Shown here: positions 1-64,000 of the stretch, one piece after another
Position numbering within the stretch: the stretch's first letter is position 1
Layout: the number at the start of each line of letters is the position of its first letter
From: a virus
Length of the DNA stretch: 64,000 nt
Virus record (IMG/VR): IMGVR_UViG_3300036770_003925
Location: 1-64,000 of that record
Strand: one strand, 5' to 3'
Notes under the pieces: model-generated
Told to the model about the DNA's origin: nothing
What the model saw: only the letters and a program-made list of their open reading frames with translations
Database searches by the model: none
Program-made: the position numbers and the translations under genes

Positions 1-1
1 A

Positions 2-1078
2 GGTTCAATATTAAGTCCTATAACAGCAGGTAGTTTTGTACTTTATGAAACATACATTATTAATTCAATGGGAACTACGAATTGGAATATTGTAGCAGGT
101 ACATCAGATGTTTCATATGCAGTTGGTGACTATGTTACTGCGGTAAATGCAGGATCGGGAACTGGGACTGCTTTAATTGCTCCTGCAATAAGAGTTTCAG
201 AAACACGTTTTGGAAGCAACTTAGGATTAACTAATGATAAAGACGCAGCCACAGTGACACAATGGGAACAAGAGAATCCTGATAGACTTTGGGTTACTGT
301 TAATGGTTACAGAGTTCCATCAAGTAAATTACGCCTGAACCAAAATAATAATTTAAGTATTTTAATGCCCATAGATCAAGGTGATCAAGTAATTGTTACA
401 AGTATGATACCTACAGCTACACCAAATGAAGAAGTTTATATGTTAAATGTCAATCAAATTAACGAACCTGAAGTATTTAAGACCAATGTTTATACAAAAA
501 CGTGGGTAACTCAGAATGTTTATCAATTAATTGATACAATTTATGTTGACGATGTTCGTAAAATTACATATGAATTTGTTCAAAATGAAACTGCTCCAAT
601 ACCAATTGATGACAGATATTCAATTGGATTGATAGCAAATAAGAGAGCTATTGCAAGTATTACAGTTTATAATGAAACTAAAAATGTATTATTAAACGAA
701 CAAACATACTATGTTGAACTTGAAAGATTAAGTCCAGTATTAAAGATTATTACAGGATCATTTATAAGCCCAGGTGATAGTTTAGTGATTACCACATTGC
801 AGGGCAATTTAATCTATATCAACGGGGAACAAATACAATTTGATACGGTTAATATCGCTGATAACTCAATTAGTGGTTTAGTAAGAGGATCTAACGGAAC
901 TGGGGAACAATCAATCATACCAAAATATAGTGAGGTATATGGACTTTTGAATAGCAGTATTATGTCAGAAAATAATTATGATGATACATGGAATTCTGAT
1001 AATTATAATGTAATAGAGGGTGATCCATTACAAATAAGTACGACTAATGCAGCATTGTTCTTAAGAAGTACTCTATAA
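2..1078 (+). CDS. Phage virion structural protein (5'-truncated by window edge)
   Basis: The frame is open from base 2 with no stop, so the gene begins before the window; the first internal ATG is at 68. The visible part is a beta-rich, Asn/Thr/Gly-rich protein without a signal peptide or membrane segment, in the style of T4-like baseplate or tail proteins. A stretch reading DRLWVTVNGYRVPSS near residue 75 after the internal ATG resembles beta-sandwich modules of phage tail proteins. It heads a run of structural genes, which supports a virion role. The exact family is not recognised. Confidence 0.7.
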   Translation, partial: GSILSPITAGSFVLYETYIINSMGTTNWNIVAGTSDVSYAVGDYVTAVNAGSGTGTALIAPAIRVSETRFGSNLGLTNDKDAATVTQWEQENPDRLWVTVNGYRVPSSKLRLNQNNNLSILMPIDQGDQVIVTSMIPTATPNEEVYMLNVNQINEPEVFKTNVYTKTWVTQNVYQLIDTIYVDDVRKITYEFVQNETAPIPIDDRYSIGLIANKRAIASITVYNETKNVLLNEQTYYVELERLSPVLKIITGSFISPGDSLVITTLQGNLIYINGEQIQFDTVNIADNSISGLVRGSNGTGEQSIIPKYSEVYGLLNSSIMSENNYDDTWNSDNYNVIEGDPLQISTTNAALFLRSTL

Positions 1079-1096
1079 ACTGGATATACAGATAAT

Positions 1097-1104
1097 GATA
1101 AATA
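1097..1104 (+). promoter_or_regulatory. T4-like late promoter (GATAAATA)
   Basis: GATAAATA ends 5 nt before the ATG at 1110 with no Shine-Dalgarno between. It belongs to the short-spacing class of late promoters that would yield leaderless transcripts. Confidence 0.5.
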
Positions 1105-1109
1105 AAAAT

Positions 1110-1253
1110 ATGACTAATAAAAATGATAAAAAAGTAAAACCTACACCTGTGAAACAGCCAAATGAGGTTGGTGGATTTTATTTTTCTAGTAATATCAAGA
1201 TTTTTGATCCAAACACCAAGCAAATTTTGGTTAAAAAAAGAGGTGACCTCTAA
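1110..1253 (+). CDS. Small conserved phage protein, 47 aa
   Basis: A short ORF whose stop overlaps the next start (TAATG at 1251-1255). Residues 29-44 read IKIFDPNTKQILVKKR, almost the same phrase as LKIFDPNSGETFVDKH near the start of the following protein, so the two share a short module. An in-frame ATG at 1095 is possible, but 1110 fits the promoter-to-start spacing better. The N-terminal half is Lys-rich and probably disordered. Function unknown; probably a virion-associated peptide. Confidence 0.6.
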   Translation: MTNKNDKKVKPTPVKQPNEVGGFYFSSNIKIFDPNTKQILVKKRGDL

Positions 1254-1873
1254 TGTCTGTGATTACAGTATCGTATAAAGTAGAAGGATTTCTTAAGATT
1301 TTTGACCCTAATTCGGGTGAAACATTCGTGGATAAACATAATGCTATTAATTATGAAAACATGAGTGAAGCGATTGCAGATACCTTAAGTGGAAGAGGTT
1401 ATGGGGAAATCTTTCAAATGGCATTTGGAAATGGCGGTGCCAGTGTAGATGAAACCGGTGTTATAACTTATTTGCCACCAAATGTAGTAGGACAGAATGC
1501 AGCACTATATAATCAAACTTATGAAAAGATTGTTGACGATACCAGCGTGTTAAACCCTGACCCAACGAGAAATAAAATGACAGTGTTACATACACCAGGT
1601 AGATTTTACACAGATATTCTAGTGCAGTGTTTATTAGATTACGGAGAGCCACCTGGACAAGCAGCATTTGATAATAGTACACAAACAGACGGGGAGTATG
1701 TGTTTGATGAGTTGGGGTTATTAGCTAATTATGGTACTGATATAAATGGGCAAATAATTACTAGGTTATTGACTCATGTTATATTTCATCCAGTACAAAA
1801 AGCATTAAACAGACAGATTCAAATAGATTATACGGTACGAATACAAAGCTTAACCAACTTAGTAACAATTTAA
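1253..1873 (+). CDS. Phage structural protein with IFDPN motif
   Basis: A 206-residue protein starting with a beta-rich module (KVEGFLKIFDPN) followed by KHNAINYENMSEAIADTLS and EIFQMAFGNGG. I recall this architecture from uncharacterised structural proteins of T4-like marine and freshwater phages. It is translationally coupled to the upstream 47-aa gene and lies directly before a tail-fibre gene, so a baseplate or fibre-attachment role is likely. No enzymatic motif was seen. Confidence 0.65.
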   Translation: MSVITVSYKVEGFLKIFDPNSGETFVDKHNAINYENMSEAIADTLSGRGYGEIFQMAFGNGGASVDETGVITYLPPNVVGQNAALYNQTYEKIVDDTSVLNPDPTRNKMTVLHTPGRFYTDILVQCLLDYGEPPGQAAFDNSTQTDGEYVFDELGLLANYGTDINGQIITRLLTHVIFHPVQKALNRQIQIDYTVRIQSLTNLVTI

Positions 1874-1881
1874 GATAAATA
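1874..1881 (+). promoter_or_regulatory. T4-like late promoter (GATAAATA)
   Basis: GATAAATA just after the previous stop, 23 nt before the ATG at 1905. A Shine-Dalgarno (CGGAGAG) lies between, so this is the conventional leadered class. Confidence 0.6.
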
Positions 1882-1904
1882 AAATTAACGGAGAGTAACA
1901 GAAC

Positions 1905-3152
1905 ATGGCATATACAATCGTTAAAAGTAATGGTACAACACTAACGACCATTGCCGACGGTACTATTAATACAACAAGTACATCGTTAGGATTACCAGGA
2001 CGTAATTACGCAGGATATGGACAAACACTTGATACAAACTTTGTTCATATACTTGAAAATTTTGCAGATACTACACCCCCTGCTAACCCATTGCAAGGTC
2101 AACTATGGTATAACACAAATACAGGAACATTGTTAGTTTGTCCAACAGATGGAGAAACGAGTGCATCAAATTGGTTGACGCTTACCGCAACCGCTAGTGG
2201 TGGAACAACGACATTTGGTTCTGTGGATGTTACAGGAAATATTACAGCAGGTAATGTATATGCAAATGCTGGAACAATAGGTGGAAATCAAGGAACGTTT
2301 TTTGATTTAACAGTTTCAAATCTAGCGACTCTTGGCAATATTACATCAACAGGGACTGCTAATCTAGGAACTTTAAGGACTAGCGCAATTACTACAGCAG
2401 CAGGAACTGCTACTAGTGCAGGTACATTGTCAGGAATTTGGACAGTAAGTGGTGGCGATGGTACTAGTAAAGCCAATGCAGTGATTTTTAATTCAGGTGG
2501 CATTTATATTAGTAATTCAGCAGGGGCAAATTTATATGGTATAAAAACTGATTTATATATGTATGCAAATGGAGACCCTGTTTCATTTGCAGGTACGTAT
2601 TCTAATTCTAACGTACAAAGTTATTTACCAACGTATGGTGGCGTTGTTTTAGCAAGTTCTGTTAATGTTCAATCAGGTGGAACGCTTACTACAGGTGGAA
2701 GTTCAGCACCAGGAACAATAACTGGTAATTGGACTTTGAGTGCTAATTCAAGATTACAAGCAACATATGCTGACTTAGCAGAACGTTTTGAAAGTGATAC
2801 AGATTATGACCCAGGTACTGTTGTAGAACTTGGTGGAGAAAAAGAAATTACTGCGGTGAAGTTTGAATTAAGCGACGATATTTTCGGCGTGATTTCAAAT
2901 ACTGCTGCATATCTAATGAATTCAGGTGCGGGTAGTGACAAAACACATCCTCCAGTAGCAGTAAGTGGTCGTGTTCAAGTTAAAGTAACAGGTAAAGTTA
3001 AAAAAGGAGATAGATTAGTCAGTGCAGGTAATGGTATTGCACGAGCCGCCAGTAAGAATGAAGCAACAGCATTTAATACTATAGGTAGGTCATTAATTAA
3101 CAAACTTGATGATGAAGTTGGATATGTTGAAGCAATCGTAAGTATTAGGTAA
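1905..3152 (+). CDS. Tail fibre protein
   Basis: A 415-residue protein. It has an N-terminal phage-adaptor-like region (residues about 1-100), a Gly/Thr/Ser/Ala-rich fibrous middle, and a C-terminal domain from about residue 290 beginning YADLAERFESD. That last phrase followed by DPGTVVELGGEKEI is characteristic of a C-terminal domain at the tips of many T4-like tail fibres. Binding to the host surface is inferred from the family. It sits between other structural genes and has its own late promoter and a good Shine-Dalgarno. Confidence 0.8.
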   Translation: MAYTIVKSNGTTLTTIADGTINTTSTSLGLPGRNYAGYGQTLDTNFVHILENFADTTPPANPLQGQLWYNTNTGTLLVCPTDGETSASNWLTLTATASGGTTTFGSVDVTGNITAGNVYANAGTIGGNQGTFFDLTVSNLATLGNITSTGTANLGTLRTSAITTAAGTATSAGTLSGIWTVSGGDGTSKANAVIFNSGGIYISNSAGANLYGIKTDLYMYANGDPVSFAGTYSNSNVQSYLPTYGGVVLASSVNVQSGGTLTTGGSSAPGTITGNWTLSANSRLQATYADLAERFESDTDYDPGTVVELGGEKEITAVKFELSDDIFGVISNTAAYLMNSGAGSDKTHPPVAVSGRVQVKVTGKVKKGDRLVSAGNGIARAASKNEATAFNTIGRSLINKLDDEVGYVEAIVSIR

Positions 3153-3157
3153 TAAAC

Positions 3158-4108
3158 ATGACATACGCACAATATGGCACAGTCCAAGTCACTGATTATA
3201 ACGACTTAATTGGTACTAATCCAAACACTACATCTGGTAAATTGAACACAGTATGGTCAACAGGTGGGGGAACTACTGGTTATGGACAAACAGCAATAGC
3301 CACACTTACAGCAGGAGATAGTGTAACAAGCACTCAATGGGCTACCTTAGTCAATACAACTGCTAGTGCTGCATCACATCAAGGCTCCACTATCACAAGT
3401 GTAACTGCCCCAGTAACTGGTGGTACAATTACATATCTATCTGCTATTCCTACTAATCTTACTACAATTTATACTAATCGTTTAAATGCTAGTGCACAAG
3501 GATCAACAACATCAAATACTGCTACACGTGGTACAGCTTGGTCTGATTCATTGACATTTACTCATACTGCAACTTTTGCCAATGGTGATGCGGCTAGATA
3601 CTTTTTTAATGCAGGTGGACAATTAGCTATTACTGTATCTCACCCCAATGGTTCGGGTGTTGATTTATTATTTAACAATTTAGCGAGTAATGTAGGTACT
3701 GTTGTATTAAGCGCACCCACTAGTGGTAGTATAACTGTATCTAGTACCTCATATAATGGGGTAACTAAAGTAGGTGGCGGTGGCAATTCTCCTACTATAA
3801 GTCAAAATAATGGTTATTATGCATTGACAACAGGAAATGCTACGGTATTTACACAAACTGCAAGTACAGGTCCAAGTAGCTATTTAAGTAGTTTTATACG
3901 TGTTATTGTTAAGTCAAACGGAACACAAGGATCAAATAGTGATGCAGGTAGTATAATTACAATTTATACAGTTTGGGATGAAGTTCCAAATGGACTAACA
4001 GTTTCTTCAGGGTCAGCTACGACCCTTACCGCAAGACCTCCATCAATAACTAATATAGCAAATACTTGGGGCACAATCACACTTGCGGGATCAGTGACAG
4101 GATCTTAA
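3158..4108 (+). CDS. Phage structural/fibre-associated protein
   Basis: A 316-residue Thr/Ser/Gly-rich protein starting MTYAQYGTVQVTDYNDLIG, a start I recall from uncharacterised structural proteins of T4-like cyanophages and pelagiphages. The C-terminal half is beta-rich and may form a jelly-roll or fibre head. It begins 5 nt after the tail-fibre stop and is probably co-transcribed with it. The exact role is unknown. Confidence 0.65.
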   Translation: MTYAQYGTVQVTDYNDLIGTNPNTTSGKLNTVWSTGGGTTGYGQTAIATLTAGDSVTSTQWATLVNTTASAASHQGSTITSVTAPVTGGTITYLSAIPTNLTTIYTNRLNASAQGSTTSNTATRGTAWSDSLTFTHTATFANGDAARYFFNAGGQLAITVSHPNGSGVDLLFNNLASNVGTVVLSAPTSGSITVSSTSYNGVTKVGGGGNSPTISQNNGYYALTTGNATVFTQTASTGPSSYLSSFIRVIVKSNGTQGSNSDAGSIITIYTVWDEVPNGLTVSSGSATTLTARPPSITNIANTWGTITLAGSVTGS

Positions 4109-4129
4109 TTTTAATACATGTAATATCTA

Positions 4130-4137
4130 TCTAAATA
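4130..4137 (+). promoter_or_regulatory. T4-like late promoter (TCTAAATA)
   Basis: TCTAAATA 17 nt before the ATG at 4155, with an ACAGGAG Shine-Dalgarno between. Confidence 0.5.
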
Positions 4138-4154
4138 CTCACAGGAGTGTTTAG

Positions 4155-4466
4155 ATGGATACGAATCTTTTAATAAGTCAAGCAAAAGCAAGATTTAGCC
4201 ATAATGCTGCTAAAGCAGCACTACAAGAAAAATATAATGCAAAATTAATTATAGCGGAACAAGGCGGGCTTTGGAAAGCCGATAAAGAAACAATTAATTT
4301 TTTGTATCATTCACATTTAATACAAACAGAAATAGTATTGATGGATACTTTCAATAATCCAGTTAAAGTAAATACTTTGGAATTATATCAAAAACTATTC
4401 AAAGTTTATAATAATGTAATGAATGAATGGTATGACGAATATATTCAATTAGAGACTAAAAAATGA
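4155..4466 (+). CDS. Conserved phage protein, 103 aa
   Basis: A mostly alpha-helical acidic/basic protein without recognised motifs. A short protein at the junction of structural genes and accessory genes is common in T4-like aquatic phages. Its stop overlaps the next start (ATGA at 4463), so it is coupled to the glycosyltransferase-like gene. Confidence 0.6.
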   Translation: MDTNLLISQAKARFSHNAAKAALQEKYNAKLIIAEQGGLWKADKETINFLYHSHLIQTEIVLMDTFNNPVKVNTLELYQKLFKVYNNVMNEWYDEYIQLETKK

Positions 4467-5263
4467 GTAAAGGAGTGTTACTCTTTGCACATAACACCCC
4501 AAAATATAATTATCTAAAAATGGCTGTGTTTTGTGCAAATAGAATCAAACATTTTTTAGGTTTACCTATTACAGTAATCACTGACGTTGAATCTACAACA
4601 AATTGTGATACTAGCATTTTTGATAACATCATTTATTCTATACCTAATAAAACTAATAAAAAAGAGAAAGAAGTTTGGATTAATAAAGATAGATTTAAGG
4701 CATATGAGTTAAGTCCATATGATGAAACTATTCTACTAGATGTTGACTATGTAGTTAACAGCGATAAGCTACTTAAAACCTTTGATATTGTTGAAGATAT
4801 TTGTGTGCATAATAACACAGAGTTTGTAATGAGTCCTAAATTGCCTCAAGAAATGATTAGCTCTTATAGTTTCAAAACATGTTGGGCAACGGTTATTACT
4901 TTTAAAAAAACATTAAAGGCAAAACAAGTATTCGAATGTATGAAAATGATACAAGAAAATTATAACCACTATGCGAACATTTATAATTTTGTTGCAGGTA
5001 CTTTTAGAAATGATTATGCCGTAAGTATTGGTCTACAAATTGTAAATGGACATTTACAAAATCCTGTAGATTTTATTCCATGGAATCTATATCATGTGGG
5101 TAAACTGACTTCGGTGTATAAAAATAATGATTCTACACTATGTGATGAATTTTTAGTTATACATGATAATTGGAAAAATAATAAGATTAAGAAAGAATAT
5201 ATTATCTTAAAAAATATAGATTTTCATGTAATCAATAAAGACAATTTTGTGGAACTGTTATAA
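4463..5263 (+). CDS. GT-A-like glycosyltransferase
   Basis: 266 residues starting with the beta-strand LLFAHNTPKYNYLKMA and then PITVITD, as in nucleotide-diphospho-sugar transferases. A D-x-D-like metal-binding motif, LLDVDY, lies near residue 95, preceded by the acceptor-type phrase SPYDETI. It overlaps the next gene by one base, and that gene has the same plan, so the two look like tandem paralogues. Sugar donor and acceptor cannot be told from sequence. Likely part of the 4.5-29 kb decoration island. Confidence 0.65.
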   Translation: MSKGVLLFAHNTPKYNYLKMAVFCANRIKHFLGLPITVITDVESTTNCDTSIFDNIIYSIPNKTNKKEKEVWINKDRFKAYELSPYDETILLDVDYVVNSDKLLKTFDIVEDICVHNNTEFVMSPKLPQEMISSYSFKTCWATVITFKKTLKAKQVFECMKMIQENYNHYANIYNFVAGTFRNDYAVSIGLQIVNGHLQNPVDFIPWNLYHVGKLTSVYKNNDSTLCDEFLVIHDNWKNNKIKKEYIILKNIDFHVINKDNFVELL

Positions 5264-6063
5264 TGGATAAAGGGTTTGTAATATTAGCTCAAAATACAGA
5301 AAAAGTTGATTATGTAAAATGTGCAGATGCACTTGCGTTGAGCATTAAAAAACATATGCCTAACGCAAAGGTTTCATTAATAACAGATAATATAGTAAAC
5401 AATAGAATATATCATAAAATAATTCCTTTACCATACGGTGATTTGGGTAAGGATAGTGATTGGAAACTTATTAATGATTATCAAGTATATGAAGCAAGCC
5501 CTTATGAGTACACTATAAAATTAGAAGCGGATATGTTTATTCCTAAATCAATAGATTATTGGTGGGAAATTTTAAAGTCAAGAGATATAGTAATTTCTAC
5601 TACCATACGAAATTTCAAACAAGAAATTAGTGACATAAAAGTGTACAGAAGATTTATTTACGACAATGACCTACCCGATACCTATAATGCTATAACTTAT
5701 TTTAAGAAATCCAATATAGCAAAAGATTTCTTTGATATTGTCAAAAATGTTTTTGTTAATTGGGAATCTTACAAACAAATTTTAAAATGTAATGTTAATG
5801 AAATCGCAACAACGGATTTTATATATGCAATAGCAAGTCATATTATTGGGGTTGAAAAAACTACATTACCTACTTTTACAGATATGTCTATGGTACATAT
5901 GAAACCTTTTATCAGTGAATTTAACAGTGATAAATGGAGCGATGTTTTAATTTATGAACTAAGCGATATAATAAAGATTAATACTCACCCTCAATTATAT
6001 CCACTTCATTACGTAGACAAAACTTTTGCAAATAAATTGTTAGAAAAATATGGAAACACATGA
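5263..6063 (+). CDS. GT-A-like glycosyltransferase (tandem paralogue)
   Basis: 266 residues, the same length and layout as the preceding protein: FVILAQNTEKVDYVKCADAL at the N-terminus, EASPYEYTIKLEADMF near residue 85 with the acidic E-A-D metal site in place of DVD, and a helical C-terminal half. The pair probably arose by duplication. Substrate unknown. Confidence 0.65.
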   Translation: MDKGFVILAQNTEKVDYVKCADALALSIKKHMPNAKVSLITDNIVNNRIYHKIIPLPYGDLGKDSDWKLINDYQVYEASPYEYTIKLEADMFIPKSIDYWWEILKSRDIVISTTIRNFKQEISDIKVYRRFIYDNDLPDTYNAITYFKKSNIAKDFFDIVKNVFVNWESYKQILKCNVNEIATTDFIYAIASHIIGVEKTTLPTFTDMSMVHMKPFISEFNSDKWSDVLIYELSDIIKINTHPQLYPLHYVDKTFANKLLEKYGNT

Positions 6064-6391
6064 TCATGTAATTATTTGGGAAGCCCCAAAGATTGAAAAG
6101 CCCGAATTTCGTTTATATTATGATGACAACGGTAAAGTAATATGTTATACTTGTGATAAGTTACCAGGTAAATATATAATTATTGACGCGGCTACGTTTG
6201 CAGAATCAAGACCTGACGTTAGAGTATTAGAAGGAAAACTAGTTAGGACTTCAGAAATTCAAGTAATTAGTAAGTTAGTTCCGTCACTAGATTCACCTAC
6301 CGTATATTGCCATGAAGATGATATTGCTATTATTGTGAGCATGGATTGTAAACAAAAGAAAGGATGGAAATATAAAACATATGAGTTGTGA
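6050..6391 (+). CDS. Conserved phage protein, 113 aa
   Basis: Overlaps the previous gene by 14 nt and the next by 11 nt, so it is tightly coupled. It begins METHDHVIIWEAP and continues with a beta-rich fold (RLYYDDNGKVICYTCDKLPGKYI). Similar short proteins accompany glycosyltransferase-like genes in T4-like aquatic phages, but I know no function for them. Confidence 0.55.
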   Translation: METHDHVIIWEAPKIEKPEFRLYYDDNGKVICYTCDKLPGKYIIIDAATFAESRPDVRVLEGKLVRTSEIQVISKLVPSLDSPTVYCHEDDIAIIVSMDCKQKKGWKYKTYEL

Positions 6392-7331
6392 TATTATTGA
6401 TGTTGCTGATTTAGATTGTATCTATTTGAGTTATGACGAACCTCAAAAAGAAGAATTTTGGCTAAAGATTAAGAACATGATTCCATGGGCAAAACGTGTA
6501 GATGGTGTTAAAGGTAGTGATGCTGCACATAAAGCTGCAGGAGAAGCTAGTGACACTGAACGTTTTATATTAATTGATGGCGATAACATGCCAGAGGAAA
6601 GTTTTTTTAATATCCAATTAGATTTTACAGGATTAGATAAAAACTATAAATTAGCACAATTTCGTTGGAAGGCAATTAATCATATTAATGGATTACGATA
6701 TGGCAATGGAGGCATGAGTAGTTGGACAAAAGAATATGTTGCTAATATGAAAACGCATGAAAACCAAAATGAAGGTGATGTTTCACGTATTGCTGATTTT
6801 TGTTTAAACTCTAGTGATAACTTATATTGGGCTATGTATGATTGTTATAGTACAACTTATCCTAATTACACACCTTTTCAAGCTTGGCGTGCAGGATTCC
6901 GTGAGGGTGTTAAGATGTGTTTAGATAGAGGTTCTGTTCCTACTATTGATAAGTTCAAGGATAACGTGTCCAGTAGAAATTTAAATAACTTAACTATTTG
7001 GCACAATGTTGGTATGGATGTTGAGAATGGAAGTTGGGCTATATATGGTGCGAGATTGGGTACCTATATGACAATATTAACAGATTGGGACGTACATAAC
7101 GTTCAATGGTTTGATAATTATATTAGTATGTGGGAAGAATATAAAGATAAAGATCCTGAACGTGAATTAACAATACTAGGATTACCATTAAGTGATAAAT
7201 TAGGTTTACCTATGTGCACAATGGATAGTGTACAAAGTAAGTTCTTTAAAAGACATTATAATGCTGACAAATATAATCGCGGACCACTTGTTAGAGAAAT
7301 GGATATTGTTCGTGAAATGGAAGGTTGGTAA
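6381..7331 (+). CDS. Glycosyltransferase-like protein with WRxGFRE module
   Basis: A 316-residue protein. The N-terminal part carries a nucleotide-sugar-transferase-like core with the acidic motif ERFILIDGDNM near residue 70. The C-terminal half contains AWRAGFREGVKMCLDRG and NLTIWHNVGMDVENGSWAIYG. The same module (WRTAFRECIKLNYY, then RLNIWLTVGNGKYGADS) forms the C-terminus of the 1883-residue repeat protein at 23256, so the two gene products share a domain. Substrate unknown. Confidence 0.6.
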   Translation: MSCDIIDVADLDCIYLSYDEPQKEEFWLKIKNMIPWAKRVDGVKGSDAAHKAAGEASDTERFILIDGDNMPEESFFNIQLDFTGLDKNYKLAQFRWKAINHINGLRYGNGGMSSWTKEYVANMKTHENQNEGDVSRIADFCLNSSDNLYWAMYDCYSTTYPNYTPFQAWRAGFREGVKMCLDRGSVPTIDKFKDNVSSRNLNNLTIWHNVGMDVENGSWAIYGARLGTYMTILTDWDVHNVQWFDNYISMWEEYKDKDPERELTILGLPLSDKLGLPMCTMDSVQSKFFKRHYNADKYNRGPLVREMDIVREMEGW

Positions 7332-8758
7332 TGTCTGATAATATACGAGGAGACGAAGTTAAAAAAGTAGATGGAAAGTTTGCTAGTCTTTATCAACATA
7401 GTAGTGAGGAAGTATTTAAAAAACTTAATACCGTAAGTTCTAGTTTTTGTTTGGCTAAATGGTTTAATGTAAGTATACATATTCCTACAGGTAGAACACA
7501 TAGTTGTTATCATCCTCCCACACATGAAATACCATTGCAAGAGGTTAAAATAAACAGCAGTGCGTTACATAATACAACATATAAAAAACAACAACGAAAA
7601 ATGATGTTGGAGGGAAAACGTCCAAATGAATGTAATTTCTGTTGGGAAATAGAAGATACAAGCAATAATTTAAGTGATAGAGCATATCGTAGCAAAGACA
7701 TATACAAAGAAGGGATTATTGATGAAGCATTAAGCTTGGGATACGAGCACAATGCAAAACCAAGATACGTAGAAGTTAATTTTAACCAAGCCTGTAATTT
7801 TAAGTGCTCATACTGTAGTCCACATTTATCGAGTGCCTGGATGCAGGATATTGAAAAAAACGGAGCATTTATTTTAGCTGACCGTTGGCATAATGATATG
7901 AATTGGATGAAACAATCAAACATGATGCCTAATAATAGACCAGACAACCCTTACTTGTTAGCATTTTGGGAGTGGTTACCTACTGTATATTCTAGTATTG
8001 AAACATTTAGAATGACAGGTGGCGAACCATTAATGGATAAGAATACATTTAAAATGTTTGATTATATCAAAAAAAATCCTAATCCTAAATTACAATTAAG
8101 TATTACAAGTAACTGTTGTCCACCAGCCGGCCAATGGGATAAATTTATGTTAGATTTGAAAGAAATAACTGATTTAGATGCAATTGATCATTTCATGTTA
8201 TTTTGTAGTTTAGACAGTTGGGGTAAACAAGCAGAGTATATAAGAAATGGAATGGATTTTGATTTGTTATACAAAAACATTACAAGTTTTTTAAAAAATA
8301 GTAATAAACACAGTTTAACATTCATAGTGACATTTAATGTACTAAGCTATAATGGTTGGGTAGAATATATTAAACAAATTCATAACTTAAGAAAATCATT
8401 TTGCACATATAGACAATTGATATGGTTTGATGTTCCAATGTTAAGCACACCTGAATGGTTAAATCCTAAGCTATTTCCAAACCTAGTTGTTGAATTGGAT
8501 AAATCTATTGAATATATGTTAGAGCATAAAGAAGACGATCATAATAGATTTAAAGGGTTCAAAGACTTTGAAATAAATAAAGTTAAACGTTTAAAAGATT
8601 GGGTATTAGCAGATAATTCTATTGATAAAACAACACAACTTAAAAACTTCTACCTATATTGGACCGAGCATGATAAACGCAGAGGTACAAATTTTTTAGA
8701 AATATTTCCTGAATTAGTTAATGAATGGGAATTATGCAAAAAAACAAATTTTTCATAG
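7331..8758 (+). CDS. Radical SAM protein (SPASM/twitch-like), copy 1
   Basis: The cluster-binding motif CNFKCSYC (C-x3-C-x2-C) lies near residue 155, followed by MTGGEPLMDK, the SAM-binding GGE motif. Extra cysteines before the core (SCYHPP; ECNFCWEIED) suit a second iron-sulphur site, as in SPASM/twitch enzymes. The start at ATG 7331 (TAATG overlap with the previous stop) is chosen over an upstream TTG. Such enzymes often modify peptides or sugars by radical chemistry; the substrate here is unknown. First of a run of four. Confidence 0.85.
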   Translation: MSDNIRGDEVKKVDGKFASLYQHSSEEVFKKLNTVSSSFCLAKWFNVSIHIPTGRTHSCYHPPTHEIPLQEVKINSSALHNTTYKKQQRKMMLEGKRPNECNFCWEIEDTSNNLSDRAYRSKDIYKEGIIDEALSLGYEHNAKPRYVEVNFNQACNFKCSYCSPHLSSAWMQDIEKNGAFILADRWHNDMNWMKQSNMMPNNRPDNPYLLAFWEWLPTVYSSIETFRMTGGEPLMDKNTFKMFDYIKKNPNPKLQLSITSNCCPPAGQWDKFMLDLKEITDLDAIDHFMLFCSLDSWGKQAEYIRNGMDFDLLYKNITSFLKNSNKHSLTFIVTFNVLSYNGWVEYIKQIHNLRKSFCTYRQLIWFDVPMLSTPEWLNPKLFPNLVVELDKSIEYMLEHKEDDHNRFKGFKDFEINKVKRLKDWVLADNSIDKTTQLKNFYLYWTEHDKRRGTNFLEIFPELVNEWELCKKTNFS

Positions 8759-8765
8759 GAATGCG

Positions 8766-10124
8766 ATGGATAACAGAGTAACATATATAAAAAGCGTAAG
8801 AGATAGACTTAATAAAGTAGGTTCAGGGTTTTGTACTATGAAGTGGCTACACCAAACCTTGTATTTACATACTGGTGATAATCATAGTTGTTATCATCCT
8901 AGACCTCATCATATTCCATTACATGAAATCCAAGATGATCCTAGCGCATTACATAATACATCTTGGAAAAAACAACAGAGAAAAACAATGCTTGAAGGCG
9001 GTAGACCAAGTGAATGTTATTATTGTTGGAACATAGAAGATTTACCAGGGGAACATATCAGTGATAGAATGATTCATAGTAGTAGTGATTTTAGTGACCC
9101 CTTTATTGAAAAATTAGCTGAAATGCCATGGGATAGAAATATAAACCCTAGGTATTTAGAAATAAGTTTTGGAAATGGGTGTAATTATCGCTGTGGGTAT
9201 TGCTGTCCACAAGCCAGTACAATGTGGATGGAAGAAATTAAAAAACATGGTAACTATGATTTAACATATAATCAGTATGGAATTGAGTTTTTGAAATCAG
9301 GAAACTACTATGGCCCTAAAGATGCGAACCCTTATATTGACGCATTTTGGAAATGGTGGCCCTCATTGAGGCATGATTTACACACCTTGAGAATTACTGG
9401 CGGAGAACCATTAATGAATCCGGGTGCTATGCAGTTTTTTGATTTATTGGAAACTGAGCCTGCACCAAATTTGGAAATTACACTTAATAGTAATTTAGGA
9501 GTTAGTTTCGAAAAGATTGATAGGGTAATTGAACGTGTAAATTCACTATTAGCAAATAATAAAATACGCAAGTTTAGCTTTTTTACTAGTATAGAAAGTT
9601 GGGGTGAGCAAGCAGAATATATGCGTACAGGTCTTAAATGTGACCATTGGGAAAGAAACATGAAAGCCATTATGACAACTGGAGCAACAATTAATTTAAT
9701 GTGCACTTTTAATGTTTTATGCGTAACAAATTTTGAAAAACTATTACATAAAGTTATTGAATGGCGTAAAGAGTTTGGGAAACATAGTGTGGCATTTGAT
9801 ACTCCTTATTTAAAAGAACCACCGCATTGGATGATTAATATTCTTACTGAAGACTTTATGCCACATATGGATAGAAAATTACAATTCATTGAGACTAATC
9901 CAGAACACTTTCATGCAGTAGAATTTGAAAAATTTAAACGAGTTACAAATTATATGAAAGAAAATCCTGTTACAGATGATATGATTAGAAGAGGAAGGAG
10001 AGATTTTTACAGTTTCTTTACAGAAAATGATAAAAGATTAGGGACTAGTCTTTTAAAAACATTTCCTGAATATACTAATTTTTATTACTTCTGTAAAAAT
10101 ATTTACGATAATTACGATAAATGA
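8766..10124 (+). CDS. Radical SAM protein (SPASM/twitch-like), copy 2
   Basis: A close paralogue of the upstream protein: the same pre-core phrases (NHSCYHPRPHHIPLHE; SECYYCWNIED), the cluster motif CNYRCGYC and the SAM motif ITGGEPLMNP. An upstream in-frame ATG at 8721 would overlap the previous gene by 38 nt; the ATG at 8766 follows an AGGA and is preferred. The duplication looks old, because the two proteins have diverged throughout. Product and substrate unknown. Confidence 0.85.
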   Translation: MDNRVTYIKSVRDRLNKVGSGFCTMKWLHQTLYLHTGDNHSCYHPRPHHIPLHEIQDDPSALHNTSWKKQQRKTMLEGGRPSECYYCWNIEDLPGEHISDRMIHSSSDFSDPFIEKLAEMPWDRNINPRYLEISFGNGCNYRCGYCCPQASTMWMEEIKKHGNYDLTYNQYGIEFLKSGNYYGPKDANPYIDAFWKWWPSLRHDLHTLRITGGEPLMNPGAMQFFDLLETEPAPNLEITLNSNLGVSFEKIDRVIERVNSLLANNKIRKFSFFTSIESWGEQAEYMRTGLKCDHWERNMKAIMTTGATINLMCTFNVLCVTNFEKLLHKVIEWRKEFGKHSVAFDTPYLKEPPHWMINILTEDFMPHMDRKLQFIETNPEHFHAVEFEKFKRVTNYMKENPVTDDMIRRGRRDFYSFFTENDKRLGTSLLKTFPEYTNFYYFCKNIYDNYDK

Positions 10125-11362
10125 TAACAGAAAATAATAAACATTCTTGGTGTGTTAATGCATTTCATGGTATGAGTGCAAATAATGATGGTTCAACTAA
10201 AATGTGTTGTATGATTAGACATAATTATATGCATATGGACAAATCTAAACCATGGAATTTGACAGATACAAATATATATGACAATTTTAATAGCAAACCA
10301 TCTATTGAAATTAGAAATGCATTGAACAATGGTGTTCGTCATGAAGCATGTACACTATGTTGGCAAGAAGAAGATGGTGGTAGGAAAAGCAAACGGTTAA
10401 GAGATAACCATAAATATTTTCATAATATAGAATGGAATAACGGTAAGCCGTTTAACGGATTAGCAAAATTTGAATTAAATTTAGGCAACACATGTAATAT
10501 TAAATGTAGAACATGTCATCCTTCAATCAGTTCAACTTGGATGAAAGAAGACTATGAATTAAATCATAAAAATAATACTACGTTTAAAGTCTACAGCCAA
10601 AGCATGAAAAGGTATCACCAAACTTATGATGAAGATAGTATGTTTTGGGAAGATTTAAAAAATAATTTGCATACAATAAAGCAATTTGATTTTTATGGTG
10701 GAGAACCCTTTCTTAGCAAAAAGATGTGGGAAATTTTAAAAATATGTGTAGAGAAAGGTTACAGTAAAGATATTGAATTACACTATAATACCAATGGTAC
10801 AAATTGGCCAAATGAAGTTAATTTATGGGAATCATTTAAAGAGGTAAATCTAAGTTTTAGTATTGATGGAATAAACGATAGGTTTACTTATATGAGATTT
10901 CCTGCTGATTGGAATGAAGTAAAAAGTAATATGGTTAAAGCTAGAAATCATAATCTTCTCAATAAGAACATGTCATTAAGCTGGTGTATAACATTAAGTA
11001 GTTTAAATATTTTTTATTTGCCAGAAATTATTAAAGAATATTATGATAACTTTAATGATTTTGGAATGTATTTAAATTTAGTACATTATCCTGATATACA
11101 TAACATTAGTAAGTTGCCAAATAGTATTAAAATTAAAGTAATCGAACAACTTAACACTATACCTAAAGAATATCTCAATGCTTGGTATCAACTACCTGGA
11201 ATCATTGGATTTATTGAAAATGGAGAATCAAGTGAAAAATTATGGAAAGAGTTAGGATTAACTGTGCATAAACATGACGTATACCGAGAACAAAGTTTTA
11301 GTAAAACTTTTGCAGAATATTACGAACAAATAGGAAAACATTATGACAATTTTTTGGGATAA
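10121..11362 (+). CDS. Radical SAM protein (twitch-like), copy 3
   Basis: 413 residues. The N-terminal block has SWCVNAFHGM and TKMCCMIRH, a cysteine-rich region placed before the core, then ACTLCWQEEDGG. The cluster motif CNIKCRTC lies near residue 125 and FYGGEPFLSK provides the SAM motif. This matches the N-terminal-SPASM-like 'twitch' subfamily seen in aquatic phages. It overlaps the neighbours at both ends (ATGA; 20 nt), so the whole block is one operon. Confidence 0.85.
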   Translation: MITENNKHSWCVNAFHGMSANNDGSTKMCCMIRHNYMHMDKSKPWNLTDTNIYDNFNSKPSIEIRNALNNGVRHEACTLCWQEEDGGRKSKRLRDNHKYFHNIEWNNGKPFNGLAKFELNLGNTCNIKCRTCHPSISSTWMKEDYELNHKNNTTFKVYSQSMKRYHQTYDEDSMFWEDLKNNLHTIKQFDFYGGEPFLSKKMWEILKICVEKGYSKDIELHYNTNGTNWPNEVNLWESFKEVNLSFSIDGINDRFTYMRFPADWNEVKSNMVKARNHNLLNKNMSLSWCITLSSLNIFYLPEIIKEYYDNFNDFGMYLNLVHYPDIHNISKLPNSIKIKVIEQLNTIPKEYLNAWYQLPGIIGFIENGESSEKLWKELGLTVHKHDVYREQSFSKTFAEYYEQIGKHYDNFLG

Positions 11363-12638
11363 AAAATTATTGTCTCAAATGCATATAGAATTGACCAATG
11401 GGTGTAACGCTGCATGTCCTATGTGCGTAAGATTTTATAACAATAGTCCTCATGTAAGACCTGATTTAGAAATAGGTCAAATAACACTAGATAAATTTAA
11501 AAGTTATTTCCCACCAAATATTATTAAAAAATGCCATTTAATTTTATTCTGTGGTGTACATGGAGATCCATGCACTGCAAGAGATACACTAGAAATTTGT
11601 CAATATATACATGATTGTTCAAAATCTACTGCTGTAAGGATTAATACCAACGGTGGGATGCGTAGGCCAAATTGGTGGGCAGAAATGGGCAAGCTTTTTT
11701 CATTACATAATCTAGATAGACCAGGAGATCCGCATTGGGAAATCGTTTTTAGCATAGATGGATTAGAAAGTACTAATCATCTTTATCGTAGAAACGTTGA
11801 TTGGAAAATATTAATTGATAATGTTAAAGCCTTTGTCAATGAAGGTGGCTATGCTGTTTGGGATTATTTGATTTTTAAGCATAACGAACATCAAATTGAA
11901 GACGCTTATAATTTTTCTAAAGAATTGAAATTTAGAGATTTTGTTCCTAAAAAGGCTTTAGGAGTTGATAACGGTGAATATTTAACACAAATGTCTGTAT
12001 TAAATAAAGATGGAAAAATTGATTACTGGATTGAAGCTCCTACTAATCCTAAAAATAGAAATCTAGAAAATCCAATAGCTTCGCTGCTAGGAAAAGCATA
12101 TGAATTTGATTTAGATTATTATAGACAACTAAAAGCTAATAAACAATCAGGAAAAGATTATCAAACAATGGTCGAAAGTGTTTACACTGACAGAATTAAT
12201 AATGAAAATTTTGAAAAATATGATAGTTGTGAAATAAGTTGTAAGTCATATGTATGGCATAATAAAGGACGTGAAATTTTTGTTGATAATTTTGGTAGAG
12301 TAATGCCTTGTTGTTATATAGGCACACATTTAAATGGTAAGCATACAGATACACAAAGCTTGCAATTACACAAGGCAATGAATGATTATGGTTGGGATAA
12401 GTTCAGTTTAGAAGAACATACACTAGAACAAATTCTTGATCAAGGTCACTTGGATCGTGTGTTTGCAGATACATGGACAAAACCCAGTGTCAAAGAAGGA
12501 AAATTGGCGTATTGTTCAGAAATATGTGGAAAAAATTCACGTATTGACAAAATTTTCACACATGAAACAAATGACAAAATGAAAATGCGTAGCAAGTTTG
12601 TTGAAGATGTTAAAGATTCGACATGTAAAATTAAATGA
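11343..12638 (+). CDS. Radical SAM/SPASM protein, copy 4
   Basis: 431 residues. The cluster motif CNAACPMC lies near residue 21, so there is no N-terminal extension, unlike its neighbours. The C-terminal third has SCKSYVW, then RVMPCCYIGTH and YCSEICGKN, a cysteine-rich SPASM-like domain for auxiliary iron-sulphur clusters. HDCSK and TNGGMRRP lie in the core. SPASM enzymes commonly modify ribosomal peptides. Its different build suggests a separate reaction from copies 1-3. Confidence 0.85.
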   Translation: MTIFWDKKLLSQMHIELTNGCNAACPMCVRFYNNSPHVRPDLEIGQITLDKFKSYFPPNIIKKCHLILFCGVHGDPCTARDTLEICQYIHDCSKSTAVRINTNGGMRRPNWWAEMGKLFSLHNLDRPGDPHWEIVFSIDGLESTNHLYRRNVDWKILIDNVKAFVNEGGYAVWDYLIFKHNEHQIEDAYNFSKELKFRDFVPKKALGVDNGEYLTQMSVLNKDGKIDYWIEAPTNPKNRNLENPIASLLGKAYEFDLDYYRQLKANKQSGKDYQTMVESVYTDRINNENFEKYDSCEISCKSYVWHNKGREIFVDNFGRVMPCCYIGTHLNGKHTDTQSLQLHKAMNDYGWDKFSLEEHTLEQILDQGHLDRVFADTWTKPSVKEGKLAYCSEICGKNSRIDKIFTHETNDKMKMRSKFVEDVKDSTCKIK

Positions 12639-13372
12639 AAAAAATAAATTTAAACGATATTAATTCTTTTAATTTTTATGGGTGTAGCCATACTCAAGGG
12701 CATGAGTTAATTGATCATATAGTATTAAATATGAGTTACCAAGAATGTAATGAGTACAAAAAAACAAATTTTGAAAGTTATATAAAGGAAATTAGAATTA
12801 AAGAACCTCATTTAAAGTTTAAAGAAAAACAAAATAGTTATGCTGCACACTTGGCTAATATGATAGGTAAACCATTTAAAAATTATGCAAAACGAGGAAA
12901 TAGTTTAGATTTTATTTTGTTTCAAATTCTTCGTAATCAGACGGATGACACAATTTTTATTGGTATGCCGCCTCCTGAACGATTAGTTTATTTTGACGAA
13001 GATAATTTCATTGTGAACAAACAACTAAAGTCTTTGGTTGAGGAAAACAAAGATTATTTAATATTGCTTGATATTTTAACCCCTTATACATGTTATCAAA
13101 ATTATATAAAAACAATCGTTCTTATCAATTCAATTAGGTCAAATGTAATTTTTTGTTTTAATAATTTTAACTTGAATATTGTAGTTCGAGATATCAAACA
13201 ACCATACTTAAAAAACTTATTTACTAAGGTAATAACAATGGTATTAGAAAAAAATTTTATAATTGATGAACAAATCAACTCAAATTATATGCATGCTTTT
13301 GGACATTACACATTAGAGGCTCACCAAGAGTATGCATTAAATATATCAAAGTACTTTATTAATAATGAATAA
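12635..13372 (+). CDS. SGNH-hydrolase-like protein
   Basis: 245 residues with an N-terminal FYGCSHTQGHELIDH. This resembles the GxSxTxG block of SGNH/GDSL-type hydrolases, where the Ser in GCS would be the nucleophile. MHAFGHYTLEAHQEYA near the C-terminus could supply the catalytic His. It overlaps the radical SAM gene by 4 nt. SGNH proteins in sugar islands often remove or add acyl groups; that role is inferred. Confidence 0.6.
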   Translation: MKKINLNDINSFNFYGCSHTQGHELIDHIVLNMSYQECNEYKKTNFESYIKEIRIKEPHLKFKEKQNSYAAHLANMIGKPFKNYAKRGNSLDFILFQILRNQTDDTIFIGMPPPERLVYFDEDNFIVNKQLKSLVEENKDYLILLDILTPYTCYQNYIKTIVLINSIRSNVIFCFNNFNLNIVVRDIKQPYLKNLFTKVITMVLEKNFIIDEQINSNYMHAFGHYTLEAHQEYALNISKYFINNE

Positions 13373-13432
13373 TATAACAGGTTATAAAAAGATATTTTCT
13401 CTAAAGCAGTCATAAAAATACAGGTAATTGGC

Positions 13433-13440
13433 TATAAATA
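13433..13440 (+). promoter_or_regulatory. T4-like late promoter (perfect TATAAATA)
   Basis: TATAAATA 15 nt before the ATG at 13456 with the Shine-Dalgarno AAAGGA between. It restarts transcription inside the radical SAM island after an 83-nt gap. Confidence 0.7.
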
Positions 13441-13455
13441 TACAAAGGACAGAGC

Positions 13456-14283
13456 ATGAAGTGTGATTTAAAAAAAATTGAACGAATAGTTGCATATGGA
13501 TGTAGTTTTACTTGGGGTTCGGAACTAGCAGATCATGATTTTATTCCTAATATGACTGTTGAACAAGTAGATCAAGAAAAACGTAGCTTAGGATATGAAA
13601 AATTTTATAAAACCTATGCAAAATACTATGATAAAGATAACAGTATATTACGAAGTAAACTAGAAAATGATAGAAGTTGGATAAGTACATTTGGAAAATT
13701 CTTAAATAAACCAGTTATTAATAGAAGTAAACCAGGCTCATCCAATCGTGAAAATATATACATGTTGGAAAAAGATATAAAAAATAATCGTGTTAGTGAA
13801 AGAGATTTAGTTATATTAGGATTTACTTCAAAAGAAAGGTTATTTTATTTTACAGAATTGGGTTTACATGAAAGCCTTACGTACAATGAGAATGACCAAC
13901 GATGGCCTAATAAAGACATGAGAAAACTTTTTATAGAAAATTTTGTCAATGATTTTTTTACTGCGTATGAATTATATATAGATATTTTACACTTTGATTG
14001 GTTACGTAAGGCTTCTAATTTAAATTTATACGGGCAATATGTGCATAGTACATTTAATGAAAACTTTACTTTTGATATGAATAAAAATGTTGATTTTTGT
14101 ATGGTTTCACAAAACATCAATAAAGTTGAATGCATAATTAACAAGGATATGAGTTTCGGATGGCCTCCATTAGAATGGCATAAGAAAGAAAATCAACATG
14201 GATTTATTCATCCAAAAGTAGAAATACAGGATAAGTTTGCAGAGCGTATAGCAGAATCTTTTAAGGAAAACTTTTTAATATGA
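13456..14283 (+). CDS. SGNH-hydrolase-like protein
   Basis: 275 residues with N-terminal AYGCSFTWGSELADHDF, the same block as in the preceding SGNH-like gene, and a candidate catalytic His in HGFIHPKVEIQ near the C-terminus. NRSKPGSSNRENI in the middle resembles the Gly/Asn oxyanion-hole region of the family. It has its own late promoter and overlaps the next radical SAM gene by 4 nt. Substrate unknown. Confidence 0.65.
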   Translation: MKCDLKKIERIVAYGCSFTWGSELADHDFIPNMTVEQVDQEKRSLGYEKFYKTYAKYYDKDNSILRSKLENDRSWISTFGKFLNKPVINRSKPGSSNRENIYMLEKDIKNNRVSERDLVILGFTSKERLFYFTELGLHESLTYNENDQRWPNKDMRKLFIENFVNDFFTAYELYIDILHFDWLRKASNLNLYGQYVHSTFNENFTFDMNKNVDFCMVSQNINKVECIINKDMSFGWPPLEWHKKENQHGFIHPKVEIQDKFAERIAESFKENFLI

Positions 14284-15500
14284 ACAAAGAAACATTTTGT
14301 AGTCTACCATTTAGTGGGTTATTCTTGGGCAGTGACGGTGGATTAAGACCTTGTTGTAGTCTACGCGGAGATTTAGGAAACATCAATAATAATACAGTTG
14401 AGGAAATACTACAAGGTGATATTTCTACTTCTATTAGAAAAAGTATAATTAATAATGAATGGCATCCTATGTGTAGTCAATGTAAGGAACTTGAATCAAG
14501 AGGTGCTAGAACTGAAAGAACTGGAACGACATATAGAATTGATGATTTTAAAAACGCCGATGAAAAATTTTTCAGATTAGAAAAACTAGATTTAAGATGG
14601 AGTAATACCTGTAACTTAACCTGTAATTATTGTTATGAATATTTTAGTTCTAAATGGGCTGAAATAAAAGGTATTAGAATAAATGCTAATAAGGATGACG
14701 CAGAGTTTAAAGTTTTTAGTTTTATTGAAGATCATAAACAACATCTAAATAATATAAACCTTTTAGGAGGTGAGCCACTGTTACAGAAACCTAACATTAG
14801 ATTATTAGATACTATTCCAAACTCAGTACCAATTTACATTCTTACAAATTTAACACAGCCTTTGGAAAAAAATGCGGTAGCACAAAAATTGTTAGAAAAT
14901 CCAAATGTATCTTGGGGTATTAGTTTTGAAACTATAGGTAAAAGATTTGAGTATGTTAGACATGGAGGAAGCTGGTATCAACTGTTAGATAACTTGCATT
15001 ATTTGAGTTATAAAAAAGTAATTAATATTGACACACATCCTTTATATTGTTTATATTCAGCTTTTAATATTATGGAATATTATGATTTTATAGAAAGTGA
15101 AGGATATTTCAATCACCTATATTGGCAAGTATTACAAAATATCGAAGGTTTAGATGTATTTAGAAGTGCTTATCCACTTAAAGTCAAAGCAGTAAATGAA
15201 CTAGAAAAAGTATTTGTTAAGTATGAAAACAAATATGATATGACACTACTTAAGAAAATATACGAATCATTATTGAGTACATTGACTACTCAATTTTTTA
15301 CTAGTAATGATGCGATTAATTTCTTAAATACGCTTGACAAACAAATACCAAATAAAAAGCAAGAATTTATAATCAATTATACTGATTTGTATATCGAACT
15401 ATTAGGTACACAATACTTTGTATTAAATAGCGAAACAGAAGGAATAGTTTGTAACATTGATAATACTCCAGTATACTCAAGTGCTGAAATAATTATATAA
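14280..15500 (+). CDS. Radical SAM protein (twitch-like), copy 5
   Basis: 406 residues. N-terminal FCSLPFSGLFLGSDG and LRPCCSLRG, then MCSQCKELE, form the auxiliary cysteine block typical of twitch-type radical SAM proteins. The core motif CNLTCNYC lies near residue 118 and LLGGEPLLQK is the SAM motif. It is separated from copies 1-4 by two SGNH-like genes. No substrate can be named. Confidence 0.85.
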   Translation: MNKETFCSLPFSGLFLGSDGGLRPCCSLRGDLGNINNNTVEEILQGDISTSIRKSIINNEWHPMCSQCKELESRGARTERTGTTYRIDDFKNADEKFFRLEKLDLRWSNTCNLTCNYCYEYFSSKWAEIKGIRINANKDDAEFKVFSFIEDHKQHLNNINLLGGEPLLQKPNIRLLDTIPNSVPIYILTNLTQPLEKNAVAQKLLENPNVSWGISFETIGKRFEYVRHGGSWYQLLDNLHYLSYKKVINIDTHPLYCLYSAFNIMEYYDFIESEGYFNHLYWQVLQNIEGLDVFRSAYPLKVKAVNELEKVFVKYENKYDMTLLKKIYESLLSTLTTQFFTSNDAINFLNTLDKQIPNKKQEFIINYTDLYIELLGTQYFVLNSETEGIVCNIDNTPVYSSAEIII

Positions 15501-15501
15501 T

Positions 15502-16719
15502 ATGTCTATAATTAATAAGGATGATTTTGTACATATTATGTCTTGGGGACTTAAAAATGATCATCACCCTATACGGATACGACAAATTAAAGATCAAGGG
15601 CATCATCATTTATATTTTAAGCTACATAATTGGTCTAACGATAATTATTGGTATGTAGAATTTTTACATGGTGATGCTTTTTATTGGCACCCAATAAGTA
15701 CATTAACGGATTCCGATACTTTTAAAAAAATTCAAAATGGTGAAGTAAAACTTATACTATGCAATAATCAAGAAGCATATCATTCTATAGTTGATGAGAT
15801 ATATGAATATGTAGTGATAAGGGATAATATACCAGCTGAAAACATCATTTTATTAACTAACAGTTTTGATATTGTTAAAGAAATTGATTTCGTCAGTCAC
15901 AAATATAATCAAAATAAGATAAAAGTAATTTATATGTGTGAATTTTTATTAACAGCACGGAACTATGCCATCCATAATTTACCAACTTTATTAGAATCCC
16001 ACAATTCAAAAAAAACTTATACAAAAAAATTTATTTCATTTAATGGATTTGATAGACCGCATAGAGTAGGCTTTGTAAATTTACTTAATATACACAATTT
16101 ATTACAATTTGGTCACGTAAGCTATAACACTAACATGAACGGTAATGTTCATTTTTCAGGAACAGAATATTTTAGAAGAATGAAAAATAATTTTAGACCT
16201 GACAGTAAATTAATACAAGATATAATTAACAATGAAGATAAGGTTACTTCCCTAGGTCCAATTTGGTTAGACTCTACATTAAAGACTGCCCGTAATCAGT
16301 CAGGATACATAGAAAATAAAACAGATTATTATGTCAATACATATTTTAGTGTAGTCACAGAAACACTTTGTATGTTGCGACATAGTGCAGATGGACATCT
16401 TGGGATAGGTAGGGCTTTAAGTGAAAAAACTTTTAAACCAGTACTTTGTCTGCATCCTTTTATATTATTAGCAGTTCCTAAATCTTTAGAATTATTTAAA
16501 TATTTAGGGTTTCAAAGTTTTCATCCGTATATAAATGAATCATATGATGATATTACCGATGATTCAGACAGAATTTATGCTGTTTTTGAAGAAACAAGAC
16601 GTTTATGTAATTTAACACCTGATGAGACTAATGAATTCATAAATTTTTGTATGCCAATTTGTATGCATAACTTTAAAACTTTATTAAAATATAAAGATTT
16701 TTCAATAAATTTAAATTAA
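15502..16719 (+). CDS. Exostosin-like glycosyltransferase (probable)
   Basis: 405 residues. The C-terminal third carries ALSEKTFKPVLCLHPFI, KYLGFQSFHPYINESYDDI and a later CMPICMHNF. The pattern SEKT-(10)-HPF-(n)-LGF-xxFHP is shared with the next gene and resembles the GT-B C-terminal nucleotide-sugar site of exostosin/fucosyltransferase-like families. The N-terminal half differs from that of its neighbour. The family call rests on pattern memory and is tentative. Confidence 0.5.
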   Translation: MSIINKDDFVHIMSWGLKNDHHPIRIRQIKDQGHHHLYFKLHNWSNDNYWYVEFLHGDAFYWHPISTLTDSDTFKKIQNGEVKLILCNNQEAYHSIVDEIYEYVVIRDNIPAENIILLTNSFDIVKEIDFVSHKYNQNKIKVIYMCEFLLTARNYAIHNLPTLLESHNSKKTYTKKFISFNGFDRPHRVGFVNLLNIHNLLQFGHVSYNTNMNGNVHFSGTEYFRRMKNNFRPDSKLIQDIINNEDKVTSLGPIWLDSTLKTARNQSGYIENKTDYYVNTYFSVVTETLCMLRHSADGHLGIGRALSEKTFKPVLCLHPFILLAVPKSLELFKYLGFQSFHPYINESYDDITDDSDRIYAVFEETRRLCNLTPDETNEFINFCMPICMHNFKTLLKYKDFSINLN

Positions 16720-17807
16720 TGTACACCGTATTTGCAAATATGAAGCCTTACTGTATTAAAGATGATGTGGTTGTAACACCTTTGATAAAATGGTATCCTT
16801 GTAACAATTCAATAATACTTGCACATTTTGATCAAATTGATTATATTCTTAATACAGTAAAAGACTTTTTTAAAATTGATAAAACTTCTAAGTTAGTTAT
16901 TATTCATGATTGGTCACCTTCTTATATAAATGGTTATGCTGATATTTTAAAAGAAATTATAAGCAATTTTCAGATGTTGCCGTCGCAATTATATTTTATA
17001 ATGTTAGATATGAACCAAGTTGAACAGTTTAAGACTGCATTAAAAGATAGAGGAATAGGGGAAGTTAATATTGAAGCTAGGAACCATTTGTTGATCGACC
17101 AAAACCCAATATACGAAGCAGAAGAAAATATTACAAATAAGTTTAGTTTATGTATAAGATCGTATAGACCATGGAGACTACATTTTTTTGTAAAGTTAAT
17201 TGAAAATAATTTATTGGATGATTTTGTTTATACATTTAGTAATATAGAGCCGTTTTTACCTATTGTAGCTGAACGAGAACATGACAAAACAATATTGAAA
17301 AATTTGGATTTTGTAAACAATTCACCCAAAAAAGATTACATTACTAAGTGGATTGATAACATGCCTTATTTGGTAGGCCAGCATATTAATGATGTTTTTT
17401 CTTTAGAAGTATTCAAATTGATTAAACGTAGTTATATTAATATTGTTTTAGAGTCACATATAGAAGAACAAATGATATTTATAACTGAAAAAACAGGTAA
17501 AGCAATTGCTTGTAAAAAACCATTTATAATTTTTGGAGTAGCTGGTTCATACGAATGGTTAAGAAAATTAGGTTTTAAAACTTTTCATCCTTTTATTGAT
17601 GAAACCTTTGACTCTATAACTGATTCAAATGTAAGACAAGAAAAAGTTATAATGGAAATAGAAAGAATTAATAACCTACCTACACATTTACTAGTAGATT
17701 TACTTAATAAGTGTAGACCTAATATAGAATATAATTTTAAAAAACTATTGGAAATTAAACAGCACCAATATAGTCAATCATTTACACAGTTAAACATATT
17801 CAGGTAA
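16719..17807 (+). CDS. Exostosin-like glycosyltransferase (probable paralogue)
   Basis: 362 residues with the same C-terminal pattern as the preceding gene: ITEKTGKAIACKKPFI, then RKLGFKTFHPFIDETFDSI and CRPNIEYNFKKLL. It overlaps its neighbour by one base. It ends 18 nt inside the convergent SGNH-like gene on the other strand, so the two mRNAs have complementary 3' ends. Confidence 0.5.
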   Translation: MYTVFANMKPYCIKDDVVVTPLIKWYPCNNSIILAHFDQIDYILNTVKDFFKIDKTSKLVIIHDWSPSYINGYADILKEIISNFQMLPSQLYFIMLDMNQVEQFKTALKDRGIGEVNIEARNHLLIDQNPIYEAEENITNKFSLCIRSYRPWRLHFFVKLIENNLLDDFVYTFSNIEPFLPIVAEREHDKTILKNLDFVNNSPKKDYITKWIDNMPYLVGQHINDVFSLEVFKLIKRSYINIVLESHIEEQMIFITEKTGKAIACKKPFIIFGVAGSYEWLRKLGFKTFHPFIDETFDSITDSNVRQEKVIMEIERINNLPTHLLVDLLNKCRPNIEYNFKKLLEIKQHQYSQSFTQLNIFR

Positions 17808-18560
17808 ATTGTTTAAGAGTAATTCGGCTATTTGTTCTTGACAATGTATGCTGGTATGTGCAATCTCAGGTCCTTGTATAGGGTTTCTTCCCCAAGCATT
17901 ATCAATATTTACTAAATCTGCTATATTATTCTTAATAGCCTTTTTTGCTATTGGTATCCAAGAAATATTGTCAATAACATTTAATAAATCAAAACAAATT
18001 ATATACGGAATATTTGATTCGTGCAATTCATGTAAAATAGCATACATAGTCCACTTATCTAATTGTTTCTTCCAACTTGGATAATATAACCATGTAAAAT
18101 ATTTAAAAAGTGCTTCTTGTTTTTCACTAGAATTTTCTATATTATTTAAAGTTCTTTTACCAAATGTTTTAAAAGTTTTTTTGTCATTAGTAATAAACTC
18201 ATGCAAATTTGAAGAAACTAGTAAAGGATTTTTATGCCAATCATAATATGTGCTTATACTATTATAATGGCAATATTGGATGTGAGTAACATCAAAATCA
18301 ACATTCTCAGGAGTATCGCCTATAGGAAATTCTATTCTATCAAAATGAGAAGTTCCTACTAGTATTAGATTTGGGTTTCTTTTAATAGCTGATTTTATCT
18401 GTAATGCTATGCCCCCATTACTCATTCCTTCTCTTGCAAAAAATTCAATATCATAATTCAATTTGGTAGCAAGAATTTGACAAAAATGCTTGCCTGTTAA
18501 ATCACTAAAATTTGGAACTGCGGTCATAAAGCTATCACCGCAGACAATCATTTTTTTCAT
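17790..18560 (-). CDS. SGNH-hydrolase-like protein
   Basis: 256 residues starting MKKMIVCGDSFMTAVPN. GDSF is the catalytic-Ser block of SGNH/GDSL hydrolases, GTSHFDRIEF near residue 70 resembles the oxyanion region, and HTSIHCQEQIAELLL near the C-terminus offers a catalytic His. Last gene of a four-gene minus-strand operon (epimerase, C-methyltransferase, small helical gene, this one). Confidence 0.65.
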   Translation of the reverse strand: MKKMIVCGDSFMTAVPNFSDLTGKHFCQILATKLNYDIEFFAREGMSNGGIALQIKSAIKRNPNLILVGTSHFDRIEFPIGDTPENVDFDVTHIQYCHYNSISTYYDWHKNPLLVSSNLHEFITNDKKTFKTFGKRTLNNIENSSEKQEALFKYFTWLYYPSWKKQLDKWTMYAILHELHESNIPYIICFDLLNVIDNISWIPIAKKAIKNNIADLVNIDNAWGRNPIQGPEIAHTSIHCQEQIAELLLNNLPEYV

Positions 18561-18922
18561 ATCACCAAAATATTCCCGTAGTTTTTTCTTTCTTTTACCG
18601 AGTCATTTAATTTTTCTGCAATAATATTTTTAAGATGGTATCTTTCTTCCATTATGTCACGCAAATGTAAAGCTCTACGTCCTACTTCTTCCAAACTATA
18701 TAGTTTTTCAACACGGTATTTTTTGAAATCATCTTCAAGTTCCCATACAGCTTTATGTACTTCGTAAAGTCTTTTTAATTCTGTGTCTATTTTGGACAAG
18801 TCAATTTGTTTTACTTGATCTATGTAAAAATCAAGTTCTTCTTTATTATTACCTAATTTGTCAAACTTAAGTTTGGCTATACAATATCTATCAACTAACT
18901 CTATTACTGGAAATTTAAACAT
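18557..18922 (-). CDS. Small helical protein of sugar clusters (DUF6165-like)
   Basis: 121 residues, strongly helical and charged. The start VIELVDRYCIAKLKFDKLG resembles short DUF6165-type proteins found in polysaccharide clusters; this match is from memory and weak. The start is set at ATG 18922 rather than a TTG three bases upstream. It overlaps the C-methyltransferase stop by 8 nt and the SGNH-like start by 4 nt, so it is coupled to both. Confidence 0.5.
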   Translation of the reverse strand: MFKFPVIELVDRYCIAKLKFDKLGNNKEELDFYIDQVKQIDLSKIDTELKRLYEVHKAVWELEDDFKKYRVEKLYSLEEVGRRALHLRDIMEERYHLKNIIAEKLNDSVKERKNYGNILVI

Positions 18923-20102
18923 CAATTTGTACCTTTGGAAAATATTTTATATAACGATCATTATCATTTTGTCTTACTTTTTTGATTCTATAACGTATCT
19001 CATTAAAAAAGTTCCAAGCCAATGGAATAAACAAAATCTTTTCATCAATATTATTTAATATATCAATAGACACAATTGGAATTTTCATTCCCGGGGTATA
19101 AGTTCCTTGTTTCAACTCATTATCATCAATGATATAATCAAGCTTTACTTTGATATAATTTAGTAAAGTGTTACCTTTAGCTGCTGCTCCGTACCCAATA
19201 ATTTTATAATCTTTGCGATATGTAACCAATGTTTCTTGCAAATATTGCATGTTAGTTTTTATTGTGTTTTCCCAATGTTGATATATAGTCAAGTTATCAA
19301 GTTGTTCACACGCTATAGCATTTTGAATTCTATAATGGTTGCCATTCTTAATACCTAAAATGAACACGTAACTAGTACCATGTATTGGAGTTCTAATAAC
19401 GTCAACAAATGCTAATCCTGCCCGTTCAACACATTTTTTCATACTATTGATATTAAAAAAGTTAATATGTTCGTGATATATAGTATCAAACTCATTATTT
19501 AAAACCATGTTAGCTTGACTAGTTTGTATAAACAATAAACTATGTTCTCCCATTAATTTTCTACATTCCAATAAAAAATCTAAAGGATTAGGATTGTGTG
19601 CAAAAACGTTTTGGGCAGTGATTGCATCAAATGTTTGGTTTATTGTTTTATATATATTTTTCTTAAAGTAATCACATGTAATGGTATGATGTAATGAACT
19701 TGTTTCATATAAATTTTTGGCTGGGTCTATACCAAATGTATTGTAACCCAAGTCTCTAAAGTAGTTAAGTTGTGTTCCGTCGTTACACCCTATATCTAGT
19801 ATACTATTGTATTTTTTTGTAATAGTTTCATTTACAAAGTTTGCAAACCATTTTGAATAATCACGTAGTGTTTGTGTAGTTCCGCTTACATAAAGATAAT
19901 TTTCATAAATTATAGACGGATCAACAATGTGTGTCAGTTGTAAATGATAACAATCATGACATAAATTTACACAAAGTGGATAGAGGTTATCAGTATCATC
20001 CACTTTTTTTAAATAGTTGTTAGCTAAGGGTTGTTTTCCTAAATCTAATGACTTGTGTATATTTTTACTACCGCAGGCTAAACATTTTGTAATTTTTTTC
20101 AT
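18915..20102 (-). CDS. Sugar C-methyltransferase (three-domain, Zn-binding)
   Basis: 395 residues in the order typical of NDP-deoxysugar C-methyltransferases (TylC3-like). An N-terminal zinc-binding domain has C-x2-C (CLACGS) and C-x2-C (NLCHDC); a SAM-binding Rossmann core follows with ILDIGCNDGTQL and FGIDP; a C-terminal domain has IGYGAAAKGNTLLNY. YHEHINFFN near residue 200 is the conserved catalytic-loop region. It would methylate a dTDP/UDP-sugar and pairs with the upstream epimerase. Confidence 0.8.
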   Translation of the reverse strand: MKKITKCLACGSKNIHKSLDLGKQPLANNYLKKVDDTDNLYPLCVNLCHDCYHLQLTHIVDPSIIYENYLYVSGTTQTLRDYSKWFANFVNETITKKYNSILDIGCNDGTQLNYFRDLGYNTFGIDPAKNLYETSSLHHTITCDYFKKNIYKTINQTFDAITAQNVFAHNPNPLDFLLECRKLMGEHSLLFIQTSQANMVLNNEFDTIYHEHINFFNINSMKKCVERAGLAFVDVIRTPIHGTSYVFILGIKNGNHYRIQNAIACEQLDNLTIYQHWENTIKTNMQYLQETLVTYRKDYKIIGYGAAAKGNTLLNYIKVKLDYIIDDNELKQGTYTPGMKIPIVSIDILNNIDEKILFIPLAWNFFNEIRYRIKKVRQNDNDRYIKYFPKVQIDV

Positions 20103-20969
20103 TTAGTAATTTATAAAATTATTTCTATCACCTGTTATAATAGGTGTATTATTAAGTAAATCTTCTACGATTGTTGCTACAGAATCCTTGAATTTAAAAT
20201 CAAAAGTTTGTTCAAAGTTTATGTTATCAAAATAAAAATCATATGGATTACTAGTATCAATTTCATATTGTATGGGTACATTTAATTTTTTTGAAATATC
20301 TTGTGCTATACCTTCTACAGTGCTATTAAAGCTACATAGGTTGTATATTCCGGTTACCGGTTTTAATAAAATTTTATTGATTCCTTTAGTAAGATCATTA
20401 ATACCCAATATTGGGCGTCTTACTTTTACGTTATTAATAGTAATTTTCTGCTGTGTTGTAGCTGATCTAACCATTGCGTTTATCATTAATTCATTGCGTA
20501 AGTTAGGACTATGTCCGTTAACAGTACCTAATCGTAACCCTATAATAGTTCGTTCTTGCATAAATTGTTGGCTGTGCAAATCCAATATATACTTTGTTAA
20601 ATCATAATTATTGGTAGGTAAAAATAGATTGTCATCATTATGTGTGTAAATGCTTCCGCTGCTAGCGTAAATTATAACTTGATGTTTACTACAGTTTTTT
20701 ACTAGATTTAAAAAATTGTATACATTGTTTTTATAGCTCGCTTGAATAGGACCATCACACATTTTAACACTACTATGTCCTGCTAGCAGGATTATGCTAT
20801 CAAATTGTTTTAAAAAACTACTATCTATATTTTTGTAGTCCATTGGGATTGAATCATTGATCGTTCCGTACCAATTAATATCAATTCCAGTCACGTTGTA
20901 ATTTTCTAACAACTTTTTATAAAGTTCAGATCCTATGTATCCATTAGATCCAATTAATAAAATATTCAT
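20103..20969 (-). CDS. NAD-dependent sugar epimerase/dehydratase
   Basis: 288 residues of the extended short-chain dehydrogenase type. The NAD motif GSNGYIG (G-x2-G-x2-G) lies at the N-terminus, IDINW carries the cofactor-binding acidic residue, ASSGSIY carries the catalytic Ser, and the Y-x3-K pair is YDLTK. First gene of the minus-strand operon, one base upstream of the C-methyltransferase. It probably makes or remodels the nucleotide sugar used by the island. Confidence 0.8.
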   Translation of the reverse strand: MNILLIGSNGYIGSELYKKLLENYNVTGIDINWYGTINDSIPMDYKNIDSSFLKQFDSIILLAGHSSVKMCDGPIQASYKNNVYNFLNLVKNCSKHQVIIYASSGSIYTHNDDNLFLPTNNYDLTKYILDLHSQQFMQERTIIGLRLGTVNGHSPNLRNELMINAMVRSATTQQKITINNVKVRRPILGINDLTKGINKILLKPVTGIYNLCSFNSTVEGIAQDISKKLNVPIQYEIDTSNPYDFYFDNINFEQTFDFKFKDSVATIVEDLLNNTPIITGDRNNFINY

Positions 20970-20977
20970 ATAAAATT

Positions 20978-20993
20978 TATTTAGCTATAAATA
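20978..20993. promoter_or_regulatory. Back-to-back divergent late promoters
   Basis: On the plus strand TATAAATA at 20986-20993 serves the ATG at 21015. On the minus strand GCTAAATA (20985 to 20978) serves the epimerase starting at 20969. The two motifs abut with no gap. Confidence 0.55.
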
Positions 20994-21014
20994 CTCTTAT
21001 TCTGAGAAAATAAT

Positions 21015-21131
21015 ATGAAACATTACCTAAAAAAAATTTATCAAGCTCTCTTTGGTAAACTAATAAGAGAATATAAATTTCGGAAAAAGCTTAGAGAAAT
21101 TAAAAAAAGAGATCCTTTTATTTATAAATAA
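21015..21131 (+). CDS. Small basic phage protein, 38 aa
   Basis: A 38-residue, very basic peptide (MKHYLKKIYQALFGK... ending KKRDPFIYK). The RDPFIY ending is one I recall from tiny proteins scattered through T4-like aquatic phages. The late promoter at 20986 fits it and the stop lies 1 nt before the next start. Function unknown. Confidence 0.6.
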   Translation: MKHYLKKIYQALFGKLIREYKFRKKLREIKKRDPFIYK

Positions 21132-21132
21132 C

Positions 21133-21774
21133 ATGACTAATATAAAAGATATATTAATAATAGGTGATAGTTTTGCCACAGACAGGGACCCAAACAATTC
21201 TTGGCTTGGCGTTTTAAATAAATGTTTTATGGCTGACCTAAGGGGCGCCGGATACCCTGGTAATTCTTTTTGGCCAGTAAGAAATTTGTTTCATGAAGAA
21301 ATTTCACAGAAAGTTCCTGACCTTCTTATTTTATGTCATACTTCCTACTATAGATATCCTTGCAAGGATAACAAATTTGGAGGATATAGAAGCGGCGATA
21401 AAGTTTTTACTACGTGGTATGAAAACTATTTTAATTTTGATTTTCACCTTTGGGCTAACATTAAATGGTACGAAGAATTAGATAATGCGCTTACAACTTA
21501 TAACATACCTTATGTTATTCATTTTTTTTGTTTCGAAGAGGATACTAGGAACTATAAGTTTAAAAATGGAATTACAAGTGTAGAAGATTTATACAGTATT
21601 CAAAAAATATGCGAAAAGCTTCATTCGTGTGACCCCTGTCTGATACATAATCATTTTTGTTATGAAGATAATATTAAAATCGGCAAGAAACTTCATGAAA
21701 AAATCAATCATATTGAACCTTATTTAAACGGGTGTATAATCGATTTTGAATTATCAAAAATATATGAAAAATGA
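21133..21774 (+). CDS. SGNH-hydrolase-like protein
   Basis: 213 residues with ILIIGDSFATDRDP at the N-terminus, the GDS catalytic block of SGNH hydrolases. GYPGNSFW follows near residue 40, a Gly/Asn oxyanion pattern. No clear C-terminal D-x2-H block was found, so activity is uncertain. Coupled to the carbamoyltransferase by a 4-nt overlap. Confidence 0.6.
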   Translation: MTNIKDILIIGDSFATDRDPNNSWLGVLNKCFMADLRGAGYPGNSFWPVRNLFHEEISQKVPDLLILCHTSYYRYPCKDNKFGGYRSGDKVFTTWYENYFNFDFHLWANIKWYEELDNALTTYNIPYVIHFFCFEEDTRNYKFKNGITSVEDLYSIQKICEKLHSCDPCLIHNHFCYEDNIKIGKKLHEKINHIEPYLNGCIIDFELSKIYEK

Positions 21775-23246
21775 ATTTTATTGGTATCAGCAACGGATTT
21801 CATGATGCAGCAGCTAGTATAATAAATGAAAACGGCAATATACTTTTTGCAGGGCATAGTGAGCGTTATAGTAAAATAAAACACGATAAAGATTTATCAG
21901 TTGGACTAGTTAATGATTTATTGAATTATGCAACAGACCAATCTACAATTCATTATTATGAAAGACCAATATTTACTTCTTTAAGGCAACTTATTGCAGG
22001 TCAGTCTGTTGATTTTGAAACAGTGAAAACTAGAATAGGTAAAACGTATCTAGAAACGATTAAACCTCAAAGAATTTACGCACATAATCATCATTTAAGT
22101 CATGCCGCTGCGGGGTTTCAAACCAGTCCATTTAATGATGCCACTGTAGTTATTATCGATGCTATTGGAGAACTTGATTGCATATCTATATGGAAAGCTT
22201 ATTATGACATAGATGGGTATGCACGTTATAAAAAATTATATTCAAAAAAATATCCTAATAGTATAGGATTGTTTTATAGCGCAATGACACAAAAGGTTGG
22301 ATTAAAACCATTAGACGAAGAATATATATTGATGGGTATGAGTGCATACGGGACTCCTAAATACACAGGTGATATGCTAAAGTTTTTTGATAATGTTAGT
22401 AACATTGAATTTAATACTAATCTACATATTGGCTGTGATGAAAGTTTTTTACCTGATGCAGACGTAATGGATATAGCAAGTAGTGCACAAATGGTTACCG
22501 AACAACTTATAGAGTTTGTAATTAGTAAAGCAAAACATTTAGGTAATAGCAATAATTTAGTTTATGGTGGAGGTGTAGCGTTAAATTGTTTAGCCAATCG
22601 CAATTTAGGAAACTTTTTTGATAACATTTGGATTATGCCCAATCCAGGTGATGCTGGTAGTAGTTTAGGCGCCGCTGCATTGGGTTATAGGAAAAGAGTA
22701 GAATGGATTAACGCATTTTTAGGTTATGACATTAAGGGATCATATCCGACCAATCAGATTATAGATGGATTGTTAAAAGATAAAATAGTAGGAGTTGCTA
22801 ATGGACGTGCAGAGTTTGGCCCACGGGCATTAGGCAATCGTAGTTTATTGGCAGATCCACGTGGTCAAGAAATTAAAGATAAGGTCAATGAAATTAAACG
22901 TAGACAAAAGTTTAGACCATTTGCACCAGTTATTTTAGAAGAATATGTTGATCAATATTTTGTAATGCCTAACGGATTTAATACAAGTCCTTATATGCAG
23001 GTAGTTGCAAAGTGTAAGAAACCAGAGTTGTTTCCTGCAATTATACACCATGATGGGACGAGCAGAGTGCAAACCGTAGGTAAAGATAATACAGGAATAC
23101 GTGAATTATTAGAAAAATGGTACATCCTAACTGAATGTCCAATGTTATTAAACACTTCACTTAATATACGTGGTGAACCAATGGTCAATGATAGAACTGA
23201 TGCAGATCGTTTTGAAAAACTATATGGAGTAAAAGTCTATTCATAA
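21771..23246 (+). CDS. Carbamoyltransferase (NodU/CmcH family)
   Basis: 491 residues. N-terminal FIGISNGFHDAAASII and AHNHHLSHAA are the metal/carbamoyl-adenylate site of the Kae1-like domain. VYGGGVALNCLANR and NPGDAGSSLGAA complete it. The C-terminal domain shows GRAEFGPRALGNRSLLADPR and FRPFAPVIL, hallmarks of the family. It transfers carbamoyl from carbamoyl phosphate to a sugar hydroxyl. Full-length N- and C-terminal domains are present, slightly shorter than typical NodU. Confidence 0.85.
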   Translation: MNFIGISNGFHDAAASIINENGNILFAGHSERYSKIKHDKDLSVGLVNDLLNYATDQSTIHYYERPIFTSLRQLIAGQSVDFETVKTRIGKTYLETIKPQRIYAHNHHLSHAAAGFQTSPFNDATVVIIDAIGELDCISIWKAYYDIDGYARYKKLYSKKYPNSIGLFYSAMTQKVGLKPLDEEYILMGMSAYGTPKYTGDMLKFFDNVSNIEFNTNLHIGCDESFLPDADVMDIASSAQMVTEQLIEFVISKAKHLGNSNNLVYGGGVALNCLANRNLGNFFDNIWIMPNPGDAGSSLGAAALGYRKRVEWINAFLGYDIKGSYPTNQIIDGLLKDKIVGVANGRAEFGPRALGNRSLLADPRGQEIKDKVNEIKRRQKFRPFAPVILEEYVDQYFVMPNGFNTSPYMQVVAKCKKPELFPAIIHHDGTSRVQTVGKDNTGIRELLEKWYILTECPMLLNTSLNIRGEPMVNDRTDADRFEKLYGVKVYS

Positions 23247-23255
23247 GTATATTTT

Positions 23256-26200
23256 ATGATTAGAGATGTTTTTTATTACGGCAACAAACCCAACGTACAC
23301 CCAAGAGAAAAGTTCGCAAAAAACTTAGCTGATGCTAGACAGCAGTCTGTCACTGAGCATTTTTGGATAATCAATGAATTTTGTGATTATAAAGACTTTG
23401 ATTGGGAATTTGATTTTGATTACTTACCTGATGAAGATGTATGGGCACAAGATCATAATAACATATGGCCAAGTACACATCAAAAAGATAGTGGCACATG
23501 GTTATGTCCAAAAGAGCATAGTGATATATTGATTTATCGTGCCGATGTAAATCCTATTAAACGTAAACAGTTGGTTAGTGGACATTGGAAACTACTTGAT
23601 AATGTTGATACCAGTAAATGGGATTTTAGTTGGCATCCTGATCCTACTGATCCTCCGTATATATACCATTGGGGATGCAAGTTTTTCCCTGTAGAATTTA
23701 AGCATGTATTAGAATATCATGTTGAAAATGCTACAAAAATAAAGTATATGGAAAACATTGTCGAATTGTTACCTAGTGAATGTTTAAAAGAATACATTAA
23801 AGTTGACAAAAATAAGTTTGATATTAGTTGGAGACCAGACCCACGTGACGAACCATATATCTATGTATGGGGTAATAAATATATTCCAGGAGAAATACAA
23901 TCAACTATAGAGTATCATGTACCTGGTGCCACTGATAAGAAGTATATGGGTGTTGCTGAAGTATTACCTGAATATGAAAAATGGCATGAGTATGTTAAAG
24001 TAGATAAAACAAAATTTGATATGTCATGGAGACCAGATCCACGTGAACCTGCATACATTTATGTGTGGGGAAACAAATATATTTCAGGTGAAGAACGACC
24101 TACATTAGAATATCACACACCTAGTGCTATAGAACGTAAGTATATGGGTGTTGTTGATCTTGAACCACAATGGGATCGTTGGCATGAATATCAAAAAATT
24201 GACAGAACAAAGTTTGATTTGACATGGCGTCCAGATAACTTGTATGAAGATCCATATATCTATGTATGGGGTAACAAATATGTACCAGCAGAAATACAAC
24301 CTACATTAGAATATCACACACCTAGTGCTATAGAACGTAAATATATGGGTAATATTGAAGTATTACCTGAACGTGAAAAATGGCATGAATATGCTAAAAT
24401 AGATAAAACAACTTTTGATTTAACATGGAGACCTGATCCACGTGAACCACCTTATATCTATGTATGGGGAAATAAATGGATAGCAAGTGAGTTAGAACCG
24501 ACAATAACTTATACGTGTGATAATGCTACAGAAATAAAATACATGTCTGAACTAGTTGAAGTGTTACCTCAATTTGAACGTTGGGTAGAAAATCAATTAA
24601 TTGATAGGACTAAATTTGATATGTCATGGAGACCTGATCCACGTGAACCTCCTTATATCTATGTATGGGGTAATAAGTATATTCCTGCTGAGATAGAATC
24701 TACCCTAGAATATCATTGTCCAAACGCAACAGAACGGAAGTATATGGGCAATATCGAAGTGCTTCCTGAGTTACATCGCTGGGTAGAAATACAATCGATA
24801 GATAAAACATTATTTGATTTAAGTTGGAGACCTGATCCACGTGAACCTCCTTATATATATGTATGGGGTAATAAGTATATTCCCGGTGAGTTGCAGTCAA
24901 CGATAGAATACCACACGCCTAATGCAGTTGATAAAAAATACATGGGTGATGTTGTAGTGACTCCAGAAACATCACGGTGGAATATAATTCAACAACCTAA
25001 AAACTTTGATTTGAGTTGGCGTCCAGATCCAAGAGAACCTGCATATATTTATGTATGGGGTAATAAACATATTCCAGGGGAGTTACTATCTACAATAGAG
25101 TACCATACACCCAATGCCACTGAGAAAAAATATGTTGGGGAAGTTGAAGTAGAACCTGAATACGAACGTTGGAATATAGTACAGCAAGTAACAGAGAGTT
25201 TTGATTTGACATGGAGACCAGATCCACGTGAACCTCCGTACATCTATGTATGGGGTAACAAGTATATTCCTGGTGAGTTGCAACCAACAATTGAATATCA
25301 TACTCCTAATGCGGTTGAACGAAAGTACATGGGTGTTGTTGATGTTCTTCCCGAAAATAATTGGAAAATTACACAAACTATTGATGTAAGTAAGTTTGAT
25401 TTATCATGGAGACCTGACCCAAGAGAACCTGCATACATATATACTTGGGGTAACAAATATGTACCAGCCGAAATATTACCTACATTAGAATATTATTGTG
25501 AAGGTGCTATTGAAAGAAAATACATGGGTGATGTTGAAGTTATACCTGAGTTTAATCGTTGGGTAGAAATACAACCGATTGATAAAACTAAATTTGATTT
25601 AACATGGAGACCTGACCCACGTGAACCTCCTTATATCTATATTTGGGGTAATAAACATATCTCGGCTGAACTAAAATCTACACTAGAATATCATACTCCA
25701 GGAGCAACTGATAAAAAATATGTGGGGAATGTAGAAGTTATCCCACTAAGTGAAAATTATAAAATTACACAACAAGTAAGTAATTTTGATTTTACGTGGA
25801 GACCTGATCCTAGAGAGCCTGATTATATCTATGTATGGGGTAACAAATATATACCTGGGGAATTACTTCCTACGATTGAATATTATTGCCCTAATGCTAT
25901 TGAGCGTAAGTATATGGGTGACGTTGAAGTAACTCCTGAATGGGACAAGTATAAAATACTCATACCCGTAGATAAAACTAGTTTTGATTTTGCATGGAGA
26001 CCTGATCCACGTGAACCTCCTTATATCTATGTTTGGGGTAATCAAAGTAACAGTGCTCAAGTAGAACCTACTATTGAATATCATTGTCTAAACGCTACTG
26101 AACGAAAATATATGAACGATAAAGTAGCTAAAACTATACCAAACATTGAGAATTATAAAGTATTAATTAATACAGTGGATTTTGACTATAGTTGGAGACC

Positions 26201-28907
26201 TGACCCAGGAAGCCCTCCCTACATTTATGTATTCGGCAACCAATGGCATGATGCAATGACTGAGCCTACTGTAGAGTATCATACCCCCGGGGCTACCGAT
26301 AGAAAATATATAACTGATATTATCGCTAAGGTTAATCCTACACAAGAAAATTGGAAGACATTAATTCCAGTGACTGGTTTTGATTATAGTTGGAGACCAA
26401 ACCCGCATAGTAGTCCTTATATTTACGTATTCGGTAATCAATGGAATCCTATAGAATTAGAACACACGGTTGAATATCATGTACCAGGCGCTACTGATTA
26501 CAAGTATATAACAGATATTATTGCTAAGTTAAAACCAACCAACACAGAAAAGCATTGGAAACAACTTATTCCTGTTGAAAGTTTTGATTATAGTTGGAGA
26601 CCAGACCCAAGAGAACCTGCACTAATATATGTATTTGGTAATAAATGGAATGATGCTAAAACAGAACCTACTATAGAGTACCATTGTGAAGGTGCAACCG
26701 AAAGAAAATATTTAGATTTTCCTGTTGCCGTTCCTCAAACAATTTTTAAATATTGGTCTATTAGTAACAATGATGATTTAGAAACTTTTGATTTTAGTTG
26801 GAGACCAAACCCATTTAGTCAACCACAGATATACCAATGGGAAAACAACGGCCCAAGGTATACAGTTCCCGAGGCAACAGAAGTAGTTTTAATGAAGCGA
26901 GATGGTACAAACAATAAGCAAATTATTAATCGTTATTATATTAATACCACACTGGAACAACTGATCAATGAGCATCCTGACGAGGTTTTTTGGGCACTGA
27001 ACCCTGACTTAAACTATGATAAATTTGATTTTAGTTGGCGTCCGAACGAAGAAAACTTTAGACATATTAATGTATTTGGTAATCAATATAGTAAAAACAC
27101 TCATACATATTATGTGAATGGACCCATGTATGTATTAGGACACCGCGAATACAATTATGTTACAGATAATATAGTTACTGCTGAAACAAATTTAAGTATG
27201 TTTTTTGTTGATAAAGGGAATAAAGAAAGCAATGATAGATATGAACACCTTAAAGATAGATATCCAAACATACAAAAAACACGATATATAAATAGTTGGG
27301 TCGATACTATAAATCGATGTATCAATAAATCACAAACAAAATTGTTTTGGATAGTAAGCAGTGAATTGGATTATAATGGTTTTGAATTTGACTTTTATCC
27401 AAGTCCATGGCAAGAAAAAATGGTTCATGTGTTTGGTACACAATGGAGCCATTGGGGCAATACTTACTTAATAAACAAAGAGACATTTGTTGAAGACACT
27501 AAATACGTAAAAATCATAGAACATTTATCTTGTTTAAATTTTGTAAAAACTAAGAGAGCTAAAGCTGTTAATGTCTTATATGATACCGTGCTTATTGATC
27601 ATGGAAATGATATATCTATCACAAATAAGTTAAATGACAAAGAACTATTAATTGTAAAATATGAGGGTAGTTATTTAGAAACTTTTAAAAAAGTTTGTAA
27701 GTTATTACCTGAGAAAAGAGATCATTATATTTGGGTAATAAGTTCAGTATGTGATTACACAGATTTTGATTTTTCTTATGTATGTGATCCTTTTGCAAAA
27801 GATCAATTACATGTTTTTCCTAGTGACAAACAAAAGTTTGGGGATACATTTTTAGTTGATGTTAATAAGTTAAAAGTCATGTTGAATGAGATGAATCGTT
27901 TAAGTGATTACGTAAAGATTAATTTTAACAATCATCAAACTGTTAAGCGAATATCTCCTCCCGAGTTTATAACAGAAGAAACACACATTAATTTTAAAAA
28001 TTTTGATTATAATTTTCCCTACGCAGTATTTAAAACTAATGATTGTTTGTTAACTCGTTGTGATGAAGAACCTATGAATTTATGGTCTAATACTGAAAAA
28101 AATATAATTATAACCGTAGAAGGTGGGTCAAGAGTTATTATACCAAAATTAGCAAATGATTATGTTAAAACTGAATTATATGATTATCCTTATATTGTAA
28201 GAAGTAAAAAATTATTTGATCCCAGTACTATGGATATTATTTTTGTTAGTAACCAAGAATTGTGTGCTGAAAGCAATTATAATTTTTTGCAAGAATTCAT
28301 CAATAATTCTAGCAATAAGTTAAATAGGATTAAAAATATAAATGGAAGAACTGAAGCACTGAAAGCGGCCGCGACATTAAGCACTACACCATGGTTTTTT
28401 GTTGTTCCTGGTAAACTTAAAATAGACAAATCTTTTAATTTTAATTATCAACCTGACAGATTACAGATTCCTAAGCATTATATTTTTAATGCTATAAATC
28501 CAGTGACTGGGCTCACATATGGTCATCAAGGTATGGTACTCTATAACAAGAACTTAGTTCTTAATAACAATGGGAATTCTTTAGATTTTACTATGCATGA
28601 TCCACACCAAGTAGTAGATTTAATATCTGGTACAGCAACAGGAGATACAGATAATTATAGTACTTGGAGAACTGCATTTAGAGAATGTATAAAATTAAAT
28701 TATTATGTTGAATTTTTCTTAGATAAGATGAGTAAAGAGCGTTTAAATATATGGCTCACTGTTGGCAATGGTAAATATGGTGCTGATAGTATTAAAGGAG
28801 CAAATGATGCTTTAGAGTTTTATCAATCAGTTGATGGGGATTTGAACGAACTTAAAAAGACTTACAGTTGGGATTTTTGTAAACAATATTATGATAGCAA
28901 ATATTAG
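23256..28907 (+). CDS. Giant repeat protein, 1883 aa, with C-terminal GT-like module
   Basis: N-terminal region (residues 1-120) followed by about 16 tandem units of about 66 residues centred on WRPDPREPPYIYVWGNK. Four or five degenerate units follow (FDFSWRPN, FEFDFYPSP, FDFSYVCDP). A C-terminal module from about residue 1650 contains NGRTEALKAAATL, WRTAFRECIKLNYY and LNIWLTVGNGKYG, shared with the protein at 6381. There is no signal peptide or membrane segment. Each unit is rich in Trp/Tyr/Pro. The role is unknown: it may be a scaffold, a giant transferase, or a substrate of the island's radical SAM enzymes. It converges on the minus-strand gene with a 4-nt overlap. Confidence 0.75.
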   Translation: MIRDVFYYGNKPNVHPREKFAKNLADARQQSVTEHFWIINEFCDYKDFDWEFDFDYLPDEDVWAQDHNNIWPSTHQKDSGTWLCPKEHSDILIYRADVNPIKRKQLVSGHWKLLDNVDTSKWDFSWHPDPTDPPYIYHWGCKFFPVEFKHVLEYHVENATKIKYMENIVELLPSECLKEYIKVDKNKFDISWRPDPRDEPYIYVWGNKYIPGEIQSTIEYHVPGATDKKYMGVAEVLPEYEKWHEYVKVDKTKFDMSWRPDPREPAYIYVWGNKYISGEERPTLEYHTPSAIERKYMGVVDLEPQWDRWHEYQKIDRTKFDLTWRPDNLYEDPYIYVWGNKYVPAEIQPTLEYHTPSAIERKYMGNIEVLPEREKWHEYAKIDKTTFDLTWRPDPREPPYIYVWGNKWIASELEPTITYTCDNATEIKYMSELVEVLPQFERWVENQLIDRTKFDMSWRPDPREPPYIYVWGNKYIPAEIESTLEYHCPNATERKYMGNIEVLPELHRWVEIQSIDKTLFDLSWRPDPREPPYIYVWGNKYIPGELQSTIEYHTPNAVDKKYMGDVVVTPETSRWNIIQQPKNFDLSWRPDPREPAYIYVWGNKHIPGELLSTIEYHTPNATEKKYVGEVEVEPEYERWNIVQQVTESFDLTWRPDPREPPYIYVWGNKYIPGELQPTIEYHTPNAVERKYMGVVDVLPENNWKITQTIDVSKFDLSWRPDPREPAYIYTWGNKYVPAEILPTLEYYCEGAIERKYMGDVEVIPEFNRWVEIQPIDKTKFDLTWRPDPREPPYIYIWGNKHISAELKSTLEYHTPGATDKKYVGNVEVIPLSENYKITQQVSNFDFTWRPDPREPDYIYVWGNKYIPGELLPTIEYYCPNAIERKYMGDVEVTPEWDKYKILIPVDKTSFDFAWRPDPREPPYIYVWGNQSNSAQVEPTIEYHCLNATERKYMNDKVAKTIPNIENYKVLINTVDFDYSWRPDPGSPPYIYVFGNQWHDAMTEPTVEYHTPGATDRKYITDIIAKVNPTQENWKTLIPVTGFDYSWRPNPHSSPYIYVFGNQWNPIELEHTVEYHVPGATDYKYITDIIAKLKPTNTEKHWKQLIPVESFDYSWRPDPREPALIYVFGNKWNDAKTEPTIEYHCEGATERKYLDFPVAVPQTIFKYWSISNNDDLETFDFSWRPNPFSQPQIYQWENNGPRYTVPEATEVVLMKRDGTNNKQIINRYYINTTLEQLINEHPDEVFWALNPDLNYDKFDFSWRPNEENFRHINVFGNQYSKNTHTYYVNGPMYVLGHREYNYVTDNIVTAETNLSMFFVDKGNKESNDRYEHLKDRYPNIQKTRYINSWVDTINRCINKSQTKLFWIVSSELDYNGFEFDFYPSPWQEKMVHVFGTQWSHWGNTYLINKETFVEDTKYVKIIEHLSCLNFVKTKRAKAVNVLYDTVLIDHGNDISITNKLNDKELLIVKYEGSYLETFKKVCKLLPEKRDHYIWVISSVCDYTDFDFSYVCDPFAKDQLHVFPSDKQKFGDTFLVDVNKLKVMLNEMNRLSDYVKINFNNHQTVKRISPPEFITEETHINFKNFDYNFPYAVFKTNDCLLTRCDEEPMNLWSNTEKNIIITVEGGSRVIIPKLANDYVKTELYDYPYIVRSKKLFDPSTMDIIFVSNQELCAESNYNFLQEFINNSSNKLNRIKNINGRTEALKAAATLSTTPWFFVVPGKLKIDKSFNFNYQPDRLQIPKHYIFNAINPVTGLTYGHQGMVLYNKNLVLNNNGNSLDFTMHDPHQVVDLISGTATGDTDNYSTWRTAFRECIKLNYYVEFFLDKMSKERLNIWLTVGNGKYGADSIKGANDALEFYQSVDGDLNELKKTYSWDFCKQYYDSKY
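23619..26785 (+). repeat. 16 tandem ~198-bp coding repeats
   Basis: In-frame direct repeats inside the 1883-aa gene. Each unit encodes F-D-[LMF]-[ST]-W-R-P-D-P, then Y-I-Y-[VT]-[WF]-G-N, an I/L-E-Y-H segment and a K-Y-M/V/I block. Units 2-13 are most alike; units 14-16 share FDYSW and GNQW/GNKW variants. Codon-level variation between units shows they are old or under selection, not a recent array. Confidence 0.9.
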
Positions 28908-29527
28908 TGTTTTACCCAAATACACATGTATCTGTCATAAATTTCACAATCAATATTACCTTCGAAAACTACACGATTGGGAACATGATTCATCAACTTG
29001 AAGTCATTTAAGGATTTGCTGCAACGTATGTGTTCGTCACAATTAAAAAAATTATTCCCTTGAATTAGTACAATAGTTTTGTTTGGTATATTTTTATACC
29101 AAACATCGTATGTTTGTTGAGTGATGTGTTCTGTACTAGTGTTAATAACTAAATTTGGTTGCTGCTGATAAGAAAATGTAGCCATATCTTCAGTGATTGA
29201 GGTAAATTGTTGTTTATGTGGTTCACATATGATATTACTTATATCTCTACACCATGGGTCAATGTCGATACTAGTGATATGTTCTATGGGGTAAGTACTG
29301 GATTGAAACATAATACTTGCAAGAACTCCTATCCATCCGCCAAAAATTACAATATTGGTTGGTTTATCAATATAATTGTTGCATATATCAACTAGCCAAA
29401 CCTTGCTTTTTATTTGTCCATACCAAAATGCATCTAATGCTCTATTTTTTTGATCATTAGGTAAGTTTCTTATGGCATTAAACCAATAAATTAAATCGGT
29501 GGGGTTCATCATTATTTTAGTATTCAT
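28904..29527 (-). CDS. Class I SAM-dependent methyltransferase-like protein
   Basis: 207 residues. IVIFGGWIGVLASIMF resembles the SAM-binding glycine loop, ITSIDIDPWCRDI is the following acidic motif II, and LVINTSTEH is a motif-IV-like strand. Short proteins of this type are common in T4-like aquatic phages. Substrate unknown. It may use the minus-strand late motif TTTAAATA (29540-29533), which is weak. Confidence 0.6.
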   Translation of the reverse strand: MNTKIMMNPTDLIYWFNAIRNLPNDQKNRALDAFWYGQIKSKVWLVDICNNYIDKPTNIVIFGGWIGVLASIMFQSSTYPIEHITSIDIDPWCRDISNIICEPHKQQFTSITEDMATFSYQQQPNLVINTSTEHITQQTYDVWYKNIPNKTIVLIQGNNFFNCDEHIRCSKSLNDFKLMNHVPNRVVFEGNIDCEIYDRYMCIWVKH

Positions 29528-29577
29528 TATTTTATTTAAAGATTATATTTGTTACATAATTTTTTACTAAGTAGAAG

Positions 29578-29772
29578 ATGTTCACTACTAAAAATCCAAG
29601 ATTCATTAAATTTGCAAAGCAAGCAGGCATAGAATTATCTGAAGAAATAGAACTTTTTGCTGAATTAGTAGCCGAAGAGTGTGCTGATATTGCAGAGAAT
29701 ACTTGGGAAGTAAATTTGCCTGCTGCCCCCGTTATAAGAAGACATTTTAACATACCCGAACCAAAGCGTTAA
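29578..29772 (+). CDS. Small acidic phage protein, 64 aa
   Basis: A short helical protein (KFAKQAGIELSEEIELFAELVAEECADIAEN). Its character is normal for phage proteins and it is preferred over the opposite-strand ORF here, which is a shadow. No function known. Confidence 0.55.
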   Translation: MFTTKNPRFIKFAKQAGIELSEEIELFAELVAEECADIAENTWEVNLPAAPVIRRHFNIPEPKR

Positions 29773-29775
29773 TTT

Positions 29776-29783
29776 CATAAATA
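29776..29783 (+). promoter_or_regulatory. T4-like late promoter (CATAAATA), leaderless class
   Basis: CATAAATA ends 4 nt before the ATG at 29788; no Shine-Dalgarno is present. Confidence 0.6.
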
Positions 29784-29787
29784 CTGT

Positions 29788-30348
29788 ATGCGTAGTTATG
29801 AATTTATTATTGAAGGTCGTGAAGGATACTTATATCACGGTATGGAATTGGATAAAGCTATAAATGTCTTTAAAAACGACATGATACCTGCGATGTGGGA
29901 ACATAATATACCAGGTATAGGTAGAATTAAAGGTAATAGTTTTACTAGAAACAAGTTGTTGCGTTGGGGATTTGTGAAACTAACAGTAGACCAACAAAAG
30001 TTAGCACAGAATAATAAAATTATTCCGTTGGATGCGGATTATGTTCATCTACAAAAATTTAACAAATCAGAAAAACCTATACCATGGAATGCTAAAATAA
30101 GTGATAGAAATCAGATAAGTCCACATACATGGTTTAAAAAAACTCCTGAGGAATTTTTACAAGAAGAATTTGTAATTGGCGATATTAAGAATTTACATAT
30201 TAAGCTAGTACAGATTGAGTTAAGATTAGACACAAAATTTACACACAATTTAGGGATGTACCCAAAAGACAATTTGTTAGAGCTGCCAAATATGTTAAAG
30301 AATATGCTTATAAATATAATAACCCATTTGTTATTGACAAAGGGATAA
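29788..30348 (+). CDS. Capsid-targeted ADP-ribosyltransferase-like protein
   Basis: 186 residues. The N-terminus MRSYEFIIE fits the capsid-targeting-like family in this window. GYLYHGMELDKAINVF follows, as in ART folds (Y-H-G block), then GNSFTRNKLLRWGFVKLTVDQQKL and EEFVIGDIKNL, phrases of phage ART-like proteins. The frame ends in an unlikely tail after residue about 155. The -1 frame gives a better ending, FVRAAKYVKEYAYKYNNP, stopping at 30359, so there is a frameshift, programmed or by indel. By analogy with T4 Alt it could be injected and modify host proteins (inference). Confidence 0.6.
   Translation: MRSYEFIIEGREGYLYHGMELDKAINVFKNDMIPAMWEHNIPGIGRIKGNSFTRNKLLRWGFVKLTVDQQKLAQNNKIIPLDADYVHLQKFNKSEKPIPWNAKISDRNQISPHTWFKKTPEEFLQEEFVIGDIKNLHIKLVQIELRLDTKFTHNLGMYPKDNLLELPNMLKNMLINIITHLLLTKG
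30261..30267 (+). promoter_or_regulatory. Candidate -1 frameshift heptamer C_CCA_AAA
   Basis: Read in the frame of the ART-like gene, this is X_XXY_YYZ. Slipping back one base continues KRQFVRAAKYV up to a stop at 30357-30359. Alternatively an indel nearby broke the gene. Confidence 0.35.
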
Positions 30349-30433
30349 AGGTAAAGTAGTATTGTAGGTATTGTTGTATGAAGTTGATGGAAAAGTGCTG
30401 CGGACGGGGGTTCAATTCCTCCCAGGTCCACCA
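30349..30433 (+). ncRNA. ssrA: tmRNA acceptor piece (3' half, lying upstream: permuted ssrA)
   Basis: The T arm is at 30406-30422 (stem GGGGG/CCTCC with one G-U, loop TTCAATT), preceded by the conserved GCGGACG. The 3' acceptor strand CAGGTCC is at 30423-30429, then discriminator A and encoded CCA at 30431-30433. The strand pairs over 7 bp with GGGCCTG at 30578-30584, including G3-U70, the alanine identity element of tmRNA. The 5' end of this piece is not fixed; it probably starts in the first bases after the ART-like gene. Confidence 0.88.
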
Positions 30434-30577
30434 AAAAGTAATTTAATGGAGTCAGTTAAAAAATTTATAGATAAACAATTAAACAAGATTGATATTGATA
30501 GACAACGAGAGTTGATTATAAAACAGGCTTGTGAAATTGATAAACAAACTGAAATAATCTCAAAGTTATTTTTTGAA

Positions 30578-30750
30578 GGGCCTGATTCTGGTTTCGACGG
30601 GGTAAAGAGTACGGATATGGACAACACGGTAGGCGATCTCCGTAAAAGAAGCAAATATAATAGACGCAAATGACGACTATTTTTATCAGGAAGTTAAGCT
30701 AGCCGCTTAACCCTGACGGGGCAGGAAAGGCCTTGTTATCAAACAAACCA
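30578..30750 (+). ncRNA. ssrA: tmRNA coding piece with proteolysis tag (permuted ssrA)
   Basis: Begins GGGCCTG, then GATTCTGGTTTCGACGGG, the near-invariant 5' signature of tmRNA. The tag reading frame runs from GCA at 30666 to TAA at 30708-30710 and encodes ANDDYFYQEVKLAA, ending LAA as degradation tags do; the upstream AATATAATAGAC matches the usual region before the resume codon. A CCTG/CAGG hairpin follows the tag. The piece ends before the terminator. Placement after the acceptor piece, with a 144-nt intervening segment, makes this a two-piece tmRNA. It would rescue stalled ribosomes and mark the products for proteolysis. Confidence 0.9.
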
Positions 30751-30751
30751 G

Positions 30752-30774
30752 TAGGCTCTACGGAGCCTATTTTT
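30752..30774 (+). terminator. Rho-independent terminator after tmRNA
   Basis: Perfect 7-bp stem TAGGCTC/GAGCCTA with loop TACG, followed by five T. Confidence 0.9.
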
Positions 30775-30792
30775 ATATAATAAAATAATAAA

Positions 30793-30800
30793 CATAAATA
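30793..30800 (+). promoter_or_regulatory. T4-like late promoter (CATAAATA)
   Basis: 23 nt before the ATG at 30824, with the Shine-Dalgarno AAGGA between: the leadered class. Confidence 0.6.
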
Positions 30801-30823
30801 ACTCTTTAAACAAGGATACACAC

Positions 30824-31738
30824 ATGCCAATTACAACAAAATTGACAATAGCAGATAAACCAATCAATGCAACATATGAAAATGTAACAGGACTAACAGG
30901 AGGTACTGACTTAGGTGCAACGTTTGATGTTACAAAAACTGATGGAGTTTATACAGTAGTAATGGATTCTAGCGCAGGAAGTGCAGGATCAGGTTATGCT
31001 CCTGGTAATACAGTTACAATTAAAGGAAGTGATTTAGGTGGAGTAGATGGAACTAATGATCTTATCGTTACAGTAGCTACAATCGGTGCAGGTGGTAAAA
31101 TCGCTACATACGGTGCTGTTGGTACAGGACGTGTAGGGGACGGTGATATTGATGTATTATTTGAAGGAACAGGTACTTCAGCAAAAGCAGAAACATTTTT
31201 ATTGGGCGGGAAAAAGTTTGAATTTAATCTTAGTGTAACATCCAAAGGTGTTGCTACAGTAACACATCCTGTTTTGGATAATGTATCACTAGTGCTTACC
31301 GATGTTGAACGATTAGCTTTCTCTGATAAAACAGTAGCATTTGATGTTAAAGGAGATGCAGGAGAAGTTTACGCATTATTAGCAGCAGCGTTTGGTAACG
31401 GCGATGTTACTGAAAAATTATTAGGCAAGTATATTGCAGCAAAGGATTCTGGAAAGACTGATTCAGAAGTAGCACAACTAATTCTTAATAGCAAAGAATA
31501 CAAAGAAGATGCACTTGGTTCAAGTAATGAAACCTTTGTCAAACAGGTATATAAAAATGTAACTGGAGAAACAATTGGGATGAGTGATTTGGAATACTTT
31601 ACAGGTATTTTGGATCGTAAAGAAATATCACAACCAGATTTACTTGAATATGCTAGCAATTTAGAGTTTTTCCGTAGTGAGGATTATATTGATTTGGTAG
31701 GAATGACTACAATTACTTATGTTCCTGAAGCTATTTAA
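30824..31738 (+). CDS. DUF4214-type secreted/S-layer-like protein
   Basis: 304 residues. The N-terminal half is a Gly/Thr-rich beta region (DFTLGG-like segments, GSGYAPGNTVTIKGSDLGG). From residue about 165 comes VERLAFSDKTVAFDVKGDAGEVYALLAAAFG, then the DUF4214 pattern VAQLILNSKEYK and FVKQVYKNVTGETIGMSDLEYF. In bacteria this domain ends RTX/S-layer-type surface proteins. No signal peptide is present, so it would need type I export or act in the virion. It sits directly before the porin gene. Confidence 0.65.
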   Translation: MPITTKLTIADKPINATYENVTGLTGGTDLGATFDVTKTDGVYTVVMDSSAGSAGSGYAPGNTVTIKGSDLGGVDGTNDLIVTVATIGAGGKIATYGAVGTGRVGDGDIDVLFEGTGTSAKAETFLLGGKKFEFNLSVTSKGVATVTHPVLDNVSLVLTDVERLAFSDKTVAFDVKGDAGEVYALLAAAFGNGDVTEKLLGKYIAAKDSGKTDSEVAQLILNSKEYKEDALGSSNETFVKQVYKNVTGETIGMSDLEYFTGILDRKEISQPDLLEYASNLEFFRSEDYIDLVGMTTITYVPEAI

Positions 31739-31805
31739 GCTATATTACCAAATATCTTGATATATTTTGAGTAAATTAGTAATGTATTAATGTTTAGTTA
31801 AAACG

Positions 31806-31813
31806 ACTAAATA
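31806..31813 (+). promoter_or_regulatory. Late-promoter-like motif (ACTAAATA) before porin
   Basis: 52 nt before the porin ATG. A 7-bp inverted repeat TTGAATT/AATTCAA (31825-31845) lies in the predicted leader, then AAAAGGA as Shine-Dalgarno. Confidence 0.4.
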
Positions 31814-31865
31814 TTAATCTTAAATTGAATTTTTAATAAATTCAAAAATTTAAAAGGAAAATTGG

Positions 31866-32747
31866 ATGAAAAAACTTTTATTAGCAACGTTAGTTACGGC
31901 AGTATTTTCAGCAGCGGCAAGTGCACAAGTTGTAGTAAGTGGTAAGATCAACAAGACATTTGACCGTACTGAAGTTGGCACAACTTCAAACAATACAGTT
32001 TGGACTGATCCAACTAGTAATATTGCAGTAAGTGTTACTGAAAAGATCGGTGGAATGACAGCCCGTGGCGTAGTAGAAACAAGCCTAAGTGGAAACACAT
32101 TTGGTACAAGTGATACACGTTTAGGTGATCGTCAAACTACAGTTGGTTTGGCAGGTAGTTTAGGAAGTGTAGACTTTGGACGCAATGTTCATAGTCATTT
32201 TATTAATATTACCAGCAATGATGTATTTGGTACACTATATGGAAGCGTAGCAGGAGATGTACATCCATTGCATGGATTGCGTATGAGTGATGCAATGTTT
32301 GTTGCAATGAAGCCAACCAAAGATACAACTGTAATGTTAGAGCGTACACAAACAGGTAATCAAGAAATTACTGTATATGGTGCTAACACAAAGGTTGCTG
32401 GTGTTAATGCAACATTAACACGCTATGATCAAGGCAGCACAAAGAGTACAACATTAGGTCTAGGAGCTAAAGGACCAATGAATACTGCATTGCATTATGT
32501 TTATAGTAATAATGAAGGCGTTATGAACGGTAAGGCTCACTTGGTCGGTGCAGCCAAACGCCATGATAACTTTACTATGAAAGCAAGCTATGGTAAAAAC
32601 GATTTAGATGTTAAAGCATACTCAGTTGGTGCTGATTATCATCTAAGCAAACGTACTGATGTTACAGTAGCCTATCGTAATGTTGATAGAGCTGGTGCTG
32701 CATTTGACGTTTCACAAGTTGGTGTAGGTATCACACATCGTTTTTAA
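31866..32747 (+). CDS. Outer-membrane porin (betaproteobacterial type)
   Basis: 293 residues. A Sec signal peptide MKKLLLATLVTAVFSAAASA precedes QVVVSGKINKTFDR, the first beta-strand as in Gram-negative porins. Typical phrases follow: TRLGDRQTTVGLAGSLGSVDFGRN and LSKRTDVTVAYRNVD. The C-terminus, VGVGITHRF, has the terminal Phe needed by the BAM insertion machinery and the HRF ending usual in Burkholderiales porins. It is shorter than most trimeric porins (about 350 residues). It probably came from a host. It could replace a receptor porin or widen nutrient uptake. Confidence 0.85.
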   Translation: MKKLLLATLVTAVFSAAASAQVVVSGKINKTFDRTEVGTTSNNTVWTDPTSNIAVSVTEKIGGMTARGVVETSLSGNTFGTSDTRLGDRQTTVGLAGSLGSVDFGRNVHSHFINITSNDVFGTLYGSVAGDVHPLHGLRMSDAMFVAMKPTKDTTVMLERTQTGNQEITVYGANTKVAGVNATLTRYDQGSTKSTTLGLGAKGPMNTALHYVYSNNEGVMNGKAHLVGAAKRHDNFTMKASYGKNDLDVKAYSVGADYHLSKRTDVTVAYRNVDRAGAAFDVSQVGVGITHRF

Positions 32748-32766
32748 TTGTACTTAAGTAGTATAG

Positions 32767-32790
32767 AAAAGGGCACATATGTGCCTTTTT
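32767..32790 (+). terminator. Rho-independent terminator after porin
   Basis: Stem AAAAGGGCAC/GTGCCTTTTT with loop ATAT and a T-run. Flanking A and T tracts make it usable in both directions. Confidence 0.85.
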
Positions 32791-32844
32791 CTTTTTGTGC
32801 TAAATAAAATCATGTATAAAATAGAATATACCAAAAACATTATC

Positions 32845-32865
32845 GCCCGTGTAAGGGCTTTTTTT
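32845..32865 (+). terminator. Short hairpin with T-run (possible terminator)
   Basis: GCCC/GGGC stem with loop GTGTAA, followed by seven T. The stem is only 4 bp, so this is weak. Confidence 0.4.
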
Positions 32866-32878
32866 ATGGAGAAAAATT

Positions 32879-32989
32879 ATGTCATGGTTTAGACAGTTTA
32901 GGCCCAAGAACCCACCGTACCCACCTTATAAAGAACCTAGTCCAATTCCTATACAGGAAAATAAGGAGCCAGTCAAACCAAAACAATAA
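32879..32989 (+). CDS. Small Pro-rich protein, 36 aa
   Basis: MSWFRQFRPKNPPYPPYKEP... ending KPKQ, with the Shine-Dalgarno GGAG 8 nt upstream. Pro/Lys-rich and likely disordered. The stop overlaps the next late promoter. Confidence 0.45.
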   Translation: MSWFRQFRPKNPPYPPYKEPSPIPIQENKEPVKPKQ

Positions 32990-32992
32990 ATA
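32985..32992 (+). promoter_or_regulatory. T4-like late promoter (AATAAATA), leaderless class
   Basis: Ends 4 nt before the ATG at 32997; no Shine-Dalgarno. The context ATAAATACTnnATG is the same as at 29778. Confidence 0.6.
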
Positions 32993-32996
32993 CTAG

Positions 32997-35900
32997 ATGG
33001 ATATTAAAGAACTACACTCATTCCGTCTAGGTGACGCTGTTAAATTTCAAAACGTACTAAACCCTAAACTTTTTAAGGGTAATCGTCTTGATCCTGCTGT
33101 AAAAAATCAACTAATAACTATATCAAAAGACTTTTTAACTGAATTGGGTGTTGGTGATGTTAAGGTAAAAGATATTACGATATCAGGATCTAATGCAGCT
33201 TATACCTATACCCCAAACAGTGACTTAGACTTACATATTATTGTTGACTATAATCAATTCCCCAATGATAATGTATACAAAGAATTGTTCAATGCTAAGA
33301 AAAATCTATATAATGATAGTCATAATATAACGATTCGTGGCATTCCAGTTGAAGTATATATGGAAGATAGCAGTGAACCAGTAATTAGTGTTGGTGAATA
33401 TAGTGTATTGAAAGATAAATGGAATCAAATTCCAACTAAGCGTAGAGCAAATTTTGATCAAACAACCACCAAAGCCAAATATGGTAAGTTAAATGATTTT
33501 ATTCTAAGAGCACTGAAAGAGAAAGATAGCAAAAAGATATCTAAAGCATTAAAGATTATTAAACGTTATAGACAGGCAGGGTTGGATAAAGGTGGTGAGT
33601 TTAGTCCTGAAAATTTAGCCTACAAAGCACTACGTAGTCAAAAAGCCATTGAAAAACTATACAAGTTACGTGATGAGTTACATAGTAGAGAATTAAGTAT
33701 TGAAAATATGTATACTGAGGCCAAACTTGAATCAGATAAACCTATTATATACTTTGATATGGATGGTGTGTTAGCTGACTTTAACGGTGGGTATGAAAAA
33801 CTATTTAATAAGCAACCAAGTGATAGTGCTAGAGATGATCCTAATGTAGGTAAGTTAGTTGGTAGTGATTTTTTTGCCACACTCAATAAATTACCAGGTG
33901 CTGATGCTTTAATTAAAACTGCTGTACAATTGTTCGGTGGATATAGTATATGTAGTAGTCCATTGCGTAATGATCATAAAAATAGTGAATTGAATAAAAG
34001 ATATTGGATTACAAAAAATTTAAACCCACAACCTGAGAACATAGTAATAACTGGTAAGAAAGATAGTTATGCTAAGGGTAAAAATGTATTGATTGATGAT
34101 AAGCCAAAGAATATTATTCCATGGCGTGAACGAGGTGGTATTGGTATATTATATAATGCTTATACTGACAGTATAAATGATGTGATTGAACAATTAAAAC
34201 AAATTGCTAGTCAAATTGATGAAGATATTCCAGTAACACAAGGCCCAACTCAAAAACAACGAGCAGCAGCAATAGCTAAGACACAACCTAAATTAGGAAG
34301 TGGATACTTTGGTAAAGTTTATGATCAACCAGAAGGGGAATTGGGTATTGGTACAGCAAAGAAAATATCTAGATTTGACCAAGATAAACCATCAATGGAC
34401 GGTTATTACGCATATATTAATAGGTTAATGTCATTAAAGGATCAGAACGATAATCCTTATTTACCCCAAGTTTACAATGCTAATGTAGTAAAGCCTAAAA
34501 GAGGTGCGCCTTATTTTGAACTAGACATGGAAAAGTTAAGTAAATGGGAAGACCTTGATGAAGATGAATTGCTAACAATTTTTAGTAGAGCATTAGATGT
34601 TCAACTTGATAGTATAGAGGACTTTAGACAGTTAGTTGGAAGAAAAAGTATTCCTTTTAAAGATATTATAATGACAGAATTGTTGCGTTATATTACTAAA
34701 ACTTTAAGTGATCCTAACTATAAAGATATAAAAGGTAATAGTATTAAAGATCCGCAACTAATTGAAGCAATTAATATTATTAGATATTTAGAAAAGACAG
34801 GTTATGGAGAAGATTTGCATGCGGGTAACATTATGGTACGTAGAACAAAATACGGACCACAACTAGTATTTACTGATCCATTATCATTTGGTAGTCAAAG
34901 AAAAATTGATCAGGTAGGGCAAGGAAAGATTCGTGTTAACACGATTGGCATAACAGTTCCACCTGATTATTTTGTATATGCTTACGATAAGTTTAATAAT
35001 AATGCTGTAGAAATTGAAAAGATGTATGGTAGTTATGATGAAATTAAAAAAGAAGTTCGTCAAAATTATGATCCATATTGGTATGATGTTGAAATTATAG
35101 CTAATGATAGAAAATTATATAATCCAGCACAACCACCAAAACCAAGAAAAGTTCCTACAGGTGCCGAACAGATTCCAGCAACTACGACCCGAGAAAAAGA
35201 AGCTAGAAATAAACAGCACAGTCCTAAAAAGTATGTTGTATATGATCAACCAAAGAATGCTCCTCCATGGCAAACTAAAAAGATGATTGGAAGTGTTAAA
35301 GCAACTAGTGAAAATGAGGCATTGCGATTAGCTAGACAAAAATTTCAAAATGTCCCTCCTCATAAAATTAGCGTGATGATTGATATAATGCCAAGTGATT
35401 CTGGTAATAAACTTGATGAAGAAGATGATTACAGTATAGAGGGTAGAGAAATTGATAAAAGACTTAAAGCAGCTGGATATAAAAAATTGGGTGCTGGTGC
35501 AGAAGCAGCAGTTTACATAAGAGATCAAGGATCCGTAATTAAAATCATCATGCCTGATTTAGAAGATATGAAAAATTTGAACAGAGATTTTTACAACGCA
35601 GAGAAAACTTTTTTAAATTTCTATAACTTTGTTAAAAAAAATAAAGGTAATCCATTCTTACCTAAGTTTATTCCTATACAAGGAAAAGATTATACTAGAT
35701 TTAAAATTGGAGATAGAACATTCTTGCAGATCAGTATGGAGCAACTATACCCATACAAGAAAAATTCATTAGAAGAAGCTATTGTTTGGGCTTTTAGCGA
35801 GTTTGCTGCTAGTAAAATGCCATGGTCGGAAGTTGAAGATAATATGGGTAATCCTGAGACTTTTGAATATTTTGGTGATAATCCACAACAAGATTACTTC

Positions 35901-36659
35901 AAAGCAAAAAACACTAAGCCTTATAGTTTTTCCAAAGCTTGGCAAACACTTGCCATGACTGATAAAAATAAGTTACAATATTATCAATTACTTTATGAAA
36001 CAATGGCAACATTATATACCTATGGTAGAGCAAACAATATGGGTTGGGACTTACATACTGATAACGTAATGCGTAGAAAAGATGGGACATTAGTCATTAC
36101 TGATCCATTCTATGGCTTTATTAATAATAAGTTAAACGAAGAAAGAATGTTGTCTGAAAATAATCCAAGTATGGACGAGAAAGAAGGTCTAGATTGGGAA
36201 AGAAAATTAATGAGATCATGGGCTCCAAAAGCAGCAATACATATGGCTAAGGTTGTGAAAGATTCATTTAACAGTTTGTATCCCAATGTGCCAATTCGGG
36301 TAAGGCGAGAAGATATTTTTATAATGGCTACAACTGATCCTAGTGCTGATATTCGTAATCTTGATATAGATGTTTTTAGTCAGCGTGACAACCCTAATTG
36401 GGAATGTAATTTCATAGTTAGTCCGCTTTACTTTAGGGATGATAGGAAGCCCTATCTTGAACTAATGGTGGATTCTGCTGCCAGTGGTCAATATAAGGGT
36501 GTATGGAAATTGATAGCACAAGGCTGGGCAAGGTATGCCAACAGCCAGTTACAAAAAACTAATGCCAAAGCAGTAGTTTTTTCAGTAGATGAAGACCATA
36601 GTGATGCTTGGGCAGTTATTGCTAATCAAGCAGGTCTTAAGTTTATAGTTCATAATTAA
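32997..36659 (+). CDS. 1220-aa fusion: nucleotidyltransferase, HAD phosphatase, two kinase-like domains
   Basis: Domains in order. (1) Pol-beta-type nucleotidyltransferase with GSNAAYTY and SDLDLH at residues 64-80. (2) HAD phosphatase like 5'(3')-deoxyribonucleotidases: YFDMDGVLADF near 250 and LIDDKPKN near 367. (3) Kinase-like domain: KLGSGYFGKVY near 431, DLHAGNIM near 604, then FTDP. (4) Second kinase-like domain: KLGAGAEAAVY near 831, DLHTDNVM near 1016, then ITDP. (5) An uncharacterised C-terminal domain from about 1060. In both kinase-like domains HxxN and TDP stand where protein kinases have HRD and DFG. It is followed 2 nt later by a head-targeting-type gene and may itself be injected; this is inference. 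Confidence 0.75.
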   Translation: MDIKELHSFRLGDAVKFQNVLNPKLFKGNRLDPAVKNQLITISKDFLTELGVGDVKVKDITISGSNAAYTYTPNSDLDLHIIVDYNQFPNDNVYKELFNAKKNLYNDSHNITIRGIPVEVYMEDSSEPVISVGEYSVLKDKWNQIPTKRRANFDQTTTKAKYGKLNDFILRALKEKDSKKISKALKIIKRYRQAGLDKGGEFSPENLAYKALRSQKAIEKLYKLRDELHSRELSIENMYTEAKLESDKPIIYFDMDGVLADFNGGYEKLFNKQPSDSARDDPNVGKLVGSDFFATLNKLPGADALIKTAVQLFGGYSICSSPLRNDHKNSELNKRYWITKNLNPQPENIVITGKKDSYAKGKNVLIDDKPKNIIPWRERGGIGILYNAYTDSINDVIEQLKQIASQIDEDIPVTQGPTQKQRAAAIAKTQPKLGSGYFGKVYDQPEGELGIGTAKKISRFDQDKPSMDGYYAYINRLMSLKDQNDNPYLPQVYNANVVKPKRGAPYFELDMEKLSKWEDLDEDELLTIFSRALDVQLDSIEDFRQLVGRKSIPFKDIIMTELLRYITKTLSDPNYKDIKGNSIKDPQLIEAINIIRYLEKTGYGEDLHAGNIMVRRTKYGPQLVFTDPLSFGSQRKIDQVGQGKIRVNTIGITVPPDYFVYAYDKFNNNAVEIEKMYGSYDEIKKEVRQNYDPYWYDVEIIANDRKLYNPAQPPKPRKVPTGAEQIPATTTREKEARNKQHSPKKYVVYDQPKNAPPWQTKKMIGSVKATSENEALRLARQKFQNVPPHKISVMIDIMPSDSGNKLDEEDDYSIEGREIDKRLKAAGYKKLGAGAEAAVYIRDQGSVIKIIMPDLEDMKNLNRDFYNAEKTFLNFYNFVKKNKGNPFLPKFIPIQGKDYTRFKIGDRTFLQISMEQLYPYKKNSLEEAIVWAFSEFAASKMPWSEVEDNMGNPETFEYFGDNPQQDYFKAKNTKPYSFSKAWQTLAMTDKNKLQYYQLLYETMATLYTYGRANNMGWDLHTDNVMRRKDGTLVITDPFYGFINNKLNEERMLSENNPSMDEKEGLDWERKLMRSWAPKAAIHMAKVVKDSFNSLYPNVPIRVRREDIFIMATTDPSADIRNLDIDVFSQRDNPNWECNFIVSPLYFRDDRKPYLELMVDSAASGQYKGVWKLIAQGWARYANSQLQKTNAKAVVFSVDEDHSDAWAVIANQAGLKFIVHN

Positions 36660-36661
36660 TC

Positions 36662-36844
36662 ATGAAAGCCAAAGAATTTATTAATGAAGCTTCAGGATAT
36701 ATTCCTAGCGAAAAAGAAAAAAACGATCCACGCTTCAAAACAGCATTGACCGTTGATGTACGCCCTGACAGCATTAAAAAGAATGCCAAAGCATTTGGAT
36801 CAAAAATCAGTAGGGCAGGTATTCCCCCACTACTACGTCCTTAA
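36662..36844 (+). CDS. Small protein with capsid-targeting-like N-terminus
   Basis: 60 residues starting MKAKEFINEASGYIPS. The first nine fit the pattern M-[RK]-[AS]-x-E-F-I-x-E shared by four proteins here and resembling the T4 internal-protein signal MKTYQEFIAE. The remainder is basic (DPRFKTALTVDVRPDSIKKN). It follows the 1220-aa gene by 2 nt. Confidence 0.6.
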   Translation: MKAKEFINEASGYIPSEKEKNDPRFKTALTVDVRPDSIKKNAKAFGSKISRAGIPPLLRP

Positions 36845-36853
36845 ACCCAAAAT

Positions 36854-36882
36854 TTGACAATAATTACCCGTTGTGCTATACT
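36854..36882 (+). promoter_or_regulatory. sigma70 promoter
   Basis: TTGACA (36854-36859), 17-bp spacer, TATACT (36877-36882). Shares the core TTGACAATAA with the next promoters. Confidence 0.85.
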
Positions 36883-36910
36883 ATGGGTATAGTAAATCAA
36901 CGGGGTAGAC

Positions 36911-36994
36911 ATGCAAGATATCAATGATTTTTTGTTAGGGATTGTAAGTTCTGGTGGTTTAGTCTTGTTGGTTACCCTGTTCAAAGCAATTTAA
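36911..36994 (+). CDS. Tiny membrane peptide, 27 aa
   Basis: MQDINDFLLGIVSSGGLVLLVTLFKAI: a short N-terminus and one membrane-spanning helix. It lies between two strong sigma70 promoters with CGGGGTAG as a weak Shine-Dalgarno. Probably an early host-takeover peptide; unknown. Confidence 0.4.
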   Translation: MQDINDFLLGIVSSGGLVLLVTLFKAI

Positions 36995-36999
36995 TAGTC

Positions 37000-37028
37000 T
37001 TGACAATAAATGGTCAAGGTGTTATAAT
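37000..37028 (+). promoter_or_regulatory. sigma70 promoter (perfect consensus)
   Basis: TTGACA, 17-bp spacer, TATAAT. Core TTGACAATAAATGG. Confidence 0.92.
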
Positions 37029-37058
37029 ATCGGTATAGTCTAGAAAACGGAGCAAGAA

Positions 37059-37355
37059 ATGTCTAAGTTACTTATCACTACCCAAGTTTACGAAAACTAC
37101 GGTTCCGCTCAAAAACCCTACTGGAAAGCCAAAGGAGGCGAAGATTATGTGGTACCAAACTTTACCGATTTCAACACCGTCACAGAGGTCGTCCTTAGTC
37201 TCCGTGACCAAATCGAGTCCGACACCGATTATTTCCGTGAATCAATCATCTGCTGGAACGTGGTTGAGGACAGCTACCTTACGCAATTTGAGCGTAGCCA
37301 ACTTAAGTACGAAGGTCATATCACATACCCCGCGAAACAACTGGTTTTAGCCTAA
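37059..37355 (+). CDS. Probable early protein, 98 aa
   Basis: MSKLLITTQVYENYGSAQKP, then a beta-rich body with WNVVEDSYLTQFE. I recall similar short proteins from phages of proteobacteria, without function. It lies behind a perfect sigma70 promoter and has higher-GC codon use than the late genes. Confidence 0.6.
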   Translation: MSKLLITTQVYENYGSAQKPYWKAKGGEDYVVPNFTDFNTVTEVVLSLRDQIESDTDYFRESIICWNVVEDSYLTQFERSQLKYEGHITYPAKQLVLA

Positions 37356-37364
37356 GGAGCTATT

Positions 37365-37622
37365 ATGTTTGTGGTCTATCATAAAGCAAGCACTAAAGTT
37401 GTTAAGACTTTTAATCTTAAAAGTGCCGCAAAGCGTAGTGCGACCTGTTTAAATCGTAAGGCAGGGGACGTATACTACACCCATGCCGATATTGAGACCT
37501 ACGAAAAACGTGTGGTTACTCGCAAAAAGGTAAGGAATTTGATGACAGGCCAAGAAGTGGAAATTGATAGTAATACCCCGCGATGTTGCGACCCATCCAG
37601 TGAAACTTATTGGTCAATGTAA
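37365..37622 (+). CDS. Probable early protein, 85 aa
   Basis: A Lys/Arg-rich protein (SAAKRSATCLNRK; VVTRKKVRNLMTGQEVEID) that may bind nucleic acid. It shares the promoter of the preceding gene, with AAGGAG before its ATG. The stop is followed immediately by the next promoter. Function unknown. Confidence 0.55.
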   Translation: MFVVYHKASTKVVKTFNLKSAAKRSATCLNRKAGDVYYTHADIETYEKRVVTRKKVRNLMTGQEVEIDSNTPRCCDPSSETYWSM

Positions 37623-37623
37623 T

Positions 37624-37652
37624 TTGACAATAAATGGGCATGGTGCTATAAT
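37624..37652 (+). promoter_or_regulatory. sigma70 promoter (perfect consensus)
   Basis: TTGACA, 17-bp spacer, TATAAT. Core TTGACAATAAATGG, as at 37000. Confidence 0.92.
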
Positions 37653-37685
37653 AGCATTATTGACAGTTGATTGATGGAGACAGCA

Positions 37686-37919
37686 ATGAAAATTGGTGAT
37701 ATTGTTAAGTCTTTAGATTTCCCAGGTGTACACAATTGCTACATGATTGGAAAAGTCACAGGAGTACATTTTGACGGCACTTTTAGGGCCAAATTTATCA
37801 AGCGTGTTTGGCTAGGTAATGAGGATCGTAAGTTTACTACCGACTATTTTACTGCTCCTACCCAAGGTAATTACTTTTTGGACAATGATACTGATCCTAG
37901 GGTAATTGTTGTAGGTTGA
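37686..37919 (+). CDS. Probable early protein, 77 aa
   Basis: MKIGDIVKSLDFPGVHNCYMIGKV, a KOW/SH3-like small beta-barrel start. The ATG at 37686 is chosen because GGAG lies 7 nt upstream; in-frame TTG and ATG codons at 37671 and 37674 overlap that Shine-Dalgarno. Function unknown. Confidence 0.55.
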   Translation: MKIGDIVKSLDFPGVHNCYMIGKVTGVHFDGTFRAKFIKRVWLGNEDRKFTTDYFTAPTQGNYFLDNDTDPRVIVVG

Positions 37920-37944
37920 CAATAAATGGGTTTGGTGATATACT
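37916..37944 (+). promoter_or_regulatory. sigma70 promoter
   Basis: TTGACA overlapping the previous stop codon, 17-bp spacer, TATACT. Core TTGACAATAAATGG. Confidence 0.88.
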
Positions 37945-37973
37945 AACGGTATACTGAAATTTAGGAGATTGTG

Positions 37974-38243
37974 ATGCGTACAAAGCGATTGATTACTGGT
38001 CTTGACAATAGCCAAAAAATCCGTGTTATCATCAACGGAGTTGGTTTCTATACTACGGTTCGTGGTGCTTTTGATTTGTGTTTTCAAAGCCAACGTATCG
38101 CGGTAACTTCGGCATTAACCTCACTAGGATTCAACCAGTCATTACCTATAGACCGTCGTCCAAGTGGGTTCGGTACTCGCATGACGGTATATGACCATGA
38201 TAGTAAACATGTAGAAATCGATGTTCAGGTAGATTTGTGCTAG
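37974..38243 (+). CDS. Probable early protein, 89 aa
   Basis: MRTKRLITGLDNSQKIRVIINGVGFYTT, a small alpha/beta protein. The start is at ATG 37974 with TTAGGAG upstream, rather than the GTG three bases before. Function unknown. Confidence 0.55.
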   Translation: MRTKRLITGLDNSQKIRVIINGVGFYTTVRGAFDLCFQSQRIAVTSALTSLGFNQSLPIDRRPSGFGTRMTVYDHDSKHVEIDVQVDLC

Positions 38244-38249
38244 ACTTGC

Positions 38250-38278
38250 TTGACAATAAATCAAGTATTTGATATACT
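38250..38278 (+). promoter_or_regulatory. sigma70 promoter
   Basis: TTGACA, 17-bp spacer, TATACT. Core TTGACAATAAAT. Confidence 0.88.
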
Positions 38279-38310
38279 AAGTTTTCTTAAATACAACAAC
38301 AGGAGTTTTT

Positions 38311-39408
38311 ATGAGTAAAGTTTCCGATAATCACACTGTGACTAGTGTTCAGACCCGCAAGTCTTTGCTTAAGGCGTTTGAAGCAAAACGTCCGATTTTC
38401 TTGTGGGGCCCGCCAGGTATCGGTAAGTCTGAAGTAGTCGCAGAAGTTACTGCGGAGCTTGGTGGTTTTATGATTGATTTGCGTATGGCGCAAATGGAAC
38501 CAACTGACATTCGGGGTATCCCGTTTTTCAATCGTGACCTTAACAAAATGGATTGGGCTCCCCCGATCGATTTGCCCGATGAGGAACTTGCAAGTCAGTA
38601 TCCATTGATTGTGTTATTCCTTGATGAGATGAACAGTGCACCCCCTGCAGTGCAGGCAGCAGGTTATCAATTGGTATTGAATCGCCGTGTAGGTAAATAC
38701 GTGTTACCTGATAACGTTGCTATCGTTGCGGCAGGTAATCGTGATAGTGACAAAGGTGTTACTTATCGTATGCCAATGCCCCTAGCTAATCGTTTCATTC
38801 ATTTGGAAATGCGAGCAGATTTTGCAAGTTGGCAAGCATGGGCCGTCAATAAAGGCGTGCACAAGGATGTAGTAGGCTACTTGTCATTTAGCAAGCAGGA
38901 CTTGTACGATTTTGACAACAAGAGTTCTAGCCGTGCTTTTGCTACTCCGCGTAGCTGGGTCTTCGTTAGCGATTTGCTCAATGATGAAGATAGTGATCCT
39001 GATACCCTCTATAACTTGGTAGCAGGTAGCGTTGGTGATGGTTTGGCAGTCAAGTTTATGGCACACCGTAAAGTTGCAAGTCGCATGCCTCAACCAAGTG
39101 AAATTTTAAGTGGTAAAGTTAAGGATTTGCAGGTTAAGGAAATTTCTGCAATGTATTCACTGACTATTTCAATGTGCTATGAATTACGTGATGCATTGGA
39201 TAACAAGAAAGTGGATACCAAGAAATTCCATGACATGGCAAACAATTTCTTTACTTATATTATGGCTAACTTTGAGACTGAGTTGGTTGTAATGGGTGCT
39301 AAGATTGCTTTGAAAACTTACAAGCTTCCAATTGAACCAAGTCAATTGAAAAACTTTGATGAGTTTCACAAGCGTTATGGTAAATACATTGTAGAGGCAG
39401 GTAACTAA
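38311..39408 (+). CDS. MoxR-type AAA+ ATPase
   Basis: 365 residues. Walker A GPPGIGKS at 33-40, Walker B LIVLFLDEMN near 100, and sensor-1-like VAIVAAGNRDSD near 145. MoxR ATPases work as chaperones with VWA-domain partners, and the VWA/metallopeptidase-like gene lies two genes downstream. It has its own strong sigma70 promoter, which argues for early expression. Confidence 0.85.
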   Translation: MSKVSDNHTVTSVQTRKSLLKAFEAKRPIFLWGPPGIGKSEVVAEVTAELGGFMIDLRMAQMEPTDIRGIPFFNRDLNKMDWAPPIDLPDEELASQYPLIVLFLDEMNSAPPAVQAAGYQLVLNRRVGKYVLPDNVAIVAAGNRDSDKGVTYRMPMPLANRFIHLEMRADFASWQAWAVNKGVHKDVVGYLSFSKQDLYDFDNKSSSRAFATPRSWVFVSDLLNDEDSDPDTLYNLVAGSVGDGLAVKFMAHRKVASRMPQPSEILSGKVKDLQVKEISAMYSLTISMCYELRDALDNKKVDTKKFHDMANNFFTYIMANFETELVVMGAKIALKTYKLPIEPSQLKNFDEFHKRYGKYIVEAGN

Positions 39409-39409
39409 G

Positions 39410-39574
39410 ATGAGACAACTAGGGGGTAAAAAATACTTTTACGCCCTTGGTCAGTGGGCCCGATCGAAAGGGCTCACTAAGGATCAAGGATTTCGTATTT
39501 TAGGTATTAGTGAGGGTACATATGCAAGTATTGCATATGATAAAGGTTATCGTGGATTATCAACTAAAGGTTGA
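39410..39574 (+). CDS. Small basic protein, 54 aa
   Basis: MRQLGGKKYFYALGQWARSK... containing GFRILGISEGTYASIAYDKG, a possible short helix-turn-helix. It starts 1 nt after the MoxR stop, and the next promoter's TTGACA overlaps its TGA. It may regulate or assist the MoxR/VWA pair; unknown. Confidence 0.5.
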   Translation: MRQLGGKKYFYALGQWARSKGLTKDQGFRILGISEGTYASIAYDKGYRGLSTKG

Positions 39575-39599
39575 CATTAATTCCTCGATATACTATACT
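39571..39599 (+). promoter_or_regulatory. sigma70 promoter
   Basis: TTGACA, 17-bp spacer, TATACT, driving the VWA gene. Confidence 0.85.
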
Positions 39600-39621
39600 A
39601 ACAATATTATGAGGAGTTTAT

Positions 39622-40881
39622 ATGTCTGAGGTAATCGGTCGTAAGTCAAAAAAGCGTAGTGCTAAATTTGAAAATCTTATCGGTCCAACTGATAGTAAGG
39701 TTGATAATGTAGCCCGTGAAAAGCTTGTTACAGCACGTATTGGGTTGTTACTACGCCATTCGTTTTTCGGTAACTTAGCTACCCGTCTTAAATTAATCAA
39801 TGCGGATGAATGGTGTTCAACTGCGGCTACTGACGGTCTTAAGTTTTACTACAATTCACGTTTCATCAATATGCTTAAGCCTAAGGAAGTAGAGTTCCTA
39901 GTTGGTCATGAGGTATTGCATGTAGTATATGATCATATGGGTCGCCGTAATAACCGTGATCCTCAATTGTGGAATATTGCTGATGATTATGCAGTAAACG
40001 CAGACCTTAAACGGCACCGTGTTGGTGAGTTTATCAAAACTGTTCCATGCTTGTACGAAGCAAAATATGATGGTAAATCCGCTGAGGAAATCTATGATGA
40101 CCTCATGCAAAACGTACAAAAAATTAATATCGAGGACCTGATCGACCAAATGATTGATGATCATATGGATGGTGAAGGTGATGGTGAAGGTGATAGTGAA
40201 GGCAGCAAGCGTCCTAAGATGAGTGCTGAGGAGCGTGAACGTGTTCGCCAAGAAGTAAGACAGGCTATTCTCAATGCCGCACAGGGTGCTGATGCAGGTA
40301 GTATTCCAAAAGGTGTAGAACGTTTGATCAAGCAACACACCAACCCAGTTATGCCATGGCGTGAACTGATTCAAACTAACTTGACTAGCGCCATTCGTAC
40401 TGATTTTAGTTGGATTCGCCCTAGTCGCCGTGGATGGCATAGTGATGCAATTATGCCTGGTATGACTCCTGGTGAAGAAATTGATGTAGTTGTTGGTTTA
40501 GATATGAGTGGATCGATTACCAATAAACAAGGACAGGCATTCTTAGGCGAGGTCGCTGGTATGATGGCAAGCTTTGATGGATACAAAGTCCATGTGTTTT
40601 GTTTTGATACTGATGTTTACAATCCTGCGGATTTCACTTCAGAGAATTTGGATACGATTGATGATTATGAACCTGCAGGTGGAGGTGGTACTGACTTTGA
40701 TGTTATCTTTTCTTACCTTAAAGAACATGCAATCGAACCAAAACGTTTGATTGTGTTTACTGATGGTTATCCCTGCGGAAGTTGGGGTGATCCTGATTAT
40801 TGTGATACAACTTGGATTATTCACGGTGATAAGGATCCTAATCCCCCGTTTGGACAATTCGCATTGTATGATGACAAGTGA
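39622..40881 (+). CDS. DUF2201-type metallopeptidase-like/VWA protein
   Basis: 419 residues. The N-terminal putative metallopeptidase domain has HEVLH (residues 96-100, H-E-x2-H) and a later DDYAVNADLKRH. An acidic Gly/Asp/Glu linker (GEGDGEGDSEGS) near 190 follows. The C-terminal VWA-like domain has the MIDAS DMSGS near 295 and FTDGYPCG. This is the classic partner of a MoxR ATPase. Target unknown. Confidence 0.8.
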   Translation: MSEVIGRKSKKRSAKFENLIGPTDSKVDNVAREKLVTARIGLLLRHSFFGNLATRLKLINADEWCSTAATDGLKFYYNSRFINMLKPKEVEFLVGHEVLHVVYDHMGRRNNRDPQLWNIADDYAVNADLKRHRVGEFIKTVPCLYEAKYDGKSAEEIYDDLMQNVQKINIEDLIDQMIDDHMDGEGDGEGDSEGSKRPKMSAEERERVRQEVRQAILNAAQGADAGSIPKGVERLIKQHTNPVMPWRELIQTNLTSAIRTDFSWIRPSRRGWHSDAIMPGMTPGEEIDVVVGLDMSGSITNKQGQAFLGEVAGMMASFDGYKVHVFCFDTDVYNPADFTSENLDTIDDYEPAGGGGTDFDVIFSYLKEHAIEPKRLIVFTDGYPCGSWGDPDYCDTTWIIHGDKDPNPPFGQFALYDDK

Positions 40882-41116
40882 TGAGCCATTAATTTTTACA
40901 TCACCAGATGGTGGCAATACGGTCTATGCTAGAAAGATTGGTGAGACCGATAGCCACCTATATCATGTTGATCCAAGATATTTAAGAGAACAAAAATTAT
41001 ATCATCGTTGGGAAAAACTAAAGCCAGCAGTATTTTTGGCTGATAGTGATCCCACACTCAATGATGCAATTGAAAAAGTTGAGATTTTATATGCCCTCAA
41101 GAAAAAAGAAACTTAA
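40868..41116 (+). CDS. Hypothetical phage protein, 82 aa
   Basis: Starts at the ATGATG overlapping the end of the VWA gene (MMTSDEPLIFTSPDGGNTV), so it is translationally coupled to it. Charged, alpha/beta; no motif recognised. Confidence 0.5.
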   Translation: MMTSDEPLIFTSPDGGNTVYARKIGETDSHLYHVDPRYLREQKLYHRWEKLKPAVFLADSDPTLNDAIEKVEILYALKKKET

Positions 41117-41465
41117 TAGATTTCTTGTAGTATATGATATGCTTGGATTGGAATCAATATTTGATATCGACCATGCTATGGAAACTATTAATAATTATGA
41201 AAAACAACTTGTTTGGAGTAAACTAAAAGGAGAAGAAGTAGAGGTCAAAAAACCAAATCCTATCCCATTGCAACATATCTTGCTAAGAGCAAGAGTTAAT
41301 TTACATCGTAGTTATGAAATATATACCTTCTCTACTAGTATGTCTATGGCCGAGGTTAGAGAACAGTTTGATAATGACCCGCAGCCCATTGTAAATTGGA
41401 TAAGAGACAACGGTATGAAAATTTATAGCGACTATAGCAAAAAAATTCAACCAAAAATTTTCTAG
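41091..41465 (+). CDS. Hypothetical phage protein, 124 aa
   Basis: Overlaps the previous gene by 26 nt. The ATG at 41091 gives MPSRKKKLNRFLVVYDMLG; the in-frame ATG at 41046 lies inside the upstream gene. A helical, charged protein with IDHAMETINNYEKQLVW; function unknown. Confidence 0.5.
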   Translation: MPSRKKKLNRFLVVYDMLGLESIFDIDHAMETINNYEKQLVWSKLKGEEVEVKKPNPIPLQHILLRARVNLHRSYEIYTFSTSMSMAEVREQFDNDPQPIVNWIRDNGMKIYSDYSKKIQPKIF

Positions 41466-41496
41466 TGTAGTGTCCAAAATTTGGCATAAGTAAAAA

Positions 41497-41733
41497 ATGT
41501 CAACAATAAATTTACATACATGGTTTATAGACAGAGAGTTAACTTACTGCCCTCCTCATTTCGTTAAAACAAGAACGATTGCCAATAAAGAAAACATAGG
41601 TTGGATTAAAGAAAAACTAATTGGCAGATTTACTTTTGTTCCATTAATAGATGGAGAATATGTAATGGGTGATTATAGTCCTGCTTTTGAAGATCCAAAA
41701 GAAGCTGTGTTATATGAGTTAACTTGGTCGTAA
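41497..41733 (+). CDS. Hypothetical phage protein, 78 aa
   Basis: MSTINLHTWFIDRELTYC..., mixed alpha/beta with no recognised motif and no clear Shine-Dalgarno. Protein-like composition and a tight position between genes support it. Confidence 0.45.
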   Translation: MSTINLHTWFIDRELTYCPPHFVKTRTIANKENIGWIKEKLIGRFTFVPLIDGEYVMGDYSPAFEDPKEAVLYELTWS

Positions 41734-41760
41734 TAAAATATTAATACATTAATCTAATCT

Positions 41761-41768
41761 ATTAAATA
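41761..41768 (+). promoter_or_regulatory. Late-promoter-like motif (ATTAAATA)
   Basis: 20 nt before the ATG at 41789, with AAGGAG between. Confidence 0.35.
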
Positions 41769-41788
41769 TTAATATCAAGGAGATAATA

Positions 41789-42451
41789 ATGGCTTTTTTA
41801 AGACACGTTGGTAAGCATGGTGACAGAAAAGTTGCTGTAGTTTTCAGAGAAATTCCAGGGGAAACACACATGTGTTTAGTAACCTATACAGAACTATTAA
41901 ACCAAAATATTCATGATCCAATGATCAAATGTATTGAAAGTGATATTGGACAGAATAGTGAAAATCTAGCCGACGCATTAAATAGAACACATACTAAAGA
42001 TGGGCGTATCATTTTACAAGTATTACATAGTGAAGCTCAACTAAAAAAAGTTAACACAGAACAAGTAATAATGACACCACAGCCTAATGTTAAAATTAAG
42101 TTAAATGAATTAAACAAGATTTTAGACGAGATGAAACAGGGCGAGGATGCTGTTAAGAAATTAGCAGAAATGGATGCTAGTATGGGATTACAAAATCCAG
42201 TTGATGTAGCTAAACGTTTACGTGGAAACAAACAGCAACAACCAGTTGTTTCAACAGGTGATACTTTGAGTGACAGTCATTTAGCCAATCAATTACGTGA
42301 GCAAGCAAATCGCATGAGTATGGAAGCTAGAGGATTAATGGCTGAAGCAGATAGATTATTGAAAGAAGCGGTTAGTCTAGAACCATTAATGGCACAACCA
42401 GAAGTTGTTGCACCAAGTAAACGAGGTAGAAAACCAAAAGTAAAGGCATAA
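41789..42451 (+). CDS. Conserved phage protein, 220 aa
   Basis: Starts MAFLRHVGKHGDRKVAVVFREIPG, a beta-rich N-terminal domain I recall from T4-like aquatic phages. A helical middle follows (LNKILDEMKQGEDAVKKLAEMDA), then a long helix and a basic tail ending KRGRKPKVKA, which may contact DNA. It has a good Shine-Dalgarno. It lies upstream of the nucleotide-metabolism genes. Function unknown. Confidence 0.6.
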   Translation: MAFLRHVGKHGDRKVAVVFREIPGETHMCLVTYTELLNQNIHDPMIKCIESDIGQNSENLADALNRTHTKDGRIILQVLHSEAQLKKVNTEQVIMTPQPNVKIKLNELNKILDEMKQGEDAVKKLAEMDASMGLQNPVDVAKRLRGNKQQQPVVSTGDTLSDSHLANQLREQANRMSMEARGLMAEADRLLKEAVSLEPLMAQPEVVAPSKRGRKPKVKA

Positions 42452-42455
42452 TATA

Positions 42456-42752
42456 ATGTCACCTGATTTCATTAAAAAGTGGGAACATATCCTAGAAGAT
42501 GTTGAGAAACAAAAAATTCCAATACAGTTTATAAAAAAACTAGTAATAAAATTAGAAGGTAAAAGACAACAAACAATTAATATACAAAGATTGTTATTAC
42601 AAGGACTCGATCCTGATCAAGTAGAGTCAGCAGTAAGTAAAAAATTACATGAACTTGATGATGAAATCAATAGTGTTGAATTTGTATTAAATGTAGAGAG
42701 TATTGCAGAAATCGTACAACCTGAAACAGATAGATTACTTAATAAGTTATGA
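42456..42752 (+). CDS. Hypothetical helical protein, 98 aa
   Basis: A helical charged protein (MSPDFIKKWEHILEDVEKQKIP). It overlaps the DHFR start by 4 nt. No motif recognised. Confidence 0.5.
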   Translation: MSPDFIKKWEHILEDVEKQKIPIQFIKKLVIKLEGKRQQTINIQRLLLQGLDPDQVESAVSKKLHELDDEINSVEFVLNVESIAEIVQPETDRLLNKL

Positions 42753-43198
42753 AATTGATATTAGCCTGTGACTTAAAAGGTGGCATAGGTTACCGAAATA
42801 AATTACCATGGCACATACCATTAGATTTAATACGATTTAAAAATCTTACAGAAAATGGTGTGATTGTAATGGGTAGAAAAACTTGGGAAAGTTTACCTAA
42901 GAAGCCTTTACCTAATAGGGTAAATGTTGTAATAAGTAATACCATTAAAGAATTAGACGATGCTATCGTACTTCCAAATATTGGAAGATTAAAAAGTGCA
43001 GATGATGTATGGGTAATAGGTGGTAATGGTTTGGTAGAATCTATTTGGGATTATATACATGAAATACATTTAACACTTGTATTATCGGAACATTTATGCG
43101 ATACTTATATTGATTTAGAAAAAATTAAAAATGATTTTACGCAAATTACTGGGAAGGGTTACGGAGATCATAGTTACGAAACATGGATTAGAAAATGA
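42749..43198 (+). CDS. folA: Dihydrofolate reductase
   Basis: 149 residues with the full family signature: LACDLKGGIGYRNKLPWHIP (GxG-N-LPW substrate loop), MGRKTWESLP (NADPH-binding) and VWVIGGNGL. It reduces dihydrofolate to tetrahydrofolate, regenerating the cofactor consumed by thymidylate synthase encoded immediately downstream. The 4-nt overlap with thyA makes a dTMP-synthesis operon for phage DNA. Confidence 0.92.
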   Translation: MKLILACDLKGGIGYRNKLPWHIPLDLIRFKNLTENGVIVMGRKTWESLPKKPLPNRVNVVISNTIKELDDAIVLPNIGRLKSADDVWVIGGNGLVESIWDYIHEIHLTLVLSEHLCDTYIDLEKIKNDFTQITGKGYGDHSYETWIRK

Positions 43199-44043
43199 AA
43201 CAATATCATGAATTATTAACAGACATTTTAGAAAACGGGGAAGAAAAAGATGATAGAACTGGTGTGGGTACCATTAGTGTTTTTGGTCGTAATCTTCGCT
43301 TTGATTTGCGTAGAGGATTCCCTGCCATTACCACTAAGAAACTTGCTTGGAAAGCTGTCGTTGGTGAGTTACTTTGGTTTATTGAAGGGTCAAAAGATGA
43401 AAGACGATTAGCAGAAATCACACACGGAACAAAAGAAGGTACTGTAACTATTTGGACACCAAATAGTCTAGCACCATATTGGAAAAATAAAAAGAAATTT
43501 GATGGAGATGTTGGACGCATATATGGAGTACAATGGCGACGTTGGCGTAAACCATTTAACGGTGGTTATGTTGATCAATTAGAAAATTTAATCAACAGTT
43601 TAAAAAATGACCCACATGGACGTAGACACATACTGACAGCATGGAATCCTGGTGAATTAGATGAAATGGTATTACCACCATGCCATATGACTGCACAATT
43701 TTACGTTAATAATAACAATGAACTAAGCTGTAGTATGTACCAACGTAGTGTAGATGTTTTTTTAGGATTGCCGTTTAATATTGCTAGTTATGCATTATTC
43801 ACACATATGATTGCCCAAGTATGTAATTATAAAATCGGTGAACTTATTATTAACATGGGTGACACACATTTATACAAAAATCACATTGAACAAGTAAAAG
43901 AACAACTTGCTCGACCTTGTTTGGCTTTACCTGCGCTTGTTTTAAACCCTGATATTAAAAATATTAATGATTTTACAATAAGTAATATTAATTTACTTAA
44001 TTATACATCTTATGGACCAATTAAAGCCGAAATGGCAGTCTAA
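43195..44043 (+). CDS. thyA: Thymidylate synthase
   Basis: 282 residues. MKQYHELLTDILENGEEKDDRTG is the start of the ThyA fold. The nucleophile is in LPPCHMTAQFYV, the folate/phosphate site includes YQRSVDVFLGLPFNIASYALF, and GDTHLYKNHIEQ is conserved. It makes dTMP from dUMP with methylene-tetrahydrofolate. Full length; no intron is seen, unlike T4 td. Confidence 0.95.
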   Translation: MKQYHELLTDILENGEEKDDRTGVGTISVFGRNLRFDLRRGFPAITTKKLAWKAVVGELLWFIEGSKDERRLAEITHGTKEGTVTIWTPNSLAPYWKNKKKFDGDVGRIYGVQWRRWRKPFNGGYVDQLENLINSLKNDPHGRRHILTAWNPGELDEMVLPPCHMTAQFYVNNNNELSCSMYQRSVDVFLGLPFNIASYALFTHMIAQVCNYKIGELIINMGDTHLYKNHIEQVKEQLARPCLALPALVLNPDIKNINDFTISNINLLNYTSYGPIKAEMAV

Positions 44044-44284
44044 ATACAATATTATTGAAGTTTATAGTTTTACGTTAGGAGATGTTTCAGATCCTGAAAT
44101 TTATGCAGGACATAAGCTATATGAATGGCAACATAGCGAAATGGGTAAATATTGTATGAAAAATTGTTTAGAAACACCGACATATGAAATTAGACCATGT
44201 TTTAGTTCATTTGGTTATAGAATATCTATTAAAGCAAGATTTACAGAGGAACAGCTAACATATTTCAACTTAAAATATAAATAG
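44012..44284 (+). CDS. Hypothetical protein, 90 aa
   Basis: Overlaps the 3' end of thyA by 32 nt in another frame. It contains IIEVYSFTLGDVSDPEIYAG and YEIRPCFSSFGYRISIKA, protein-like and beta-rich. Similar small proteins occur in T4-like phages. Function unknown. Confidence 0.5.
   Translation: MDQLKPKWQSKYNIIEVYSFTLGDVSDPEIYAGHKLYEWQHSEMGKYCMKNCLETPTYEIRPCFSSFGYRISIKARFTEEQLTYFNLKYK
44276..44283 (+). promoter_or_regulatory. T4-like late promoter (perfect TATAAATA), leaderless class
   Basis: Overlaps the previous stop and ends 5 nt before the ATG at 44289; no Shine-Dalgarno. Drives the lysis-type genes. Confidence 0.7.
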
Positions 44285-44288
44285 TTTT

Positions 44289-44756
44289 ATGTTTATATTT
44301 ACTATATTACCTGAACTTTTTGTACATTTAATATTCGGCTTAGGAGTAAGTCTTACGATAGTAGGATTTTTTTTAAGCTTTATTCCATTCATTAGTGCAT
44401 ATAAACTACCTATTAAAATAGTTGGTTTTGCTATCTTGCTCTTTGGCACTTATTTAGAAGGTGGGTTGGCAGACAATAAAGAATGGGAACTCAAAGTAAA
44501 AGAAGTTGAAGCCCAAGTAGCTCAAGCTGAAGCTAAAGCCAGTGAAAAGAATATAGAGATACAAGAAAAAGTAGTTACAAAAACAAAAATTGTAAAAGAA
44601 AAGGGTGATGAAGTTATAAAATATATTGATAGAGAAGTTGTTAAGAAAGAAGAAGTAATCAAATATATTGAGAATTGTCCTGTCCCGAAAGAAATTATAG
44701 ATGCACATAATGCTGCTACAATATTAAATAAAGCCATAGAGGGTAATAAAAAATGA
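44289..44756 (+). CDS. Inner-membrane spanin-like protein
   Basis: 155 residues. Two hydrophobic segments (residues about 5-33 and 40-58) are followed by a long charged coiled coil (WELKVKEVEAQVAQAEAKAS onward) and a short ENCPVPKEIIDAHNAAT end. A membrane anchor plus periplasmic coiled coil next to a small lipoprotein gene matches an i-spanin/o-spanin (Rz/Rz1-like) pair that fuses inner and outer membranes at lysis. Two membrane segments instead of one is unusual. It overlaps the lipoprotein gene by 4 nt. Confidence 0.6.
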   Translation: MFIFTILPELFVHLIFGLGVSLTIVGFFLSFIPFISAYKLPIKIVGFAILLFGTYLEGGLADNKEWELKVKEVEAQVAQAEAKASEKNIEIQEKVVTKTKIVKEKGDEVIKYIDREVVKKEEVIKYIENCPVPKEIIDAHNAATILNKAIEGNKK

Positions 44757-45031
44757 AATACACTTTATTATTACCTATAATTTTGTTGTCAGGATGTGCA
44801 TTTTTTAAACAACCTGTTCCAGTTGTACCAAAGTTTCCTAATGCAACTCCTGAGTTAATGAAGAAATGTGAAGACTTAAAAAAGATTGAAGGTGACAACG
44901 TATCCATAACTGATATGTTAAAAGTCATTGTTAGTAATTATACATTATATTACGAATGCTCGACTAAAGTAGAAGGTTGGCAAGAATGGTATGTTGAGCA
45001 AAAAAAACTATACGAGGCAATTAAAAAATGA
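44753..45031 (+). CDS. Outer-membrane spanin-like lipoprotein
   Basis: 92 residues with signal peptide MKYTLLLPIILLSGC; the lipobox LLSGC puts the lipidated Cys at residue 15. Pro-rich VPVVPKFPN follows, then a helical domain with CEDLKKIEGDN and NYTLYYECSTKVEGWQEWY. I recall this plan from Rz1-like spanins of T4-like aquatic phages. It pairs with the upstream coiled-coil membrane protein. Confidence 0.65.
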   Translation: MKYTLLLPIILLSGCAFFKQPVPVVPKFPNATPELMKKCEDLKKIEGDNVSITDMLKVIVSNYTLYYECSTKVEGWQEWYVEQKKLYEAIKK

Positions 45032-45897
45032 AATCAATTTTTACCACATGTTTTATAGCACTATCAATTTGTGGTTGTGCATCAGGTCCAAATAATTATC
45101 AATTATATGCCGAAACACAAAAAGCAATCGCTCAAGCCAATGCAGTGGCAGAAACAGCAAGATTCAATGCCTTAGCAGAAATTGCTAAGACAGGTGATAG
45201 TGCTGCCAAAGTTGCAGCAGTGCTTAGTATTCAACTTGGTAGCAACAATAATGGTGGGCACCGTACTCAACAAATAATGGCTGCACCCGAAGATTGGGAC
45301 GCAAAATTGCTGAAATGGGCAGGCGTTTTATTACCTGCAGCCATGCAAGGTTTAGCAGTAGGAGCCCAAATACATAATGCTAATACTCAAAAGCAAATAG
45401 CAATTACACAAAGCAACAATGCTTTAGCTACAGCACAGAGTACCAATAACACATTCGCTGCAATGAGCGGTAATATGGCAACATCAAACACTAACATAGC
45501 AACTGTTGGATTTAATGCTGTAACTGCAGGCTCTACTGCATTAGTCAACGTAGCCAATGCTGGATTAAGTGCGACAAGAGCAACAGCAGCCAATGGATTT
45601 ACTGCCACTCAAAATATAGCAACAGCAGGGTTGAATGCCACATCAACACTAGGTGCTAATGGTATTACAGGGGTTAATGCGGCTGCTAGTGCTGGACTTA
45701 CTGCTACTACTAATTTAGGAACTGCTGGTATTACAGGAGTCAATAATGCTATATCTAACGGAAATGCTTTAACAAATAATATAGCAACTGGTTATACTAG
45801 TGCTTTACAAACTGCTATTAATAAATTAACTGGAACAACTACAACTACAACTACTACAACCACTACGACAACAAACAACACAGAGGTCAAACCATAA
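45028..45897 (+). CDS. Repeat-rich phage lipoprotein, 289 aa
   Basis: The signal peptide ends SICGC, a lipobox with Cys at residue 16. The body is Ala/Thr/Asn-rich with degenerate repeats of about 20 residues (ANAGLSATRATAANGFTAT; TAGLNATSTLGANGITGV), then a poly-Thr run (14 consecutive Thr near 45834-45875). It overlaps the o-spanin-like gene by 4 nt, so it is probably part of the lysis operon or a surface-exposed exclusion protein; neither is shown. Confidence 0.6.
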   Translation: MKSIFTTCFIALSICGCASGPNNYQLYAETQKAIAQANAVAETARFNALAEIAKTGDSAAKVAAVLSIQLGSNNNGGHRTQQIMAAPEDWDAKLLKWAGVLLPAAMQGLAVGAQIHNANTQKQIAITQSNNALATAQSTNNTFAAMSGNMATSNTNIATVGFNAVTAGSTALVNVANAGLSATRATAANGFTATQNIATAGLNATSTLGANGITGVNAAASAGLTATTNLGTAGITGVNNAISNGNALTNNIATGYTSALQTAINKLTGTTTTTTTTTTTTTNNTEVKP

Positions 45898-45902
45898 CTT
45901 TT

Positions 45903-45910
45903 GATAAATA
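45903..45910 (+). promoter_or_regulatory. T4-like late promoter (GATAAATA), leaderless class
   Basis: Ends 6 nt before the ATG at 45917; no Shine-Dalgarno. Confidence 0.6.
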
Positions 45911-45916
45911 CATATT

Positions 45917-46759
45917 ATGACTTCGAACGTAAGCATTGCAAACATTAATGTAGGATCATTACCAAACGATGGCACAGGAGATCCATTACGTGCTGCTTTT
46001 GAGAAAATTAATAATAACTTTAGTAATCTTGTAGCATCAAATGTATTTGCAAATTCATCAGTGGAAATGGTAGAATTAGAATTACTACCAAATGATAATA
46101 TAACCACAACTAATATTGTAAACTTTAATCAAATCAATATTAATAACAATATTTCTCCAAGTACAGTTCCTGCTACTATTAACTTGACCGCAGTGTATGC
46201 AGAAAACGTTGTAACACCACCTGGACCATATGGCAATCAAGAATATATACAAATTGGTAATACCCCAAATGATGGACAAGGTGATCCATTACGTGTTGCG
46301 TTTGGTAAAATCAATAACAATTTTAGTAATTTATTTTTTACTACAACAAATACAACAACCACATATACTGTGGGATTAGGTGATCAGGTTATATTTGAAA
46401 CAGATGTAAACAATTTTACTCAAGCAGAATTTCAAATTAGAAGTAGTGATAGTGAAGGACCTAATAGCCAAAGTATACTTATTAGTGCACAACTTAAGAA
46501 TAGTGGATTGGGTGTGCGTTGGGTAGGCTATGGAACAACATTTGAAGGGGACGCATTAACACGTTATAATATGGATGTAATAGGTGGCAATGTAGTCATT
46601 ATTGCACAGCCACTAGCAAACACAGTGATGACACATTTTATAGCAAGTTCAATTACATGGCAGGGCAGTTCATTACCTGGCTTAGATTTACAGTTAGATG
46701 GGTATTCAAATGCGCTAATGGCAACGGAAAATGATTTAAATATAGCGACTGAAAACTAA
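45917..46759 (+). CDS. Phage structural protein with duplicated NDGxGDPLR module
   Basis: 280 residues. The phrase LPNDGTGDPLRAAFEKINNN near residue 15 recurs as TPNDGQGDPLRVAFGKINNN near residue 116, an internal duplication. This module is common in T4-like baseplate/neck or fibre proteins. The C-terminal half is a beta-rich domain. It overlaps the next start by one base (TAATG). Confidence 0.65.
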   Translation: MTSNVSIANINVGSLPNDGTGDPLRAAFEKINNNFSNLVASNVFANSSVEMVELELLPNDNITTTNIVNFNQININNNISPSTVPATINLTAVYAENVVTPPGPYGNQEYIQIGNTPNDGQGDPLRVAFGKINNNFSNLFFTTTNTTTTYTVGLGDQVIFETDVNNFTQAEFQIRSSDSEGPNSQSILISAQLKNSGLGVRWVGYGTTFEGDALTRYNMDVIGGNVVIIAQPLANTVMTHFIASSITWQGSSLPGLDLQLDGYSNALMATENDLNIATEN

Positions 46760-47160
46760 TGCGAGCAAGAGAATTTATTAATGAACAAAAGTTAAGTGAC
46801 GTTCACGATGGATTGGACGTTGCTGCAAAAGCTTTACCTAATACCTTTGTATTACCTGAACTAAAAAATCAAGACTTTTATGATTTATATCGGTTTGGTG
46901 TGGCAATAGCTGATGTACGCGGTAATATGGGTGATGTAAAAAATATTGATCCATATAAACCTGAATTTCGTGCTGAGACAACTTGGGGTGAAAATCAAAT
47001 TGTAAGTAGTTTTGATCCCAACATCGGTAAAGTTATAGACCAAGCACTAAAGAAAGTACATAAATCAGGAAAACGTGCAGTAAGCACACCAGGTAGTCAA
47101 GAGTTTGATGATACACTAAAACAATCACCTATTAAAGCTTTTAAAGGATATAAAAGATGA
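46759..47160 (+). CDS. Protein with capsid-targeting-like N-terminus, 133 aa
   Basis: Starts MRAREFINEQKLSDVHDG. The first nine residues fit M-[RK]-[AS]-x-E-F-I-x-E, and I-N-E is an (I/L)-x-E site of the kind T4 prohead protease cuts. The mature part has LKNQDFYDLYRFGVAIADVRG and ends AFKGYKR, matching the ending KPFKGYKKK of the next protein. Probably a packaged internal head protein. Confidence 0.6.
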   Translation: MRAREFINEQKLSDVHDGLDVAAKALPNTFVLPELKNQDFYDLYRFGVAIADVRGNMGDVKNIDPYKPEFRAETTWGENQIVSSFDPNIGKVIDQALKKVHKSGKRAVSTPGSQEFDDTLKQSPIKAFKGYKR

Positions 47161-47531
47161 GAGCAGTAGAATTTATATCTGAAGAAAAACGTGGTAAAAT
47201 TACAAAGGATCAACAGTTTCCTACTAGAGGATTACATAAATTCCGTGACAACGATTTTCAAGATAGACACTACGAAATGAATCGTTTGGGAATGGCGTTA
47301 GCTAGTACAGATGGAGAAACATTGCCAGTACTTGATAACGAATCGTACACAGGTAAATGGAATACCGTACATCCTTATACTGAAGTCGAACAAAAAATGC
47401 TAAAAAAAGCATTTCAAGCATTAGGGACTTTACATAAAGATTTAAACAATGGTGATTTACGCAGTCAGGAACCTCCCGGTGGCAACACAACAAGTATAGT
47501 AAAACCATTTAAGGGTTATAAGAAAAAATAA
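47157..47531 (+). CDS. Protein with capsid-targeting-like N-terminus, 124 aa
   Basis: Starts MRAVEFISEEKRGKITKDQQ, with the same N-terminal signature. The middle reads YEMNRLGMALASTDGETLP, parallel to DLYRFGVAIADVRG in the preceding protein, so the two are divergent tandem paralogues. 4-nt overlap between them. Confidence 0.6.
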   Translation: MRAVEFISEEKRGKITKDQQFPTRGLHKFRDNDFQDRHYEMNRLGMALASTDGETLPVLDNESYTGKWNTVHPYTEVEQKMLKKAFQALGTLHKDLNNGDLRSQEPPGGNTTSIVKPFKGYKKK

Positions 47532-47577
47532 TTATAAGCTAATTCTTACTAAGTAATCTTATCATTGAGGATTACTA

Positions 47578-48276
47578 ATGAAAGAAATTATTGATATCAA
47601 CAAAACAATTGACCTAGTAAAAATTAAATTTTATAATGAATGGTTATACGCTAATCATATCTATGATGAAGGTGATAGTCAATTCCATAAAGAACTAACT
47701 ACTCAAGTAGTACAAAAATATATCGATCCATTAAACTTACCTAAGAATGCTAAAATATTAGACCTAGGATGCGGTCCTGGTTATTTTTTAGATGAAATGA
47801 AACAACGTGAATATACTGATATTACTGGTATAACATTAAGCCCGGGTGATGTTAAGATTTGTGAAGACAAAGGTCATAAAATTAAAAAATATGATTTAAG
47901 TTTTTTGCCGCAAACAGATGGATATTATGATGAAAGTGTTGACTTTATATTCTTAAGACATGCATTAGAACATAGTCCTTATCCAATCTTTTCACTAATT
48001 GAATATAATAGGGTGCTTAAACAAGGAAGTAAAATTTATGTTGAAGTTCCTGCACCCGATTGTGAAAGACAACATGAATTCAATGCTAATCATTATAGTA
48101 TATTGGGTTCAATGCAATTAGGAGCATTATTAATACGTGCAGGTTTCAATATTGATGTTTTTAACAACCTTGAGTTTGATTTGCAAGTACCAAACAATGA
48201 AGGTAATCTAAAAACCTGTAAAGAAAAGTTTTATTGTATCGTAGCTACTAAAGTCAAGCCATTAGATATTAAATAA
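47578..48276 (+). CDS. Class I SAM-dependent methyltransferase
   Basis: 232 residues. Motif I ILDLGCGPGYFLDEM near residue 59, ITGITLSPGDVKIC as motif II, and DFIFLRHALEHSPYP at the Methyltransf_11/23-type catalytic region. Substrate unknown. It lies directly before terL. Confidence 0.75.
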   Translation: MKEIIDINKTIDLVKIKFYNEWLYANHIYDEGDSQFHKELTTQVVQKYIDPLNLPKNAKILDLGCGPGYFLDEMKQREYTDITGITLSPGDVKICEDKGHKIKKYDLSFLPQTDGYYDESVDFIFLRHALEHSPYPIFSLIEYNRVLKQGSKIYVEVPAPDCERQHEFNANHYSILGSMQLGALLIRAGFNIDVFNNLEFDLQVPNNEGNLKTCKEKFYCIVATKVKPLDIK

Positions 48277-48283
48277 AAATTAC

Positions 48284-48307
48284 ATACCTATATAAATATA
48301 TAGGTAT
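48284..48307 (+). promoter_or_regulatory. Late promoter inside a 10-bp hairpin covering the terL start
   Basis: TATAAATA (48291-48298) sits in the perfect inverted repeat ATACCTATAT / ATATAGGTAT with loop AAAT. The right arm ends in the first two bases of the terL ATG. The promoter-to-ATG gap is 7 nt. Confidence 0.6.
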
Positions 48308-49859
48308 GAATAAATCCGGTACCGCTACATTAATAAAAGATCCATATGTAAAAACAGTTTTTAAGACACAACAAGAACTTGACGATTTCATTAAATGTTG
48401 TGATCCTGTAAATGGTTACTTACATTTTATGGATAATTTTTTTTATATACAACACCCTACTAAAGGGTCAATGGTATATCATCCATACGCATATCAAAAA
48501 CGTTTAATAGAAACATATCATAACTATCGTTTTAGTATATCTTTAATGCCAAGACAAAGTGGTAAATCTACAAGTGCTGCTGGTTATCTATTATGGTATG
48601 CTATGTTTGTTCCTGATAGCACAATATTAATTGCTGCACACAAGTACACAGGTGCACAAGAAATCATGCAGCGTATACGTTATGCATATGAAAACTGTCC
48701 TATGCATATTAAAGCAGGTGTTACTACTTATAATAAAGGTAGTCTAGACTTTGAGAACGGCAGTCGAATAGTTTCAGCAACTACAACAGAAAATACAGGT
48801 CGTGGTATGAGTATTTCACTACTGTACTTAGATGAATTTGCGTTCGTCAGACCAACCATAGCGGAACTATTTTGGACTAGTATTACGCCAACATTAGCAA
48901 CTGGTGGTAAAGCAATTATAACAAGCACTCCCAACAGTGATGAGGATCAATTTGCTTTAATTTGGAAATTAGCTAATAAAACTGAAGACGAATATGGTAA
49001 TCAAACAGAATTAGGAAAGAATGGTTTTAGAGCCTATAAAGCAGATTGGTGGGAACAACCAGGACGTGATGAAGCTTGGGCTAAAGAAATGCGAGCACAA
49101 CTTGGAGAAGAACGTTTTAGGCGTGAAATAGGGTGCGAATTTATTATAGCAGATGAGACACTTATAGCTCCTACTACATTGGTTGATTTAGAAGGTATAG
49201 AACCTGTACAACGTATGGGACAAGTTCGTTGGTATAAAAAACCTGAGAAAGGTAACATATATGCTATAGGATTAGACCCAAGTCTTGGAACAGGAAGTGA
49301 TCCTGCAGCAATACAAATATATGAAGCTAATACTACAATACAAGTAGGTGAATGGAAGCATAATCAAACTGATATCCCAAATCAAGTCAAACTATTAGCA
49401 CAAATATGTAAGTATATTGAAGAATGTACAGGAGAACCTAACAACATTTATTACAGTATAGAAAATAATACTATTGGTGAAGCTGCATTAGTTTCCTTAG
49501 CTGAATATGGAGAAAGCAATATTCCTGGAATCTTTTTGAGTGAACATGGAAAGAAAAGAAAAGGTTTTAATACGACACATAAGGTTAAATTAGCAGCATG
49601 TGCTAAGTTTAAGACATTGGTTGAGAGTAAAAAGATGAAGGTCCATAGTAGAAGTTTGGTCAGTGAGTTAAAAACCTTTGTTGCATTAGAGGGTAGTTAT
49701 AAAGCTAAGATTGGTGAAACAGATGATTTAGTTATGGCTAGTTTATTGGTTGTACGTATGTTACAGCATTTGAGTGATTATCATATAGATTTAGAAACAC
49801 AAATACGTGACCACGATGAATATATAGCACCATTACCATTCTTCGCTGTTCTTAATTAA
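48306..49859 (+). CDS. terL: Terminase large subunit (T4 gp17-like)
   Basis: 517 residues. Walker A PRQSGKST at 82-89, Walker B LLYLDEFAF near 176, coupling-motif-like ITSTPNSDEDQF near 210. The RNase H-like nuclease domain has GLDPSLGTGSDPAAIQIYE near 325, IENNTIG, and TDDLVMASLLV near 478. This is the ATP-driven DNA packaging motor and headful nuclease of T4-like phages. Full length for the shorter members of the family. Confidence 0.92.
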   Translation: MNKSGTATLIKDPYVKTVFKTQQELDDFIKCCDPVNGYLHFMDNFFYIQHPTKGSMVYHPYAYQKRLIETYHNYRFSISLMPRQSGKSTSAAGYLLWYAMFVPDSTILIAAHKYTGAQEIMQRIRYAYENCPMHIKAGVTTYNKGSLDFENGSRIVSATTTENTGRGMSISLLYLDEFAFVRPTIAELFWTSITPTLATGGKAIITSTPNSDEDQFALIWKLANKTEDEYGNQTELGKNGFRAYKADWWEQPGRDEAWAKEMRAQLGEERFRREIGCEFIIADETLIAPTTLVDLEGIEPVQRMGQVRWYKKPEKGNIYAIGLDPSLGTGSDPAAIQIYEANTTIQVGEWKHNQTDIPNQVKLLAQICKYIEECTGEPNNIYYSIENNTIGEAALVSLAEYGESNIPGIFLSEHGKKRKGFNTTHKVKLAACAKFKTLVESKKMKVHSRSLVSELKTFVALEGSYKAKIGETDDLVMASLLVVRMLQHLSDYHIDLETQIRDHDEYIAPLPFFAVLN

Positions 49860-49865
49860 GCATGG

Positions 49866-49873
49866 ACTAAATA
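49866..49873 (+). promoter_or_regulatory. T4-like late promoter (ACTAAATA), leaderless class
   Basis: Ends 5 nt before the ATG at 49879; no Shine-Dalgarno. Confidence 0.5.
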
Positions 49874-49878
49874 TAACT

Positions 49879-52188
49879 ATGCCACTAGATAAAAATTCAT
49901 ATAACTTAAAATTATATAACCTTTTGAAGACAAGAGGTTATCGTCCTGTTCCATTAGATAGTAAGGGCGAACGTTCAGAAGCACCCCAAGAAGCAGATGT
50001 TTTCAAATTTACTTTTTCAAAAGATGATGAAAAAGTAGGTACAATGTATGCTACTGTAGAAGAAGGTGATATAGTCCTTTACTATGATGAACAAGAGGTT
50101 AGTGGTTCAAGTGATGCAAATACAAGTGGAACAGAGTTTACAGATAGTTTTAGTGGATTAGTTAGACATTTAAAACACTGGGCAATGACAAGACAATTAG
50201 GTTTTAGAACAGAACCAGATGATAAATTAGCCAGTGACATGGCACAAAGGGAATATATGAAAAAGAAAGAAAACATTAGCGAGGGATACTACCCCATGGG
50301 TAAATCAGCAAGTTACAATGATGCTGTACCTACTGTAAAGATTATATTGCACCATACTCGCCAAATACAAGAAGGTGAGCAGCGTTTTCGCCATGTTAAT
50401 AAAATCTTTTTAGAGAATAGTTTAGGTGAAAGAATTTTAGCACCAACTATCCGTCCAGGTATTGCACAAGTATATGCTAGACATTTAGCCGAAGGTGGTA
50501 TACCAAATGATGAGCGTTGGAATCATATTAAAAGCCTTTGTGAAGATTATACCAAAATGGCAGGCTTTGTCCGTGCCGTAAAAAATAATCAATTTAATGA
50601 ATCAGCACAACAATTAGTTAATGAAGGAGTAAATCATTACCAAGGTTTACGTGAAACATTAGGTAGGATGCGTGGTCATCGTGGTTACAATACCTATTTT
50701 GAAAGTTGGACACCAACATTAATGGAAGATGAAAGTTCAGACAATACATTAAATGAGTTATTTGTACAAGAAACGTTAGATCCTAGAATAGAGAGTGTTC
50801 TTCCAATATTAAGTAAGTTAAGAAAAACAGTTGGTGAGATGAAAGAAGTAAATGAGTTAGCAGAATGGGCTGAAGAATTAACAGAGGCACCAGGAAGTGA
50901 AACATTAGCGAATAATGAAAAAACAGAAAAGCAACGATTAGATGCTTTTGATTTAGAAGAAAGTGATGATGCCGTAAAAGCAGGACAAACTGCCCGTGAT
51001 AAAATTAAAAAGCCTGCGTTTATGCGTAAAGCAGCAGGTGAGAAACCAGCAACATTAGGTGATGTAGAGCGTAGTCAACAACATCGTAGTAGCCAAGCAA
51101 TGGTCGGACAAAAAGGCCAAGAAGTTGAAGAAAGCGGACTACAGGCATATCTTGGTAATAAGAAGTATGGGAAAGCTGGCATGGACGCATTACGCAAAGC
51201 AGGTCGTGATGGTGCTAGCAAAGAAAAGATGGCAAACATTCGTGCCAAATATGATAAGTTAGATGAAGAAGGTATGGAAGAAGGTTGGAATGATAGATTA
51301 GATGATCCAGATAGGTATGAGGAATATTTGGAAAGACTCAGAGACCTAGCCGACTACAATCGTAAAAGAGATATAGAGGATCCTCCTCAAAAACATAAAG
51401 CTCCTACAGACGATAGTAAAAAACAAGCTGATGAATCTGTAGACGATATGTTTAGTTTAAGCGGTAAACTGCCACCTACTGATAGAATAGATAAAGTTGG
51501 TGGACAGGATAAGTCATTTGATGAAAAAATGATAGCTAACACCATTAAGCATTTATTACAAAAAAATCCTAGTTTGTCACAAGATGAATTAAAAGGCAAG
51601 TCTGCTGCTGAATTAATTAGCATGTTAAGAGAAGGTGTGGCGGAAGGCGTTGGCGGATGGTCGGGACCATTGTATGACCCTGCTCTACAAGGCAATGGTA
51701 AGAAACAACGATATGAAATGATGTTCAAAAACGGACAAGTAAAGCGATTTAGTGCCATGAATGATAATGAGGCAAGAAAGATTGCTGCTGGGCACGGAGC
51801 CAAAAGTGTTATCAAGATGAAAGGCAATGTTCCTGGTGACAAGATAGGAGAGCAAGGTGTGGCGGAAGACCTTGATGCTAACCAAAAGCGTGTAGGTCAA
51901 TTAGGCCCAACTGAAAAAGTTAAAAACAATAACATCGGTAAATTAGTAGGTGCTAATGAATCATTGGAGTTAAATGAAATGGATAAGTCACAACCATCAA
52001 GTGATAGAGGCGGTGAGAGTTCAGGTAACCCATATGCTAAAGGTGGTAAGGCTACACCAATCAAAGCAAAAGATGCTGAGAAAGATGCTGAAAAGGCATT
52101 AAACAAGTCTATGGATAAGGCTCATAAGAAAGATGTGAAAGAGGGTCAAGAAGACCTCGATGCTATACTAAGAATTATAAGAAAGTAA
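49879..52188 (+). CDS. 769-aa modular phage protein, possible internal/virion protein
   Basis: The N-terminal domain (NLLKTRGYRPVPLDSKGERSE to residue about 120) is a compact alpha/beta module. A helical region with conserved phage phrases follows (NHYQGLRETLGRMRGHRGYN). The C-terminal half is charged and low-complexity and carries recurring modules: ESGLQAYLGNKKYGKAGMDA near 415, GVAEGVGGWSGPLYDP near 585, and a second GVAED near 660. The last is bounded by a 15-bp perfect direct repeat in the DNA. It lies directly after terL, where portal or internal proteins sit in relatives, but no portal motif is seen. Confidence 0.55.
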   Translation: MPLDKNSYNLKLYNLLKTRGYRPVPLDSKGERSEAPQEADVFKFTFSKDDEKVGTMYATVEEGDIVLYYDEQEVSGSSDANTSGTEFTDSFSGLVRHLKHWAMTRQLGFRTEPDDKLASDMAQREYMKKKENISEGYYPMGKSASYNDAVPTVKIILHHTRQIQEGEQRFRHVNKIFLENSLGERILAPTIRPGIAQVYARHLAEGGIPNDERWNHIKSLCEDYTKMAGFVRAVKNNQFNESAQQLVNEGVNHYQGLRETLGRMRGHRGYNTYFESWTPTLMEDESSDNTLNELFVQETLDPRIESVLPILSKLRKTVGEMKEVNELAEWAEELTEAPGSETLANNEKTEKQRLDAFDLEESDDAVKAGQTARDKIKKPAFMRKAAGEKPATLGDVERSQQHRSSQAMVGQKGQEVEESGLQAYLGNKKYGKAGMDALRKAGRDGASKEKMANIRAKYDKLDEEGMEEGWNDRLDDPDRYEEYLERLRDLADYNRKRDIEDPPQKHKAPTDDSKKQADESVDDMFSLSGKLPPTDRIDKVGGQDKSFDEKMIANTIKHLLQKNPSLSQDELKGKSAAELISMLREGVAEGVGGWSGPLYDPALQGNGKKQRYEMMFKNGQVKRFSAMNDNEARKIAAGHGAKSVIKMKGNVPGDKIGEQGVAEDLDANQKRVGQLGPTEKVKNNNIGKLVGANESLELNEMDKSQPSSDRGGESSGNPYAKGGKATPIKAKDAEKDAEKALNKSMDKAHKKDVKEGQEDLDAILRIIRK
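51632..51868 (+). repeat. 15-bp direct repeat bounding an in-frame 222-bp cassette
   Basis: AAGGTGTGGCGGAAG occurs at 51632-51646 and again at 51854-51868, exactly 222 bp (74 codons) apart, both read as GVAE. The DNA between encodes a small compact module (QVKRFSAMNDNEARKIAAGH). This looks like a shuffled or inserted protein-coding cassette. Confidence 0.7.
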
Positions 52189-52195
52189 TTCTCCC

Positions 52196-52222
52196 AAAAA
52201 CCGCACAAAAAAGTGCGGTTTA
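52196..52222 (+). terminator. Hairpin between late and replication genes
   Basis: Stem AAACCGCAC/GTGCGGTTT with a loop of six A. The plus strand has only TTT after it; read on the minus strand the T-run is longer. Acts at least as a boundary hairpin. Confidence 0.6.
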
Positions 52223-52244
52223 CCACATCTGGGATAAATAGTTA

Positions 52245-52273
52245 TTGACACGCTCTGTTTTATAGTATATATT
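52245..52273 (+). promoter_or_regulatory. sigma70 promoter before gp32-like gene
   Basis: TTGACA, 17-bp spacer, TATATT. A late-type GATAAATA (52233-52240) lies just upstream, so the gene may be read both early and late. Confidence 0.65.
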
Positions 52274-52341
52274 ACACAGTGTGTTTAGGCAATTTTTAGG
52301 CACAAAACAAAGACCATCTTAATGAAATAAGGAGAAATATT

Positions 52342-53358
52342 ATGGCAAGTTTAGCAGATATCCGCGCAAGAATCGCAGCGCAAGAAAACAAAACACAAAA
52401 AGGTCAAGTAACGACCGACAACGCAGTATATCCCCACTGGAACATGGAAGAAGGCACAATCGCAACGATTCGCTTTTTGCCTGACGCAGACAACAATAAC
52501 ACTTTCTTTTGGGTAGAACGACAAATCATCAAACTTCCTTTCAATGGATTGAAAGGTGATCCTAATGTAAAACAACTTACAGTACAAGTACCATGTGCTG
52601 AAATGTATGGTGATGTTTGTCCAGTACTAACAGAAGTTCGTCCATGGTATAAGGATGAAACATTAAAAGAAATGGCTAATAAGTATTGGAAAAAACGCAG
52701 TTATCTATTCCAAGCTTTTGTTCGTCAAAATCCAATTGGTGATGACAAAACTCCAGCTAACCCTATTCGTAGACTTGTCATTAGTCCACAAATCTTTACT
52801 ATCATTAAGTCTAGCTTAATGGATCCTGAAATGGAAGAACTACCTACTGATTTTGTTCGTGGTCTTGATTTTAATATTAAGAAAACAAGCAAAGGTGGTT
52901 ATGCTGATTATTCAACAAGTAATTGGGCTAGAAAAGAAAGTCCATTAACTGAGGCAGAACAAGCAGCAATTGAGGCACATGGACTATTTAATCTAGCAGA
53001 CTTTTTACCAAAGCGTCCTTCAGAAGCAGAATTGAACATCATCAAAGAAATGTTTGAGGCTAGTGTAGATGGACAACCATTTGACAATGAGCGTTGGGGT
53101 AGTTATTATCGCCCATACGGAGTAGATGCTCCACAGCATACACAAGACGATGGTGAAGTTGCTGAGAAAAAAGTATCTGTCCCTGTTAGCAAAAAAGAAA
53201 CAGTTAAACCAACTGTAGCTAAGGAAGAAACAGCTCCTTGGGAAGATGAACCAACTGAAGCAAGTGCACCTGTTAGTGTTCCATCAAAGTCAACATCTAG
53301 TGATAAAGCGCAAGATATTTTGGCAATGATTCGTAACCGTCAAAACAAAGCAGCCTAA
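52342..53358 (+). CDS. Single-stranded DNA-binding protein (gp32-like)
   Basis: 338 residues. The basic N-terminus (LADIRARIAAQENK) corresponds to the cooperativity domain. The core has IRFLPDADNNNTFFWVERQ and PCAEMYGDVCP with cysteines at a gp32-type zinc site. An acidic, Pro/Ser-rich C-terminal tail (KEETAPWEDEPTEAS) ends DILAMIRNRQ, as in the protein-protein interaction tail. It coats ssDNA and works with UvsX/UvsY encoded downstream. Strong Shine-Dalgarno AAGGAG. Confidence 0.85.
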   Translation: MASLADIRARIAAQENKTQKGQVTTDNAVYPHWNMEEGTIATIRFLPDADNNNTFFWVERQIIKLPFNGLKGDPNVKQLTVQVPCAEMYGDVCPVLTEVRPWYKDETLKEMANKYWKKRSYLFQAFVRQNPIGDDKTPANPIRRLVISPQIFTIIKSSLMDPEMEELPTDFVRGLDFNIKKTSKGGYADYSTSNWARKESPLTEAEQAAIEAHGLFNLADFLPKRPSEAELNIIKEMFEASVDGQPFDNERWGSYYRPYGVDAPQHTQDDGEVAEKKVSVPVSKKETVKPTVAKEETAPWEDEPTEASAPVSVPSKSTSSDKAQDILAMIRNRQNKAA

Positions 53359-53366
53359 GGTAATAC

Positions 53367-53387
53367 AGGGAGGATAACATCCTCCCT
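53367..53387 (+). terminator. 9-bp hairpin after gp32-like gene
   Basis: AGGGAGGAT/ATCCTCCCT with loop AAC and no T-run. More likely an mRNA 3'-end stabiliser or attenuator than a strong terminator. Confidence 0.45.
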
Positions 53388-53403
53388 AATTTAGGAGAAT
53401 ACC

Positions 53404-53640
53404 ATGACATTACCAGATGAAAGATACCGAGCCCTTAAGCAAGGTAAACGGTTATTGGAAGAATTATGCGATCCAGGTCGCACACCACGAGTACCTGCAT
53501 TGATTAGAGATAGAGCAAGGGCAGCATTAAAACATTATCCAAGTGATTACGAATTAGATCGTATTGCTGATAGTTGCCCAGATATCCTTGATAAAGTCTC
53601 ATTTAATGATAGAATGTATATGAAAGTGGCAAACAAATAA
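53404..53640 (+). CDS. BPSL0761-family protein, 78 aa
   Basis: MTLPDERYRALKQGKRLLEEL, then RTPRVPALIRDRARAALKHYPSDYELD. The order LPDER, P-x-L-I-R-x2-A-R, LKHYPS is the pattern of the BPSL0761 family, which I recall from Burkholderiales chromosomes and phages. Function unknown. It sits between ssb and uvsX with a Shine-Dalgarno TAGGAG. Confidence 0.65.
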   Translation: MTLPDERYRALKQGKRLLEELCDPGRTPRVPALIRDRARAALKHYPSDYELDRIADSCPDILDKVSFNDRMYMKVANK

Positions 53641-53653
53641 TAAGGAGAGACCC

Positions 53654-54721
53654 TTGGGGAAACCATTTGATGTTAGCAAATTTAGAAAAGATATTACCAA
53701 GTCCATTGAAGGACTTAGTATCGGATTTAACGACCCAACAGATTGGGTTAGTACAGGAAATCACGCACTTAATTATCTCATTAGTGGTGATTTTAATAAA
53801 GGGGTACCTCTTGGTAAAGTTACTGTCTTTGCCGGAGAGTCAGGATCAGGAAAAAGTTACATATGTGCGGGCAACCTTGTCCGTCACGCACAACAACAAG
53901 GAATCTTTGTAGTATTAGTTGATACTGAAAACGCACTTGATGAAGATTGGTTACATAACTTGGGAGTTGATACGAACGAGGAAAAACTATTAAAACTAAA
54001 CATGGCAATGATTGATGATGTTGCTAAAACAATTAGTGAATTTATGAAGGGCTATCGTATTATTCCAAATGAAGACCGTCCTAAAGTATTATTCATTATT
54101 GATAGTTTAGGAATGTTACTCACTCCAACCGATGTTAATCAATTTGAAGGCGGTGATTTAAAAGGTGATATGGGTCGTAAACCAAAAGCATTAACAGCAC
54201 TTGTAAGAAATTGTGTTAATATGTTTGGTAGCCATAATGTAGGATTAGTCGCAACTAATCACACTTATGCTAGTCAAGATATGTTTGATCCTGATGATAA
54301 AATCAGTGGTGGGCAAGGCTTTATCTATGCAAGTTCAATTGTAGTAGCAATGAAAAAATTGAAACTTAAAGAAGATGAAGATGGCAATAAAACAAGTGAA
54401 GTACTTGGTATTCGTAGCGCATGTAAGGTTATGAAAACAAGATATGCGAAACCTTTTGAAAGCGTACAAGTAAAGATCCCATATTCCACAGGAATGAATC
54501 CATATAGTGGATTATTAGACTTGTTTGAAAAATCAGGATTATTAGTTAAAGAAGGTAATAGGTTAAGTTATACTACGCTTGATGGCGAGATTATCAAATA
54601 CTTTCGTAAAGGTTGGGAAACTAATAGTGATGGATGTTTAGATAAGGTTATGAGTGAGTATAGTAAAAGAAATGAAAATAAACTAAGTAATGTAACAACT
54701 GAGGAGGAAGTTACAGAATGA
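53654..54721 (+). CDS. uvsX: UvsX/RecA-type recombinase
   Basis: 355 residues starting with TTG, set by the AAGGAGA 6 nt before it. Walker A GESGSGKS near 58, Walker B VLFIIDSLGML near 155, and L2-like region ATNHTYASQDMFDPDDKISGG. It drives strand exchange and recombination-dependent replication. Overlaps the next gene by 4 nt. Confidence 0.92.
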   Translation: MGKPFDVSKFRKDITKSIEGLSIGFNDPTDWVSTGNHALNYLISGDFNKGVPLGKVTVFAGESGSGKSYICAGNLVRHAQQQGIFVVLVDTENALDEDWLHNLGVDTNEEKLLKLNMAMIDDVAKTISEFMKGYRIIPNEDRPKVLFIIDSLGMLLTPTDVNQFEGGDLKGDMGRKPKALTALVRNCVNMFGSHNVGLVATNHTYASQDMFDPDDKISGGQGFIYASSIVVAMKKLKLKEDEDGNKTSEVLGIRSACKVMKTRYAKPFESVQVKIPYSTGMNPYSGLLDLFEKSGLLVKEGNRLSYTTLDGEIIKYFRKGWETNSDGCLDKVMSEYSKRNENKLSNVTTEEEVTE

Positions 54722-54963
54722 GTTTGACATTGATAAGTGAAGCATGGGAAGCATTGCGCCAACATATCCAACTGGCAGATAAAAGTGATGCCGCTGATTC
54801 ATTAGTTAATTTACTAATTGATCATGGATATGATGTTGATGAAATCAAAGAGAATTTTCGTGGTGACAAAGATATCGCAAATGCTTTAGTTTATTTTTCA
54901 GAGCAGGAAGAGTACGAAGAAGATTGGGAAGACGAAGACACATCCGACGACGATGAATGGTGA
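54718..54963 (+). CDS. Small acidic protein, 81 aa
   Basis: Helical N-terminus (SLTLISEAWEALRQHIQLAD), then a strongly acidic C-terminus (EEYEEDWEDEDTSDDDEW). Lying between uvsX and the UvsY-like gene, it may act in recombination or as a DNA mimic; function unknown. Such small acidic genes are common at this spot in T4-like aquatic phages. Confidence 0.6.
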   Translation: MSLTLISEAWEALRQHIQLADKSDAADSLVNLLIDHGYDVDEIKENFRGDKDIANALVYFSEQEEYEEDWEDEDTSDDDEW

Positions 54964-54967
54964 TTGA

Positions 54968-55426
54968 GTGAATTACTACTCAAAGATAACGGATGATCTG
55001 TCCGTTATCCCTGATTTTATTAGCCATTATGAAAACGAATTACATTTGGCTAAACGTGATGTTAAGATATTTGGTAATGTTGAGAAAAATGTATCATCAT
55101 TACCAGGTATCACAGAACATCGTTTTAATCAACTGCAAGAAATCGAAGCAGTATTAAATTTCTTAAACATACAATTAAAGAAAATTCGCCGAAAACATTT
55201 TCAAAAATACCTAGAGGCGTATAATAGAGTATTGACTAGCCGTGATGCTGAAAAGTATGTTGATGGCGAGGATGAAGTAATTGATTTTGAAACTATTATT
55301 AATGACGTAGCATTGCTTAGAAATAAATGGTTGGGTGTAATGAAAGGACTTGACAGTAAAAATTTTATGTTAGGTCATATCGTTAGGTTACGTTCAGCTG
55401 GTATGGAAGATGTTACTGTAAGTTAA
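54968..55426 (+). CDS. uvsY: UvsY-like recombination mediator
   Basis: 152 residues from a GTG start; no ATG fits this frame. Helical, with LNIQLKKIRRKHFQKYLEAYNRVLTSRDAEKYVDG in the middle and LLRNKWLGVMKGLDSKNFML near the end. These match the order of the UvsY family (helix, DAEKY-type block, terminal helix that meets ssDNA). UvsY loads UvsX onto gp32-coated DNA. Gene order gp32-uvsX-uvsY supports the call. Confidence 0.7.
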   Translation: MNYYSKITDDLSVIPDFISHYENELHLAKRDVKIFGNVEKNVSSLPGITEHRFNQLQEIEAVLNFLNIQLKKIRRKHFQKYLEAYNRVLTSRDAEKYVDGEDEVIDFETIINDVALLRNKWLGVMKGLDSKNFMLGHIVRLRSAGMEDVTVS

Positions 55427-55434
55427 GGAAAGAT

Positions 55435-56148
55435 ATGACAAACGTAGTAAAAAATTTAACAGTTAAATCAAGTTTGGCTGATTTGTTTTTAGAAATTCCA
55501 GAAAAAGCAGAAGCATTACAAACTGTAAAAATACCTTTACTTGTAATTGCTTGTTGTGCTTATAGATTATCTGAAAACAGATCAGAAAAATATTCTATTT
55601 TAGATAATCTTGTATTAAAAGGTGTAAATGAATCTGATTATATATTAGCAGATAAGATTAAAGATTATTATAGTAAAAAACTAGCGTGGTTAAAACTAAA
55701 AGGAAATAAACTAACTAAGTTTCGTGAAGAACTTGGGAACCTTCTATATGATGATTTTAGTACACAATTAGGTGAGTATACCTATCCATCAAAATATATG
55801 GGTATGGCGTATCGTTTACCTTATTTTTATTGTTACGATACTAGTGTAGATGAATTCTGTACAAAAGATAACATTTCATACATACCATTTAAGGGTAGTA
55901 AATCATTAATTTATATTACTGTGTTAAAAAGATATGTAAGGCATCAATTATGGTATGATTATTATTTTCATGATGAAAATAACTTTAAATATTTTATCCC
56001 AATAAGTAAAGAAAATACTTGTCGCAGTTTAGTAGATAATATTTTAAAAAAACATACATTAGTGGTAAGTGGAGTTTTTAAAGTTGTTAGAAATGATTAT
56101 GATTTTTATGTGCCAAACAACGACAAATATATATTAGATATTGAGTAA
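55435..56148 (+). CDS. Hypothetical phage protein, 237 aa
   Basis: No recognised motif. Helical N-terminal half (KSSLADLFLEIPEKAEALQT), aromatic-rich C-terminal half (MAYRLPYFYCYDTSVDEF; HQLWYDYYFHDEN). AAGGAAAG Shine-Dalgarno. It is probably co-transcribed with uvsY and the downstream oxygenase. Confidence 0.5.
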   Translation: MTNVVKNLTVKSSLADLFLEIPEKAEALQTVKIPLLVIACCAYRLSENRSEKYSILDNLVLKGVNESDYILADKIKDYYSKKLAWLKLKGNKLTKFREELGNLLYDDFSTQLGEYTYPSKYMGMAYRLPYFYCYDTSVDEFCTKDNISYIPFKGSKSLIYITVLKRYVRHQLWYDYYFHDENNFKYFIPISKENTCRSLVDNILKKHTLVVSGVFKVVRNDYDFYVPNNDKYILDIE

Positions 56149-56149
56149 T

Positions 56150-56746
56150 ATGATAGTACCAACACATACTAATTATTATGTAAAAGTTTTTGACAATGTA
56201 TTAGAGAAGAAATTTTGTCAGAAAATTATTACACGGATTAATAAAAATGATGTTAATTGGCTCACACATAATTGGAATGTAGGGTATGATAAAGAAACAG
56301 GGGAAAATCTTCCCAACCAATCAATTCATGACCAAGAACTTTCAATTGTAACCATTGAAACAAAAGAAGCAAGGTTATTAACAGATAACTTATGGGAAGT
56401 TATTAGACGTTATTATGATGAGGTATTAGAAGGATTCACTTGGTATACTGGTTGGGAAGGGTACTCACATGTACGTTTTAATAAGTATGATGTTAATACA
56501 AAAATGAGTAAACATTGTGACCACATTAAAACATTATTCACAGGTAATCGTCGAGGAATACCTGTGCTTACTGTGTTAGGAGCATTAAATGACAATTATG
56601 AAGGTGGTAATTTAATTATTGGAAATGATGAAGTGATATTAAAAACAGGGTCTGTTGTAATATTTCCTAGTAATTTTATGTATCCTCATGAAGTGCAATT
56701 AGTAACTAAAGGTACACGTTATAGTTTTGTAAGTTGGGTATATTGA
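56150..56746 (+). CDS. 2-oxoglutarate/Fe(II) oxygenase (prolyl-4-hydroxylase-like)
   Basis: 198 residues. The iron ligands are H-x-D in KHCDHIK (H122, D124) and a distal His in MYPHEVQLV (H180), with Arg in GTRYSF (R190) to bind 2-oxoglutarate. GALNDNYEGGNLII is the conserved double-stranded beta-helix strand. The ATG at 56150 is preferred over the TTG nine bases upstream. These enzymes hydroxylate proteins or nucleic-acid bases; the substrate is unknown. Common in T4-like aquatic phages. Confidence 0.8.
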   Translation: MIVPTHTNYYVKVFDNVLEKKFCQKIITRINKNDVNWLTHNWNVGYDKETGENLPNQSIHDQELSIVTIETKEARLLTDNLWEVIRRYYDEVLEGFTWYTGWEGYSHVRFNKYDVNTKMSKHCDHIKTLFTGNRRGIPVLTVLGALNDNYEGGNLIIGNDEVILKTGSVVIFPSNFMYPHEVQLVTKGTRYSFVSWVY

Positions 56747-56752
56747 CACAAA

Positions 56753-56770
56753 TTGTAATAATTCTGTAAT
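56753..56770 (+). promoter_or_regulatory. Pho box 1 (PhoB site) before phoX
   Basis: TTGTAAT-AATT-CTGTAAT: two 7-bp direct repeats separated by 4 bp, the PhoB pattern. TAATAT (56781-56786) lies 10 bp downstream, where the -10 of PhoB promoters sits. ATTGACA 11 bp upstream continues the 11-bp period. Confidence 0.8.
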
Positions 56771-56823
56771 AATAATATGCTAATATATATGTAAATATAA
56801 AAAATCATTTACAGGAGAAAACA

Positions 56824-59028
56824 ATGAATGATATTGAAAACACCTCTAATAATAAACATTTAAGTGAAATTATTAGTGAGATGATGATTAATCCTAATCG
56901 CCGTAATTTCTTAAAAGGAAGTTCGGCTTTTTTAACGGCGGCGACAGGGGCAACTTTAGCAGGCTGTGCTAGTAGTGATGATGATCTACTACCAACACCT
57001 AGCACACTGAGTTTCGAAGCAGTTCCAAAGAACACCTTTGACAAGGTTACATTGCCCCCGGGTTATCAATTCACAGTGCTACATGGCACAGGAGATAGGC
57101 TAGTCAGTACTATCCCTGCCTATTCAAACAAGGGCGTGGAGACAGATGATTGGAGTCAGCGAGTAGGTGACCACCACGATGGCATTGAATTATTTCATAT
57201 TGATGCCAATGGTAAGTATACTACACAGATGACTGGTCGTGCTGTGTTGGCAATGAATCACGAAAGTTCAGCAGACGCACATTTTTTCCATCCCCATGGG
57301 CAAACCAGTAACGGTCAAAATGGTAAAAAGTTTGATCAGTTTGGTCAATGGGATTTGGGTGTTCGTCCCGGATTAGAAGTATTAAAAGAAATCAATCACC
57401 ACGGTGTCAGTCTCGTGGAGATTAACAAGGGTAGCACAGGTTGGACATACAAGGTAGATAGCGGATTAAATAGAAGGGTTACGGCACAAACTCCCGTGCG
57501 AATCAGCGGACCGGCCGCAGACATGGCTAACATAAAAGGTTTAATGTCTACCAAATTTGATCCAACAGGTGCTACTGCTCGAGGCACATTAAACAACTGC
57601 GGCACAGGGTCTACACCTTGGGGCACCATGTTGACCTGTGAAGAAAACTGGGCTGTATATACTCATATGCCCAAAGGCAGCAATCCAGTAGATGCCAGAC
57701 TGGTTCAAACTCGCAAGCGTTATGGCGTAGCAGCAGAACCACTATCCGGTAGTGCCACAGCCAGCACCAGTCAAGGATGGCATACTCCTTCAGACCTACC
57801 CGACACAGGCCTGCGTTTTAGTCGCTGGGATACCAGTGCTCGTGGAGCCACAGCACATGAAGACTTTCGCAATGAACCACATACTTTTGGTTACAATGTA
57901 GAAATTGATCCTCTCAATCCCAATGCTCAACCAGCCAAGCGTGTGGCCATGGGTCGTTTCGCACACGAAGCCGCTGTATATGGTAAACTAGAAGCAGGTA
58001 AGCCTGTGGTGTTTTACATGGGCTGCGATAGTCGTAATGAGTATATCTATAAGTTTGTCAGTGCTCAACCTTGGAACCCTGCTGATGTAGGCGGCGGTAT
58101 GGCTGCTGGTGACAAATATCTCAACGAAGGTAAATTGTATGTGGCCAAGTTTAACAATGATGGAACAGGCACATGGATTGAATTGAGTATTGCCAATCCT
58201 GCTATTGCCAACTATGCCACATTCAAATTTAATAATCAAGCAGAAATATTTGTATTCACTCGCATAGCCGCTGATGCTGTAGGTGCTACCAAGATGGATC
58301 GTCCAGAGTGGGGTGCTGTAAATCCTGCCAATGGCGAAATCTATTTTGCCCTGACCAACAACTCAGCCAGCAATCGCACTCCAATGACCACAGATGGTGC
58401 CAATCCAAGAAGTTATGCTGATCCTGATGGCAACAAGCGCACAGGCAATCCCAATGGACATATCATTCGTTGGCGTGAGACTGCTACAGGATTTCAATGG
58501 GATATCTTCTTGTTTGGTTCAGAAGAGGACAATGCTTCCAGTAACATTTCAAAACTCACTGCCAAGAATTCGTTTAGTAGCCCAGACGGATTGTGGTTTA
58601 GCAAGGCCACAGGTCTTTGCTGGATACAGACAGATGATGGTGCGTTTACAGATGAAGTACATAATCAACTGTTAGTAGCCATTCCTGGTCGGGTAGGAGA
58701 TGGTGGGGCTCGAACCATTACCAATACACTAAGCGGTGCTACTAAAGATCAGGCCACATTTGTGGGTGCTGAATTAGGTGAGACCAAACTGCGTAGGTTC
58801 TTAACTGGCCCAGCAGGTTGTGAAATTACTGGTATTGCTGAGTCAGCAGATGGACGCACTATATTTGTCAATGTTCAGCATCCAGGCGAGGACACAGAAG
58901 CCACTTTCTGGAAAGGATCTGCTCCACAAAGTCAATGGCCAGCCAATCAAGGCTATGGATCACAAGGTCGTCCGCGTTCAGCCACTTTGGTAATCACCAA
59001 GGTTGACGGCGGACTAATAGGCGTATAA
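56824..59028 (+). CDS. phoX: Alkaline phosphatase PhoX (DUF839), Tat-exported
   Basis: 734 residues. A twin-arginine signal RRNFLK (26-31) and a lipobox-like LAGC (45-48) suggest an exported, perhaps lipid-anchored enzyme. PhoX hallmarks: MLTCEENWAVY, FYMGCDSRNEYIYKFVS, RPEWGAVNPANGEIYFALTNN and TGPAGCEITGIAESADGRT. It removes phosphate from organic phosphates using Ca/Fe. Codons are visibly richer in G and C (GCC, GGC) than in neighbouring genes, which suggests recent transfer from a host. Preceded by Pho box 1 and AGGAG. Confidence 0.9.
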   Translation: MNDIENTSNNKHLSEIISEMMINPNRRNFLKGSSAFLTAATGATLAGCASSDDDLLPTPSTLSFEAVPKNTFDKVTLPPGYQFTVLHGTGDRLVSTIPAYSNKGVETDDWSQRVGDHHDGIELFHIDANGKYTTQMTGRAVLAMNHESSADAHFFHPHGQTSNGQNGKKFDQFGQWDLGVRPGLEVLKEINHHGVSLVEINKGSTGWTYKVDSGLNRRVTAQTPVRISGPAADMANIKGLMSTKFDPTGATARGTLNNCGTGSTPWGTMLTCEENWAVYTHMPKGSNPVDARLVQTRKRYGVAAEPLSGSATASTSQGWHTPSDLPDTGLRFSRWDTSARGATAHEDFRNEPHTFGYNVEIDPLNPNAQPAKRVAMGRFAHEAAVYGKLEAGKPVVFYMGCDSRNEYIYKFVSAQPWNPADVGGGMAAGDKYLNEGKLYVAKFNNDGTGTWIELSIANPAIANYATFKFNNQAEIFVFTRIAADAVGATKMDRPEWGAVNPANGEIYFALTNNSASNRTPMTTDGANPRSYADPDGNKRTGNPNGHIIRWRETATGFQWDIFLFGSEEDNASSNISKLTAKNSFSSPDGLWFSKATGLCWIQTDDGAFTDEVHNQLLVAIPGRVGDGGARTITNTLSGATKDQATFVGAELGETKLRRFLTGPAGCEITGIAESADGRTIFVNVQHPGEDTEATFWKGSAPQSQWPANQGYGSQGRPRSATLVITKVDGGLIGV

Positions 59029-59064
59029 AATATAAACAGTACAATTTGAAATTAAAGGAAAATT

Positions 59065-60072
59065 ATGAAAAAATTATTATTAACATTAGCAACATCATTT
59101 TTTGCTTTTACAGCACAGGCAGCAGAGATTACAGGGGCAGGGGCAACCTTTCCCTATCCTATCTATGCTAAGTGGGCTGAAGCATATAACAAAGCAACAG
59201 GTAATACTCTAAACTATCAAAGTATTGGTAGTTCAGGTGGTATTCGCCAAATCAACAACAAAACGGTGTCATTCGGGGCAAGTGATGCTCCAGTAAAAGG
59301 AGAAGACCTTGACAAATTGGGACAAGTTCAATTCCCTGCTATCATCGGTGGTACTGTACCTGTTATCAATCTTGATGGTTTTAAGCCAGGTGAACTTCGT
59401 ATCACAGGACCTGTTATGGCAGAAATGTTTATGGGTAATATAACTAAATGGAATGATCCAAAATTTGCAGCCCTTAACCCAGGTAAAAAGTTACCCGATA
59501 TGAATATCACTGTGGTTCATCGTGCTGATGGTTCTGGCACCACATTTAACTGGACTGACTACCTTACTGTGATCAGCCCAGAGTGGGAAAAGCGTGTGGG
59601 TCGTGGTGCTGCTGTAAAATGGCCTGCTACCAGTTCAGTAGGAGGAAAAGGTAACGAAGGTGTTGCTGCCAATGTAAATAGAATTAAAGGCAGCATAGGT
59701 TATGTAGAATATGCATATGTTAAAAAGAATTTGATGAATTATATGCTGTTACAGAACCTGGCTGGTAACTTTGTTGCCCCTGATGATACAACTTTCGCAG
59801 CGGCCGCAGCGGGAGCAGATTGGTTCTCAGTTCCAGGAATGGGCTTGAGTATTGTAAATCAGGGCGGCAAAGATACTTGGCCTGTTACAACAGCAAGTTT
59901 TATTATTATGTATAAAGAACCTGCAGACAAAAAAGCTAGTCAAGAAGTCATCAAGTTTTTTGACTGGGCATTCAAGAACGGCAAGAAACTTAGTGAGGAA
60001 CTCGATTATGTTCATTTACCAGACAAATTACAAAATGATATCCGTAGTAAAGTTTGGAATCAAATTAAGTAA
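59065..60072 (+). CDS. pstS: Phosphate-binding periplasmic protein PstS
   Basis: 335 residues. Signal peptide ending AFTAQA, then EITGAGATFPYPIYAKW, the signature N-terminus. Phosphate ligands lie in IGSSGGIRQI and SFGASDAPV; HRADGSGTTFNWTDYL and TSSVGGKGNEGVAANV are family blocks. It binds phosphate for the PstCAB transporter, which the host must supply, as no transporter genes are here. Probably co-transcribed with phoX (36-nt gap). Confidence 0.95.
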   Translation: MKKLLLTLATSFFAFTAQAAEITGAGATFPYPIYAKWAEAYNKATGNTLNYQSIGSSGGIRQINNKTVSFGASDAPVKGEDLDKLGQVQFPAIIGGTVPVINLDGFKPGELRITGPVMAEMFMGNITKWNDPKFAALNPGKKLPDMNITVVHRADGSGTTFNWTDYLTVISPEWEKRVGRGAAVKWPATSSVGGKGNEGVAANVNRIKGSIGYVEYAYVKKNLMNYMLLQNLAGNFVAPDDTTFAAAAAGADWFSVPGMGLSIVNQGGKDTWPVTTASFIIMYKEPADKKASQEVIKFFDWAFKNGKKLSEELDYVHLPDKLQNDIRSKVWNQIK

Positions 60073-60090
60073 TTGTCATAAAATTGTAGT
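60073..60090 (+). promoter_or_regulatory. Pho box 2 before the plcP operon
   Basis: TTGTCAT-AAAA-TTGTAGT: again 7-4-7, starting in the base after the pstS stop. A candidate -10 (TGATAT or TATCCT, 60101-60109) follows. Confidence 0.75.
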
Positions 60091-60161
60091 AATAAAAAAT
60101 TGATATCCTTGTAAATAGTGTTGAGAGTCACAAGCTCTCAATACTAACAAGGAGTCACAAA

Positions 60162-60377
60162 ATGAAACTTGAAATGCGTGCCTGGGATCTAGATGTCAAA
60201 TTGGAATTAGAAGATGATGACAGTCTAGACCAATTACAGGTTTTGGATACAGTAAAGAATTTACTTGAAACATTAGCACAGTATGAAAAGGTTGATATAA
60301 CAATTAAACAATTATATACTGAAGAAAATGTTCAAGACCGTCATATTGAAGATGACGATCACGATATAATGGCTTAA
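60162..60377 (+). CDS. Small acidic protein of the Pho island, 71 aa
   Basis: MKLEMRAWDLDVKLELEDDDSLDQLQ... ending HIEDDDHDIMA; acidic, alpha/beta, with AAGGAG before the start. First gene after Pho box 2. Unrecognised; may serve the lipid genes behind it or be an unrelated phage protein. Confidence 0.5.
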   Translation: MKLEMRAWDLDVKLELEDDDSLDQLQVLDTVKNLLETLAQYEKVDITIKQLYTEENVQDRHIEDDDHDIMA

Positions 60378-60400
60378 GTAGTACAGGTTCTCCTAATGAA

Positions 60401-61183
60401 ATGGTTTATAACGCTATCTTTATATCAGATGTACATTTGGGCACGAAGGGATGTAAGGCAGAACTTTTATCAAATTTTCTAAAACATAATTCTTCAACAA
60501 AGTTATATCTTATAGGTGATATAATAGACGGCTGGAAGATACAACAAAATAAATGGGTCTGGAAACAGACCCATTCCAATGTAATACGCAGGATATTAGG
60601 TCTTGCTAAACGGGGCACAGAAGTAGTGTATGTATTAGGTAATCATGATGAGTTCATCAGACCATTATTACCCTACAACATAAATTTTGGTAAAATCAAA
60701 ATAGCAAATCAATATACCCATAGTGGTATTGATGGCAAGAAATATTTAGTGGTACACGGAGATTTATTTGATGGAATAACAAGATTAGCTCCATGGATAA
60801 GTTTTTTTGGAGATAAAGCATATGATGTTCTTTTATCACTTAATACCCAGTTTAATCGTATTCGTCACCGTTTTGGCTTCGGCTATTGGAGTCTTAGTCA
60901 ATATCTTAAGCACAGAGTTAAACGGGCTATGGATTTCATTTTTAGATTTGAGAATAATTTGGCTGATTATTGTATTAAGCGTGGGTTTGACGGAGTTATA
61001 TGTGGTCATATACATCATGCTGAAATCAAAACAATTAAAGGTATACGATATATGAACGATGGAGATTGGGTAGAAAGTTGTACAGCATTAGTAGAACACA
61101 CAGATGGTAGTTGGGAAATAATTTATTGGACAAAGGAATTGTTAGATGTGGATATTGTTTCTAATAGTGGTCAACATATATGA
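60401..61183 (+). CDS. plcP: PlcP-family metallophosphoesterase (phospholipid remodelling)
   Basis: 260 residues of the COG2908 calcineurin-like fold. Metal ligands: SDVHLG (D10, H12), GDIIDGW (D40), GNHDE (N81, H82), VVHGDLFDG (H119) and CGHIHHAE near 205. The ending MNDGDWVESCTALVEH matches the PlcP branch as I recall it, rather than short LpxH enzymes. PlcP is a phospholipase C that turns membrane phospholipids into diacylglycerol under phosphate limitation. The Pho box and the adjacent GT4 gene support this over the LpxH reading. Confidence 0.7.
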   Translation: MVYNAIFISDVHLGTKGCKAELLSNFLKHNSSTKLYLIGDIIDGWKIQQNKWVWKQTHSNVIRRILGLAKRGTEVVYVLGNHDEFIRPLLPYNINFGKIKIANQYTHSGIDGKKYLVVHGDLFDGITRLAPWISFFGDKAYDVLLSLNTQFNRIRHRFGFGYWSLSQYLKHRVKRAMDFIFRFENNLADYCIKRGFDGVICGHIHHAEIKTIKGIRYMNDGDWVESCTALVEHTDGSWEIIYWTKELLDVDIVSNSGQHI

Positions 61184-61349
61184 CCCAACTGACATTCCTG
61201 GAAGAATACAACTACAATTTAAAGATGAAGTTACTTGTAGTGTAGCGTTACAAAACATGAATTATTGGGTTAAGTTTTCTTGGTTTAAAGTAGAGGGTAA
61301 ATGTGAAAAAAATACTGATAGTAACAGACAATATACGAGACCAAATTAA
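61146..61349 (+). CDS. Small membrane-anchored phage protein, 67 aa
   Basis: MWILFLIVVNIYDPTDIPGR starts with a short membrane helix; FKDEVTCSVALQNMNYWVKF follows. Comparable tiny proteins occur in T4-like phages. It overlaps plcP by 38 nt and the glycosyltransferase start by 47 nt in another frame. No function known. Confidence 0.5.
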   Translation: MWILFLIVVNIYDPTDIPGRIQLQFKDEVTCSVALQNMNYWVKFSWFKVEGKCEKNTDSNRQYTRPN

Positions 61350-62295
61350 TGGAGTGGTCACAACATACAAAAATTTGGAGGCGTATGCGCTTCGGGATGG
61401 TTATACTTTTGTTTATATTACTCCCGATGAGTTCCGCTACTTTGATTGCCCTATCTATAACGAAGTCAAGATTGCCTATCCAAAGAAAATGGGCGAGAAG
61501 ATTGAGGAGATCAATCCACATCATATCCACATCGCCACAGAGGGTCCTGTGGGTTTGTGGGCTAGAAAATATCTTACAAAATCTCATACTAGGTATAATA
61601 CTGCTTACCATACTAAATTTCCTGAAGGATTGGAAACCCTTTTGGGAATTCCTGAGTCCATTACTTGGCGCTACATAAAGTGGTTTCATAAACATACGGG
61701 AAGAGTATTAACTACTACTCCAAGTATGGTTGAACAACTTAGACAAAAGGGTATAAAAAACCTTGTTTCTTGGACTAGAGGGGTTGACAGAACTATTTTT
61801 TCTAGTAAACTACGCAATAAGTCATCAGAAAAACTAAATCTTGTTTGTGTAAGTCGTGTTAGTAAAGAAAAAAATTTAGATGATTTTTGTAGTCTTAAAT
61901 ATTTTCATGCACATAAAATTTTAGTTGGTGACGGTCCTTATCGTAAAGAACTTGAAAGTAAATATCCTGATGTTGAATTTGTTGGGTTTAAAACAGGAAC
62001 TGAATTGGCAAGTTATTTTGCTAATGCAGATGTATTTGTTTTTCCAAGTCGTTGGGAAACTTTTGGAATAGTTATGATAGAAGCAATGGCATGTGGTACA
62101 CCAGTAGCTGCCTATCCATGTCAAGGCCCAATTGATGTAGTAGACCATGGCGTAACAGGATTTTTAAGAGATAATTTAAAACAGGCAATAACTGAATGCC
62201 TTACATTAGATAGATACGATGTTGAAATTGGTAGTAAGAAGTATGATTGGGAAAATGCTTGGCAAATATTCAAAAAGAATTTATTAGAGGTATAA
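61303..62295 (+). CDS. GT4 glycosyltransferase, probable diacylglycerol glycosyltransferase (Agt-like)
   Basis: 330 residues from GTG, with AGAGGG upstream. N-terminal Rossmann half MKKILIVTDNIRDQINGVVTT with the Gly loop and IHIATEGPVGLWAR. C-terminal donor site: VSRVSKEKNLDDF, VGDGPYRKEL, VFPSRWETFGIVMIEAMACG, the E-x7-E signature of GT4. The MPG-like start and ATEGPVG block resemble diacylglycerol glucosyltransferases. Next to plcP this fits Agt, which makes glycolipids from the diacylglycerol PlcP releases. The acceptor is inferred. Confidence 0.75.
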   Translation: MKKILIVTDNIRDQINGVVTTYKNLEAYALRDGYTFVYITPDEFRYFDCPIYNEVKIAYPKKMGEKIEEINPHHIHIATEGPVGLWARKYLTKSHTRYNTAYHTKFPEGLETLLGIPESITWRYIKWFHKHTGRVLTTTPSMVEQLRQKGIKNLVSWTRGVDRTIFSSKLRNKSSEKLNLVCVSRVSKEKNLDDFCSLKYFHAHKILVGDGPYRKELESKYPDVEFVGFKTGTELASYFANADVFVFPSRWETFGIVMIEAMACGTPVAAYPCQGPIDVVDHGVTGFLRDNLKQAITECLTLDRYDVEIGSKKYDWENAWQIFKKNLLEV

Positions 62296-62296
62296 A

Positions 62297-62515
62297 ATGG
62301 GTGATTCGGCGGGTGGGTTTTTAGGAGTCTTTGAGCAAAGAGTAGGACAGTTACGAAAAAGACTCAAAGATGAATTAGAAAAAGATAAACCTATCCGCTG
62401 TCGCAGAACGCTTAAGAAAATAATTAGAGAAATTAAAGAATGGGAAGATGTACTACATCAACATCGTAAAGATTCGAAAAGATGCCCACATTGTGGTGAA
62501 AAATTAGATTTTTAA
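62297..62515 (+). CDS. Small zinc-ribbon-like protein, 72 aa
   Basis: Long basic coiled-coil helix (VGQLRKRLKDELEKDKPIRC) and a C-terminal CPHCGEKL knuckle. One base after the glycosyltransferase stop. Only one C-x2-C pair is present, so zinc binding would need a partner. Function unknown. Confidence 0.5.
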   Translation: MGDSAGGFLGVFEQRVGQLRKRLKDELEKDKPIRCRRTLKKIIREIKEWEDVLHQHRKDSKRCPHCGEKLDF

Positions 62516-62527
62516 ACCACAACACTT

Positions 62528-62535
62528 GCTAAATA
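62528..62535 (+). promoter_or_regulatory. Late-promoter-like motif (GCTAAATA)
   Basis: 52 nt before ahpC; strong AAGGAG before the ATG. Confidence 0.35.
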
Positions 62536-62587
62536 GCAATGAACATGATATAGTTCTAGACAGACTTACAACACACAAGGAGAAAAT

Positions 62588-63181
62588 ATGAAGACAGTAG
62601 GACACACAATTGAGCCTTTCGCAATGACAGGCGTAAAACCAGGAGCATTAACACCAGACAATGCTTTTGAAACAATCACAGAAAAAAGTTTTGAAGGTAA
62701 ATGGAAAGTAATCGTTTACTATCCCAAAGATTTTACATTCGTTTGCCCCACAGAAATTGTAGCGTACGATAAACTTAATAATGATTTTGCAGACCGTGAT
62801 GCTGTATTACTAATTGGTAGTACTGATAATGAATTCTGTAAATTAGCTTGGCGTAACGCACACGAAGATTTGAAGAAAACAAATAGTTGGATGTTTGCTG
62901 ATACTGCCCGTGAAGCGGATGAGCGTTGGAATAACGACAAATCAACCTATGACAAACACCAACATGAAGGACTTGCTCAACAACTTGGTATTTTTTATAA
63001 ACCAGCTGGAGCAGCACTAAGAGCAACATTTATCATTGATCCAAACAATGTTATTCAACATGTTACAGTGAACAATTTGGATGTTGGTCGTAACCCAGAT
63101 GAAACACTGCGTATACTAGACGCATTACAAACTGGTGAATTATGTCCATGTAGTCGTCCAATTGGTGGCGAGACTCTGTAA
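62588..63181 (+). CDS. ahpC: Peroxiredoxin (AhpC family)
   Basis: 197 residues. Thioredoxin fold with the peroxidatic Cys in DFTFVCPTE (C53), Thr in the same block, and resolving cysteines in GELCPCSRP (C186, C188). Reduces hydrogen peroxide and organic peroxides. The reductant is probably AhpD, encoded 86 nt downstream. Confidence 0.92.
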   Translation: MKTVGHTIEPFAMTGVKPGALTPDNAFETITEKSFEGKWKVIVYYPKDFTFVCPTEIVAYDKLNNDFADRDAVLLIGSTDNEFCKLAWRNAHEDLKKTNSWMFADTAREADERWNNDKSTYDKHQHEGLAQQLGIFYKPAGAALRATFIIDPNNVIQHVTVNNLDVGRNPDETLRILDALQTGELCPCSRPIGGETL

Positions 63182-63270
63182 TGAAAGTTTGGCTGTTAAT
63201 AATAATAACCTTATTTTTAACAGCCGTAATAGCAATAACAATAGTAGAACATTTTAAAGAAAAAAAATGA
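63181..63270 (+). CDS. Tiny membrane peptide, 29 aa
   Basis: MKVWLLIIITLFLTAVIAIT, then VEHFKEKK: one membrane helix and a basic tail. It is linked to both neighbours (shared base at 63181; ATGA overlap at 63267), so it is translated with ahpC and ahpD. Function unknown. Confidence 0.5.
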   Translation: MKVWLLIIITLFLTAVIAITIVEHFKEKK

Positions 63271-63782
63271 ATTGGATTGAACAAATCAAGCAAAGTATTC
63301 CTGATCATTGTAAAGATAACAGATTAAATCTTGACAGTGTTATGAATCGTAGTGGGTTAGATGAAGTTGATGCACATGCTTGTGCGTTGGCAGCAGCAAT
63401 TGCAGCAGGTAATGGTGAGTTAGCGTTTGATATTCAAATGAATGGCCCACTAAAAGGTACAGTAGAACGTGAAGCTGCAAAAACGGCAGCAGCATTAATG
63501 GGTATTAATAATGTATTTTATCCATTTGTTGAAATGTGTAATGATCCTGATTTAAAAGGGTTACCACCTGGATTACGTATGAATGCATATGCTAATCATG
63601 GAGGTGTTACAAAGAAACAGTTTGAGATGTATGCGTTAGCAGCAAGTATTGTTGGTAAGTGCCATTTTTGTGTTAAAAATCATTATGACACATTGAAAAA
63701 AGAAGGGCTCACTGTACAGCAATTACAGGCAATTGGTAAGATTGCCAGTGTAATTGCTAGTATTAATAAAATTGCTATTTAG
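63267..63782 (+). CDS. ahpD: AhpD-type alkylhydroperoxidase
   Basis: 171 residues of the carboxymuconolactone-decarboxylase fold with the active site KCHFCVKNHYDTL (C132, C135, H139). AhpD uses this C-x2-C pair to reduce AhpC. The catalytic Glu/His relay is expected near residues 118-139 (KKQFEMYALAASIVG). Complete in length. Together with ahpC it forms a self-contained peroxide-removal system. Confidence 0.88.
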   Translation: MNWIEQIKQSIPDHCKDNRLNLDSVMNRSGLDEVDAHACALAAAIAAGNGELAFDIQMNGPLKGTVEREAAKTAAALMGINNVFYPFVEMCNDPDLKGLPPGLRMNAYANHGGVTKKQFEMYALAASIVGKCHFCVKNHYDTLKKEGLTVQQLQAIGKIASVIASINKIAI

Positions 63783-64000
63783 ATAATCCACCATTTTCCT
63801 GCACGGAAAACACAGCTTACACTTTGATAGGGGACGCCAATTACATAATTGATTTTCCCATCAATAAGTTCTGTAGCTTGTGGTTGTATAGTTATTTTAC
63901 CACTACCTTGTCCATACTCATCTTTAATAGTATAGACACGACCTGCTATACCAAGTGGTAGTGTTATAGTAACAGCATTGGCTGAAAACACTCCGATATA
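63779..64000 (-). CDS. Tail-fibre-type structural protein, C-terminal part (truncated by window edge)
   Basis: The frame is open to base 64000 on the minus strand, so the gene starts outside the window. AVTITLPLGIAGRVYTIKDEYGQGS and GKINYVIGVPYQSV followed by FRAGKWWII match the beta-strand ending of many phage fibre/structural proteins. It converges on ahpD with a 4-nt overlap. Confidence 0.65.
   Translation of the reverse strand, partial: YIGVFSANAVTITLPLGIAGRVYTIKDEYGQGSGKITIQPQATELIDGKINYVIGVPYQSVSCVFRAGKWWII

Follow-up and report, generated by a model that had tools for sequence, protein, structure and literature searches.

We found that a T4-type phage carries, in one gene cluster that appears to be controlled by phosphate, a PlcP-type phospholipase and an Agt-type glycosyltransferase (GT) that together probably replace phosphorus-containing membrane lipids of the host with sugar lipids. 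Hundreds of other uncultured viruses carry the same kind of pair, and we found no published description of this viral function in the literature we could search, which did not include subscription journals and preprints. The genes lie in the window (the whole stretch of DNA that was analyzed, 64,000 nucleotides), which is part of a 64,230-bp IMG/VR virus record (IMGVR_UViG_3300036770_003925). The record is viral: it encodes a T4-type terminase, UvsX, UvsY, a gp32-like single-strand binding protein, and a gp9/10-like protein.

The phosphate-starvation unit is larger than had been described in the first-pass annotation, which had noted the phospholipase, the GT, and a Pho box before them. The unit is near the right end of the window, on the + strand, and begins with phoX (56824-59028; 734 aa; PF05787, 1.5e-126), whose product has a twin-arginine signal (NRRNFLK) and a lipobox-like LAGC. 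It is followed by pstS (59065-60072; 335 aa, with a signal peptide; over the cut-off for both PRK10918 and TIGR00975), a conserved acidic 71-aa ORF of unknown function (60162-60377), plcP (60401-61183; 260 aa, no signal peptide; Metallophos, 2.6e-11), and the GT gene (61303-62295; 330 aa, GTG start; hits to Glyco_trans_1_4, Glycos_transf_1, and Glyco_transf_4). The 71-aa ORF had no Pfam or PHROG hit and recurs next to plcP or the GT gene in 22 of 160 viral loci. A 72-aa ORF with a CxxC pair near the C-terminus (62297-62515, + strand), also without a Pfam or PHROG hit, is right behind the GT gene, as in close relatives. AhpC-like peroxiredoxin and AhpD-like genes follow (62588-63782), and the two recur together near plcP in a number of viral loci.

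The metallophosphoesterase is a PlcP-type phospholipase and not LpxH. Its scores against two NCBIfam LpxH models were 43.9 bits (cut-off of 134) and 34.1 bits (cut-off of 190.35). It is 55.6% identical to a P. aeruginosa protein in the plasmid collection whose gene is followed by a GT gene and then an adenylate/guanylate cyclase gene, an order that fits the characterized PA3219-PA3218 PlcP-Agt1 operon (PMC8528852). It is 43.9% identical to an S. meliloti protein encoded beside AHL synthase and LuxR genes, in what appears to be the SMc00171 neighborhood. We assigned both locus names based on these neighborhoods. (The S. meliloti record, CP090106.1, is labeled plasmid pSymB but is 3.7 Mb and is probably the chromosome mislabeled.) In a maximum-likelihood tree of 87 proteins, five gammaproteobacterial LpxH proteins and one Bacteroides LpxH-like protein were on one side of a branch with support of 100/98, and the window protein, the other viral proteins, the bacterial homologues, and both reference PlcPs were on the other. 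The window protein was in a viral clade with support of 97/95. All seven dinuclear-metal ligands are conserved (D10, H12, D40, N81, H119, H203, H205). In addition, the window protein has His82 (GNHDE), and all PlcP-set rows of the alignment have His, where LpxH has Arg80 (GNRDF), a replacement reported to occur only in LpxH (PMC5016852). The predicted structure (pLDDT 80) had LpxH as its nearest solved fold, as expected for this superfamily; this comparison could not separate PlcP from LpxH because no PlcP was among the PDB sequence hits.

The glycosyltransferase is Agt-like. It is 35.6% identical over its full length to the Agt1-like GT beside the P. aeruginosa PlcP, and 35-42% identical to most GTs encoded beside bacterial plcP genes, but it matched E. 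coli WaaG, WaaB, WcaL, WcaC, and WcaI only in fragments. In a tree, it grouped with the plcP-adjacent GTs and not with these E. coli LPS/EPS enzymes. The E. coli outgroup branches are very long and the separating split had support of 85/95, so the full-length identity is the stronger part of this evidence. The protein has the EX7E motif of retaining GT4 enzymes (E252-E260). A search with the predicted structure (pLDDT 74, a model of modest quality) hit many GT4 enzymes without specificity. In alphaproteobacterial loci that were found using PlcP alone, nearly all of those examined outside the Hyphomonadaceae have a related GT gene next to plcP. Published work reports plcP with a downstream agt in more than 25% of the isolates analyzed and shows synthesis of MGDG and GADG by a SAR11 Agt in E. 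coli (PMC4796936). Thus, both tests that had been set for the initial interpretation, that the phospholipase should not fall in the LpxH clade and that the GT should not group with LPS enzymes, came out in its favor.

The pairing of plcP with a glycosyltransferase gene is nearly obligate in viruses, but there are two alternative partners. Of 80 IMG/VR loci found with the GT4, 79 have plcP upstream, and the remaining one begins 69 nt before the GT gene and could not be assessed. Of 80 loci found with PlcP, 42 have the GT4 gene downstream, 31 have instead a gene for an unrelated GT2 of ~238 aa (PF00535), none has both, 4 have neither, and 3 are cut off. In a third scan that started from the GT2, 75 of 75 assessable loci have plcP upstream. 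The GT2 (for example, at 8898-9614 of viral locus L014) has only weak relatives (about 30% identity or less) in the plasmid collection, its best NCBIfam hit is an arsenosugar GT below cut-off, and it is a candidate for a new family of lipid glycosyltransferases. The type of partner changes repeatedly on a PlcP tree: 21 changes on the best tree, although well-supported branches force only 2. Exchange of two unrelated sugar transferases behind a conserved PlcP is what one expects if the common step is the addition of a sugar to the PlcP product, and supports diacylglycerol glycosylation.

Pho boxes are enriched upstream of the viral phosphate genes. We searched the 100 bp upstream of each gene for sites with at least 10 of 14 matches to CTGTCAT-N4-CTGTCAT. 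After removal of near-copies, such sites were found for 7 of 7 phoX, 14 of 27 pstS, and 34 of 107 plcP genes, compared to means of 0.2, 0.6, and 2.4 in shuffled sequences, and for 0 of 53 GT, 0 of 15 ahpC, and 0 of 12 ahpD genes. The upstream regions of 1018 other ORFs gave 3.5%. The upstream regions share ancestry and are not fully independent. As a positive control, the region upstream of P. aeruginosa plcP has overlapping 10/14 sites. The viral form of the box is (T/C)TGTAAT-N4-CTGTAAT.

The best Pho box in the window is before phoX. This site (56753-56770, + strand; TTGTAAT-AATT-CTGTAAT) ranked first of 127,966 positions (score of 21.0, next 13.8) with a matrix made from the phoX and pstS upstream regions of related viruses, excluding close kin of the window. 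It has 11 of 14 matches to the consensus, one of 6 such sites in the 64 kb, and the same sequence, or one with a single change, is upstream of phoX in relatives. The first-pass annotation had placed the Pho box at 60073-60090 (+ strand; TTGTCAT-AAAA-TTGTAGT), before the operon. That repeat is there, with 10 of 14 matches, but it is not the start of the operon and is weak by itself, as 44 sites of that score or better occur in the 64 kb on both strands. However, it ranked sixth of 127,966 with the matrix from relatives, and a Pho-like repeat is at the same position in several of them. Control by phosphate is supported by the enrichment across related viruses more than by this single site. Predicted Pho boxes in a cyanophage were not always bound (PMC10976474), and only about a third of viral plcP upstream regions have one.

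The leader of the 71-aa ORF contains a conserved hairpin. A TAAATA sequence (60112-60117, + strand) that resembles the -10 box of T4-type late promoters is followed immediately by a hairpin with an 11-bp stem and a CACAA loop (60118-60144, + strand); the combination is present in 11 of 18 viral upstream regions of the 71-aa ORF. Across these 11 leaders, TAAATA is invariant, 96.2% of the base-pair cells are paired, and 39 cells are changed on both sides, compared to 10.6 in shuffled alignments; slid registers failed. The leaders were chosen because each has a hairpin, which favors the paired percentage but not the number of compensatory changes at shared positions. We infer that there may be a late promoter whose transcript starts with a stem-loop.

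Of 36 long contigs with plcP, 15 encode a T4-type terminase over cut-off, several on contigs of 200-353 kb, 13 carry pstS, and 11 encode a UvsX that is 76-97% identical to that of the window. Only six records in the cultured-phage collection matched PlcP, including Pelagibacter phage Mosig and Synechococcus phage S-SRM01, and in neither of these two is there a neighboring GT4. A contig filed as 'Muricauda sp. TMED12' has a GT inside the viral clade and a PlcP that joined with that of phage Mosig, and is probably a phage contig binned into a bacterial MAG; some contigs may be mis-sorted. We were unable to assign a host for the phage in the window. It has a complete Gram-negative porin gene (31866-32747; PF13609, with a signal peptide) for which we found no relative in the plasmid collection, although porin genes are near plcP in a few other viral loci, and its PstS was about 55% identical to both alpha- and betaproteobacterial proteins. 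The window also encodes a permuted tmRNA (30372-30710; RF04321, 107.8 bits; ARAGORN tag ANDDYFYQEVKLAA) and a 1220-aa protein that combines a deoxyribonucleotidase-like region and a protein-kinase-like region (32997-36659), and has a long run of host-like genes (4463-23246): a radical SAM protein, glycosyl/methyltransferase-like genes, an epimerase, and a carbamoyltransferase.

Based on these results, we believe with high confidence that the two genes encode a lipid-remodeling pathway under phosphate control, although no lipid was measured. We infer that when the infected host is short of phosphate, its PhoB activates the phage Pho boxes, PlcP removes the phosphorylated head group from membrane phospholipids and leaves diacylglycerol, and the GT4 adds a sugar to give a phosphorus-free glycolipid that keeps the membrane intact. 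The freed head groups, together with phosphate gathered by PhoX and PstS, would support synthesis of phage DNA. If an E. coli-sized cell has roughly 2e7 phospholipids and a genome of 140-350 kb holds 2.8-7e5 phosphorus atoms, then lipid phosphorus could supply some tens of phage genomes. We are less sure of this benefit, phosphorus supply rather than membrane upkeep, than of the pathway. We think it more likely than not that many uncultured T4-type phages carry out a complete conversion of phospholipid to glycolipid during infection, using a conserved PlcP with either of two unrelated GTs, the GT2 being a new family of diacylglycerol glycosyltransferases. In that case, sequences labeled lpxH in virome surveys would be lipid-remodeling genes.

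We considered whether the genes might instead alter lipid A or LPS, for instance to exclude other phages. Homologues are annotated in public records as UDP-2,3-diacylglucosamine hydrolase or diphosphatase, a Lake Baikal viral metatranscriptome lists lpxH (K03269) under LPS biosynthesis (PMC9611531; this may be the same family), and LpxH is the nearest solved fold. The window also has many surface-polysaccharide-like genes. However, the low LpxH scores, the separate clade, His82, the linkage to phoX, pstS, and Pho boxes, and the grouping of the GT with plcP-adjacent GTs make this very unlikely. It is also unlikely that PlcP acts on phospholipid while the GT serves another acceptor (glycan, protein, or DNA) and is merely co-transcribed. 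The specificity of GT4 and GT2 enzymes cannot be read from sequence, but the near-obligate adjacency in viruses, the adjacency in many bacteria, and the exchange of two unrelated GT families that never co-occurred in the loci examined argue against it.

It remains possible, although we favor it less, that the pair remodels lipids but that the gain is not phosphorus. Glycolipids or diacylglycerol might change membrane charge or curvature, for example to help lysis, block superinfection, or keep membrane proteins working. This alternative overlaps with our preferred explanation on the enzymes and differs on the benefit. Lipid remodeling is linked to phage attachment and membrane proteins in bacteria (PMC9938194, PMC9804370), about two thirds of viral plcP upstream regions lack a recognizable Pho box, and 23 of the 36 long plcP contigs, many of them fragments, show no PstS. 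On the other hand, plcP is linked to phoX, pstS, and Pho boxes in the window and in a large subset of viruses, and the same genes serve phosphate saving in bacteria (PMC4796936, PMC8528852).

The viral genes can be compared to several known systems. Cyanophages carry pstS and soil phages carry phosphorus-acquisition genes (PMC10987575), and control by host PhoB has been reported for cyanophage genes (PMC10976474); those genes take up or release phosphate, and no lipid-remodeling gene is named in the text of those papers. Pelagibacter phage Mosig (EXVC030M) encodes a PlcP-clade homologue (49.8% identical) next to a phosphate transporter gene, but without a neighboring GT4 and annotated as a putative UDP-2,3-diacylglucosamine hydrolase. 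LpxH (E. coli; P. aeruginosa, 5b49) has the metallophosphoesterase fold with a helical insertion and the seven metal ligands, but differs at Arg80 and is in a separate clade. S. meliloti PlcP (SMc00171) is in the same clade as the viral enzyme and has the same catalytic residues, but there is no GT gene beside it in the locus examined. The closest systems are the PlcP-Agt operons of P. aeruginosa (PA3219-PA3218; PMC8528852) and marine heterotrophs (PMC4796936), in which an orthologous phospholipase gene with upstream Pho boxes is directly followed by a related GT4 gene. The viral version is carried by a phage, is joined to phage-borne phoX and pstS, forms its own clade, and in many viruses has an unrelated GT2 in place of the GT4.
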